From Beroe forskalii (taxonomy: Eukaryota > Ctenophora > Nuda > Beroida > Beroidae), in the NCBI GenBank assembly GCA_011033025.1, contig WFMF01000346.1, forward strand, positions 1 through 64,000: 64,000 bases of DNA, given 5' to 3'. The notes under the pieces are model-generated. The model saw nothing but the letters and a program-made list of their open reading frames with translations, ran no database searches and was not told the DNA's origin. Below, piece by piece: positions 1 to 64,000 of the stretch. The translations under genes and the position numbers were made by a program. Position 1 is the first letter of the stretch. The number at the start of each line of letters is the position of its first letter.

Positions 1-2495
1 AACAAAATATGGTTCTACTCGTTTCAGATGCACCACATTTGATCATCAAATGGCCTGTCACGTGCCTAGTAAATTTTCGAATAAAAATATCATATTGCAT
101 AAATACAATAGGTATTTCAAAACAAAATATCATGGGCAAAAACGTCATGAAATTGTATCCTAAGGATGAAAAAATTTCAAAATTTTTGCTGACGTCAACA
201 TAGTTCAAACCCCCTCCCCGTGTCAGCATTTAGAAACCCCCTAACCCCGTCGGGTGATGACGTAATATGTGACGGCTCTCTAACTCTCTAATGACGCCTA
301 GCCACGAAGCGGCGTGTCATTCTCAATTTCTTTGTCAAGCGTTGCCTGACCCCCTGAAATAATAGGTCTGACGTCGTACAGATGCGTCGATCCATAAATC
401 GATTATCGAACGCGAAAGATCCGCCAACCTTGGTTGTTGGTTGGCGTCTGTGGTGCGCTAATCGATGGAAAGGGCTGCAGCTGTCAATGTCAGACCGTAC
501 CCGCCGAAAACTTAAACTGCGTCAACAGTTACCAGCCGTTATCTGGCCCATATTTTATTATTTTAAGGGGCCCATGCAACGCCCTGTTCGTCGGCTGTTG
601 ACAGACCCTCGGCCTCGTGAGTCGCTTGCCAGACGTCGTAAGGGGCCTGGCAATTCAGCACCACGTTGCCCTAACCAGGACCCTGGTTACGCGCACGGAG
701 TGCGCGGCGCGGCAAGCGCTAAAACGTTTCGCGACGCCCCTGGTTAGGGGAAATCGACGCGGCTGCAATCTGCATCAGCGGGTCTAGTAGTGACTAGTGC
801 TTAATAACCATGGTATCACGACCTTTGGTGTTTGGAGATTGGGTGCTCATGCTTTTCTTAAATGAGCGTTGTAAGTTCTTTGCGCGCAGCAAGATAAGTC
901 CCATGCCGACATGCCAGGCGCAATACGCCGCACCTCAAAAGGTCGAGACACCTGGGTAATTCTCACGAGTCACGAGGGTCTGTCGAAGACAGACAAGGAT
1001 CGATTGGCTGCAATAGACAAACCGGATACTGACAACTCAATGCAGATGGAAACTACTTCATTACCAAAATATTTCATCTTATTTATTCGATCCGCGGATC
1101 CGGAATGCGGCGTTACGTACCCGCGTGAAATCGTACCTTGCACATCGTAACAATGTCCGCGCGTTCCATCAAAGACGCTGGATTTTAATGCCGTTAATCA
1201 ATTACCAGGCAGATACGAACAATACCGTGACATTCCTCAACATGGACATCAAAGTTTATAATTTCATCAAAGTATTGACGCTGAAGTCGATTGTTCAAAT
1301 GACAACTTTTGAATTAATAAAAAAGGTTTTACAACAAACAAATCTGAAATCAAAATTAATAATCGCAGCCATGTCAATCATTATAATATACGTAAAAATT
1401 AATATCTAAAATTAGAATTAATATTTAATCCCAAATATGCATGTCTGCATTAAGTCATGTAAGTCAGTCACAAAGCCAACACTTTCACCTGGATTAATCC
1501 CCCGGCTAAAAGTTCTACAACAGTTAACTAAAGAGAACATATTGTTTCTCCACGTTTGGACACGTATCCGGCAAGTAATGTATCAAAATTTAAATAAAAC
1601 TTCGATTATATAGTAATACTTTTTAGTTTGATGACTATTCGTATTTTCTCGTACATTCGAGTCACAGTTACATGGAGTAACATGTAGCAGCGAGGCTTCT
1701 TTGATAACGTAGTTTCCTATTCTATATTTACGAGGATTATGATTTCAATGATTATGGCTATGAGTTGTGAGCAATGTTTTACTAAATATTAAAATTACTG
1801 CTATCTACAAGCTAAATTGCTATATCAAACCACATCTTCATATCAAATATATATAATGTTATAGTTGTACTCAAGTGTAGTGTCCTCTGATAATACACGT
1901 TTATTATTAATGAAATGTATTAAGGTATTAGTACATATCACAAATCTAATTCCACGATCCACATACAAAAGTACATTCCCTCGACCACATTTAATTTCAT
2001 CGTATGGTTATCACATCTAAATGCTAATGCTCAGGCAGTAGTAGTATTAAGCATTGTTTTATGGCGCTGACCATAGAAAATCCGATCAATTTGGGGGAAT
2101 TTTCCAGGTAGATAGCTCATCCACCTGCAATGGCAATTAACGGAATTCAAAATAGGAAATCATCAGCTTTGACACACATCAACTACCTTGAAAACATTAT
2201 GATAACTTCAGTCCATGTATAACTGTACAAGCCATTAGCCATTTGCGTATATATGGTACTGATTTTAGTCATTCATTTGAATAAGATGGTCGAAGTCTTG
2301 ACATCATCGTTTTGCGTTTCAGAGAGCTAATCATCGCACACCATTAACAATATATGCCAGTTACACAGACCACATGATGTACAAAACCTGGCGATCGTAA
2401 CACCCCACTGTATTTAATCACCATCTGAACCTTCCTCTCCTTGCCTCTCTCCCCACTCAACTAATTTACATCTCAGTGAGTTGTAACCCATCACT
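1..2495. other. Intergenic region downstream of the MST gene; no gene recognised
   Basis: Positions about 230-1170 form a patch richer in G, C and CpG than its surroundings, with ccctggttagggg-like motifs that recur near 14500. Short open frames at 382-747, 911-1150 and 1125-1409 show no recognisable domain. The remainder is AT-rich and featureless. Confidence 0.5.
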
Positions 2496-2890
2496 TCATG
2501 TCGGTTGCCGTTTGTCGTCCATTGCTTTGAGGATGGGTTGTCGCTTGGCCTGGTACCGCTGTCGTAACGTTGAGATTTCCTGTTCCATCTGAGCGTCTAG
2601 CGATACCAGCTGCATGCGCAGTTCTTCAAGTGACATTTCCTTGAGGAAGCTGAAGTCGTTGCGCGGGTGTTGCTCGACGGGTTTAGGGAGGGTGTCAGGG
2701 GCTTCGGGCATCGTGGCGGGTTTCCTGATCTGGTAGTGCTTCATGAACTCAGGCACGTACTCCTGCGTGCCCCCTGCCTTGATCGTGCCCCCTGTCTCTC
2801 CAATGAACATCGTGTCGTTACTCGCGATACTGTTCATTGTACCGTTCAGGATCATAGTCCCGTCAGAGACGATGGAGCCTGAGTCTTTAC
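2496..2890 (-). CDS. STK3/STK4: Last coding exon of the MST kinase (Thr-Met linker and SARAH domain)
   Basis: This exon begins after the acceptor tctgttccag and supplies the last two bases of a glycine codon, then 130 codons to TGA. It encodes the regulatory linker and the SARAH coiled coil ([20 protein letters not shown] and onward), which mediates homodimerisation and binding to SAV1 and RASSF. It lies 4.2 kb from the preceding exon, yet the phase fits exactly (CAC G|GT AAA GAC), which ties it to the kinase exons. Confidence 0.93.
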
Positions 2891-5800
2891 CTGGAACAGA
2901 GCGGGGGGTTATTGGCAAGGTAATTGGTAGTTGGTGATTGGTCAACGGTCGTGTTCAATTAAATAAAGGTAGTGGAATTTCATACTTTCATACCTTTCTC
3001 GTATTTGTCTGTTTGATTGAATAATCGACGAACGCTTAATCTTTCATACCTAATAAACTAATAGGCCCCTTTTTTCATGAGATAAAGAACGCTCTTATAA
3101 CAATTATTAGAAACGGTCTTATAAACTTCATAGTGGAATAAATTCCGATCTTCTGATGTAGAATACGAAAATATATGTGACATCATTCACACATTTTAAA
3201 GTTGCAAGGTAATAATGTCAAGTTATAATCATACTATCATAGTATCAATACATTATTGTTACATCTTCAAGTCATACGCGTTTATTCTCAATATTACGAT
3301 TATTATTCTGACTTAAGATAACCTGAAGTTCCCATTCATAAAGTAGAAGCATGATTTAATTATCAAATATTTTTGAAGTGCATCAGAAAAACGTCATGAT
3401 GAAATATTAGGTTTCATATAAATCACAAGAAATGTACGCTGAGTATTATGATTTTTTCATAAATTACTAGTCATTTACATAATAATACGTACTGATAATG
3501 TCCTCACATGACTATCATTCTTGTGAATTATTTCCGGGGGATCGATAATAGTTGGAAAGACCCCAAATAATGACATTATAAATTATATTAACGCTACGTA
3601 GTGAATGTTCCCCGGCTAATAATGAAATTGGAATGGAAAATTTCGGTTTTGACATTCCAAACCTCTTAACTTCATTATAAAAAGGATAAGTTGCAAATTA
3701 CTTGAACCCTCTAAATACATCCTTCAGAATGAACACAATCCTTTTTAATTTAGTCCCGAGGTATGCTCATTGCTCAGGTATGGGCGTATTATTAATGCTA
3801 ACCATTATAATCTTAACACAGCACAAGGTAGTACCAAACACGCTGCTCTCGCAGCAAAATGCAAAAGTTTTCAGTAATCGTTCTGTTTTACGATTTTCAA
3901 TTCACGGCTCGGCTCTGTAACCTTTCACAGCCCAGGTACGAAATTTCACTGGTAATTATAAACGGTCTCAGCAGCTGCTGGAATATATAATGTGTCATGT
4001 TTATATATTATTATTATTACTAATACACAGAACGTAGTATGTAATTCAACTGTCGTCACTCGTCATCACAAAAACCCAGCCTAGAAACCCGAGGAGTGTT
4101 AGCACATTACTCTCATAACACAGCGAAGATATGTACAATATTCTACATAACACGGTAATTCCATCGTAATATGACAATGTAAGTATATAAAATGTCAGAA
4201 TATGGATTGTGTTTGACAGGCGAATTGGATGAGACACTCAATTAGCATGCCTCTCGTTACTTCAAGCGAGCAGAATTCTAGAACGTAATAGAAGAAATAA
4301 AACCCTGCAAGAAAATGCTAGAACACAGCTACAACATTGCTAGAATATTGTCCAATTGGACAGTCTTATTCCTAGTCATTTGCTCAGTAGATATGTATCA
4401 TACATCCATACATGTATCAATGTATCATACATCAGCCCTCTGGTGGAAGCTTCCTCTATTTAAATACTCACGAATATTTATTGACGTTGTTCGGCATTCC
4501 TAAGGTACGGCTACCATAATTTAAGCAATAATCCACAAATCCAAGGTCTAATTATCTAATTAAAGGAACGGCACACTGGAGGTTGGCTCAGTGGGCAATG
4601 TTCAGAAGAAGTAGCTCACTTCGCAAATTAGCTCATTTCGCTAATTAACTCATTTCGCAAATTAACTCATTTCGCAAATTAACATGGTATTGGTAGGTCG
4701 ATCCTTCATTGGATCACATTAAAGTTGTTTGCTGTACAAGTTAGTGTGTACGGGATGTGTGGTATGCAAGTCATTGCTAGGTTATTAGGTTACTACCGGC
4801 CATGTTCAGTGATTTGATACTTTGATAATGTGCATTGAACAAGGCTGTTTGTGTGTACACTGAGGATCGTGTATCCCTCTCGACTTCAAAGATATGCAAA
4901 TCAAAACATATTGATGCGAAACAACACCAACCTTCATCCGAAGCAATATTCACCACAAATCGACTGTTTTTGAAACGTCACAAATTTGTAAATTTAAGAG
5001 TGATGTATAGCGTTTGTGCCACATTTTGTAATTTATATCTTTTTCTATTTCATTAATGCGTTATGGCGTTAGATGTTACGTAGAAATGGAGTCTGTGCGA
5101 TCAGTAACCCGGAGTTCGGTTCAAGAACGGATGAATCTGTTTATGATTCCTCCTCCATCAGCTCTACCACAAACTCCTTCCGTTCACGAATCTATTTTAA
5201 GGAGATAGTATTATCAGTATGCACATCCTATCGAGGTGCGCTACTCACAGCTCGTCTCGTGGCTTGAGTAAGAGTGTGAAAGTGTAATGTATGCGTGTGT
5301 AGGTATTGTATAGACGGTGGAGCTTTGATTACATTCAGCAATATGACGAGTAAAATGACGAATAGGTAAATTCCTTCCGTGCTCAACCTCAAAAATATTT
5401 ATCAGTTCAATTGATCGGCAGAGCTCCCTAGTAAGATTATATCCTGATGATGATGATACGTCAGCATTTTATTACGGTTTCAAGTTTTATTCCGACGAAA
5501 TACGGGAAGGATTCCGTTTAAGTTCCATTTCTACATTTTTGATTTTTCCTTGAATACCGTGGCATTCTCCGATCTGAGCTTAACAGTATAACCTATAACC
5601 AGATTTAATACCACCAACAACAATAATGAGATCGTTCTAATGTTCTTTTCTGAGGCTAATTTGATAATTGCAGATCATTAAGAAATGATATGTAAAACCG
5701 TGTACTACACTCAATGTGTGTGTGTGTAAACTGACTCTGACATTCTTCCGTGCTTCATAAAACATCGTATCTAGATAATTGAGGTTCATGACAGTGCACA

Positions 5801-8800
5801 GACTAAGGAATTGATCACGACTTTGGTTTGATCAATACAATATGATATTATGTGGAAGGTAAATAGCTGCACATATTCAGAGTTAGGTGTTATCAACCAG
5901 TAGGTAGCAGGTAGCAGGCATTGACTAGAGTGTAGAGTTTACTCGGTTAGTTCTCTTTTTAACATGGTTTAACAGGATAATTGTTTACATTGTGTGTTTA
6001 ACTTAGTTTACCTACCGTGAATGGATTCTTTGGTTACATATCATTACCTATACAGGAATATTCGGGTTTATCCACGGCAGTTGATAAGCCGCTCTGGTAT
6101 ATCGTATGTCCACGCCCATTATCTGGGCGTAGCTGCGGATATGCACCAAAAAGAGTCTTGATTGACATATGCCACTCTCAAGCGCAGATAGATGTAAAAC
6201 TAAACAGACACTGCGTTCGTGTTTAATAACTTAATTGGCACAGTGACTACTTTTCTTGGCGATTTACATTTATATACCATATACATCAGAATTTGGAATA
6301 ATCTCAAAAAGATACTGACTACAACATCATGCATCGTATACGTGAAAATGTAAAATTCGTTGACTCCTGCTGCAGACTACTCACTACAGCAATGTAGGCA
6401 TGAATCGTGTGATACACAATACTTTCAACTAGAAGCCGTATACGTCTAGAAGAATGTAACAAAATGCCGCAAGAATAAGACGCTGATTATGTTAGATATT
6501 TACTAGTTTGACTCAGCCTTGTATTTTACCACCTCAAAAATAATGTTGAAATCATGCTACAAGATGGAGTTAGATCATGTTATCTCAGGCATGGAAGAGA
6601 GAAGATAAGTGATAACCAAACTAATGTAAGACTTCGTCATATTAATAGGTATGAGGCTAATAATTCTAAAGCTTTGCTAGAAAACCGGATGGAATCGGTA
6701 GAAGTGTTTGTTTATGAACGAAGCTACTAGAGAATGGTATGGAATACATGAGAAAACTTGACGGGCTTTAGTAAGTATGTTAACGGCAGTCACTAAATAG
6801 TTTGAAAGCAGCTCCTCACTCCTCAGAGTAACTGAGCATATTGCTTGATATCTTTTTTTAATCAACTAATTTTGTAATCAACTAATTGTTTCATGCCGCA
6901 TGCGCCATAGAGGGCGTTATCTAAGTTAGACCCATTGATTCTTCAATATTTTCCTCAGTGCATACATGATACCTTATTTGTTTGGGAAGGGGGGCATGGT
7001 TTGTATTATAGAACTGGTATAAATTTCCCCAGTAAGATCACACATCGGATCTCTAAACACAATTACCTGCTGTAAATAGATCAAGACGTTTCTAAGGCAC
7101 TCACCGTGGATGATCATGGTGTCAACTTGCTTTGACACCGCTGACACCATGGTGTCAAACTCCTCATCGCTCTCAGTGAAGGCGATGGCCCCGCTCTCCA
7201 TGAGGTCGATAGCTTCCTTCACCATCTCCTTCATACCGCGGATATCTGCCCTGTAGGTATAACATCTTCATCAGAGAAATTAAAGTAATTCATTACAGCA
7301 CATATCAATTATAAGTTAGGTCGCTGAAGAAGGCTGCAAGAGAAAATTCATTAGCCAGACCAATGTAAACCCTGAAAAGGCATCAATACAAACAATTTGT
7401 ACATGCTATTACTAAAGACTAATAAACATAACTTGAACCCCTCAGCCCTCACAGGCTTGTTTAAGCGAATGATAATTCTCATAACAGTTTTTAAAATTTT
7501 TCTTTGCTAAACCCTACTGCGAATTTCTCCACTGGCTAAACTAAAACATTACAACATTAAAGATAACACTTTACACAAATACTCGTGTGTACATACTTGG
7601 TAATGAACTCGTGCTTGAGTAACTGCTCGGCTGTGAGCCGGTCCTCCGGCAGCTTCTTCAGACAACACCTCAGAAAATCCTGAGCAGCAGACAGCGCATC
7701 ACAATACCATCACATGAACTATAATAATGTCCTTATATTGTTAGTGAGGAAGTAATAAAGTGATAGCAATAAAACATAACCATAGCCCATGCTCCACATA
7801 AAATAAATATCTAAAATGCAAAAAAATACGATTGATAGTTTAGTATTGAGAGGAATTTTCGCGCATGAATTTCAGATTCCTACTGCGGTAACATGGATAG
7901 TGCAATTTAACATAATAAAGTAATAAGTCACCTTGAAAAGTTCACTCCAGTTGTCTGGCTGTTTGAAGGACGGAGGGGACTTGGTCGGGATCATGAAGAT
8001 GGCTCTCATTGGATGTATATCTGCGTAAGGTGGCTTACCCTCAGCCATCTCCAACGAAGTGATGCCCAGAGACCAGACGTCCGCCATGCAGTCATACCCA
8101 ACCTATAAGATGGGTATGACTCACCAAAATTCTCCTCACCAAGAATTGGATCCAATTATTACAAATGATTTAATTTAATCTAGAATTAAACACAAATAAG
8201 AATCCCGTGAGGTCTCAATAAATCCTCTTACCTCTTGTATCACTTCCGGAGCCATCCAAAACGGAGTGCCGATGACAGTGTTTCGTTTGGTCATGGTGTC
8301 TGACAGTTGCCCGGCAACTCCAAAGTCTGCTAGTTTAGCAGCCCCCTCAGCTGTCAGCAGTATGTTGCCGGCTTTGACATCTCTGTGAATCTTCCTCTTG
8401 CCGTGCAGATATTCTAGTCCTGAAGATGGGGATGATGAAAAGCAACCAAATTTATATACATTTATCATTGCCACACCGGGCCTTATTTCTATGAATAACG
8501 CTCGTTTCGTGTGTTATTTGCAAATAATGGTACAGTGGAGTAAGTGTATTATTTTACCTTAATTCCAGTAAAAAGAAAGAAAATTTATTTTTTCATCATA
8601 AATCAAATCATAAATCGGATATGTTAGATCCAGAAACATGCATGGAGTAATAGTGGCTGTACGAAAATTGATCATTTTGAGTGACAGGAGATGATGACAG
8701 GAGATGATGACTTTAATATGGAATGTCTATATAGAAATAGAATCTGTGCACAATGTTTCATGCTCGAAAGTTCACAGCTATTTTGATAATAAAAAATATA

Positions 8801-10787
8801 TATATTTAGAAGTAAGCCGGGGTTAGTTAAAGAGTAGGCATTTCTCAATGTGCTGATGAACGGAAGGAGTGTTTTGCGTTTGTTCCTGGGTGGGACACAT
8901 CATACCTAGCATTAATCAAATAGTCGTGGCACCTGAGCGGAAATTCAAGGAAAATACGAGCCTTTCCTTTGGTGGTTGATTAGATCCATCCAGCCGTAGT
9001 AGATTTAGACGTAAGATTTATTTTCTTACGTTATGTACTGATGTACATTGTTTGAAGTTTAGAGAAAATGTGCTGTAGCTGAGTCCATGTTAAAACTGAG
9101 GTCCTATTTACCTCCTACCTAAAACCTTATAATTTTGCAGATGAGAGTTGGGAGGCCACAGTATGGGAGGGTCAGTTAGAAGTGGGTTATTGAAACAGGT
9201 AAACACCTGAAAATTTGTAAAGGGGGGCTTTGGCACTGTGAAAGTGAAAATTTCTTATGATGGGTCTGCAATCTTGAAGTTTCCGCCGAACACATATAGC
9301 GAGTCAGTCGTTAAAGATCATATACTGTTTATTGAATATAATACACGGTACGACCAGTTGCAAATTAATTTTCAAACATGAAGTGTGAAAACAGGAGTGC
9401 CATAAATTACATTCTCTTGATGGAGATGAACTTGGAATTATTAAACAGTTATCACATTACTCGTTTCCAAAATTGAGCAGTTTTTGACCTTCTGTTCATC
9501 TGGGGAGAAAATAATACACTCCAATTGTCCCAAATGTCCTTTGATCTCAAGAAAGTTTTTTTTTGAGTTTGGGACTGGTTTTTGGGACAATTGGGACATT
9601 TGGGACAAACAAAGAGTGGCAAAAATCAGTAATTTATCATTAGGAATGAAGAATGACATGCAAAATAAACATTTGTTTTATTGTGAAACATTTGTTTTAT
9701 TCTGAATTTCAACATTGATCCAAGTTTTTCTATCATTGAAATAAAAGTTGTATTCATAATACTATACTAACAGTGGTATGTCGAACTCATATGTGCACGG
9801 GTTCCCATGCGTCGAAGGTGCTAATGACCGTTAAATATTAATTGTTAATAATTGTAAATTTTAATTTAATCTAAAAACAGACCTTTTAGGGTGTAGTGCA
9901 GCACCGTTTGTATTTTGTCTTCATCAAAGGGCTTTTTGAAGAGTCGCATCATGTCTGAAACACTCCGTGCTGCACAATACTCCATGACAATCCACAGGTC
10001 GGAGTTCTTGAAGTAACTCCCATAATACTTCACAACAAAGTCACTCTCGCACTGCCTCATCATACTGATTTCGTGTAAGATATCCTGAAAGTTAAATCAG
10101 TTTCTTACCCAAAGTTTTGATTATATGATCACTTTAACATCCTTAATATCGTACTAATTAAATTTGGCAAAAGTTCAATGGTCATAAATAAATAAATGTT
10201 ATTGATTACTAGTTGGTAAGTGCCTTATAGCTACAATAGCATTCTGCATACAAAATACAATAATTAGATAACTTAAAATTTATATTTAATCTTTGATAAA
10301 TTTAAATACCATGCTACAGTTATTATCAGTTGGAGGAATGAGAATGCAAGCATTTAAGCATTAAATATCAAAATTTGCATCTACTTGAGATAATTCCCAA
10401 TCATAAATTAAATATCAATCATCTATTCATTACTCTAAAGCTATAGTAGGTCTATACTGAAAGAAGCAATTCCAATAGTATTGGAATGTTCAATCCTGAA
10501 AGGTAGAAAATATTTCCCATAAAATCTAAAGGAATGGTATGTTGGCTGTTGCAGGAAAAAAATCATAGCAATTCTTGTCGAATGCTAAAATAGTGATATT
10601 AGTGACCAACCTGTAAATCAGAGTCAAGTGGAACTTTTTTAATAGCTACAAGACTGTTTGATACTTTATGAACAGCTTTGAAAACACTTCCATAACTGCC
10701 TTCTCCAAGCTTTTCTTTCAAGTCAAATATCTTTTCTGGCTGGATATCTTGCTTAGTGTTGAGAGACAATAGCCCATTACTTGACAT
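2496..10787 (-). CDS. STK3/STK4: Hippo/MST-type Ser/Thr kinase (STK3/STK4, hpo orthologue), seven coding exons
   Basis: This is the upstream kinase of the Hippo pathway, which phosphorylates LATS and MOB1 with SAV1 as partner. Minus-strand coding exons, joined by splice phase, are 10787-10611, 10084-9883, 8419-8232, 8102-7932, 7679-7597, 7250-7105 and 2890-2496, giving 453 residues. Visible motifs are the glycine loop GEGSYGSV (about 28-35), catalytic Lys50, HRD with Asp140, DFG with Asp158, and the activation segment [16 protein letters not shown], where Thr174 matches MST1 Thr183. A C-terminal SARAH helix lies at about 403-448. The linker carries repeated Thr-Met motifs. All junctions keep GT/AG and frame. 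The length is close to vertebrate MST (about 490). The ATG follows a possible acceptor (ttccag) by two bases, so 5' UTR exons probably lie further upstream. A possible poly(A) signal (tttatt on the plus strand) is at 1900-1905. No defects are visible. MST1 and MST2 are vertebrate paralogues, so no single symbol applies. Confidence 0.95.
2891..7104 (-). other. 4.2-kb intron of the MST kinase gene
   Basis: The donor is GTGAGT next to position 7105 and the acceptor is ttccag next to 2890. I see no other exon. The intron holds AT-rich sequence, a 17-bp tandem repeat at 4615-4682 and a short (TG)n tract near 5718. Open frames here are short and unrelated to known families. Confidence 0.8.
4615..4682. 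repeat. Four-copy 17-bp tandem repeat in the MST intron
   Basis: Four consecutive units of ctcatttcgcaaattaa, the first two with one or two substitutions. The preceding sequence (tggctcagtggg, about 4584) loosely resembles a tRNA A box and ggtcgatcc (about 4697) a B box, but spacing and structure do not support a tRNA or a clear SINE. Confidence 0.8.
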
Positions 10788-11406
10788 ACCTGGAACCTGT
10801 CATATTTTGCCATGAAAATTAATAAAGGGGCAAGGGCATTTCCGACTTTATAGACAGTCTAGAGAGTTGAGGTATCACTGCATTTGATGGTACAATATTT
10901 AAATGATAATACACAGCTCACTGCCATCACTTTTCTGACATAAAATAAACTGCTCACTGCAGTCAGAATTGAATTGAGTTTTATGAATTTAATGTATTAA
11001 GGCCATTATCCTGCCTGGGGAGAAATTGATTGGAGGGAACATACTCAGGACATAATATGACTCAATTCAAGACATCATGGATAACAGCATGGACTCAATA
11101 ATCAGCTACACCCATAAAACTAAAAGACTGCAATTAATGGAGGAGGAATTGGACAACTCAGGGGTGACCTAGGACCTACTAAACCTCTCTACCCTGGCCT
11201 GTTTGCTACAACTGGTAGTGTACTGGTAAAGGTATCCTCCCCTTTATTTGATCTTTAGGTAGTCACCTATCTATTGATGATAATTACTTTTTGAAATGAT
11301 TCTATGAATCATGTAATAGGTACTTCTAGCTTGCCTATTTTAAGTGGACTTTAATCACTTTCTTGATCCTTTTGCCTACAATATAAGAGGCTGGCTCTGC
11401 CAAGTA
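10788..11406. other. Upstream region of the MST kinase; no coding sequence seen
   Basis: AT-rich sequence that presumably contains the 5' UTR, a first intron and promoter parts of the minus-strand kinase. The bases just 5' of the ATG resemble an acceptor (ttccag|gt), so transcription probably begins further upstream. I could not place a promoter or a non-coding exon. Confidence 0.4.
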
Positions 11407-12228
11407 GAATAATTTATTTATTTATTTATTCACCTACAAACACCACTCTTTCTTACCACATCCCCACACCACACCCCTAACTGTTGCAACAGTTAGAAGC
11501 AGGCACAGCCCCATCCTTGGATTATCCTCTTGTGGACCTCATGGACTGGCTTCTCTTTGAAAGTCGGAAAGGTCATCAGAGATTGAGCCACCATGCTGGT
11601 GAGTAGTCTACCAGAGAGTTTGAACAATAGCAGTTGTAGCCAGTGACCAGTGGGTTGTTCAGTATCAAAGCAACATTACTTGACAAATTGATTTCAAACG
11701 AATCAAATGTTTTGGCTGCTTTAACTGCACCAACTAGTGTTCCATAGTTTCGGTCCTTGGACTGCAAATTATCTGTCATAACTCATAGAGTGTCTGATTA
11801 TTATTATTATTATTAACTGAGCTCAAATTAGACAGAGGAGGTATGAGGGCTATTGTACCTTGCCTCAAAGTCTCCTTGAATTCGATTCCACAGCAATCTG
11901 AGATAATGTTATGGAGAATCTTCCACATCATCATAATGATATACCTTTCCCTTCTGTGTTGCAGTGACATAAGCTTTAGCTTAGCTTGTCTTTCCCAATA
12001 TTTGAGATTCCATATAACAGCTACAGGACTGGTGAAAGTTCTTTGTACCTCTAACTAGAAGCTGGATCTCAGTGACCTTGCTAGGGTTCCACAGGGGACA
12101 ACAGTACTCTAGTGTACTCCTCACCCGTGACTTATACATGGTTGTCATGACCATAATGTCTCGAGTTTTGAAGACACTGAAAACCCATGATAACATGCTC
12201 TGAAGGCAACTCACCCTCATGCTGCTTC
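11407..12228 (-). mobile_element. 5'-truncated non-LTR retrotransposon (LINE) 3' fragment, CR1/Jockey-like reverse transcriptase end
   Basis: Translated on the minus strand, 12220-11981 reads SWVFSVFKTRD and TLEYCCPLWNPSK, the usual end of a LINE reverse transcriptase. The next piece (11970-11776) has WKILHNII and GIEFKETLRQG, and 11779-11576 ends LVTGYNCYCSNSLVDYSPAW. These three pieces lie in different frames, so the copy carries at least two frameshifts. It is cut off on its 5' side near 12228. Its 3' end is a short tail of AAAT repeats (tttatttatttattc on the plus strand at 11412-11434), as in CR1-type elements. It is dead and only a 0.8-kb remnant. The superfamily assignment comes from motif memory; CR1, L2 and Jockey ends are similar. 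Confidence 0.8.
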
Positions 12229-13801
12229 AAATGTTACTTTGACCTTGAACAATTTGTATGAAAGGAATGAAAAGAAAAGAGAAAAGTATGAAGAGAGTGA
12301 TTAATTCAAGTCAGAGAAGGGTTCTTGACAACAAAAGGGACAGGCCTTATGGCATCTGTCTTTTTAAGATGCCTTGCTGAGATGATTGTGAACAAGAGGT
12401 CAGAAAAGTATAGTTATATAATCAGCCACATCTGACATCAGGAGCCCACATAGACTAAGGTTGATCAAATGAATTGATAAATTTTAATCAAGTACAAGTG
12501 CTTGAACATGAGTGATTTGAAGGAAAAGTATATGTTTGCAAGTGTTTCACAATTATGAAAACACAAAGAGATCCTGCATGACCACTTTTGCATGTTTTGA
12601 AGGTTAAACTATAGTATCCTTTGAAGTATCCTTATTGACATCAGAGAAGTGGGGGGACATAGACAAAGATAGTACATTAGGACTTAGGTGCATCACCTTT
12701 CAACACCATTCCCATAGCTACAATCTGTTTAGTCATTAGTGGTATGATCAATCCTATCCCAAAGCATGCTGAATGGGACTTTCCCGACTTTGTTTTGATT
12801 TAGGACATTTGAATCTTCTTTTTTCCATTGTTAGGTGAATGACTTGAATAAACTCAATTATCATTTTTCAAGTTTAAAAATACAATTTTTGGAAATTAGA
12901 AGCATACCAGAAATGATTTTAAAAGATCTTTGAAAACATATTATTTTGAGAAAGCTTTTCAAGGAGTTAGTTCATTACCTTTAGCCCCTTCAAAGTCTAT
13001 AGTTTAGAATTTGGTTAATTGAATCCCTTTGATTTCTGAGTCTTTTTCTTAATCTTATGGTCACGCTTAAATGGCTAGAATATTTCCCTCTCCTGATATT
13101 TATTTGACAATGTCTAAGCGTGTAATAAATGTTGAATTTTATTTATTATTTATTTATGTTATAAATACACCAACACGATGCTAACATAACAAATTGCCTC
13201 ATTCAGTCAGCAAATTATACAATGTGTCCACAGAATTTAGTTAACAAATAAAATGATAGTCATTATTAGTTACATGATAGCTATCTCTACCTAAAATAGA
13301 TATTATAAGAATGATGAAAAGCAAAATTATTCAATTTAACTAGCATAAAAATGGTTTCAGTGGTGACAGTTCAAACTACAGTTATTGTGTTTTTTGCATG
13401 TGCACATCTTAAGTTTACTTTACATACAGACAAGCTTTTTATATGTATCTAAACTTTTAATCTTTACAAATTACAACACTACTTTTTACAACCAAATTTG
13501 AGGTAAATCAATGACCTTTGCACTGTATTTCCAAAACACAACTTATATCATAACTTATATCACAACTTATATCGTAGTACTAATTGGTGTCTAAGTGCCT
13601 AACCATGGTGAACTCAGTGTAGAATGTAGATCCTTGCTGTACAGCATGTTAAACAAGGAATCGAAGCTGAGGGCCTGAGGGGCTCCGTACAGGACATTGC
13701 TATTGCGACGTATGCAATTATAAAGATGAGATTTAGATTGCATTAAAAAGTCAGCTCATTGCGGTTATTCCTGTTGTGGAACTTGGCAATTAAAAGGTAT
13801 A
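12229..13801. other. Intergenic AT-rich sequence; nothing recognised
   Basis: No coding frame, RNA gene or clear terminal repeats were found. A tract of tttattatttattta lies near 13140. Confidence 0.4.
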
Positions 13802-14046
13802 TCTCCCATATAAACGGCTCTGAGTGACATCACAGATCTAAACGTCAATTTCTCTGTATCCTAAACCTAACCATTGCTCTAATCAAAACCCTAACCTTAA
13901 TCCTTATCCGCGTTAACCTAACAAATCCTGACCCTAACCAGACCCTAACTTTATACTGCTTAAAGCGCTAGATGCGCTTAATTATATTTTCTGAGTGACG
14001 TCATTGTCATAGATAACGAAGGCTCCCGCTTATATTATATGGGAGA
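13802..14046. mobile_element. MITE-like element with 12-bp terminal inverted repeats
   Basis: The left end tctcccatataa (13802-13813) is matched by ttatatgggaga (14035-14046). Both ends also carry a ctgagtgac motif, in direct orientation. The interior (about 13858-13950) is rich in degenerate ccctaa-like motifs. There is no transposase, so the element is non-autonomous. I could not fix a target-site duplication. Confidence 0.5.
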
Positions 14047-14108
14047 CTAAGCCCGCATAGGTATGTGTACTGAGCCCGCATAGGTGCTTCTAGGTGTGGA
14101 CTTCCGGT

Positions 14109-14427
14109 CCTAAGCCTGCATAGCGCATAGGTGTGTGTACGCGCGCGGCGCGGGCGCTTCCCTGGGGAAGCGCGCCGCGCAACGCAGACAGGGATATACG
14201 TGTTTAGCAAGGTGTGGACATAAGTGTTTAGCCATTAAGCGCTCGCGCTTCTGAGCCGCGCGGCGCGGCGCACGGGAAGTGGGAACTTTACACGCATGGC
14301 ATCGATTGTATCTAATCACATTTGTAATTTGTTAAATACGTAAATGGTTTCCTAAACACGTATATCCCTGTGTGGCTCGCGCGGCGCGCTTCCCCAGCGC
14401 GCGTACACATACCTATGCGGGCTTAGG
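14109..14427. repeat. GC-rich long inverted repeat
   Basis: The left arm (about 14109-14206: cctaagcctgcatag, then CGCG-rich sequence, then cagggatatacgtgttta) is the reverse complement, with indels, of the right arm (14351-14427: taaacacgtatatccctg, then CGCG-rich, then ctatgcgggcttagg). Within the left arm gcgcttccc and gggaagcgc form a further local palindrome. A related GC-rich block with ccctggttagggg motifs follows to 14580. CpG density contrasts sharply with the AT-rich flanks. Confidence 0.65.
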
Positions 14428-14579
14428 AAGTATATGGCTTGCTCTAACCAAATCCCTAGTTTTACGCGCGCGCGCCGCGCCTTGCTCCAAACCACCCCTG
14501 GTTAGGGGAAGTATATGGTATATCGCTGTGTGGCTCGTGCGCGGCGCGGCGCGAACGCACACCTATGAAGGTTAGGAAA

Positions 14580-16163
14580 TTTGTAATCTAACTCCCACTC
14601 TTTTTCTATCTGGCCTTTGTAATAATAATTTACTTTTTTCCTCATTTTACTCAGGATGATAAATTGAACATTTCCATGGAGATCCTGAAGACAGAATCTT
14701 AAATTCCGAAACTGTAAGTAGATTCGAGTGTTTGTGTGAAATTGTTAGATTCATTCCATTCATTAACATCCTTGAGTTTCTTCCTAAGCCTGTGGAGGAT
14801 TCATTCCATTCAGGGATATAACATCCTTGAGTTTCTTCCTAAGTTCAATGGGCACCTGAGTACAATGGTGCGTACAATGCATTGTTCAGGGATAATCGTC
14901 TATGTGAAATGGTTAAATACCATTATCGATATCATGATTAAAGAGCATTTATTTATTGCCTGTTAAACAAATACAGTCATCTTTGTAAATTAATCAAGAA
15001 TGATAAATTTGTCTTCGTATATTTGTCTTTAAACTTAACAACACTACTAATTACAATCAAATTTGAGAATGTTGTGTTACACTATGTGGAGATCCTGAAG
15101 AAGAAATATTTAATTTCGAAACTGTCAGTTGATTAGTGGTATACATAGTGTGTGAGTTTGATATCATTTTTGGTGATTTGTGTTTCACTGCATCTATGAT
15201 CAATCACTTCAAACTTTGTCTTTGTAAAATGTATTTCTCTATTTATTTAACTTCAATTATGTTACCCAGATTGCTATCCAGAATGCATATGGTTTTATTT
15301 TACTGTACTTTATTATGGTTTGTATTTTAGATAGTTTGAAGTACTGTATTTTATCTTCTTTGTAGAATAAATACAGTCATCTTTGTTGTCAAGCCAGAAT
15401 TCTCCAACAACTCCAGCAGTCCAACTGTACTGTATTTAAAATAATTTGAACCATTCTACACTGATACAGATGTTAACACCTTTGAAATTGGTGTCTTGAA
15501 TATTGAAATCATAATATGCAATACTGCAATAGCCAAGCCATGAAGAGTCTTAATTGATTCCTTCTTACTTACCATTCTTTTCCATTCCATTTTTGACCTA
15601 CTTTTGACCTGTTGCTTTCAACCTAAGAGCACTCGTATCAGTTATATACTTGTCTGAAAGTTGCATATTTCATGCAATTGTATAGCTGAAGTTGTTAAAT
15701 TTTGCCAAATTATGTTTGAGGACTGTGATATACTAACGTTTGAAAGCAAAATGTTCTCATTCAATTTACCAACATATCAAGACCAACTGAAGGGCAGAAT
15801 TTTCCCCAGCTATTGACAAGGTCAAGACACTAAGTCACTGAGCAACAGGGTGTCGGTATGCAGTGACGTATTGACAAGCATAGGGTTTGAGCAGGAACTC
15901 TCTCTCTCTCTCTCTCTCTACTAGCTCACATACGTCACTGTGTACTGAGTACAGTGCTCATGCCTTGACATTGCCAATTTCTTTGTATATTGTATAATGT
16001 ATATTGTACTTCACATAATAGCAGACAGTAGATTGCCGTATAATATATTCAGTGCATTTTCTTATAAATTAATTTAATTCAATTATTTATAGATTTAGTT
16101 AAGATTAGAGCTTAGTGATATGAATTTGTTGTGTGTCAGTTGTATGTTCTAACCAATAAACTT
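14580..16163. other. Intergenic region with duplicated repeat tails
   Basis: The motif gagatcctgaag followed by cgaaactgt occurs twice, at about 14679 and 15090, suggesting two copies of a dispersed repeat tail. A 60-70 bp tandem duplication (attcattccattca to ttgagtttcttcctaag) spans 14750-14845. A (CT)n microsatellite is at 15898-15919. No gene is seen. Confidence 0.45.
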
Positions 16164-16171
16164 CTCAGAAT

Positions 16172-18000
16172 GGCAAAATGGTACCACAGAGCCACAGGAA
16201 CACAACGAAAATTAGCCTCCATTAGCCTCCATGGGGGCTGAGTGGAGGCTGAGTGGAGGCTTAGTAGAGACTAATTTCTAAAATTAGTCTCCACGGAGGC
16301 TAATGGAGGCATGAGGCTAATTTTTGAAAAATAGCCTCCACTATGGAGGCTAATCAGCCTCCACTAGCCTCCATTAGCCTCCACTCAGCTTCCATGGAGG
16401 CTAAAATTTTGGTTTAGCCTCCACTAGCCTCCACTGAAGAATTGGCCTCCATTAGCCTCAACAGAAACTGAAATATAACATTTCTGTGGAGGCTAAAGCT
16501 TAAATATGGAGGCTAATGGAGGCTGAGTGGAGCCTTAATCAATTGGCCTCCAAAAAACAAAATTTATTGCTGAAAGTGGTGATTTATGTGCACTAAAGTG
16601 AAAAACAATTTATAGCTTCAACCTTTCAGACAGCCTCAACTCTCCTACACACAGCCTCCACTAGGCCCCACTCAGCCTCCACTATGCCCCACTCAGCCTC
16701 CACTAGGCTCCATTTAGCCTCCACTAGGCTCCACTCAGCCTCCACTTGGCTCCACTCAGCCTTCACCAGGCTCCACTCAGTCTCCACTAGCCTCCACTCA
16801 GCCTCCACTAGGCTCCACTCAGCCTCCACTAGGCTCCACTCAGCCTCCACTAGGCTCCACTCAGCCTCCACTAGCCTCCAAAAGGCTCCACTCAGCCTCC
16901 ACTAGGCTCCAGTAGCCTCCACTAGGCTCCACTCAGTCTCCACTAGCCTCCACTCACCCTCCACTAGGCTCCACTCAGCCTCCACTAGCCTCAACTCAGC
17001 CTCCACTAGGCTCCACTCAGCCTCTACTAGGCCCCATTTAGCCTCCACTATGAGCCTAGTGGAGGCTGAGTGGAGCCTGGTGGAGGCTGAGTGGAGCCTA
17101 GTGAAGGCTGGGTGGAGCCTAGTGGAGGCTGCATGGAGGCTGAGTGGAGGCTAGTGGAGGCTGAGTGGAGCCTATTGGAGGATGAGTGGAGGCTAGTGGA
17201 GGCTGTGCTGAGCCTAGTGGAGGCTGAGTGGAGCCTAGTAGAGGCTGAGTGAGCCTAGTGGAGACTGAGTGTACACATATGTGTGCTCATCAGTCAATAG
17301 GACCTCATCAATAGGGTAGTAAAAAGGGTTGTGATGCAAACTTAAGACAGTTTTTTTTACATCAGGAAATCTGTTTGTTATCTATTTCGAGTGTTTAGAC
17401 TACTGCAAGTCCAATAAAGGAGTCTATAATCATGATTCCGGGGTTTATTCCCTTATAAACATCTTATTTACCACCCTATTTACTACCCTACCTCGTCAAT
17501 AGGGTATTTTATAGGGGTAGTAAAAAGGGATCTGAACTCTGAAGCCCAAGTTAAGAAAGTCTCATTTCAGGAAAAGCTGTTTTATATCCACTAGCTGAGT
17601 GGAGGCTAGTGGAGGCTGTGCTGAGCCTAGTGGAGGCTGAGTGGAGCCTCCACTAGCACTGTCAAAATAGCTTCCATAGAATCCAAAAAATGACTTTTTA
17701 AATTTCCGTGGAGGCTAATGGAGGCTTATTCTTCAGTGAGGCTAGTGGAGGCTAAACCAAAATTTTAGCCTCCATGGAGGCTGAGTGGCGGCTAAGTGGA
17801 GCTTATGTGGAGGCTAGTGGAGGCTAATGGAGGCTAGTGGAGGCTAATTAGCCTCCATAGTGGAGGCTATTTTTCAAAAATTAGGCTAATGCCTCCATTA
17901 GCCTCCGTGGAGGCTAATTTTTGAAATTAGCCTCCACTCAGGCTCCACTCAGCCTCCATGGAGGCTAATTTTCGTCGTGGTCCTGTGGTACCATTTTGCC
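16172..18000. mobile_element. Foldback DNA element filled with inverted CCTCC/GGAGG minisatellite
   Basis: The element begins GGCAAAATGGTACCACAG and ends with its reverse complement. It is flanked by an exact 8-bp duplication, CTCAGAAT (16164-16171 and 18001-18008). Inside, the left half is mostly repeats of agcctccact and aggctccactc and the right half mostly the reverse complement, so the whole can fold back on itself. A 0.3-kb piece of another repeat family (17272-17590) is nested in the right half. There is no transposase. An 8-bp duplication fits hAT (also P or Merlin); the TIR sequence itself is not diagnostic to me. The intact ends and duplication suggest a fairly recent insertion, about 250 bp upstream of the EMC7 start. 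Confidence 0.85.
17272..17590. mobile_element. Truncated copy of a TIR repeat family nested in the foldback element
   Basis: From gtgtgctcatcagtcaa onward this segment matches, with substitutions and small indels, the element at 29059-29499 (shared blocks tagtaaaaagg, tactaccctacct, ctgaagcc). It stops before the second terminal repeat and returns to minisatellite sequence at about 17590. Confidence 0.65.
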
Positions 18001-18254
18001 CTCAGAATGTATGACTATGATGAAGTATCACAAGAACACGACGTTTTAATTGTTACAATTGAAGATGTTTGTAACCACTCTACTCATCCTATTTCTGATT
18101 AAATTGTTAAATTTTAAATTAGCAAAAATGTAATTTTGAGGATCAATGACATGATTATGCATTGACCAAAGCTCAGCTTTGGCCAACTTTGGCCCTATTT
18201 CAGACTTAGGCTCTATCAAAAAATTGCTCAAGTTTCAAATGTTATAATTGAGGC

Positions 18255-19432
18255 ATGGACATATTGTGGAGTGTTCTTGTTGGGTGTGTATTGATATGCT
18301 TTGATGTCATATCGGGCTCTGACATGGGGTATGATATAAAGGGACAAATATCTATCACAAGTGACAAAGACTGGCACACCAAAACATCTGTAGTTGCCAA
18401 TTTTGGTGAATACAAAGGATACATCCAGGCTAATGGATCATTTATCATTCCTTCTGTTATACCAGGTAGTTACATCCTTTGAAAATATATATATATATTA
18501 TACTGTAATTGTGCTGTTAAATACGGGGTTTCAGACCCCCCTTCCAGTGGTCCTCTATAGTGGTCCCCTAGTGGTCCTCTACTGGTCCTCTACTGGTCCT
18601 CTACTGGTCCTCTATAGTGGTCCTCTAAGAGAAGTCGGCAATCTCCAGTCTGCCTAATTTTCAGCATGATTCCCTGTTTTGGCTTTTGGATAATTCGTGA
18701 TTGTAATGTATCATGTCATTTATAATTCGCAGTATGAAATTTCAAGGTACCACTACTACTTTTAGCACTTTATGCTGGTACTACTGGCTTTTTTGGAGTG
18801 TCTAGCCAGCAGTCCCGGCCCTTCTCAGCAGTCCCGGCCTTTCAGGCTGGGACTGCTGGCCAATTTGGCTGCCCTTCAGGCAGATGCCCTGAGTTGTGTG
18901 CAAACTTGCACTGCGGACGCTTGCCAGCACCCTGATTGCACCATTCACATATTATGTAATCTTTTGCCATGCTTCAATGTCTAACTTATTCAACATCTTT
19001 TCAGGTAGTTACATAGTTGAAGTTGTGAATCCCAATTATATTATACCTCCACTGAGAGTTGAGATAAGTAGTAAAGCTACTGGACGGATACGAGCACGAA
19101 AAGTAGATTTTGTACAACCAAATGAAGTGATGCTTGTCCAATATCCAATTGTGTTTCGTGCTAGTGAACGGACTAAATTCTTTGAGAAGCGGGAAACATG
19201 GCATATAACTGATGTGTTCTATAGTCCTATGGTGCCCATGCTCATCCTACCAGTGTTTTTCATGCTTGTGCTTCCCAAAATAAAAGACTTGCAAGACCCA
19301 GAAACTAAAAAAGAGTTAGAAGATGCCTCAAAGATGATGTCTAACCCTCAAATGCCTGATATGAGTGATATGCTTACTTCCCTTTTAGGAGGAACTAAAA
19401 AGCCCAAGAAATCAGTGAAAAATAGGAGATAG
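18255..19432 (+). CDS. EMC7: ER membrane protein complex subunit 7 (EMC7), two exons
   Basis: Exons 18255-18465 and 19005-19432 join in phase (CCA G|GT AGT TAC) to give 212 residues; human EMC7 has about 242. EMC7 is the lumenal beta-sandwich subunit of the ER membrane complex, which inserts tail-anchored and multipass proteins. Features seen are an N-terminal hydrophobic signal peptide (MDILWSVLVGCVLICF), the lumenal carbohydrate-binding-like fold with GSFIIPSVIPGSYIVEVVNP, a C-terminal membrane helix (MVPMLILPVFFMLVLPKI) and a cytosolic tail with MSDMLTSLLGG and a basic end. The first ATG precedes the signal peptide. Human EMC7 has more introns. The foldback element ends about 250 bp upstream, within the likely promoter region. 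Confidence 0.93.
18466..19004 (+). other. EMC7 intron flanked by a 13-bp direct repeat
   Basis: The intron starts GTAGTT and ends ttttcag. The 13 bases CAGGTAGTTACAT occur both at 18463-18475, spanning the donor, and at 19002-19014, spanning the acceptor. The interior holds a (TA)n tract, a minisatellite of tggtcctctac units (18546-18625) and an imperfect palindrome of agcagtcccggcc (18809-18861). No transposon termini were recognised. Confidence 0.85.
18546..18625. repeat. Minisatellite of gtggtcctctac-type units in the EMC7 intron
   Basis: About six short units of 12-17 bp, all containing tggtcctct, lie in tandem. They do not alter the splice sites. Confidence 0.75.
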
Positions 19433-20398
19433 ATATATCTGAATATCAGTCTTTTGTCTGAATTTGTTGAATTTGGCATTTTTGCCTCTGAAAATATGTA
19501 TTTCTGCAGCTTTAATCTTAAATGTTTCTGAGCTTTAATATTTGTAAATATTTTTGAGCCATTTATCTATGAGATGATGATAAAGTTGATTTCTTGAAAA
19601 ATGAGTTTGGCTAAGGTTGGCGCAGAAAGTTAGTAGCAGCGTATTGACTTCCTACTTCGCGAATTGGTAGAAATTCGCGCGTTCCGTCACTCATGAAACC
19701 ATTACCAACCAATTATCAAATACAATCCCTCGATGCGAGATGCGCTGGCGTCACTGAATTCGCTTCAGCGAATGTTGGACGAAAATATTGGTTATCTCTC
19801 CGCTCACTGCTCTGCTCCTCTTTTCAGCACAGGATAGTTGCCCTCCCATTGGCTTATAGCCTTGAAATACTCATCTCTGATTGGTTCATGCTGCCTCTCA
19901 GAGTGATAGGATAATATTACCCGCAAATTCTACATCAATTGCAGCTACAATAACATTCAACATTCTGATCCTTTTCTGCTGTATCATAAAGACAGAATTC
20001 CATGAATCACGTTCGCGATATACTCTTATTTCGAGCTCTGTTGTACTGTGACAGATCATGCTTTCTGTTGGATATTAATTTATTTAACTATAAACTTTTG
20101 AATTTTTCGAACATGGTAATGCATGTGTAATTTATCGATCAGAGAAAAACTGACGTTAAAGATAGGATATATGGTAGAAAAATCGAACTGCACTTCAAGT
20201 TTCCCCGTATTTCAATTTGATGCTATTGCTTATTACTATGCGCCATTCTTTTGTTATTTCCATTTTCATGTGGACAGTAGTTCAGTAGTTCAGTAGTTCT
20301 AATTGCATACCTCCATAGTTTGAATTTCTTTTTATGTAGCAATAAAATTATACAATGTGATTTTCATAATGATGTACCTATAACTATTTGAATTTCAG
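19433..20398. other. EMC7 3' flank and a possible promoter region
   Basis: No coding sequence is recognised. Positions about 19630-19915 are less AT-rich and contain cgcgaattg and ttcgcgcg motifs plus two CCAAT-type boxes (cccattggc about 19846, tgattggtt about 19878), which would fit a promoter for a downstream plus-strand transcript. A run of cagtagtt repeats lies at about 20277-20298. Confidence 0.35.
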
Positions 20399-20938
20399 AA
20401 CAAGGACCTGAGTCAGATCCTGGTTCGTCCTATTTGGCCTTCAACCACTTCAGTGCGAGACCTACAGCCCATGTGCAAGAGAAAAGCGACCACTCCTACG
20501 CCACCTCCGACTGCTCCGGCCAGGCCGCTCTCGACCACTCCTACGCCACCTCTGACACCTCCCAGGCCGCTCTCGACCACTCCTACGCCACCTCTGACAC
20601 CTCCCAGGCCGCTCCCCGCCACTCCTACGCCACCTCTGACACCTCCCAGGCCGCTCCCCGCCACTCCTACGCCACCTCCGACTGCTCCCAGGCCGCTCTC
20701 GACCACTCCTACGCCACCTCCGACTGCTCCCAGGCCGCATTCGACCACTCCTACGCCACCTCTGACTGCTCCCAGGCCGCTCTCGACCACTCCTACGCCA
20801 CCTCCGACTGCTCCCAGGCCGCTCCCCGCCACTCCTACGCCACCTCCGACTGCTCCCAGGCCGCTCTCGACCACTCCCACCACGCCATCGATCACCCCAA
20901 CTATAATCCGGATTCGAAACGTTATACTTTTAGACTGA
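20399..20938 (+). CDS. Possible proline-rich terminal exon built on a 42-bp tandem repeat
   Basis: A good acceptor (tatttgaatttcag) precedes a frame that starts NKDLSQILVRP, runs through about ten 14-residue repeats (TTPTPPLTPPRPL type) and ends RNVILLD before a stop at 20938. The 42-bp unit is divisible by three, so several other frames are open too (a DHSYATSDTSQAA frame on the same strand, GGVGV repeats on the other), and openness is therefore weak evidence. I favour this frame because it runs directly from the acceptor. No homologue is recognised; it could equally be non-coding satellite. Confidence 0.3.
   Translation, partial: NKDLSQILVRPIWPSTTSVRDLQPMCKRKATTPTPPPTAPARPLSTTPTPPLTPPRPLSTTPTPPLTPPRPLPATPTPPLTPPRPLPATPTPPPTAPRPLSTTPTPPPTAPRPHSTTPTPPLTAPRPLSTTPTPPPTAPRPLPATPTPPPTAPRPLSTTPTTPSITPTIIRIRNVILLD
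20484..20890. repeat. 42-bp minisatellite, about ten units
   Basis: Tandem units of ccactcctacgccacctc followed by tgacacctcccaggccgctc, the variants differing mainly at a few positions (tctgacacc versus tccgactgc; ctctcga versus ccccgcc). GC content is far above the surrounding DNA. Confidence 0.9.
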
Positions 20939-21765
20939 AAGAAAAGTTCAAATATCTTTATTTCACATGTGCACTAGGGTATAGACTTAGAATCACGTGT
21001 TCGGATATTTGATCGTTCATAATAATATATACTTATAGGTACACGTCATTTCACACACCAGGATTCCGTCGAAGTACCTGAGAGACTGTATAGTGCCACT
21101 GCCATTGAATAAGGTTTGTCTTTATGTAAACAATGTTTGACGGTCATACTCATAGGTACACACATTCTTCGAAAGGCCATGACTTAAAACTGTAACAATA
21201 TCCTCTTTCATATCTTCTTGGATAACTTATTTGCATATGATCTTATTGATTAATTGAGGATCGAAAACCTAATTAAGCTGCTTTCACTCACTCACTCAGT
21301 ATGACATTACAGCCTTCATCCGGTCAGGCAATGGCATTTTTTTCTATCTTGATCAAAGTACACATTTTCAGTATTCTTATAGTTATTGTTCATAGAGCCG
21401 CGCATCAATATATTCATAAGCTGATAGGGGATTTTATTTTGAATAATATCAATCATTCTGATACAGATTGTGCGCTGTTGAATTATGGAAAGATGGAAAT
21501 AACATAAAATTGGTTCTATTATCTCATAATGTACTCTTAATGAAAACCAAGTTCCAAGTAACCTGCAAGTTTATGTTGTTTTAATATTTTTCTATGGTAT
21601 ATCTGTGTCAGTGTATAATCCTACAGTACTGCAAATTAAGTGACGCAACAGGGTACATATACACGGTTCGTCGGGTTATGTTACGCGGAACAAGAAGTGA
21701 AAATTGCGCGCGGCATCAATTACGATATCGATTACCATTAGCTCGTCACGTGCGACAAAAAGGGC

Positions 21766-21860
21766 CTCTGATTGGTTGGATATGTCTGACCAATCACAGC
21801 ACGCTGCTACTAACTTTCTGCGGCAACTATAAGGCAGTAAGACAACAAGAACTGCTAGAT
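21766..21860 (+). promoter_or_regulatory. Candidate promoter and non-coding first exon of the GRAF-type gene
   Basis: Two CCAAT boxes in opposite orientation (attgg at 21771-21775, ccaat at 21790-21794) lie in a CpG-containing stretch, followed by tataaggcagtaag and a consensus donor gtaagt at 21861. A matching acceptor (aatttttag, ending 23239) lies 75 bp before the GRAF-type start codon, so a 1.4-kb 5' UTR intron is plausible. This is inference only. Confidence 0.3.
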
Positions 21861-22555
21861 GTAAGTGAATATATGTTTAAAACTATATTAATTGATATTG
21901 ATATCTATATTCAAGGGTTTTTTGAAAATGCTGATTTGAGGTCAATGTTATTTAAGCAATCAAGTTCAACACACGGATGTGAGGATTTATGTAAATTGTT
22001 AAGTTCATTTTTCTTGAAAATATTTGCAAATTCCTCTTAATTACTATTTGCACTCTAGGAATAATATTGTAATTCTTAGAACTGGGTATTCAAGAGTAAA
22101 ATATGATCAAATAGTAAATTGTATATCTTTATTGTTCCTCATAGATTCAATGTTAACAAATATCTGGCATGTTAATGGGGGTGTCACTGTCCATTTTGTA
22201 CAGAAATTTAAAAAAAGTAAAACCTGACAAAATGGAAATTTTCTCCAATTCATCCATTTTTCTCAATTTTCCAAAGCAGAAAAAATGAGCATGCCCAATT
22301 AATTTATCCACTTCTGTCTGCTTTTGAAAAGTGGCTATGCTTACGTTTTGTGGGCAAATGTTTTGTTCTCAATGCTTCAATACCTTATTGATGTTAAAAT
22401 TTTGAATTTATGGGTCTGTCAAAATAGGTTGGGTCATATACTCATATATATATATACAGTTTGACTATTTTGATTTCATTTTTTTGGTGTTCTTTCATTA
22501 ATCGTAGGATTTTGTTCTTAGACAGATATCATTCCAGTGCAACCTTTATCATTCC

Positions 22556-22588
22556 AATGTGACTTCCACTGGCAGTGGAAGTCACATT
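22556..22588. repeat. Perfect 16-bp hairpin with a one-base loop
   Basis: AATGTGACTTCCACTG is followed by one G and then its exact reverse complement. No poly-T tract or coding sequence adjoins it. It may be a compact palindromic repeat remnant. Confidence 0.8.
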
Positions 22589-23314
22589 TGAATTATAAAG
22601 TTGACCAGGAAAAATGAAATGACCATGAATTTAGAGCCAGGTGAACCATTAGGAAAGTGGAAATTTTACCTCCTGCTCTTCTAACTATTAGAGACATTTC
22701 CATTAGTATAATGTAAATCGTATCTACCTTTTTGTCTGTTTTGAAAAGTGGACAGAACAGACATGTCTTTTATTGTCCTGTTTGTTTGCTTTCCAAAGTG
22801 AACAAAATGGACATGTTCATTTTGTCCCAAAAACCAGTCCAGAGATATAAATAGTGAATGCAGACAGGGAACTCCCCCATTAATCAAGTTTTGTTCAATG
22901 GCTCAATCTAACTGTTGTTCTTCACTCTTCAGCTTTTATTAGTAATTGACTGTGATTTCACCACAGTCAAGAAGCTGAACTTCATGTCATATATTATATT
23001 ATTGAAAATATAAATTGTTGCAATTGTGTTGTAAAACTTGTATTTAAATTCAGTTGAATTTACCTAACTACCTACTAAGAGCAATTTCTTAAAAGTTGTA
23101 ATTACCTTGTGGAGATTCTAACTGTTCAATTTGATGATCGTATTTTCTGCGTTAAACCACCAATATCAAATATGAGAGAAATAATCCTATTTCATTAGTC
23201 AATTTCATGATAATATTTACTGAATGAATTAATTTTTAGGTATTGTTATGATCTTACTTAATGATAATATGGATATAATTTCAATAAACAAATTCTCTCA
23301 CCAAGGCTAATGTT

Positions 23315-25606
23315 ATGACTAACTCTGGAGAACTTCGACCCAACCAGCAATGCCTACAACCATTAGAGTTTGAAGACTGCCTGACTGATAGCCCAGCATT
23401 CAGGGAAAACTTGAAAAGCCATGAGAAAGAAATAGATAATTGCTCCATCATTCTGAAGCAACTTCAACAGGAAATGAAGAAGTTGTTGCAAATTGAAGAG
23501 GAACTCTCCAAATGTCATAAACAGTTTTCAAATTCCATCAGCCAAGTATCCTTTAAACCTATTGGAGAACAAACTGAAGATGAAATTGAGACAGAACAGG
23601 CATTTCGAAAATTTGGTGAAGTTATGGATGAAATTGAAGATCACAGAGAGAAATTCATCAGCATCAAAAACAATGCTGCTATGAGGCGGTTAGAGGATTT
23701 CCGTAAAAATGATATTGGCAAATGTAAAGAAGCCAAGAGAAAGTTCCACAACCAGACAGAAAAATCATGTGCAAGCTTAGAAAAGGCTCTTGCTGCCAAG
23801 AAGAATACAAGGGGCATTGAAGATCTTGATGCACAATGTAAAGAAGAGCGTGGTAATTTGTTTGATGGCTCCTTATTGTATGTTGATGTTCTGCATGAAG
23901 TGCAGGAAATGAAAAGATTTGAAGTTTGTGAAGCTCTCCTTCAAATCATGTTTGCATGGAAGACTTTTTATCATACTGGATATGAAGCATTTAGGGAATT
24001 TGAATCCTATTTTCAAGACATATCCCTCAGATTGCAAAACCTTCGAGATACTTTCCAGAATGAGAAAGAAGAAGCAAGTCGACTGAAAGATCGGATTTCT
24101 CATCGCCTTACATTAGGTAGCACATCTTGTTCTCCTGATTCCAGACAGGGATATCTGTACTCAAAAGAAAAATTGGCAGTTGGATTTGGTCATTCATGGT
24201 TGAAATATTTCTGTGAATATTCTAGGAAAAACAAAACACTTACTCTCAGAACATATAATCAGACTCAAGGTCGTGTGGGGAATGTTGATCAGATCAATGT
24301 AGTGAACGTTGTCAAAAAAAGGTCAGATGACCTTCCCCGGAGGTTTTGTTTTGAAGTTCATTCTGCTGATGGAAAGCTATGGGTTTTGCAAGCACTCTCT
24401 GAAGAAGATCTCAAAAATTGGATGGAAATCATGGAAGGTAAGGAGGCTCATTATGCCCAACCAATGCAAGCTGCCAAAATGAGGGTCCCACAGGAAATGG
24501 GGATAGATTTTATGAAAAATTGTATAACCCAGTTAAATAATTTAGGCCTAAAGGATCAGGGAATTTATCGTGTGAATGGATCCCAGTCAAAAGTGAGTAA
24601 GCTTATATCTAATACTTTTGAGGATAAAAATATTAATGCTGTATTTGAAATAGATGATATAAAAGTGATTGCATCTTCACTCAAGTATTATTTTCGGGAA
24701 ATTCTTCCTGAACCATTGCTAACATTTGATCTCCATGAAGATTTTCTTGAAGCCATGAAGTCTGAGGAACGTCAACAAAAAGTTGTTAATCTGAAAAATG
24801 TTGTGTCACGTCTTCCTAAAATGAACTATGAATGTTTGAAAATGCTCATAAAACATTTGAATTCTGTTGCTTCATTCAAAGAGGACAATTTGATGCAGGA
24901 GAGTAATCTTGGTGTTGTATTTGGTCCAACTTTAATGCGCCCAAAAGAAGAAACAGTAGCTAGTATATTTAATATTAAGCATCAGAATATTCTTGTTGAA
25001 AGTCTTATCATCGAGTATGATGCAATATTTGAAGGAGGTAGAATGAATGAAAAATACCAGACTATAATTGCATCAAGAAACTCTAGAAATGCACGTCGTC
25101 CAAAAAAAGAAAAAGTTGCTCCAAGACCCCCCAGCCAACTTGCAGGTTCTGAAAGTGGATACCATGCAAATCCATTCAATTCAAGTGATGAGGATCAGTC
25201 ATCATATGACAGTCCTGACTCAGTTAGCAGAATTAAGTCATATGCAAATCCATCATCAAATTCCAACCCTAGTAATAAAAATGTTCCTCATTATCAAAAT
25301 TCTAATGTTTATCAGCAACGATCATCATCACATATATCAAACAGATGGCCTCCTGACAAGGATTCTCCTGTTACACCTCCTCAAAAGCCTGCTAAAACTC
25401 TTGCTCGAAATAATTTAGGTAGGACTGCAAAAGCTTTATATGACTGCGCAGCTGAGAATGAAGATGAACTTTCATTCAAAGCAGGTGATATCATAACAAA
25501 CATTGTTGATACTGAAGAAGATGGTTGGTGCATGGGTTCCTGTCGTGATCATCGAGGCCTTGTTCCGCTTAATTTCATAAAGGAAGACAATGTCTCAGAG
25601 ATCTGA
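23315..25606 (+). CDS. GRAF-family Rho GTPase-activating protein (ARHGAP26/10/42-like, BAR-PH-RhoGAP-SH3), intronless
   Basis: This 763-residue single-exon frame has the full GRAF order. A BAR region opens with LEFEDCLTDSPAFRENLKSH (about 17-36) and runs to about 250. A PH domain starts at QGYLYSKEKL (about 278-385). RhoGAP covers about 395-580, with GIYRVNG carrying the arginine finger (about Arg419) and LGVVFGPTLMRP. A low-complexity Ser/Pro linker with TPPQKPAKT precedes a C-terminal SH3 (ALYDCAAENEDELSF, about 705-760). Family members bind curved membranes in endocytosis and inactivate RhoA and Cdc42. The length matches vertebrate GRAFs (about 760-870). A poly(A) signal AATAAA is at 25698-25703. 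Vertebrate GRAF genes have many introns, so this is either an old intact retrocopy or reflects lineage intron loss. The C-terminal SH3 favours GRAF over oligophrenin. Confidence 0.93.
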   Translation: MTNSGELRPNQQCLQPLEFEDCLTDSPAFRENLKSHEKEIDNCSIILKQLQQEMKKLLQIEEELSKCHKQFSNSISQVSFKPIGEQTEDEIETEQAFRKFGEVMDEIEDHREKFISIKNNAAMRRLEDFRKNDIGKCKEAKRKFHNQTEKSCASLEKALAAKKNTRGIEDLDAQCKEERGNLFDGSLLYVDVLHEVQEMKRFEVCEALLQIMFAWKTFYHTGYEAFREFESYFQDISLRLQNLRDTFQNEKEEASRLKDRISHRLTLGSTSCSPDSRQGYLYSKEKLAVGFGHSWLKYFCEYSRKNKTLTLRTYNQTQGRVGNVDQINVVNVVKKRSDDLPRRFCFEVHSADGKLWVLQALSEEDLKNWMEIMEGKEAHYAQPMQAAKMRVPQEMGIDFMKNCITQLNNLGLKDQGIYRVNGSQSKVSKLISNTFEDKNINAVFEIDDIKVIASSLKYYFREILPEPLLTFDLHEDFLEAMKSEERQQKVVNLKNVVSRLPKMNYECLKMLIKHLNSVASFKEDNLMQESNLGVVFGPTLMRPKEETVASIFNIKHQNILVESLIIEYDAIFEGGRMNEKYQTIIASRNSRNARRPKKEKVAPRPPSQLAGSESGYHANPFNSSDEDQSSYDSPDSVSRIKSYANPSSNSNPSNKNVPHYQNSNVYQQRSSSHISNRWPPDKDSPVTPPQKPAKTLARNNLGRTAKALYDCAAENEDELSFKAGDIITNIVDTEEDGWCMGSCRDHRGLVPLNFIKEDNVSEI

Positions 25607-27315
25607 TAGTGCCATTCAGAAACCAACCATGATAGTGGTTATCATTTATCAATCTGAAATGAGTTTGAATGAAGCTGTTCTTGTATTTCACACTTTCAAT
25701 AAATTATGCTTGCTGTACAGTGTACATGTCTTTCAATCTGGAATGTTTGCTGCCAGATTTCTTTGGTGATAATCCAGATTTGGTACATATCCATCAGATT
25801 TTGTATAATTTAATGTTACCCTATTATATTCCAATGACATTCCAAGATCTTTGCACGCTATTTTTACATTATTGGCGTCCATTTTCATGTTTTCTACCCT
25901 GTTTTTGTCCATCAACTATTTTGAGTCTTTTTAAATTCCATGCTTTAGTTGTCTTCTATGAAAAGCTTTTGCATGTTCCATAACATCATAAATGACATCA
26001 AAAAATAGTATGTAACTATGAAGTTTGCATGAAATTATTATAATATATTATGCATTATATGGATTTACAACTTTCATGCCACCATGTACCTATACCCATA
26101 TAAAACTGGGACTTGAATGTAAGGTCACAAGTCTGATATTATCTTTAGAGTCTGGAACTAATTACTTATTAACCTACAACTTAAATTTCTGAATAAAAGA
26201 TGTGTCTTTGTTTCTGCAGCTGTGTTGTAAACTTGCTGTGTGGCTGTGGATATACTATGTAAACACACCACTATTGATCAGGGAAATGTACTCTTGCCAC
26301 ATTTGTGCTAAATTGACATTTCCACTATGTTCTGTTCTAGTGAGTTGGAACAAGCCTATTCTTGGAACTTATGTTTATATACTCTAATATAAGCAATATT
26401 GATTTATGTTACAAAATGTCCTTTTCCAAACAGTGATTTGTTCAAAGAATCTGATTTGATTATTGCCAAAAATCGGCAGCTATTATTTTTGTGTATTTGA
26501 AATTGGCACACTGCTTGATCAATCCACTGCCTCTTAAATCATCTCCTATGTATTTGTGTACAATACCTACCAAATAAACTAATCAGATGGCTAAGTTTGA
26601 TGTTGCCAACATTAGATTCAACTGTGGGGTTGGTCCATTTAGTATCATACACAAAGAAGATCAAATGAGAGGCAGTGGTTAACCAAGCAGTTTGCCAATT
26701 TCAGATACATGAATTGTATAAAATTTTCTAAGTTTTAATGGGGTGTCAATACTGTTTTGTCTGGAACTAAAAACTTTATAAAGCAAAAATGTGCATTCTG
26801 GAAATTGGATTAAATTGGAGGCAGAGTATTTAAAAAGCTGAGATTTTCCTTTAAATTCCATTCAAAACTTAAAAACTGAAGGTTAGAAGGGAAAGTATTA
26901 ATTCCAAGTGAAATTTAATGACCAAATTTACATTCAAAAATAAAACTCTTTGGAAAGATATTCTTAAATCTATTTGAATGTGATTATTTTTGTTCTATTT
27001 GTCTTTTTTTCCACTTTATCTGAATTTCAAAAATAGAAAAAAATGAAATGCATATCTAGACAAAACAATAAACAGACACTGACACGCCCCCTCTGATTAT
27101 TCTCTAAAGTTTGCAAAGCACTGGTCAGGAATAAATCAGTATACATGGCAAATGGGCCTAAAATTAAAGCTTAAAAGTTTCTTCTTCAATCTAAGTAAAA
27201 ATTTGAATAAGGAACACAATTTTATCTTACTCTTTTAAAAGTTTAAATGCCCTTTTCTCACCTATCATGCCTGGTCATCCTTCAGAACAATGCCATTATG
27301 AAAATGTTGTTACTA

Positions 27316-27395
27316 CACACTATAGAGGTGTGGATTTGGAAATTCCTCAAGGAGAAGCCGAGTGGAATATGGAAAATCCACACCAATATAGTGTG
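27316..27395. mobile_element. Internally deleted 80-bp form of a TA-flanked TIR element
   Basis: Starts CACACTATAGAGGTGTGG and ends with the imperfect reverse complement (ccacaccaatatagtgtg), with TA on both sides (27314-27315, 27396-27397). The same locus in arm B holds an 1833-bp version (46080-47912). Confidence 0.7.
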
Positions 27396-27967
27396 TATAA
27401 TAATAATGATAATAATAGTAATTAAAGTTTTTGTCGCTTGACAACTTAAGTAGTAATAATATTATTTAACAATTCAAGCAAAAGTTATAAACTTGCTCTG
27501 TAAACTGGATTTCAAACTCAGCAAACTGGCCGTGAGTCTGATAAAGACATAAAGCTACATTTTAACATGACATGAAGTCTCTTCGAATCCTGATTAAAAG
27601 AATAATTTTCATTTAGAACCTCTGGCTTCTGGGAGCTATAATGCCTCCAGACCCTGCTTTCAATTTATCATGGCAACAAAATAATTTTGAATTATTGTCT
27701 TTGAGATAATGAATTTAAGTATTGTCTGTAAAAATTTCTGTTCATTATAATTTCCATTTGAATGGAATGGAACCTCTGGCTCCTGAGCAAGTACCCTGAC
27801 TCAGATCCTTGCTTAAAATGAATAACAATAGTGATTCTGAGGAATACAGATGAACAAGGTGCCACAAAGTGTTGCCAAGAGATGTATCTGGGACTGGGAG
27901 GTCCAAAGCCGATTTTTTTTGCTCCTGACAAAGGCAAAAACCAGAGCCTACCAATTTACCAATTGAT

Positions 27968-28084
27968 TTTCAAGAAAAATGCAGCCTGTCTGGGGTCGGT
28001 GTTTGAGTTTACAGACATTCACTGACAAGGAGGAGGGAGAGGTCTAAAGTTACCAAAATTTTGTGGATATCCTTTTCAGATGGC
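27968..28084. mobile_element. Degenerate relic of the Harbinger-like MITE seen at 55663
   Basis: From tttcaagaaaaatgc to the end (gatatccttttcagatggc) this aligns, with many substitutions, to the right half of the 322-bp MITE at 55663-55984. Shared landmarks are gacaagg-gaggagg, ggtctaaa and accaaaattttg. It is duplicated in arm B at about 45195-45310. Confidence 0.55.
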
Positions 28085-28546
28085 TTTTATCAGAAACTGG
28101 AAATACATTCAAAATTTATGAGTGAAAATTCTGCTTGAAAAAAAATATTTGCACCAATGCAACCCATGTGACACCCAGATAACATTATAAGACATTGAAT
28201 CTGGAAACAATATTGTCAATAGAAATCAAGGAGAGATTATTTGGAATGTTGAAAAATAAAAGTTGACAAAATTTTATGCCATTTTACCAGTAATTCTCAG
28301 ATCAAGCAGAAGATATACTGCTTACCTGACATGGGAATATGATTAATACTGTATTCATTAGATGTTAAGTTACATTCAAATTATTTGGGCCATAATTTTT
28401 AGTATTGTTTGTAAGATTTTTTATTATTTTGTTTCTCTTGTTGAAGTAGGTATATAAATATTATCTTATTATGTATTGGTTTTTCTTTTCCCCATTTCAT
28501 TGGAAGTATCTTCATACCATTGCAACTTCAATTGGTTACATAAGAA

Positions 28547-28725
28547 ACCATGATGTCCTGATCTAGTTTATGCCACAATAGTGGTACATAGTGTATCATG
28601 CTTTTTTGTGCTGACATTGCACAAAATGTAAATTTGACAATGTAAATTTGTCAGTATGAAAAGCATGATACACATCATACCACTTGGTCATTACACATCA
28701 TAAACTAGGTTGGGACACCATGGTA
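28547..28725. repeat. Palindromic MITE-like repeat
   Basis: The left half (accatgatgtcctgatctag to gtatcatgctttt) is the imperfect reverse complement of the right half (aaaagcatgatacacatcat to ctaggttgggacaccatgg). The arm B copy (about 44540-44730) has a longer, different loop. Confidence 0.65.
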
Positions 28726-29058
28726 ATGACTAATGAGTATGTCCAGTTCACAGCCTTTCTCAAACTATGGACAAGGAATCAGCTGGAAATTTTTTTTATT
28801 TTTTGATATGTAGGTCATGCAATTAATAGTTCTATCATAAATGAACTATTAATAATTTAGTTGCCAGTAACCAGTAAACCATATCTATTTAGCTCTATTG
28901 TATAAATATTGATTGACAAATGGAAGAATTATTAAGAAAAAAATTACTTAAGAAAAAATTAACTTTTCTTGACATCATTTGCTCAAATTTTGGGATTATC
29001 ACTTATTACTAAATAACAAATATTATTTTATTTTATGAACTTGCATTATGACATGAAA

Positions 29059-29499
29059 GTGTGCTTATCAGTCAAAAGCTCATTATCAAAAGGATAGTAA
29101 AAAGCATTGTGAGGCACAGCCTTTAAAGACAGTTTTTAACTTCAGAAAAACTTTTAAAATTTTAAATATCTATTTTGAGTGTTGGGACAACTGCAAATCC
29201 AATTCGAAAAAGTTTTTGATAATTACTTTTGGGTTTACTCCCCTTTTAACTCCCTTTTTACTACCCTACCTAAGTAGGACCTAGTACCTTGTCAAAAGGG
29301 TAGTTAACAGGGTAGTAAAAACTTAAAAAGGGTTCTGAAGCCAAAGCTTAGACAGTTCTTCATTTCAAGAAATACTGTTTGTATCTTATTAAGTGCTCAA
29401 ACAACAATAGTAGATCCACGACCCACGTGAAGTGTTTAAAATCATTTTTTGGGGTTTTAACACCTTTTAAATACATTTGCTTTTTACTAATGAGCACAC
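29059..29499. mobile_element. 441-bp non-autonomous element with ~20-bp terminal inverted repeats
   Basis: Begins GTGTGCTTATCAGTCAAAAG and ends with the inverse of GTGTGCTCATTAGTAAAAAG. The interior repeats tagtaaaaagg and tactaccct motifs. Related copies are the arm B counterpart (43769-44206) and the truncated one nested at 17272-17590. It has no coding capacity. Confidence 0.7.
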
Positions 29500-30992
29500 A
29501 TAGTGCAATTAAGGATTATGAAATAGACCATACTATCTTAACAAGGCCTTAACAAGGCCTTAACAAGCTCTTAGATGAAATTGGTCAAGTTTTGATCAAT
29601 ATTAGTTGGTACTTTTGTCCTTCATAGCTTCAATATGTGCCACATTCTACTTGTAACTCTCTATATGCCTACATAATACATATATGACTGTATGGAAAAT
29701 AGTGAAATTATGGTATCTGATAAACTTGTCAAAACTTCTTTAGCATTTCATTGAACTATTTTTAGTTATTAATTCTACAGGAAGATGTTATCAATGATCA
29801 GTTGACAGTTCCTGGTAGTTGATAATATGAATTTATAGATGTTTGGAACATCTGAAGATTTTATTTTCTGTTACCTACATATAGAAAGGGTCCATGTTGC
29901 AAAGTCTAGTTCTGAGAAAAGTTTAATAATGTATAACAAAGTAACAAGTATGTATAATGATCACTAGCACTTCTGTGTAAAAGCTTGCTTAAAAGATGTG
30001 CTTTATAATTGTCAATATTTATTTATTTATTTATCATGTAATATTAATGATGTTTAAAAGTTAAATAAGATTTTTGATTGGTTAAAAACTATCAGAAAGA
30101 TCTTGGATGAGCTGTACAAAATTGAGCTAAATATCAAAATAGGCCCTATATTGACCCTTTCTATATCAAGATGATGTCATGTTATATAAATGTAGGATTA
30201 AGACATTTCAATTTTGATATCAATTGAATTTTATTAAGCATCTCCATAAGCTGACAAAATTCATTTCATTCCATTGAAGACACTTATTGATTTGAAATAT
30301 AATAACTGATTGAATTGTTATGAAATAGTTTCATATTATGTGATTTCTTTCATAGTTTCATGTTCAATGATGATATATGTAACAAAATATGTTTTATTTT
30401 TATTAAGTTTGAATGAGTTGCAGCAAACACATTTTCTGGATCTCGATGTTTAGTTAGTTGTTTGAGAATTTTTGGTCATACTACTTTTCCACATGCCTAG
30501 TTAATAACTGCTACCTATTTAGATATAACAAAACTAGTGCTACAATGGTCATACAGGTATAGAACATTTTTTGCTTCTCTAGCTTGGGGCTTATATCAGG
30601 TTTCAGGTCAATATTCAGACTCTTTTGTTTCAATAATTATTTCAATTCAAGGAGCATCTGAACTTTCATACTGAGAACAGTGTGACAGTTAAGAGGATGG
30701 GGTCCTGCTCTTGTCATGACCAGAAGCTCAGAAGTTACAGGCCCTGCTAGTTACTTAGTTAGGGATGAATGGTGGGATTAAGATTAGGTTCCACACCTGT
30801 ACTTGAATGATGGATGAATAGATGTTTTCAATAAATCAGGTATAACTGCGTACTAAGTAAACAAAAATCTTGATTACAACAGTGAAGTTTTATGTTTGTC
30901 TGCATTTTGGCCCCTCTTCGGCTCGTTTTCGTCCATTAGTAAACAATGTTGAAGAGCCCACATGCAGGACTCATTGACTCATTATTGCTTGC

Positions 30993-31006
30993 CTTACCAT
31001 GGTAAC
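30993..31006 (+). promoter_or_regulatory. RFX X-box-like palindrome upstream of KIF6
   Basis: CTTACCATGGTAAC differs at one base from the palindromic X-box form GTTACCATGGTAAC recognised by RFX factors. It lies 373 bp before the KIF6 ATG. RFX control of ciliary genes is established knowledge; its use here is inference. The duplicate arm keeps the site near 42340. Confidence 0.5.
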
Positions 31007-31378
31007 ATGTGTAAAAAAATGTTTGGGTATGATAGCCATCTCCAAGGCAGCTGTTTTCAATGCATTGAGTATTAATTACTCAAATATGATCAATAAGTTT
31101 TGATAGGTATGCATCGTGGGCACTCTGATGGAAATTTTGAGGCATGGAAATTCATTTCTAGTTTTGTGGGCCATTGCTGGTTGTTTATAAGAAAAAATTT
31201 AATTACAATTTAAAAAGAATATTGAGCAATATTAATAAGTTCAATAGAAGTATTAATTCAGCAATTGATACTATTTTCAAATCTCAAACTTGTATCTTAC
31301 CCTTGGTAGTTTCCCTTTTGTATTATAATGCCTTGACTCTTCTAACCTGGCATTTATTAATCAATGATCATTTGAGCC

Positions 31379-33634
31379 ATGGTGAAACAGGGAATAAAGA
31401 TTTTTCTTCGTCAAAAGCCTACAAAGGCAAAAATTGGATACACTGAACTTGAGAAGTCTCTTATTACTTTTCATGTGCCAAAAGAAGATAGTGAAGGTTA
31501 CATAAACAATAAAAAAGAGTCTTATAAGTTTAAGTTTGAGGAGGTGTTTCCTGGGGATACTGAACAAGATTTGATATTTGAAAAGGTGTGTAAAAGTGCT
31601 GCAGAGAGTGCAAAGAATGGATATAATGCAACTCTATTTGCATATGGTCAAACTGGATCTGGAAAAACATTTACAATCACAGGTGGTGCTGAAAGATATA
31701 AAGACAGAGGCATGATCCCTAGGTCCATAAGTTATATTTTTCAAGAATTCGAAAAAAGTCCCACATCAACATATACAATGCATATATCATATTTAGAAAT
31801 ATACAACGAAACTGGATATGATCTTCTTGATCCTGCCAAAGAAGTTACTCGCCTTGAAGACCTTCCTCGAGTTCACCTTCAAGAAGATTCTGATGGAAAT
31901 TTTCACACTCGGAATCTTACAATTCATCAAGCCAATACTGAAGAAGATGCACTGAATTTATTGTTCATGGGTGATACGAACAGAATGACTGCTGAAACAC
32001 CAATGAACATGGCTTCCACTCGATCTCACTGTATTTTCACAATTTACATCAGTTGCAAGAGTCAAGATTCTCCAACAATAAGACGTGGAAAACTTCATTT
32101 AGTTGACTTAGCTGGATCAGAACGTGTTGGAAAGACTGGTGTATCAGGAACTTTGCTCAATGAAGCAAAATATATCAATCTATCATTGCACTTCTTAGAG
32201 CAAGTTATCATTGCTTTATCTGAGAAATCAAGAACTCATATACCATATCGTAATTCCATGATGACAAGTATGTTGAGAGACAGTTTGGGAGGTAACTGCT
32301 TGACAAGTATGGTTGCCACTGTTTCTGTTGACAGAAGAAATATTGATGAATCAATATCTACTTGCAGATTTGCTCAGAGAGTTGCACTTATCAAAAATGA
32401 TGCTATTTGTAATGAAGAAGTTGATCCCAAATTAGAAATAGCCAGACTTAAAAAGGAGGTTCAAAATCTACAGGATGACATAACCCTTGCCGGAAGGCAT
32501 GCTTCATCTGATCCTTTGTCTGAAAGTGAGTTAAACCAGTGCAAAGAAATGGTGAACAAGTTCATTGAAGCTGAGGATTCTGAAGAGAGACTAGATGTGG
32601 AAGCTGATTTCAGAAAAATCCACTTTTGCTATCAGTATTTCAAACATTTACTTAGACAAGCTAGCTCACGACCATTAACAAATAGAGACAGCAGTGGTGG
32701 AAAGCAAATGTCTGAAGATGCAAATAAAGAGCTAACAAAACTCCGAGATTTGATTACTCAAAGAGACACAGAGATCAATATCTTGGTTAATCTTCTCAAG
32801 AAAGAAAAGGCCAGATTATCAAACAGCAAAGGAGATGCCTCTGTTGAGTCACTGAGTCTACCTCCAAGCAAAAACACATCTAGAAATAATCTCAAGAACT
32901 TATCAAAGGGCCGTCAAGAAGCATTTGATATTTTTAGGCGTGATTATAAAAACAATCATGCAATAGAGCAAAACAAAGCTGAATTAAAGGCAAAAATGAA
33001 AGAAGCCAAACAAATTGGTAGTGTAGTTAATAGAGTCAGAGAAAAGATCAACTCACTGAAAAGTTCTATTGAACAAAGACGTGTTGCAATGGCAGTCCAA
33101 GGGTTGGGTTCATCTGAAGGACAAGGCAGTCATGTGGATCCTGTAGAAGAAGATTTGAAAAGGCAGATAGAACGAGAGAAAGAAAGCTACAAGACGACAT
33201 TTGCTCGTCTCAGAGAACTGAAAACTGGTATTGAGCACCTGCAGCATATATTGGAACAACAACGTGTTCGTCTTCAGAAAGACTTTGAGAATTGGTTTGC
33301 TGAACAAGCAGCAGCAATCATACAACAGAGCAAACCAGCATGGCAAACGCCATCGCCAAAACTTTCACAGAAAGACAGGAGCCAAGCATCATCAGAAATT
33401 CCACAAATAATTTCTCCTGCATCTGAAGCTGACAATCATTCAACTGCTCATGATAATGGAAATTTACCTCCGCCTCTTCCTCCAATTTCGAAGAAATCCC
33501 CGACCTGGATTAGCCATAGTGCAAATGTTGATAATTCGGAAAACAATGGAGTTACTGGGGACAGTAATGTTGATGATGATATAATGGCTTTTATGAAAGC
33601 TCGGCAAGCACTTTTGAGAAAAAATAGAAAATGA
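31379..33634 (+). CDS. KIF6: Kinesin-like protein KIF6 (kinesin-9 family), intronless
   Basis: This 751-residue frame is a complete kinesin-9 motor protein and matches KIF6 rather than KIF9 along its length, beginning MVKQ as KIF6 does and ending IMAFMKARQALL. Motor landmarks are the P-loop GQTGSGKT (90-97), switch I NMASTRSH (210-217) and switch II DLAGSER (243-249), with motor end and neck at about 350. A coiled-coil stalk (about 430-650) and a Pro/Ser-rich tail follow. KIF6 works in motile cilia and ependymal function. The N-terminal strand reads FLRQKP where most kinesins have RVKP, and the following loop is shorter than in human KIF6. A poly(A) signal AATAAA is at 33710-33715. The vertebrate gene has many introns; none is present here. 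The first 329 bp are duplicated in reverse at 39567-39895. Confidence 0.95.
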   Translation: MVKQGIKIFLRQKPTKAKIGYTELEKSLITFHVPKEDSEGYINNKKESYKFKFEEVFPGDTEQDLIFEKVCKSAAESAKNGYNATLFAYGQTGSGKTFTITGGAERYKDRGMIPRSISYIFQEFEKSPTSTYTMHISYLEIYNETGYDLLDPAKEVTRLEDLPRVHLQEDSDGNFHTRNLTIHQANTEEDALNLLFMGDTNRMTAETPMNMASTRSHCIFTIYISCKSQDSPTIRRGKLHLVDLAGSERVGKTGVSGTLLNEAKYINLSLHFLEQVIIALSEKSRTHIPYRNSMMTSMLRDSLGGNCLTSMVATVSVDRRNIDESISTCRFAQRVALIKNDAICNEEVDPKLEIARLKKEVQNLQDDITLAGRHASSDPLSESELNQCKEMVNKFIEAEDSEERLDVEADFRKIHFCYQYFKHLLRQASSRPLTNRDSSGGKQMSEDANKELTKLRDLITQRDTEINILVNLLKKEKARLSNSKGDASVESLSLPPSKNTSRNNLKNLSKGRQEAFDIFRRDYKNNHAIEQNKAELKAKMKEAKQIGSVVNRVREKINSLKSSIEQRRVAMAVQGLGSSEGQGSHVDPVEEDLKRQIEREKESYKTTFARLRELKTGIEHLQHILEQQRVRLQKDFENWFAEQAAAIIQQSKPAWQTPSPKLSQKDRSQASSEIPQIISPASEADNHSTAHDNGNLPPPLPPISKKSPTWISHSANVDNSENNGVTGDSNVDDDIMAFMKARQALLRKNRK

Positions 33635-34433
33635 TAAATTTTATTTTTATAAATTATGCCTCTTCAACTTGGAATCCTCAATCTGGACTTAGGGACAAGA
33701 GTTTAATTGAATAAAATATGTAATATTGTTATAGTATTTTTATTTTTAAAAAGGGGGACAGATTTAATGTTATTTGAATTATTCATGATATTTGTAACAG
33801 TAATACATCAATGCTTCAGAGATTCACCATTCATGTTTTGTATATAATTGTAATATAATGTAATATGTGTATCTATATTATGATTTCATTGGTTATTGGT
33901 ATATGTTATCGCCCTTCTATATAGAAAATATGCTTTGTATTCAGATTTGTTTTAACATCATTTTTATTCTGTAGTTTGCATGATCAAATTAAATTACTTC
34001 TGCAAGAGTTGGGGTCTTTGGGATAAAATTGACAAAAGTGGAGTTTTTGGTTAATTATAATGAGAGTATCCTAGTGATAGAATGAAATAGACTTGTTCCA
34101 TGTGCATACTTATGGAATTATGAAAATTGTAACTCATTTGCGATTTTACAATTTACAGTGTTGGTAAATTTACAATTTTCAAAACTCCATTTTGGTATTC
34201 CCCACCCCAAACACCTCCTTAACTCTAACATGAGAAATGTCAGCTACCTTTTAGTTTGTTTGGATAATAGATATAAACTGGCCAATTCACCATTATTGAC
34301 CCCTTCTATCTTTAACAATTAGTATAGATTTTCTGTTTATTTAAGCAGGAATCGAGGTCAAATCGGGTCAAATCATTAATTATTTGAAATGATTCTAATA
34401 CTAATTCATTATCAAATTGAAGAATGCAGAATG

Positions 34434-35091
34434 CAGGTCAATGACCAGCTGCCCAGTGCATCCTTGCAATGCTTATATTTGCACCTTAATAATGCCCGCT
34501 AAACCTAACCAAAATGACACAAGCATGTGCCCTAAATGTACTCTGAACAACCTTTTTTTGTACTTTTTAATGAACACCTCTTATTTGCACCATACTGGCA
34601 ACTTGGCAATGTGAAGAAAAGTAGTTTAAAAGGGCTGTGCAAAGACTACCCACAACTTCATAATTGCTTAATTGCATAATATATATACTATTTTGGTGAA
34701 CCCCTACTGACCCCCTGGTGAACCCCTACTGAACGGTGATTCGACCCTCTGCTGCTGACCCCCTGGTGTCTGACCCCCTGGTGAACCCCTACTGACCCCC
34801 TACTGACCCTCTGCTGACCCCCTGGTGAACTTCTACTGACCCCCTGGTGAACCTCTACTGACCACTTCCTGTTCATAATTCTAACATTTTCTATCATGAC
34901 TGTTTTAAAAAGCATTTTAAATAGCACTCAGCCTTATAATGACGCTTTATTGGTCAATTGCCACTCGATCAAGGCAGCTACTTATGTTTGTCGAAGGTAC
35001 AAATAGGGTGATATGCATTTAGGTACCTTATTGTGTATATAGGGAATAGGGGGCGTTCAGGGTGCATCTGACGACTGGTCATTGACCCTAC
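34434..35091. mobile_element. Possible 0.66-kb element with imperfect ~28-bp TIRs
   Basis: Left aggtcaatgaccagctgcc resembles the reverse complement of the right end (gactggtcattgaccct), and both continue into tgcatcc/ggtgcatc. The interior contains the 22-bp minisatellite. Target duplications were not identified. Confidence 0.4.
34694..34865. repeat. 22-bp minisatellite (gaccccctggtgaacccctact units)
   Basis: About seven units and partial units of gaccccctggtgaaccc plus ctact in tandem, some truncated or with tctgctgacc variants. Confidence 0.8.
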
Positions 35092-35420
35092 TACACCTAA
35101 TGATATTATTATGAATGCAAGCATGGCCAGGTAGTCCGTTACTCTCTTGTGTTATCTAACATCTATGTTGCTATACCATGACTTTGTGCCACAGTTGTAT
35201 GTTAGTTTACGACTAGCAATCTGTCAACATGAATTATGTTGTTATCTGTATGCATATCAAATGTTACATCCTCTGATCTATTCGTCACTGTTACAGCAAT
35301 GTATATCTCTAACATGTCACATGTCAACTTGTATAAGGGCTCACTTTGTTTCATGAATTACATAATTTTATTACCTGTGACACCAATTTCTTTACTCTTC
35401 CTGATTTCATAGTTTTTATG

Positions 35421-35625
35421 TACCTTAGGAGGTGTATTTATAAAGGTTGTAATTTGGGGATTTTTCGAAAAAATCCCCATATTTTTACCCACCATGACAG
35501 TTCAAAATGACGTCATTATCATATGTTAACTAGAGTAATGACTTGAGAAAGATCTCCAAATTACAACCTACCAAATTTGTAAACACCAAAATTTTACTCC
35601 ACATATAAATACACCTCCTAAGGTA
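35421..35625. mobile_element. 205-bp MITE with 20-bp perfect terminal inverted repeats
   Basis: TACCTTAGGAGGTGTATTTA at 35421-35440 is the exact reverse complement of 35606-35625. Part of the interior is also palindromic (ggagatt/aatctcc-like and tgacgtcattatca motifs). Two identical 20-mers suggest a young, non-autonomous copy; the TA ends fit a TA-targeting superfamily. Confidence 0.8.
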
Positions 35626-36169
35626 GTCAAAACTCGAAAGATCTGGACATCACGTACTATCAAGGATTATTTCATCATAATATAGTGAGTGTGATAGTAT
35701 CAATCGAATTTAATTTTAGGGGCCTATTCAAAGGTCATATCAATTCATTGCAGTATAACATGTTGATGATTCCCCTGATGATTGCTGCATTTTCTAGCTG
35801 GAACAGGCTGAACAAGCTTATTCTAAACTTCTCTTAGTTTCCCAACAGTGGCCCGTAATATTTATTGCTCATTATCACATGCGTCATGCATCAATAATAT
35901 AAATAATGATATAAATAACGATATTGTCAGATGTTGTCAGTTCTATTTACGTTTTGCTGTTTCCTGAAAGCTGAATCCAAAATCATCGCTAAAACATAGA
36001 ATGACTTCTAACTAGCATCTTACTATATATAATGCGTGTTGTTAATATATATATATATATATATTTATTTATTTATTTATGGCTGGCGATTGGTTTTCAA
36101 GTAGGCAACGAAATTCTTTTTTCATCGTGTTGCAAAAACTTTATGATGAGTCAGAAAAATTATGAAAAT

Positions 36170-36765
36170 TTTTTTCGGCCACCCTGAGGGGCGTGGTGGG
36201 CCACGCCCTTTTTTCCGCAAAAATTAAACTTTCGAATTTTTTCAAAATTCCTTCGCCATTGAGTTGGTTAAGATGAATAAAAATTTTGAGAATTTTGTCC
36301 GAATTATTGGGTCACCCTATGGGGGCCACGCCCTTTTTTTCGCAAAAATTAAACTTTCGAATTTTTTCAAAATTCCTTCGCCATTGAGTTGGTTATGATG
36401 AATAGAAATTTTGAGAATTTTGTCAGAATTATTGGGTCAGTCTGAGGAGCGTGGGAGGCCACGCCCTTTTTTTCGCAAAAATTAAACTTTCGAATTTTTC
36501 CAAAATTCCTTCGCCATCGAGTTGCTTATGATGAATAAAAGTTTTGAGAATTTTGTCCGAATTATTGGGTCACCCTAAGGGGCGTGGGAGGCCACGCCCT
36601 TTTTCGCAAAAAATAGATTTTCGAATTTTTTCAAAATTCCTTCGCTATGGAGTTGCTTATGATGAGTAAAGGTTTTAAGAATTTTGTCGGTAATATTGGG
36701 TTACCGTTGGGGGCGTGGGAAGCTTTTTTCGCAGAAATTAAAGTTTCGAATTTCCCCTCCTGCAC
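36170..36765. repeat. Tandem array of ~125-bp units upstream of ZNF330
   Basis: Between four and five units each contain ggccacgccctttttt, cgcaaaaattaaactttcg, caaaattccttcgcc, gttgcttatgatgaat and attattgggtca. The last unit is shortened. The array ends about 325 bp before the ZNF330 start. Confidence 0.9.
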
Positions 36766-37049
36766 AATCATCATTCAAAAGTAATTTTAACTGCAAACTC
36801 GCACGGTCAAATCACTGTCAAAGGGACATGTGGCCGTTAGCTCATGCGGCTGCCATCATTCGCCGTCCGTAGGACGGGAACCGACTAGTAATGTGTAATG
36901 TTCAGTAGCAACGTAATGCATACAATCACTCAGGATACTGTACGTAAGAAAGCCTAGTACTACAGTAACGAGCGGTACATAACCGCACAAAACATGTCCT
37001 TATATGGTATTATTAGAATAAGACACCGCGCTATAAGGCTGCTAACTAA

Positions 37050-38024
<975 letters not shown>

Positions 38025-39566
38025 GGGAAATCGTTCTTATTATGTGTTATTGTTGCGTAATTGAATAGTTTGATGCTTATTGTTTTCTTTCTTGATCCGT
38101 TACTACCAATGACTCGTTTATGATTCATATCATAGTTTCGGTCCATGGATTTATCTACTTATACGAACAACTATTATCATATGCTAACAATCAATATGTC
38201 ATTGAGTCATATATGTCAAATAATATACCCTAATCTAAGTATCTAATAACGCATTGTTGTAATGTTGGCTGCTGCTTTGATTATACGAAGCAAAGTCGAG
38301 GGAAAATAACAGCACTAATCACTCTAGGCGAAGCCGAGTTTGATTTCACGATGCGTAATTACAGTACATGGTAACATGGTATTTTTCGTAAATTCTGTAT
38401 ATTTGTCAATTGTAAAAGATATTGTTCTTTAGGCATATTTTAAAACGTTCTCCAATCTTCATTTGAGTAGCTATGATATACAGGAAATACTTTTCGTTCC
38501 TAAGCCTATACTCTTATATTGGAGTACATTTTGTTCTTAGTAGCAAAGTTATTCGTCTTATGTATACATTACTACTTTAACGGATATGGCTAATCAGAGT
38601 ACGGCACTTCTGTGCTGTGGTTCGTAGATAGAAATACTAAAGATGAAATACTAAAGATTCATTTTGTAAAGTTGTAGAGCACACAGTACACACGTTGCAC
38701 GTTTTGATAGGTGGTCGTTGCACGTTTTGATAGGTAGTCAAATTAATGTATCTGTTTTGATTATAATTCGTAACAATGTATACATGTATAAGGTACTGAT
38801 TTAAGTCATAACTATTTCCACATTCATAGGATTTAAGTCCACAATGTTCGAATTATACACAACTAGTGGGCTTAACTAAGTGTGGTTTCATCACTTACAT
38901 TTCAGAGTTATCGCAGTGTCAGTTGACTTGCACTGCAGTTAGTTATATTTTTATCATATGGATAAGTCCTATAGTTAAGATAATACCCAAAACATTGCAC
39001 ATCGTTCCTTTCAGACGGGTTTTTACTTTCCGAATATATTATAAAATTTATAAAAGCCCATGTCCCGTAAATTGTATTTGTTTTTAATATTTTTAATTAA
39101 AGTGATGATTTTTGTTTTCCTCTCCTAACTCCCCTTCGTTACTTGGCCATAGTGTTGATAGTTACAATATTACACTGCCTCTTCTGCCTTTGCTGACTCA
39201 GAGTACAATGTACGTTGTAGCTCATGTTATAATTCTATGTATAATTGATAATTCGAGTTTATTTACTCGATTTCATTCCTGTAACCGGATTCATAATATT
39301 ATAAAACCCCTATTGAAAAAATACTGAAATACGGAAACTTGTCCCTACAGTCTGCACAAAAAGATTTGGTGATTTTTGCTTACATTTAGAATATTTTCGG
39401 TGGCTAGAGATTCACCTAGTCTTTGGGAACGTGTATTTTGTGTATAGTTTTTCATCCATGGATCTCTAAGCTAAGGGCCAAGGGGATTAATTGAGGCTTA
39501 TCAATAATAATTGATCATTAAAACTCCGACATGCCTTTAATGAAATTTATCTCTGGCAAACCAAAC
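38025..39566. other. Intergenic DNA between ZNF330 and arm B; nothing recognised
   Basis: AT-rich sequence. A tandem duplication of cgttgcacgttttgataggt lies at about 38692-38733. No gene or element was supported. Confidence 0.4.
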
Positions 39567-39895
39567 CTGTCTTATATCTTCAGCACCACCTGTGATTGTA
39601 AATGTTTTTCCAGATCCAGTTTGACCATATGCAAATAGAGTTGCATTATATCCATTCTTTGCACTCTCTGCAGCACTTTACACACACCTTTCAAATATCA
39701 AATCTTGTTCAGTATCCCCAGGAAACACCTCCCCTCAAACTTAAACTTATAAGACTCTTTTTTATTGTTTATGTAACCTTTCACTATCTTCTTTGGCACA
39801 TGAAAAGTAATAAGAGACTTCTCGTTCAGTGTATCCAATTTTTGCCTTTGTAGGGCTTTTGACGAAGAAAAAATCTTTATTCCCTGTTTCACCAT
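39567..39895 (-). pseudogene. KIF6 5' fragment in arm B
   Basis: Reverse-strand copy of KIF6 codons 1 to about 109, stopping just after the P-loop region. Small indels, mostly in homopolymers (for example cc to ccc in the Lys-Pro codons near the start, extra g in the gaggtg stretch), break the frame several times; recognisable pieces are MVKQGIKIF, KSLITFHVPK and YINNKKESYKFKFE. It cannot encode a motor. It may be a true pseudogene or an unpolished duplicate. Confidence 0.85.
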
Positions 39896-40227
39896 GGCTG
39901 AAATGATCATTGATTAATAAATGTCAGGTTAGAAGAGTCAAGGCATTATAATACAAAAGGGAAACTACCAAGGGTAAGATACAAGTTTGAGATTTGAAAA
40001 TAGTATCAATTGCTGAATTAATACTTCTATTGAACTTATTAATATTGCTCAATATTCTTTTTAAATTTTAATTAAATTTTTTCTTATAAACAACCAGCAA
40101 TGGCCCACAAAAACTAGAAATGAATTTCCATGCCTCAAAATTTCCATCAGAGTGCCCACGATGCATACCTATCAAAACTTATTGATCATATTTGAGTAAT
40201 TAATACTCAATGCATTGAAAACAGCTG

Positions 40228-42297
40228 TTAGCCAGGGGGTTCTTTTCGATGTCCAGAGAATTATTGAATTTGTTAGTTCAATGATAACAATCAAATTTCA
40301 ATAATTGGCAACGCTCACGCCCGTTTTAACATTTTATTGACGCTGCAATTCGTAATATATCTGGCCAGGAAGAGTCAGAGACTTTTTGCTCAACAATGTA
40401 CGGCCATGTTTATTATACAGCAAAAACATGTTTGGGGTCGCTTCCTGAAATCGAGTTAAAGTCAAAGCATTTTTTTAAAGCGATGGTTAAAATCGATTAT
40501 TTTATCATATCTGGGTTAGAATGCAGAGACTTGTCATACCAGCACGCATTGGCATGGCATGAGTTTATATGACTTGCATAAACATATGCCCAATGCCACA
40601 GAACCGTTGTAGAAAATCGATTTTGTCATTGCCGTGGAATTTTTGCATCATCGGGCATCCATAGCCTAAAACACCGTTTTGCCTCTCTGAAATGTTCTTA
40701 ACATCCGCTTCTGAGAAAATAGCCTTGGGGGTCTAGAATATCACAATGGTTATGTTGAACTAGCTTAGCGCTGATTTGGAGCCGCTTGACATCGTCCAAA
40801 ACAGTGACCAGGTCAGAAGGTTCAGAGATTAGCTTTTTAAGTCAACGAGAGCCGTGGTCGGCCATGTTTATTAGACTGTTCGACAAACATGCTCTGTAAT
40901 GCCTGAACACAGCAGCTGTGCTATTTGAGCCAGCGATATTTCAAAATTAGCACTTGTTCACTTGCTAGAAGTCATAAAGACTCTGAAGCACAGCTTCAGC
41001 ACCACACTGGCATAGCTTACTTGTGAATGAACATATGCTCAGCGAAACTTCAGTTATAGGCCATAAACTGATTTTTGCCGACATCGCTATGTGAGACGTA
41101 GAAAAATGAAATGCAGAATCCATGGGTTTTGATGTGCTTACCAAAATTTTGACCTTCAAATGTACTTCAAACATCCCTCCTGTGATAAAAAAAGGTTTTT
41201 GGGGTCTAAAATTTTGGTTTGCAGATCAAAACATGGATTCTGCATTCATTTTCTACCAAATCTCACATATATTTATAAAGGCCAAAAATCAGTTTTTGGC
41301 CTATAACTGAGTTTCTGAGCATTTTGGGGCATATGTTCGTTCACAGGTCGTATATAAACATGCCAATTGTGGTTCTTTTGAGCTATTAACGAAGTCTTTA
41401 TGACCTTCCTAGCCCAAATTATGAACAAATTAACAATTTTGAGCAATCGCTTTGGCTCAAAATGCTTTTTGGCCTGTAACTCGGTTCAGGAGCATTTTGG
41501 AGCATATGTTTATTGACAAGTCTAATATAAACATGGCCATTGCGATTCGTTTGAGCCCAAAAACAAGTCTCTAAGACCTTCCTGGCCTGAGATATGATTT
41601 TTTGGACATGCGCGTCAAAAAATGACATCAAATCCAGTTGCTAAATAGTTCAACATAGCCATTGTGACTATTCTAGACCCCCAAAACATTTTTCTGTCAA
41701 ACGAGGGATGTTTAAAGATCATTTTCAGGGGTAAAATTTTGGTCTCGACCCCAGAACATGGATGCTACATTGATTTTTTGCCAAAAATTCCACAGCGAAA
41801 ACGACCAAAAATCAGTTTTTTGCCTATAACTTGGTTTCTGAGCATTTTAGGGCATATGTTTATTCACAAGTCGTATATAAACATGCCAATTGCGGTTCTT
41901 TTGAGCTATGAAAGAAGTATCTGCGTCCTTCCTAGCCCAAGTTATGATAAAATAATCGATTTTTAGCCATCGCTTTGGGTAAAAATGCTTTTTGGCCTGT
42001 AACTCGGTTCAGGAGCATTTTAGAGCATATGTTTATTAACAAGTCTAATATAAACATGGCCATTGCGATTCGTTTGAGCCCAAAAACAAGTCTCTACAAC
42101 CTTCCTAGCCCGAGATATGAATTTTTGAACACACGCGTCAATTAAATGACAAAAAGTGGGCGTGGTCAAGTGTTCGCCACTATTTGAAAATTTCTACCCC
42201 CCTCAAAGTTGATTGTTATCATTTGAACTAACAAATTCCAATGAGAAATTCTCTGGACATCGAAAGGCCTACTCAACTTTGGCTAGCTACTCTAGTA
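40228..42297. mobile_element. 2.07-kb foldback element, copy 1 (asymmetric arms)
   Basis: Inserted between cagctg and ccttgg; arm A shows the uninterrupted site. The right arm is nearly identical to the element at 50441-52770 and ends ggctagctactctag. The left arm is the same family but strongly diverged and lacks about the first nine terminal bases. No transposase. Short frames inside arise from the palindrome. Confidence 0.8.
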
Positions 42298-43768
42298 CCT
42301 TGGAGATGGCTATCATACCCAAACATTTTTTTACACATGTTACCATGGTAAGGCAAGCAATAATGAGTCAATGAGTCCTGCATGTGGGCTCTTCAACATT
42401 GTTTACTAATGGACGAAAACGAGCCGAAGAGGGGCCGAAAATGCAGACAAACATAAAACTTCACTGTTGTAATCAAGATTTTTGTTTACTTAGTACGCAG
42501 TTATACCTGATTTATTGAAAACATCTATTCATCCATCATTCAAGTTCAGGTGTGGAACCTATCTTAATCCCACCATTCATCCCTAACTAAGTAACTAGCA
42601 GGGCCTGTAACTTCTGAGCTTCTGGTCATGACAAGAGCAGGACCCCATCCTCTTAACTGTCACACTGTTCTCAGTATGAAAGTTCAGATGCTCCTTGAAT
42701 TGAAATAATTATTGAAACAAAAGAGTCTGAATATTGACCTAAAACCTGATATTAGCCCCAAGCTAGAGAAGCAAAAAATGTTCTATACCTGTATGACCAT
42801 TGTAGCACTAGTTTTGTTATAAATATCTAAATAGGTAGCAGTTATTAACTAGGCATGTGGAAAAGTAGTATGACCAAAAATTCTCAAACAACTAACTAAA
42901 CATCGAGATCCAGAAAATGTGTTTGCTGCAACTCATTCAAACTTAATAAAAATAAAACATATTTTGTTACATATATCATCATTGAACATGAAACTATGAA
43001 AGAAATCACATAATATGAAACTATTTCATAACAATTCAATCAGTTATTATATTTCAAATCAATAAGTGTCTTCAATGGAATGAAATGAATTTTGTCAGCT
43101 TATGGAGATGCTTAATAAAATTCAATTGATATCAAAATTGAAATGTCTTAATCCTACATTTATATAACATGACATCATCTTGATATAGAAAGGGTCAATA
43201 TAGGGCCTATTTTGATATTTAGCTCAATTTTGTACAGCTCATCCAAGATCTTTCTGATAGTTTTTAACCAATCAAAAATCTTATTTAACTTTTAAACATC
43301 ATTAATATTACATGATCATTATACATACTTGTTATACATTATTAAACTTTTCTCAGAACTAGACTTTGCAACATGGACCCTTTCTATATGTAGGTAACAG
43401 AAAATAAAATCTTCAGATGTTCCAAACATCTATAAATTCATATTATCAACTACCAGGAACTGTCAACTGATCATTGATAACATCTTCCTGTAGAATTAAT
43501 AACTAAAAATAGTTCAATGAAATGTTAAAGAAGTTTTGACAAGTTTATCAGATACCATAATTTCACTATTTTCCATACAGTCATATATGTATTATGTAGG
43601 CATATAGAAAGTTACAAGTAGAATGTGGCACATATTGAAGCTATGAAGGACAAAAGTACCAACTTATATTGATCAGAACTTGACCAATTTCATCTAAGAG
43701 CTTGTTTATACCTTGTTAAGGCCTTGTTAAGATAGTATGGTCTATTTCATAATCCTTAATTGCACTAT

Positions 43769-44206
43769 GTGTGCTCATTAGTAAAAAGCAAATGTATTTA
43801 AAAGGTGTTAAAACCCCAAAAAATGATTTTAAACACTTCACGTGGATCTACTATTGTTGTTTGAGCACTTAATAAGATAGATACAAACAGTATTTCTTGA
43901 AATGAAGAACTGTCTAAGCTTTGGCTTCAGAACCCTTTTTAAGTTTTTACTACCCTGTTAACTACCCTTTTGACAAGGTACTAGGTCCTACTTAGGTAGG
44001 GTAGTAAAAAGGGAGTTAAAAGGGGAGTAAACCCAAAAGTAATTATCAAAAACTTTTTCGAATTGGATTTGCAGTTGTCCCAACACTCAAAATAGATATT
44101 TAGAATTTTAAAAGTTTTTCTGAAGTTAAAAACTGTCTTTAAAGGCTGTGCCTCACAATGCTTTTTACTTTCCTTTTGATAATGAGCTTTTGACTGATAA
44201 GCACAC
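43769..44206. mobile_element. Arm B copy of the 441-bp TIR element
   Basis: Reverse complement of 29059-29499, with a few substitutions and indels. It duplicated along with the arm and is not an independent insertion. Confidence 0.7.
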
Positions 44207-45382
44207 TTTCATGTCATGATGCAAGTTCATAAAATAAAATAATATTTGTTATTTAGTAATAAGTGATAATCCCAAAATTTGAGCAAATGATGTCAAGAAA
44301 AGTTAATTTTTTCTTAAGTAATTTTTTTCTTAATAATTCTTCCATTTGTCAATCAATATTTATACAATAGAGCTAAATAGATATGGTTTACTGGTTACTG
44401 GCAACTAAATTATTAATAGTTCATTTATGATAGAACTATTAATTGCATGACCTTACATATCAAAAATAAAAAATTTCCAGCTGATTCCTTGTCCATAGTT
44501 TGAGAAAGGCTGTGAACTGGACATACTCATTAGTCATTACCATGGTGTCCCAACCTAGTTTATGATGTGTAATGACCAAGTGGTATGATGTGTATCATGC
44601 TTATCATACTGAAAAATTTACATTGGTTATCAATCAAAATTGACTGCCATGCTGCAATGTCAGCACAAAAAAGCATGATACACTATGTACCACTATTGTG
44701 GCATAAACTAGATCAGGACATCATGGTTTCTTATGTAACCAATTGAAGTTGCAATGGTATGAAGATACTTCCAATGAAATGGGGAAAAGAAAAACCAATA
44801 CATAATAAGATAATATTTATATACCTACTTCAACAAGAGAAACAAAATAATAAAAAATCTTACAAACAATACTAAAAATTATGGCCCAAATAATTTGAAT
44901 GTAACTTAACATCTAATGAATACAGTATTAATCATATTCCCATGTCAGGTAAGCAGTATATCTTCTGCTTGATCTGAGAATTACTGGTAAAATGGCATAA
45001 AATTTTGTCAACTTTTATTTTTTCAACATTCTAAATAATCTCTCCTTGATTTCTATTGACAATATTGTTTCCAGATTCAATGTCTTATATTGTTATCTGG
45101 GTGTCACATGGGTTGCATTGGTGCAAATATTTTTTTCAAGCAGAATTTTCACTCACAAATTTTGAATGTATTTCCAGTTTCTGATAAAAGCCATCTGAAA
45201 AGGATATCCACAAAATTTTGGTAACTTTAGACCTCTCCCTCCTCCTTGTCAGCGAATGTCTGTAAACTCAAACACGGACCCCCAGACAGGCTGCATTTTT
45301 CTTGAAAATCAATTGGTAAATTGGTAGGCTCTGGTTTTTGCCTTTGTCAGGAGCAAAAAAAATCGGCTTTGGACCTCCCAGT

Positions 45383-45766
45383 CCCAGATACATCTCTCTT
45401 GGCAACACTTTGTGGCACCTTGTTCATCTGTATTCCTCAGAATCACTATTGTTATTCATTTTAAGCAAGGATCTGGGGAGTAAGGGTACTTGCTCAGGAG
45501 CCAGAGGTTCCATTCCATTCAAATGGAAATTGTAATGAACAGAAATTTTTACATACAATACTTAAATTCATTATCCCAGATACATCTCTCTTGGCAACAC
45601 TTTGTGGCACCTTGTTCATCTGTATTCCTCAGAATCACTATTGTTATTCATTTTAAGCAAGGATCTGGGGAGTAAGGGTACTTGCTCAGGAGCCAGAGGT
45701 TCCATTCCATTCAAATGGAAATTGTAATGAACAGAAATTTTTACAGACAATACTTAAATTCATTAT
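45383..45766. repeat. 192-bp tandem duplication inside arm B
   Basis: The segment from cccagatacatctctcttgg to aatacttaaattcattat occurs twice head to tail in arm B but once in arm A. The two units are almost identical, so the event postdates the arm duplication. Confidence 0.9.
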
Positions 45767-46079
45767 CTCAAAGACAATAATTCAAAATTATTTTGTTGCC
45801 ATGATAAATTGAAAGCAGGGGTCTGGAGGCATTATAGCTCCCAGAAGCCAGAGGTTCTAAATGAAAATTATTTTCTTTTAATCAGGATTCGAAGAGACTT
45901 CATGTCATGTTAAAATGTAGCTTTATGTCTTTATCAGACTCACGGCCAGTTTGCTGAGTTTGAAATCCAGTTTACAGAGCAAGTTTATAACTTTTGCTTG
46001 AATTGTTAAATAATATTATTACTACTTAAGTTGTCAAGCGACAAAAACTTTAATTACTATTATTATCATTATTATTATA

Positions 46080-47912
46080 CACACTAGGTTATGTGTTGAG
46101 AATCAGTATTTGAATATTGAAGGGTATGATTTTTGCTAGATTTCTCTAAGATGTTTTCATCACCGCACGTTCAGGCGGAGCCTTTGATCAGGGCATTTAG
46201 AGTTATATATATATGTCCAAATCCACGTTACGTAACGCACACTTTTTACTCGATTTTGAGGATTCAAAGGTCAAGGCAGCCAAATTGAAGTCATCACAGC
46301 ACTATTCCTTGCTTTAGAGACAAACTTCAAACATTCATTGAGCCTATTTGATGTTTTGAATGAGAATTGGTTGCACAGAAAATTTTACACAAGCCATCAA
46401 AAATGTTACGTAACGCACAGGACTGGATCAAATAAAATCAATTGACAGAATTTGATCACAAAAGTCAGTTCCATGTGAGCGAATGGGGAGTTCACACTAG
46501 TTTCTAATGATAGAAGAATATATAAACTTTAAGTTTAACAATGCTTTTTATTGGTTGATGCACCCCATTTTCTTTACCAGGCTCACATAATTTGTTACGT
46601 AATGCACAAAATGCCTGTTACGTAATGCACAAATTTTCCTCACTGTGAATAGACCTATTTTATACTGTTCTATTATTGACATAGTAAAAGGCCTCAATTA
46701 GATGCAAAGACAATCAAGGTCCTCAATCTAAAAATCTTGGTGGTTCTATCAATTTCAGTCCCATAAATAGGCCATCAAAGTGTAGCAAAAATTGGATCAA
46801 TTTTCTATGATTTTACTGTCATACTCAAGAATATTTCATTTCTGACAGGGTTAAGATCACTCTTGGTATCACCCAGCAACTTTATAAGATGAATAATGAT
46901 CCCTATCGTGAGAGGGCCAAATTCAACGATTTTCGAATTTGCTAGTAGAAAAGATGTTTTTCATGTGTCACAAAGTGGCAAATTTTGAGAAAATCACTTT
47001 TGAGGCCATTAAAGCACAAATTCCTCAAGGGCATTGATATCTTATACCCCTGAATACATTTTTGATAGCATTTAGGTTCTAGAAAAAGAAAATTTATCGA
47101 TTTATGCTTTTGATTTTCTAATGTATGTGGGATTGAATGACTAAATACTAAATTTTCTTTGTAATTCTTTTCTAAGTTGAAATTTACTTTACATTTCCTT
47201 ATCTGTAAGTTATTACAGAATTTTCTGATTAGAAATGGATATTTCTTGCAGTTTCTTTCATTGAAAATTAATTGGAAAAAGTTTTGTGCATTACGTATCG
47301 TTACATGCGCACAAGGCCATATGTCTAAATTTGATCAGTCTAAGCTTTCACACATGTTGCCATGACGACCAAAGTATCAAAACAGCTGAAAATGAGTTTT
47401 CGGCATAAATGGAAATGAATTAAGGCTTTTACAAACTTTTTGCATCATTTTGTTACGTAACTCACACATCAATTGTCCCAAAGAGTTTGAACGTCACTTC
47501 AAAATAGTTAGAGAAAGATTATTCATATATTAAAATATGAATCAAACTAGATCAAAAGTCCACTATGGAGCAAAAATTATTCCTTGATTACAAATATAAG
47601 CATTCTTTATGATAATTCAAAAATGCCATTAATTGAGGCTGAACATTGTCCAAAAGTAGCCCTACTCAATTGGTGCAAATCGTCGAGTTCTTTCAATATT
47701 TTTTTGATGCGGTTTTTGCATCATTTAGAGGAAAGTCTTAGCTTTCATTTGAAGTCAAAGCTTTTGCTGGACTGATGATTTCAAATTCAAAATTTTTTCC
47801 CTCGTTTTACCGTGGATTTGCCCATATATATATATACACTGTTAATTTAGTTTTCCCATATTCCACTCGGCTTCTCCTTGAGGAATTTCCAAATCCACAC
47901 CTCCTTAGTGTG
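46080..47912. mobile_element. 1833-bp TA-flanked non-autonomous element with CACACTA ends
   Basis: Ends are CACACTAGGTTATGTG and the inverse of CACACTAAGGAGGTGTGG, with TA on both sides (46078-46079, 47913-47914). It has no open frame of transposase size. At least six GTTACGTAAC-like motifs are scattered inside. Arm A carries an 80-bp internally deleted form at the matching site. The TA target fits Tc1/mariner-type or other TA-specific families; the assignment is tentative. Confidence 0.7.
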
Positions 47913-47989
47913 TAGTAACAACATTTTCATAATTATGGCATTGTTCTGAAGGATGACCAGGCATGATAGGGGAGAAAAGGGCATTTAAA

Positions 47990-49200
47990 CTTTTAAAAGA
48001 GTAAGATAAAATTGTGCCCTTTTAAATTTTTTTTTAGATTGAAAAGAAACTTTTGCTTTTTTTTAGCCCCCTTTGCCCTGTTATATGATTTATTCCTACC
48101 CGTGCCAAAAATTTTTAGAAAAACAGAGGGGGGGTCATGTCGTTTATTGTTTGTCCAGATATATTTATTTTTTTTATTTTGTTTGATAAAATGGAAAAAA
48201 AACAAATAGAACAAAAATAACATTCAAAAAGATTTTTAAAAATTTTTCAAAAAGTTTTTATTTTTGAATGTAAATTTTGGCAAATTTCATTAATTTACTT
48301 TCCTCTAACCCTTAGTTTTAAGTTTTTAATGGGAAATTTAAAGGGAAAAATTTAGCTTTTTAAAAACCCCCCAATTTGATCCAATTTAAGAATTTTTGTT
48401 TATAAAATTTTTTTTTCCAAAAAAACAGTAACACCCATTAAAAATTTGAAAATTTTTAAAAATTATGTATCTAAATTGGAAACGTTTTTTTTAAACCCCT
48501 GCCCTCATTTGATATTTTTTGTGTATGAACCAATGACCAACCCCAAAAAGGGAACTAATTTTGACAACATCAAACTTTAAAAACTGATTATTTTTTGGTA
48601 TTTTCACAAAAATGGAGATGAAAGGGATAGGACAAAAGCCAATTTTAAATACCAAAAAATAGGGCCATTTTAAAACAAATCAGATTTTTAACAAATCATG
48701 TTTGGAAAAAAGGGCATTTTGAAAATAAATCAAATTGTTATAAGAATTTTAAACATAAATTCAAAAAAACTTTTTAAATACTGAAAAACATAGTGGGAAA
48801 AGTCAAATTTTGCACAAATGGGGAGTACATTTCCCCATCAAGGGGGGTTTTATAGTATATCCCCAGCCCACAGCAAGTTTACAACAAGCGAAAACAAAAC
48901 ATCTTTTTTATTAAATGGTTGTTTGGGGTTTTCCAGACTTAAAAATAAATAAAGGGTTTCTTTGCCCTTTTTTTTCATTCAAAAGGTTCCCCAAAAAAAA
49001 ATTTTATTAAATCAGGCAGTTGCCTGTAGTAATGTTCACGAGGACGCTTAATCAGGGCTTGCCACAGAACAGGCAGGGTCTATGAGCGTGTCATGGTCTA
49101 TTTTGACGAAGTAACTGAACCTGAACATCTCTATACTCCTCCTCATGGCCCATAACTTTGTACCGTAACATGTCCTCCCTTCCGTCAGCTCAGGCACCAA
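47990..49200. other. Low-accuracy segment with homopolymer-indel signature
   Basis: From 48000 to 49010 the sequence is a recognisable but degraded reverse copy of 26100-27250. Differences are mainly lengthened or merged A, T, C and G runs (ggggggg, ccccc, tttttttt). The same type of indel continues into the adjacent GT31 fragment to about 49200, then stops. This resembles unpolished long-read consensus rather than evolutionary divergence. Confidence 0.7.
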
Positions 49201-49599
49201 GAACACGTCCCCGTGATGTGAGACTTCCTCCTGCAGTTCCTCAGAGAAGCCCTTCTCTCCTCTTCCAATAACGAACATCAGCTGGAATGTGAGGAACTCA
49301 GGACCCACTCCCTCGTATTCCAGAGGGTTCCAGTTCGTGTGATTTATCCAACGGCTCCGGGTGGATTGCCGGATTTTAGAGCATTCTGCAGTGTCCATCG
49401 AAGGTATGGCAATTACGACAAAAACACTGTTCTTCATCGATTTTTGCTGATTGACTTCAAAACTGTTACCATTTGGAGTAATCGGATGAGACTCAATATC
49501 AGAGTTGGACATCAAATGAGTAAATAGAAGGACATTTATTACTGCTAACCCAACTAATACTTTTGATTTTGTGGTTATTTTCAGAAGGAACTTCAGCAT
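49022..49599 (-). pseudogene. GT31 glycosyltransferase copy 1, N-terminal part only
   Basis: Starts MLKFLLKITTKSKVLVGLAV, a short cytosolic tail and type II membrane anchor, then VFVVIAIPS, a galactosyltransferase family 31 core with IRQSTRSRWIN and VKIDHDTLID containing the metal-binding DHD. The homology stops at the junction with arm B near 49011, so the C-terminal half is absent. Near the junction one extra G (in cagggtctatg) and several small deletions shift the frame. The family transfers galactose, GlcNAc or GalNAc in beta-1,3 linkage in the Golgi; the substrate is unknown here. Confidence 0.8.
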
Positions 49600-50440
49600 T
49601 TTCCACCTGAAAAGAAGTTGTGTAGGAACTAGAATGAAAATAACGAAGATTTATAATCCCCTAGAACAAAATTTCAAGTTTGGATTTAAACTGTGGATTA
49701 TACTATTATAAAACCACGGAATCTTAATTATCAGATTTGATTGTTCATGCATATTGGTATCCCGGATTCCCAGTACAAAACTGATGAAATGTAGAAGACC
49801 GAGTCGGTCTTCTGACCGACAAGAGGAAAAAGAAATCATAGGAATATATTTTAATACTTTTATACTCCGCACAGGAGAAATAGGCGGGTAGGATGACATC
49901 ATTATCATAGCTCAATGTAGTGAGTTGATGACGTGGCACCGCCTATTTCTCTTACGCGTCGTTTAATATTCAAAAGGGCATTCGAATAAGATTTTCAGTG
50001 GAAAGATTTTGAAGAAATGAGGAATGAGGGATGCTATCCAATACGGACTGTTTTCCGTTGGGTCGCAGCCATCAGCAGTGGGTGCCTTGAACTGGAGAAA
50101 GGAAATTGTGAGCCCAATTAAGGAAGCCTATTTTGACTTGTACTGCTGAAGTTGTGCAGTGCAATTAGAATTGAGACAAGAACCATGCTTTGGAGATTAA
50201 GAGCCGTTCTCGGTTTGAGAAATGGTTTAATTAACAATAACAGAATATAACATGATTTTCTAGCACATAGAAACCATATTGCACAAAAACTGAAAGATCA
50301 AGAGCAAGATGGAAAATGACACAATATATTCACGCCATACAAAGCTGTACAGACATAGAGTTGTACACATACATGAGCGTATTACATGCAGTAACAAGCA
50401 AGCAAGCATCGTTACTTCTAGTTCTACTCTTCTACATATA
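49600..50440. other. Upstream flank of GT31 copy 1
   Basis: Shares much of its sequence with the flank of copy 3 (56513-57520), including the cttgtactgctgaagttgtg and gttgtacacatacatgagcg blocks. It carries a 102-bp mini-element that the copy 3 flank lacks. No separate gene. Confidence 0.6.
49863..49964. mobile_element. 102-bp palindromic TA-targeting mini-element, copy 1
   Basis: Starts tactccgcacaggagaaata and ends tatttctcttacgcgtcgtt, with an inverted core of tgacatcattatcatagctc. Absent from the paralogous flank of GT31 copy 3 near 56735. Same family as 52421-52523, with the interior in the opposite orientation. Confidence 0.75.
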
Positions 50441-52770
50441 CTAGAGTAGCTAGCCAAAGTTGAGTAGGCCTTTCGATGTCCAGAGAATTTCTCATTGGAT
50501 TTTGTTAGTTTAAATGATAACAATCAACTTTGAGGGGGGTAGAAATTTTCAAATAGTGGCGAACACTTAACCACGCCCACTTTTTGTCATTTAATTGACG
50601 TGTGTGTTCACAAATTCATATCTCGGGCTAGGAAGGTTGTAGAGACTTGTTTTTGGGCTCAAACGAATCGCAATGGCCATGTTTATATTAGACTTGTTAA
50701 TAAACATATGCTTTAAAATGCTCTGAACCGAGTTGATAAAAAAATCATTTTTACCCAAAGCGATGGCTAAAAATCGATTATTTTATCATAACTTGGGCTA
50801 GGAAGGACTTAGAGACTTCGTTCATAGCTCAAAAGAACCGCAATTGGCATGTTTATATACAACTTGTTAATAAACATATGCCTTAAAATGCTCAGAAACC
50901 AAGTTATAGGCAAAAAACTGATTTTTGGTCGTTTTCGCTGTGGAATTTTTGGCAAAAAATCAATGTAGCATCCATGTTCTGGGGTCGAGACCAAAATTTT
51001 ACCCCTGAAAATGATCTTTAAACATCCCTCGTTTGACAGAAAAATGTTTTGGGGGTCTAGAATAGTCACAATGGCTATGTTGAACTATTTAGCAACTGGA
51101 TTTGATGTCATTTTTTTGACGCGCATGTCCAAAAAATCATATCTCGGGCCAGGAAGGTCGTAGAGACTTGTTTTTGGGCTCAAACGAATCGCAATGGCCA
51201 TGTTTATATTAGACTTGTTAATAAACATATGCTCTAAAATGCTCCTGAACCGAGTTACAGGCCAAAAAGCATTTTGAGCCAAAGCGATTGCTCAAAATTG
51301 TTAATTTGTTCATAATTTGGGCTAGGAAGGTCATAAAGACTTCGTTAATAGCTCAAAAGAACCACAATTGGCATGTTTATATACGACTTGTGAATAAACA
51401 TATGCCCTTAAATGCTCAGAAACCCAGTTATAGGCCAAAAACTGATTTTTGGCCATTATCGCTATGTGAGATTTGGTAGAAAATGAATGCAGAATCCATG
51501 TTTTGATCTGCAAACCAAAATTTTAGACCCCAAAAACCTTTTTTATCACAGGAGGGATGTTTGAAGTACATTTCGAAGGTCAAAAATTTGGTAAGCACAT
51601 CAAAACATGGATTCTGCATTCATTTTCTACCAGATCTCACATAGCGATAATGGCCAAAAATCAGTTTTTGGCCTATAACTTGGTTTCTGAGCATTTTAGG
51701 GTATATGTTTATTCACAAGTCGTATATAAACATGCCAATTTTGGTTCTTTTGAGCTATTAACGAAGTCTTTATGACCTTCCTAGCCCAAATTATGAACAA
51801 ATTAACAATTTTGAGCCATCGCTTTGGCTCAAAATGCTTTTTGGCCTGTAACTGGGTTCAGGAGCATTTTAGAGCATATATTTATTAACAAGTCTCATAT
51901 AAACATGGCCATTGCGATTCGTTTGAGCCCAAAAACAAGTCTCTACGACCTTCCTGGCCCGAGATATGATTTTTTGGACATGCGCATCAAAAAATGACAT
52001 CAAATCCAGTTGCTAAATAGTTCAACATAGCCATTGTGACTATTCTAGACTCCCAAAAACCTTTTTCTGACAAACGAGGGATGTTTAAAGAACATTTTCA
52101 GGGATAAAATTTTTGGTCTCGACCCCAGAACATGGATGCTACATTGATTTTTTTGCCAAAATTCCACAGCGAAAAATGACCAAAAATCAGTTTTTGCCTA
52201 TAACTTGGTTTCTGGCATTTTAGGGCATATGTTTATTCACAAGTCGTATATAAACATGCCAATTGCGGTTCTTTTGAGCTATGAACGAAGTCTCTAAGTC
52301 CTTCCTAGCCCAAGTTATGATAAAATAATCGATTTTTAGCCATCGCTTTGGGTAAAAATGCTTTTTGGCCTGTAACTCGGTTCAGGAGCATTTTAGAGCA
52401 TATGTTTATTAACAAGTCTATACTCCGCGCATGAGAAATAGGCGGTTTAATGTCATCAACTCACTATTTTGAGCTATGATAATGACATCATCCTACTCGC
52501 CTATTTCTCGTGCGCAGCGTTTAATATAAACATGGCCATTGCGATTCGTTTGAGCCCAAAAACAAGTCTCTACAACCTTCCTAGCCCGAGATATGAATTT
52601 TTGAACACACGCGTCAATTAAATGACAAAAAGTGGGCGTGGTCAAGTGTTCGCCACTATTTGAAAATTTCTACCCCCCTCAAAGTTGATTGCTATCATTT
52701 GAACTAACAAATTCCAATGAGATATTCTCTGGACATCGAAAGGCCTACTCAACTTTGGCTAGCTACTCTA
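50441..52770. mobile_element. 2.3-kb near-complete palindrome (foldback element), copy 2
   Basis: The terminal sequence ctagagtagctagccaaag is mirrored at the right end (ctttggctagctactcta). The entire left half to about 51540 reappears inverted from about 51600 to 52770, leaving only a few tens of bases unpaired at the centre. Arms contain repeated blocks such as gccattgcgattcgtttgag and aagtctctacgaccttcc. A 103-bp mini-element sits at 52421. The flanks match the uninterrupted GT31 copy 3 flank near 57505. No transposase. Confidence 0.88.
52421..52523. mobile_element. 103-bp palindromic mini-element nested in the foldback element, copy 2
   Basis: Interrupts aagtcta|atataaac, which is intact elsewhere in the same family. 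Ends are tactccgcgcatgagaaata and tatttctcgtgcgcagcgtt, with TA duplicated. It breaks the symmetry of the host palindrome, so it arrived later. Confidence 0.85.
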
Positions 52771-53756
52771 ATAATAGTAGTAGTCTTCTATAGTAGTCAA
52801 TGTTAATGACGGAATCAGGGTTTATGAGCATTATGTGCCATATATGAATTGTTTTCCCAAGATCAAAATTCACCCATCCGGCACATCCAAACAGAGCCAA
52901 ATTTAGCACACCACCAGACAAGGTGTATAAACAATTAAAAAAGATAATAGCCTTCTGGACTCAGGCCCCCTCCACTAAGGGAGGGGGACCTCCCTTACAT
53001 CTTGCCTATTTAAAGTCCACGTTCTGACCGCATGTTAACCACGGAAAACCACCTCAACTCGCCACAAGGACGAGGAGCGCATGGCTATTTTAATTGTTTA
53101 TCTTAAATCGTAACATGCGTAATCGAAACGTGCGTCATAAAATCGATACGTGCAAAATTTCGTGGGACGTGAAATTTTACGAAGAAATTTTAGCTCCTCT
53201 CTCTCTCTCTCTCTCCCTCCCTCCACCCCTCCAAGTTGCGTAGGTATCCCGTCTGTAGAAGGTGCGTAGGTATTCCGTAGGTATTCTGTCAGAAGGTTGT
53301 CCATAGAGTAGGTATTCCGTCTGTAGAAGGTGTGTAGGTAGAAGGTATGTAGAGTAGACATATATCGAATGAGATACTTTGCCTGGACCCCCCTATATAT
53401 ACTAGCATTGACGAGATACGTAACATGGTCTGACACCAGTAGGTGAGACCATGGGTGTCTGACACTAGTAGGTGAGACTACAGATGTCTGACACTCTACC
53501 GCAGATATACCGAGATACCATTTTCAATGAATTACGTCGAGATTCAGGTTGATAGAAATCCAATCACACGCACCTGTTGGAAACCAATCGCACGTTTGTT
53601 GATACTGATAGGCATAGAATCATAAACGTATTGAACACTTGACAGAATTTCGATCACATGCGTGTTGATTTCAATCCAATAACGTGCCGACAGCTGTGTA
53701 AATTGGACTTCAATCAGTCCACAGCACTGTGCGCATAAAATTCACCTAATGTGCTG
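52771..53756. repeat. Duplicated 3' flank of GT31 copy 2
   Basis: The block from aaaaaagataatagccttc (about 52938) through cctcaactcg, cgatacgtgcaaaatttcg, a (CT)n tract and tgtgctgtcacttgaccgg is repeated at about 54585-55196 beside copy 3. This copy has an extra minisatellite of gtaggtattccgtctgtag units at about 53240-53350. Confidence 0.8.
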
Positions 53757-54480
53757 TCACTTGACCGGACACAAACACTGATTATCAGGATTCTCATAGT
53801 CAAACCCAAACTCCTGACACTCTGATTCTCGCACCATCGTCCTACACCGGAATACCTCCTCCATCACCTCGTGATCCTTAATCCAGTGCATGAACCAGTA
53901 CCCCTGTCTGAAGTCCTCCCTGCTGTGTGGGAACTCCCTGACCCCCCTCTCCTCCATAGTCCTGATACTGGTGTTACTCCTCAGTTCGATGTTGTGAACT
54001 AGCCATCCCACGTACAGGTCCTCGTGTTTTATGATAACTCTGGCGTGGAGAGGATCCTCCTCTACGATCTGCCTCACTACGTCACGGGAGACAACGTACC
54101 CACCTCCCTGACAGTAGTAAAACACACCCAAGTTCTCGTAGGTTCGTCGTTTGGGGACACGAATCAGGCAGTTGCCTCCGTAGTAATGTTCACGAGGACG
54201 CTTAATCAGGGCTTGCCACAGAACAGGCAGGTCTATGAGCGTGTCATGGTCTATTTTGACAAAGTAACTGAACCCGAACATCTCCAAACTCCTTCTCATG
54301 GCCCACATGACTTTGTACCGTAACATGTCCTCCCCTTCCGTCAGCTCAGGTACCAAGAACACGTTCCAATCAACTGACATCAAACATGTGATTGGAGACA
54401 CGAATCAGGCAGTTGCCTCCGTAGTAATTTACTATTTAATGTGAGACTTCCTCCTCCAGTTCCTCAGAGAAGCCCTTCTC
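53757..54480 (-). pseudogene. GT31 glycosyltransferase copy 2, C-terminal part with rearranged middle
   Basis: The frame 53757-54364 reads FLVPELTEGEDMLRYKVMWA, VKIDHDTLID, GGYVVSRDVVRQIVEEDP, IKHEDLYVGWLVHNI (the EDxxVG motif) and ends NQCLCPVK. On its 5' side the homology is broken by about 75 bp that includes TTCCAATCAACTGACATCAA and a second small piece of the same gene (cacgaatcaggcagttgcc). A short fragment of the EEVSH region follows (54440-54480) and then homology ends; the anchor and N-terminal core are missing. It therefore looks non-functional as assembled. Confidence 0.78.
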
Positions 54481-55188
54481 TTCTCTCCCAGCAATACCCG
54501 TCCTTCATTATCATTATCAACTGCTCCTCCATTCCTCCATCGCTGCTTCGCGCGTGGGAAACCTACTTTTAAGGTGTATAAAAAATTAAAAAAGATAATA
54601 GCCTTCCGGACTCCGGGCCTCTCCACTAAGGGAGGGGGACCTCCCTTACATCTTGCCTATTTAAAGTCCACGTTCTGACCGCATGTTAACCACGGAAAAC
54701 CACCTCAACTCGTCATAAAATCGATACGTGCAAAATTTCGTGGGACGTGAAATTTTATGACGAAATTTTAGCTCCTCTCTCTCTCTCCCTCCCTCCACCC
54801 CTCCAAGGTATGTAGAGTAGACATATATCGAATGAGATACTTTGCCTGGACCCCCCTATATATAGTTATACTAGCATTGACGAGATACGTAACATGGTCT
54901 GACACCAGTAGGTGAGACCATGGGTGTCTGACACTAGTAGGTGAGACTACAGATGTCTGACACTCTACCGCAGTGTGACGAGACACCATTATCACGAGAT
55001 ACCATTTTCAATGAATTACGTCGAGATTCAGGTTGATACTGATAGGAAGCGAATCATAAACGTATTGAACACTTGACAGAATTTCGATCACATGCGTTGA
55101 TTTCAATCCAATAACGTGCCGACTGCTGTGTAAATTGGACTTCAATCAGTGCACAGCACTGTGCGCATAAAATTCACCTAATGTGCTG
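54481..55188. repeat. Duplicated 3' flank of GT31 copy 3
   Basis: Second copy of the block described beside copy 2 (aaaaaagataatagccttc to acttgaccgg), shorter because it lacks the gtaggtattccg minisatellite. It indicates a tandem segmental duplication of gene plus flank. Confidence 0.8.
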
Positions 55189-56512
55189 TCACTTGACCGG
55201 ACACAAACACTGATTATCAGGATTCTCATAGTCAAACCCAAACTCCTGACACTCTGATTCTCGCACCATCGTCCTACACCGGAATACCTCCTCCATCACC
55301 TCGTGATCCTTAATCCAGTGCATGAACCAGAACCCCTGTCTGAAGTCCTCCCTGCTGTGTGGGAACTCCCTGACCCCCCTCTCCTCCATAGTCCGGATAC
55401 TGGTGTTACTCCTCAGTTCGATGTTGTGAACCAGCCACCCCACGTACAGATCCTCGTGTTTTATGATAACTCTGGCGTGGAGAGGATCCTCCTCTACGAT
55501 CTGCCTCACTACGTCACGGGAGACAACGTACCCACCTCCCTGACAGTAGTAAAACACACCCAAGTTCTCGTAGCTTCGTCGTTTGGGGACACGAATCAGG
55601 CAGTTGCCTCCGTAGTAATGTTCACGAGGACGCTTAATCAGGGCTTGCCACAGAACAGGCAGGGGGCCATCCATAAAGGACGTCCGCAATGAGGGGGGAG
55701 GGGGGAGTCTGGCCAATGCGGACGTTTGCGGACGTAGGGGGGAGGGGGGTGTTTGGCCAAATGCGGACGTCCGCAATTCATGGAAATTTTGGGCGATTTG
55801 ACGGCTATTTCACTAGAAAATCATGAAATTTCAGGGCCAAAATTGACGACCCAAAAAATTTTCAAGAAAAATGCGGACGTCCGGGGGGAGGGAGGGGTTT
55901 CTGGATTGCGGACGTTTGCGGACAAGGGGGAGGAAGGGGTCTAAAAAGGCCGAAATTTTGCGGACGTCCTTTATGGATGGCCCCCAGGTCTATGAGCGTG
56001 TCATGGTCTATTTTAACGAAGTAACTGAACCCGAACAACTCCACACTTCTCCTCATGGCCCACATGACTTTGTACCGTAACATGTCCTCCCCTTCCGTCA
56101 GCTCAGGCACCAAGAACACGTCCCCGTGATGTGAGACTTCCTCCTTCAGTTCCTCAGAGAAGCCCTTCTCTCCTCTTCCAATAACGAACATCAGCTGGAA
56201 TGTGAGGAACTCAGGACCCACTCCCTCGTATTCCAGAGGGTTCCAGTTCGTGTGATTTATCCAACGGCTCCGGGTGGATTGCCGGATTTTAGAGCATTCT
56301 GCAGTGTCCATCGAAGGTATGGCAATTACGACAAAAACACTATCTTTCATCGCTTTCTGCTGATTGACTTCAAAATTATTACCATTTGGAGAAATCGGAT
56401 GGGAATCAATATCAGATTTGGACATCAAATGAGTAAATAGAAGAACATTTATAACTGCTAACCCAACCAATACTTTTGATTTCGTGGTTACTTTCAGAAG
56501 GAACTTCAGCAT
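55189..56512 (-). pseudogene. GT31 glycosyltransferase copy 3, full length but split by a MITE
   Basis: Both halves are present and undamaged apart from the insertion. 56512 to 55988 encodes the anchor (MLKFLLKVTTKSKVLVGLAV) through VKIDHDTLIDL. 55659 to 55189 encodes PVLWQALIKRPREHYYGGN through EDLYVGWLVHNI and ends NQCLCPVK. A 322-bp MITE sits between them within a single coding exon, directly after the DHD motif, and brings stops in frame. Without it the protein would be about 340 residues, the usual size for a Golgi beta-1,3-glycosyltransferase of family GT31. Whether the insertion is fixed, or another allele is intact, cannot be told from one sequence. Confidence 0.82.
55663..55984. mobile_element. 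322-bp PIF/Harbinger-like MITE inside GT31 copy 3
   Basis: Terminal inverted repeats GGGGCCATCCATAAAGGACG and its complement, extended inward by tccgca, are flanked by a 3-bp duplication CAG (55660-55662, 55985-55987). Copy 2 shows the empty site caggcaggtctatg. The interior repeats gcggacg and ggggggaggggg motifs and has no transposase. A 3-bp target and a GG-start TIR fit PIF/Harbinger or ISL2EU. Confidence 0.88.
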
Positions 56513-58387
56513 TTTCCACCTGAAAAGAAGTTGTGTAGAGCGAAATAACGAAGATTTATAATCCCCAAGAATAAAATTTCAAGAATTATAAAAAAAAAGA
56601 GAGATTGGATTGAAACTGTGGATTCTAAATCTATGAAAGGCTGATTATCTGTTGATTGTCATGCATAATGCATATCAGAACAAAGCTGATAGAAGGCTGA
56701 CAAGTGACAAGTAAAGAGGGAAAAGAAATCATAGGAATATTTAATATTCAATTATACTTATACTCTTATAGAGTGTTCAGTGGTACGTTATTGTGAAGAA
56801 ACTACTGACTGGATCAACATTCAACTTTCTGAGACTGAACCATTAATGATTTATCATATACCAAAATAGTCAAAAAATACGATCCTGATATCTTGCTATC
56901 AGTGAAAAAATCAAGACAGGATTAAAATATATGGATGACTGTGGTTCAATTTAAAAGAATGGCTGAACGACCCTTTTTCAATTGTATTAGGACATTTGAC
57001 CTGCACTAAACGTACAAAAACTTCCGTTTCTACGTTGAAACTCGCTATCAACTCGCACTATCATTTAAAGATATACGTTGAATGAGATTGGCTCGTTATG
57101 GTACACAAGAGAATAAGGGACGCTATCTCAAACAGACTGTTTTCCGTTGAATCGCAGCCATCAACAGTGGGTTCCTTGAGCTGGAGAAGAGAAATCACTA
57201 AATTAAAGCCCAGGGAAGCCTATTTTGACTTGTACTGCTGAAGTTGTGCACTGCAATTGAGACAAGAACCATGCTTTGGAAAGAAAGAGCCGTTCTCGGT
57301 TTGAGAAATTGATCTGATATTTAACAGAATAAAATGATTTGCTAGCAGAATAGAAACCATATTGCACAAAACAGTAAGGATCAAGAGCAAGATAGAAACT
57401 GACACAATATATTCACGCCATACAAAGCTGTACAGAGATAGAGTTGTACACATACATGAGCGTATTACATGCAGTAACAAGCAAGCAAGCATCGTTACTT
57501 CTACTCTTCCAGTAGTCAAAGTCAATGAAGCTATCAAGATTTATGAGCATCATGTTCCACTTCCAAAGTTCACCCAGCCGGCACATCAAACCAAGCCAAA
57601 TTTAGCACACCATCAATGAAAACATCGCAGCAGATGCTTTCTGTTTAAGCGCATAAGCATAGTTAAGTACGTAGTAAAAAGGAAATTAACCACATTTCTA
57701 CTGATGTATCTACTGCTCATAGGCCATACAACTATAGACGCATATACTCATATACTATATATACTATACAAGCTCAACAGCTTGAGCCGCATGAACACGC
57801 AGGACTAAGTCAGAGCATCGTTACATCGTTATAATGAACTAGTTGTTGATCCTGGCGCATGTCAGCAGGCGAAGTGAGCGCCAAACAGTTACAGAGAGAT
57901 AAAAAGGAGGCCGAGCAGGCGCATGTTGCATGTGATACAGGTTTGCGACAAGAGAATTACAGTACGGGATCAGAAGTTGGAGAGGATAACTTGAAGTTGA
58001 TAACTTAGACGGAGTTGATACAAATCAGCCAGACTTGTCTACTGATCAGGGTAATTATTCATCTATCTAAGAGCTGCAAAATTGAGCTCCAATTGCTTAC
58101 AATTTCATTATATACGAACACTAGAACTTAGAACACTAGAATACTAGTTCAGTAGAAATTTTATCCAAAAATGGCAACACCAAGAAAAGATAGGATTCCA
58201 ATCAACTGACATCAAGCATGTGATTTGATCCCAGTGATAATAAGATAATAATATTTCCCCGTAGATGCCCCAGTTATTATATAAGATCAGTTGATACATA
58301 AGATCATCTTAACTATTCAACCAAACCAATGAACCAAATATTAACGCTATACCTCCTAACCAGACAATTACCCCGACGATTTTTCAG
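56513..58387. other. GT31 copy 3 upstream flank and intergenic DNA
   Basis: 56513-57620 parallels the flank of copy 1 and shows the empty site of the foldback element near 57505. A 49-codon frame at 57859-58008 (MSAGEVSAKQLQRDKKEAEQ and onward) has no homologue known to me and no clean splice link. The motif TTCCAATCAACTGACATCAA recurs at 58196. Confidence 0.5.
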
Positions 58388-58816
58388 AAGCCACTGAACC
58401 TGAGAGTCACCAACATTCTGAACGATAATCGTAGTAGGATGATCAAACTAACTGTGGACCCTGAGACCGGAAATGCAATTACGAAAGGACTCGCCAATGG
58501 AGTGCCAGGATGGACCACATACAAGCTCCCAGATCAGGAACCCCACCTGGAATTTGCCCTCAAAATCTGCGAGCAATGCCCCTCAACCCACCTGAAAGAC
58601 AGGAAATCGATCGAGAGACCGGTACAAGCAGCAATAGGCCACCTTGCTGAGCCGGAGGACGTCTCCATCGTAAGGCCGCCACAATTTCATACAGGAACCA
58701 AGCAGAACATGATTTTCCTGAAGTCCAAGACGAACGAGATGATGAACAGATTGAGACTGGAAGCCAGGAAGAACGGCGGGGCGATGCACTTGAACAGTCC
58801 ACAGTCCACACCATGA
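58388..58816 (+). CDS. Possible terminal exon of an unrecognised gene
   Basis: A good acceptor (gatttttcag) leads straight into a 142-codon frame, KPLNLRVTNILNDNRSRMIK to GGAMHLNSPQSTP, followed by a stop. Composition is ordinary globular protein, unlike the low-complexity frames elsewhere. No domain is recognised. An internal ATC|GTAAGG near 58670 could be an alternative donor. It could belong to a host gene whose other exons lie outside or are too short to see, or to a transposon. No membrane segment or repeat is visible. Confidence 0.35.
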   Translation, partial: KPLNLRVTNILNDNRSRMIKLTVDPETGNAITKGLANGVPGWTTYKLPDQEPHLEFALKICEQCPSTHLKDRKSIERPVQAAIGHLAEPEDVSIVRPPQFHTGTKQNMIFLKSKTNEMMNRLRLEARKNGGAMHLNSPQSTP

Positions 58817-59220
58817 TGTGTTGCGTATCTTGTAACAGAAAGTATGCATATATATAATCTCTCACTTTTTATCTTTTTGGGCACAGAATTTTCGTATTTA
58901 CTATTTAAGTTTGCTAACCCCGTTTTTCTTTTTCAGAGAAGTCTGACATTACATGTTGTAATATGACTTTATATTATATATTTCTATATTTCTATTTCTA
59001 TAATGGGGTTCATCAAAGCAAAGTACGCTTTTCTCAACATGTCTACTCTACAAACAACGTTCCAGCACCCCAGACAGATGACCTATAACTGGGACACTTC
59101 TCCCTCTTCCTCCTTCCCCTCCTCATCTTGTTGGAGTACCTCCATTAGGCCCTGCTCCCACACCTCCTACCCCTCTTCTCCAACGTCTTTGTTACTAGTT
59201 TTCTTTCTTAGATCATACAG

Positions 59221-59391
59221 TCAGAGTCCGACAGCCCCTTGTGGTCGGTACTGGGGCCGGAGAACTTGTCCACAACTGAGGGACAAGTCCTCTGGGTATT
59301 TTGTCCTCCTGTATTGGAAGATAACATTGCAAGGAACGAGCTTCCCGAAGTGGTCTGTCTGCACACTGGGGGCTTTCTGCATGTGTCAGAC
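59221..59391 (+). CDS. Weak candidate internal exon, unrecognised
   Basis: Between an acceptor (catacag) and a donor (gac|gtacgt) lies a 57-codon stretch in phase 0, SESDSPLWSVLGPENLSTTE to EVVCLHTGGFLHVSD. Other frames are also open for part of it, and I recognise no family. It is listed because both splice sites and a coding-like composition coincide. Confidence 0.2.
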
Positions 59392-59571
59392 GTACGTGTT
59401 CACCTTCATTATAAGACAATTGCAAATACTAAAGCCTGCGTATCCTATTAGTTTTTGACCTATGAGGCTCAAAATTATTTTAGGTTTTTCAGGTGGTTTA
59501 TCTCACTAGTTTGCTGCACCCTCAAACTCACACCTTACAATTCACCCCGCGGAACTGTCCCAGGTATCACC

Positions 59572-59600
59572 AAAGACTCATCCCTTGGGGATGAGTCTTT
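59572..59600. repeat. Perfect 13-bp hairpin
   Basis: AAAGACTCATCCC, loop TTG, GGGATGAGTCTTT. It is not a histone stem-loop (different sequence and stem length), and no function is inferred. Confidence 0.75.
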
Positions 59601-61292
59601 ACACCAAATGTAACACGAAATAGGTAGGGGCAGGTATAGGTATAGGTATAGGTAAAAATTTTTCGTGTGATTTCCTAGATGTTTGTCTTCGTGTTTAAAT
59701 TATCTTGTCTTGTACTCAAATCTGGTATATATATTTCATGGAAGAGGTTTAAAGATTTAAATAAAGAATTTAATGATTTTTTTAAAATATTTTTTCCTTA
59801 ATTTATTTATTCTAGGAAGCCTATATTTTACATATCAATGTTCATCCCTATACAAAACTGTAATGAGCCTTTGCAGATAAAGCAGCTAAAATATTTTAAA
59901 AATTTTACTTAATTTTTTCAACGAATATACAAGTTAAATGCATCTTATGCTCACTTGAAGTTGCAGAAGTGAGTCACAATTGGCACTGCGGCTATAGTTT
60001 GGATTTGGAGAGGTCATTGTCCAAGTTGAAGACAGGGAATGTCCGTTGGCCCTTATGCAGACTATGGGTGGTGGGGCTAGTTTGTCTGACTGGCTGTATA
60101 AAGTGATATTGAATTAGTCACATTATTACTCAAGTATTGTGACATAACTGCTAAAATATTACAGTCTTCAGAATATTACCAACCTTTAGATCATCAGAGC
60201 TCATTTTAAGAAAGGCAGCATTATTTCTCAGATATAAGATATATTTATTCTATAAGTTGATTGTAAAAGTGCCAAGAAATTAATAAATAATTATTGTTTT
60301 CTTGAATAAATAATTGTTTTCTTGAAAATGGGATTCCAATAAACTGACATCAAACACGTAGTCTAGTTACTTACTTACAGTTACTTAGTACAAAATCCAG
60401 AAGGTATGTGCAAATCGTGATACCCTTTAAAGACCGGTTGTAGAAGTTAGTTCAAGCCATCTAGAATCATGTTTTAGCGTGATCCAAAATTTTTCGGAAA
60501 TTGAACATGGTGTAGTGACCACGCCCTTTTTGAGCATATTTTATTTCTTTAAAACTTCAATTACGAATACTGTATAAGAACTAAAACCATGTGAAGCATG
60601 GCGTTGAAGAAGTGCCATATGCTTGGATCTTGATTTGACCAAATTACCCACCCGGGCCCCAGGGAAACAGAGACTTCGGCGCTTGCCTCAACAGGAAAAG
60701 GCCAAGACTCGGTCACACCTCAGCACAGTAGTGCCCTACGATAGATTATCACCCTACAACCCTGTGTGCGAGGATTAATGCTAAAACAGATGATTATAGT
60801 ATTGTGCCGAGAAGTCACACCCATTATCTAACGTCGAAAGAAACGTGAGAAATCACCAACGTGAGAAATCACTATTTTATTCAACTAACGTGGGATTAAA
60901 CTGCTCATATGAAAAGTGTGATGATACAGTTAACTTTTTGTGTGCGTATCACCCAACCGAATCGACTTTCAAATAATAGGTTAACGAAATGGTTGACGAA
61001 TATTCTAAATATTCTCAGACAATGCGTTTACGGTTCAAATGGCTAGAAGAGAGATAACAGTGAAATGATGAAATGGATTTCAACAGCTATTGACAATTTG
61101 TGTGACTTTGTTTATCATAACCGATATGAACAATGAAAATATTGTGAGATTTTAATTTTTGATATCAGTATATCATCAAATATGAAAATATATGAGACAG
61201 GAAGGACTTTTACATGAAATAAAGGATGATGTTTGTTGTTATTGTTATTGTACAATATAACAACCAACGTTAGTTGGTTGATATTTTATATC

Positions 61293-62905
61293 AAACCTTG
61301 TAAACCTTGTAAACCTTGTAAACAGCACACCACCCCTCTTTATCACACCACCCCCCTACATCACACCACCCCACTATATCACACCACCCCACTATATCAC
61401 ACCACCCCACTACAGCACACCACCCCTCTTTATCACACCACCCCCCTACATCACACCACCCCACTATATCACACCACCCCACTACATCACACCACCCCGC
61501 TACATCACACCACCTTACTACATCACACCACCCCACTACATCACACCATCCCACTACATCACACCACCCCACTACATCACACCACCCCACTACAGCACAC
61601 CACCCCCCTACATCACACCACCCCACTACATCACACCACCCCACATCACACACACCACCCCTCTACAGCACACCACCCCACTACATCACACCACCCCACT
61701 ACATCACACCACCCCACTACATCACACCACCCTCGCCCATCACACACCCCTTACTACATCACACCACCCCACTACATCACACCACCCCACTACATCACAC
61801 CACCCCACATCACACCACCCCACCATCACACCACCCCACTACATCACACCACCCCACTACATCACACCACCCCACTACATCACACCACCCCACTACATCA
61901 CACCACCCCGCTACATCACACCACCCCACTACATCACACCACCCCACTACATCACACCACCCTACTACATCACACCACCCCACTACATCACACCACCCCA
62001 CTACATCACACCACCTTACTACATCACACCACCCCACTACATCACACCACGTCACCACCCCACTACATCACACCACACCACTACATCACACCACCCCGCT
62101 ACATCACACCACGTCACCACCCCACTACATCACACCACACCACTACATCACACCACCCCACTACGTCACACCACCTTACTACATCACACCACCCCACTAC
62201 ATCACACCACCTTACTACATCACATCACCCCACTACATCACACCACGCCACTACATCACACCACCTTAATACATCACACCACCCCACTACATCACACCAC
62301 CCCACTACATCACACCACCCCACTACATCACACCACCCCACTACATAGCACCACCCCACTACATAGCACCACCCCACTACATCACACCACCCCTCTACAG
62401 CACACCACCCCACTACATCACACCACCCCACTACATCACACCACCCCACTACATCACACCACCCAGCTACATCACACCACCCCACTACATCACACCACCC
62501 ACTACATCACACCACCCAGCTACATCACACCACCCCACTACATCACACCACCCCTCTACAGCACACCACCCCACTACATCACACCACCCAGCTACATCAC
62601 ACCACCCCACTACATCACACCACCCCACTAAAGCACACCACCCCACTACATCACACCACCCCACTACATCACACCACCCCACTACATCACACCACCCCAC
62701 TACATCACACCACCCAGCTACATCACACCACCCCACTACATCACACCACCCACTACATCACACCACCCAGCTACATCACACCACCCCACTACATCACACC
62801 ACCCCACTAAAGCACACCACCCCACTACATCACACCACCCCACTACATCACACCACCCCACTACATCACACCACACCACCCCACTACATCACACCACCCT
62901 AGTCC
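61293..62905. repeat. 18-bp minisatellite, roughly 85-90 units
   Basis: Near-perfect tandem units of atcacaccaccccactac, with variants (cccctctac, ccttactac, ccagctac) and a few shortened units. A short (ttgtaaacc)n run precedes it (61293-61322). Because 18 is divisible by three, long frames of HHTTPL or WCDVVG repeats are open on both strands; they have no acceptor, no non-repeat domain and are not called as genes. Confidence 0.95.
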
Positions 62906-64000
62906 CTACATAATCGCAGCCAATTCTCATATCGGCATACATTGCGTATCTGCAGAATATGTGGGGGGAATTCCCCGCTTAATTCATTATTTTGGCACTG
63001 CAGCAAGCGGCGGATTACGTGGGGAGGGTGGTCAAATGAACGCGTTCCCAAATTCACACTGTAACAGCCAAATTATCAAGATATTATTACCCTCGCATCG
63101 TCAAACTTCAACCCATCCTTCCCAAACGTCAGTGCCTGATTTCTGCCAATTTAATTTTGACCATCTAACTCAAGCCTCAAAGTCACATCCATAATAATAT
63201 ATGTTATTCGAGGTACGATAAACCTCAACCGTATTTTAGCTAAACCATGCCTGAAGTGAGTAGGTACCTGGGACTTGTCCTTGCCTTTTTAAACTTTCAT
63301 AGCAAAATGCAATATTTCTAATTTTTGAGGCCTAACCCGAACTAGTTTAAAAATTTTTGGTTAGCAACAGGTGGGGTATTATCAAAATCTTCATGTTAAA
63401 TACATGAACTTGATTGAAACACGCGAAATTTTTTAATCAAGAAATTATATGGGGGAGTATAACTCTGACTATCAAACTTTTGGTGATGGCATATTTTCAA
63501 TCGGTAAGAAAGCAAAGTTTGACGTTTAAATTCGTGTAATATTAATTCGTTATTCTAGCATCCGTACTCCATAGGTTATAGGAAAGAAACAAAAGTGTCA
63601 GGTGAATATGGAACGATTGATAATGGCCTTTGATAATCGATATGCATGTCATAATATCAAGACACGTACGAAATGACACTAAAACAGGTGGAGAATCCAC
63701 CGAAAACCTTTGAAAAATCAAATAAAGCGGAGCACGGACTCCGATCAAGTCCAACTGAGATAATTTTCGTGGAATCAGTGGAATCACAGCAGACTAACTA
63801 GTCCACCGCAGAGTCGCAGCTCCACTGGGGACTAGTCCAAAATCTCGCAAGAAAAGTCCGCCGCTTAAAATTCAGTCGCGGAGTCCGACTCCGCCAATGG
63901 ACCCTCTTCAGTTAAAATAATACACTGATTAAGTGTTCTTGTAGCTAGTTGCACCATCATTGAGTTACCAGGCGTGCCTAATCTGGAAATACTAGCCCCC
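62906..64000. other. Intergenic DNA at the window end; nothing recognised
   Basis: Short frames (62961-63194, 63542-63787) show no family signature. The last 300 bases are somewhat richer in CpG and contain repeated ggagtccg / gactccg motifs (about 63735-63897). Confidence 0.4.

Follow-up and report, generated by a model that had tools for sequence, protein, structure and literature searches.

Foldback elements of animals, such as the TU elements of sea urchin and FB of Drosophila, carry inverted arms that are built from repeats, and the element described here can be likened to them by description. Three better documented systems provide further points of likeness. Tetris of Drosophila virilis, as described in PMC4079207, resembles our element in its foldback structure, its absence of apparent coding capacity, and its ~220-bp tandem repeats within long terminal inverted repeats, and three complete copies of Tetris were recognised in that account without an autonomous partner. 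Tm1, which belongs to the Mutator/Foldback family and is found in root-knot nematodes, is similar in having composite long inverted repeats with short unequal motifs outside them, and the arms of one Tm1 element are, according to the published description, 93.15% identical on average (PMC3169594). Galileo, a member of the P superfamily in Drosophila, is described as having foldback-like long inverted repeats and a structure that readily changes, and it is alike in both respects (PMC4168063).

The element considered here is a palindrome of ~2.3 kb with limits at 50439-52773 of the window (the whole 64-kb stretch of DNA that was analysed), and its halves pair with each other at E = 0 in a self-BLAST comparison. 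We regard it as a non-autonomous foldback-type (long-TIR) DNA transposon that is moved in trans, and we place the probability of this reading, in which the erosion of the left arm in a second copy is artefactual, at about 0.82. Such an element would consist of two 1.1-kb arms built from a repeated ~170-bp block, separated by a very short centre and lacking any gene; its movement, presumably by cut-and-paste, would depend on a transposase that is supplied in trans from another part of the genome and recognises the ends of the arms. In addition, the arms may recombine, and one crossover between them when they are paired would invert the core. Because the anatomy combines repeat-built inverted arms, a minimal centre, the lack of a gene, and the existence of counterpart sites, it matches that of non-autonomous foldback elements. 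Counted against this reading is the result that the 64-kb window yielded neither a transposase nor any further copy, nor a clear target duplication. The features discussed below are collected in Table 1.

Table 1. Coordinates of the two copies of the palindromic element, their parts, and the corresponding sites that lack it
Feature	Position	Strand	Basis or remark
Copy A left arm, corrupt (probably a long-read artefact)	40228..41115	+	219 missing, 61 extra, 94 mismatches in 1107 columns
Copy A right arm, good quality, counterpart of B left arm	41208..42297	-	1054/1092 columns match B left arm
Uninterrupted counterpart of copy A site	31047..31048		Other arm of inverted duplication
Candidate target site duplication, copy B left, TCTTCTA	50428..50434	+	Longest shared flank word
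Copy B left arm	50439..51535	+	1050/1104 aligned columns match reverse complement of right arm
Four direct copies of 139-nt block, copy B left arm	50585..51417	+	Starts 50585, 50755, 51106, 51279
Copy B unaligned centre	51536..51575	+	Sets element orientation; reversed in copy A
Copy B right arm, broken by 100-bp insertion	51576..52773	-	BLAST and arm alignment
MITE-like insertion, about 100 bp, nested in copy B right arm; absent from left arm	52420..52519		BLAST break
Candidate target site duplication, copy B right, TCTTCTA	52784..52790	+	Longest shared flank word
Uninterrupted counterpart of copy B site	57503..57511		Beside paralogous GT31-type gene

When the left arm of copy B is aligned with the reverse complement of its right arm over the intervals of Table 1, minus the 100-bp insertion, the non-matching columns comprise 37 mismatches and 13 indel events, and only ~40 bp remain as an unaligned centre, situated within a looser-pairing stretch of roughly 100 bp. 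The original prediction of a near-complete palindrome, with ~1.1-kb arms and almost no unique centre, is borne out by this alignment. Long terminal inverted repeats form most of the element, as in foldback elements generally, each arm accounting for 1.1 of 2.3 kb; these inverted repeats also contain tandem or modular repeats, namely the four 139-nt blocks of the left arm. In the direct-repeat search, the block copies are 68-92% identical to the first, are spaced at 170, 351, and 173 bp, and lie inside a 524-bp period, and inverted copies of them are seen by BLAST in the opposite arm and in copy A. Of the proposal that the arms are built from blocks in direct and inverted order, the direct repeats are confirmed, while the inverted order largely restates the palindrome.

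The longest stop-to-stop frame in copy B has 91 codons, the median being 84 and the 95th percentile 118 when the mononucleotides were shuffled 200 times, and the longest open frame in copy A has 105 codons (compared with the copy B shuffles only). Open frames are at chance level in these shuffles, in agreement with the predicted lack of coding capacity. Two features had escaped earlier attention: the corrupt left arm of copy A and the nested 100-bp insertion in the right arm of copy B. A relative of this MITE-like element of ~100 bp is found at 49860-49958 (BLAST, 83.8% over 99 columns), and TACTCCGC-type ends are present in both.

The second copy, A, is located at 40228-42297 in the reverse orientation with respect to copy B, as shown by the centre sequence. 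It lies within one arm of a large inverted duplication, which pairs 26195-31707 with 39567-48907 and consists of five aligned blocks, four of them 96.9-99.1% identical and one 77.5%. In the other arm, the flanks of copy A match 31048-31707 at 97.5% and 30033-31047 at 99.1%, with only the element between. The duplication also carries the 5' part of a KIF9-type gene, and a 192-bp tandem duplication (45382-45767) is present in the arm holding copy A. Copy B is situated ~0.8 kb beyond a reading frame at 49048-49650 (minus strand); beside copy B, the frame region 49077-49678 is 93.4% identical to the galactosyltransferase gene at 55987-56583, and the flanks of the copy have counterparts at 57111-57503 (left, 84.8%) and 57511-57615 (right, 72% over 125 columns).

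Thus, as is typical of foldback elements, there are two copies at unrelated sites and two counterpart sites without the element. The presence of the element in one member of two separate duplicated loci, and its absence from the other member, supports mobility on the evidence of the sequence comparison; by itself, this presence and absence fits insertion or excision alike. Mobility had been proposed from two filled sites with known empty sites, and this proposal stands in part: the two copies have unrelated flanks, and the counterparts lack the element. It is less secure than first put forward in that the copy B counterpart, described as an empty site, is only a paralogue (84.8% and 72%), and copy A shows no visible target duplication. 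The concern that the empty sites might be assembly gaps can be set aside, as both are continuous sequence without N.

A search of the flanks for target duplications gave different results for the two copies. No duplication is visible for copy A, whose longest flank-shared word of 3 nt is reached in 1907 of 2000 random draws. The longest such word for copy B is TCTTCTA, 7 nt, and 52 of 2000 draws do as well, with draws in the minisatellite at 61.2-63.0 kb skipped and scored as misses. At the paralogous site of copy B the corresponding word, TCTTCCA, occurs once, which is what a target duplication predicts for TCTTCTA. The TCTTCTA words do not adjoin the conserved arm end but are separated from it by short sequences of unequal length, 4 nt at one end and about 10 nt at the opposite end.

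These observations might suggest that the element belongs to a particular superfamily, whether hAT (8-bp duplications, TAGAG ends), Mutator-like (9-bp duplications), or P/Galileo (7-bp duplications), an assignment that is possible but should be regarded as doubtful. For hAT, the arm starts with TAGAG, which we take to be a hAT-like start; an 8-bp duplication directly outside TAGAG was rejected, as the 8 outside bases in copy B differ between sides. For a Mutator-like element, copy B is flanked by ACTCTTCTA and AGTCTTCTA, which are alike at 8 of 9 positions (8-10 bp being the Mutator duplication length), and it has unequal short ends outside the arms, as described for Tm1 (PMC3169594); no such pair accompanies copy A. 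For P/Galileo, TCTTCTA alone is 7 bp long, as in the published description of Galileo (PMC4168063), and this candidate is present in copy B only. All of these assignments are opposed by the weakness of the copy B candidate, given the number of random draws that equal it, by the lack of any candidate in copy A, and by the fact that no transposase sequence is in hand.

The three good arms also bear on the history of the element. Over 1083 ungapped columns, private changes number 17 in the A right arm, 16 in the B left arm, and 25 in the B right arm, and those of copy B are partitioned at a break at columns 450-498, with 15 outer and 1 inner in B left and 3 outer and 22 inner in B right. A break this strong was obtained in 0 of 5000 label shuffles, and Fisher's test gives p = 1.8e-7; the break column was picked from the data, a choice for which the shuffles allow and the Fisher values do not. 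The test is weakened because variable sites are clustered, and when clustered changes are counted once within 5, 10, and 15 bp, p becomes 2e-5, 6e-4, and 0.004, respectively. Judged from sequence, the reciprocal pattern in copy B appears to be what is expected if the arms had paired and a single crossover had inverted the core; mixed variants of other copies would also give rise to it.

The corrupt arm of copy A can also be read at these private sites: at the outer B-left sites it has the common base in 9 of 15 cases, the B-left base in 2, a gap in 3, and another base in 1, and at the inner B-right sites the common base in 12 of 31, the B-right base in 3, a gap in 11, and another base in 5. 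This reading is weak, as 263 of 1017 invariant columns are also wrong in that arm, and it uses a different alignment, so that its site list differs from that of the arm-switch test.

Comparison of the copy A flanks with their empty counterpart shows differences at 7 of 1668 sites, as against 30 of 1084 between the A right and B left arms (p = 4e-7), and all clean duplication segments together differ at 33 of 4419 sites, again compared with 30 of 1084 between the arms (p = 5e-7). The latter count leaves out the low-quality patch at 26195-27376 / 47852-48907, which has 78 mismatches and 105 indel events in 1204 columns. Because the divergence between A and B exceeds that of the A flanks, copy A, if it came after the duplication, was not copied from B, and in that case at least one further copy probably existed in the genome. 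This argument fails if A was already present before the duplication and has since disappeared from the other arm. A further proposal is that the palindrome persists through continued recombination, both between its own arms and with other copies, copy B being a hybrid with its core inverted by one crossover; we consider this unlikely. If it is true, the divergent variant sits in the outer left and inner right quarters of copy B, and palindromes without genes stay palindromic by arm exchange and not by selection for a product.

The left arm of copy A presents a separate problem. Relative to its own right arm, the 219 missing bases fall in 80 events and the 61 extra bases in 30, and the arm is without about a fifth of its bases. 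Deletions, insertions, and substitutions occur throughout, affecting every 100-bp bin, and in 50-bp bins along the reverse complement of copy B the loss begins at the outer edge, continues to about 1000-1050, and falls to near zero thereafter, the centre being at 1099-1138. The flank adjoining this arm is clean, with 259 of 260 bases matching the empty counterpart. Indel events outnumber mismatches in the copy A arm pair (110 to 94), compared with ratios of 5:30, 9:39, and 13:37 in the three pairs of good arms.

One explanation is that the sequence of this arm is genuine and that numerous small deletions, for example hairpin-linked ones after insertion, have eroded one arm alone. Palindromes are unstable in cells, and the loss is indeed confined to one arm of a palindrome. 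However, the two arms of one insertion are of the same age, so that a one-arm loss this large is not ordinary decay, and the other arm of copy A still matches B at 1054 of 1092 columns. Furthermore, if the element came after the duplication, its age is limited by the few differences in the duplication flanks (7 of 1668 sites), and changes of all three kinds, deletions, insertions, and substitutions, are found along the entire arm. Real one-arm decay, which is improbable, was rejected on the equal age of the arms and the intact right arm.

A better account is provided by the way in which long reads traverse palindromes. In the description by Spealman, Burrell and Gresham (Spealman et al., 2020; PMC7229812), inverted duplicates re-pair past the nanopore, the strand is pulled faster, and bases are missed, with the low quality and missed bases setting in at the junction and continuing over a length equal to that of the arm before it. 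The damage in copy A coincides with the arm at both ends, and an artefact is therefore the preferred explanation: the left arm most probably reflects failed base calling where the second arm of a hairpin-forming strand was read, and not decay, the read type being presumed to be nanopore from the error pattern. Copy A is then most probably a full palindrome in the living genome. Under the nanopore model, corruption of the left arm implies that minus-strand reads dominated the consensus, and the fit of the damage to an error on the second arm means that the left arm and its junction are not trustworthy.

Some observations count against the artefact: copy B, an equally good palindrome, is not corrupt, so that the nanopore model needs better two-strand coverage there, and clean duplication segments also show indel-to-mismatch ratios of 0.67 to 2.75, based on few events. 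The ratio is 1.35 in the low-quality patch from 47852 to about 48800, where the indel-rich differences indicate that the assembly has errors not tied to palindromes. In that patch (47852-48800 versus 26195-27270), 67 of 75 substitutions are to a neighbouring base, and runs of at least 4 make up 0.394 of the sequence versus 0.135. The corresponding substitution counts are 31 of 93 in the copy A left arm and 19 of 36 between the copy B arms, as against 67 of 75 in the patch, and the error type in the patch differs from that in the copy A left arm. Overall, this case serves as a warning that one palindrome arm in a long-read assembly can look anciently decayed as a result of reading error, and such arms would mislead dating, target-duplication, or small-RNA analysis of these elements.

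It was also proposed that the transcript would be a long double-stranded RNA and a natural siRNA source. Hairpin-RNA loci yielding endo-siRNAs are described in Drosophila (PMC10317233), and the central 1496 nt of the element, treated as RNA, folds as a single long hairpin of -1121.7 kcal/mol (folding without shuffles at this length). However, any inverted repeat folds likewise, and the nested insertion and divergent arms of copy B show no sign of constraint. That the element is a hairpin-RNA locus kept for this function is therefore very improbable, and the production of a long dsRNA transcript and siRNA from it would be a matter of conjecture.

The least probable explanation, namely that whole-genome amplification or chimeric long reads created the palindromes, draws on documented artificial palindromes of this kind (PMC6218980) and on other poor stretches of the assembly, and it was rejected because the element is found with the same ends at two sites that are unrelated, its arms differ by 37 substitutions and one of them holds a nested insertion, and pairing stops cleanly at the element ends and includes no flank.

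As for its surroundings, the window has the character of an animal-type nuclear genome, with Pfam matches for 8 of 9 predicted reading frames; these include EMC7, BAR/PH/RhoGAP/SH3, a KIF9-type kinesin, NOA36, a galactosyltransferase (for which "GT31-type" is the name used in the original prediction), and the Mst1 SARAH domain. The KIF9-type kinesin (31376-33634), BAR/PH/RhoGAP/SH3 (23288-25606), and NOA36 (37050-38024) genes are each one long open frame, which points to few introns or to retrocopies. Another palindromic element, unrelated to the first, occupies 16173-18000, with arms of a AGCCTCCACT-type minisatellite, tandem arrays in opposite orientation at 16648-17050 and 17058-17271, and a middle, about 17270-17650, that pairs poorly. 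It has an exact 9-bp flanking repeat, CTCAGAATG, at 16164-16172 and 18001-18009, a length that 10 of 2000 random draws reach, and it is a candidate for a cleaner foldback element than the palindrome at 50439-52773. A long 18-bp minisatellite, ACATCACACCACCCCACT, extends over 61322-62899 in about 87 copies.

Neither Rfam at gathering thresholds nor ARAGORN returned anything in the 64-kb window. Relatives of the element were sought by DNA pattern in six scans of viral and prokaryote contig collections, four covering viral contigs and two covering genome contigs, and five of them returned nothing; these collections are not eukaryote genomes, and the result carries little weight. Two contigs retrieved with a degenerate 24-mer in the viral-contig scan (L001 and L002) were taken as chance matches, as the best E among the best 20 BLAST rows was 0.059 and none of these rows fell inside either copy.

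Finally, the element can be distinguished from the systems that it most resembles. Tetris differs in possessing a middle domain and in that its complete copies are flanked by 8-9 bp target duplications, as described in PMC4079207, whereas the centre here is ~40 bp, a comparison made by description. Tm1 is unlike it in its 13-15 bp repeats and in its duplications, which are mostly 9 bp (45 of 53 with 8-10 bp), and an autonomous transposase is known for Tm1, unlike the case for the present element within the 64-kb window (PMC3169594). Galileo has transposase-bearing copies and a preferred target, in which it is again different; its 7-8 bp duplications are of a length compatible with the copy B candidate (PMC4168063, as described there). 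Set against these known families by description, the element is ordinary in kind and mobile-looking, and it apparently represents a new foldback family, one that adds to those already described an example in which the unique centre is nearly absent and a trace of arm exchange can be seen.
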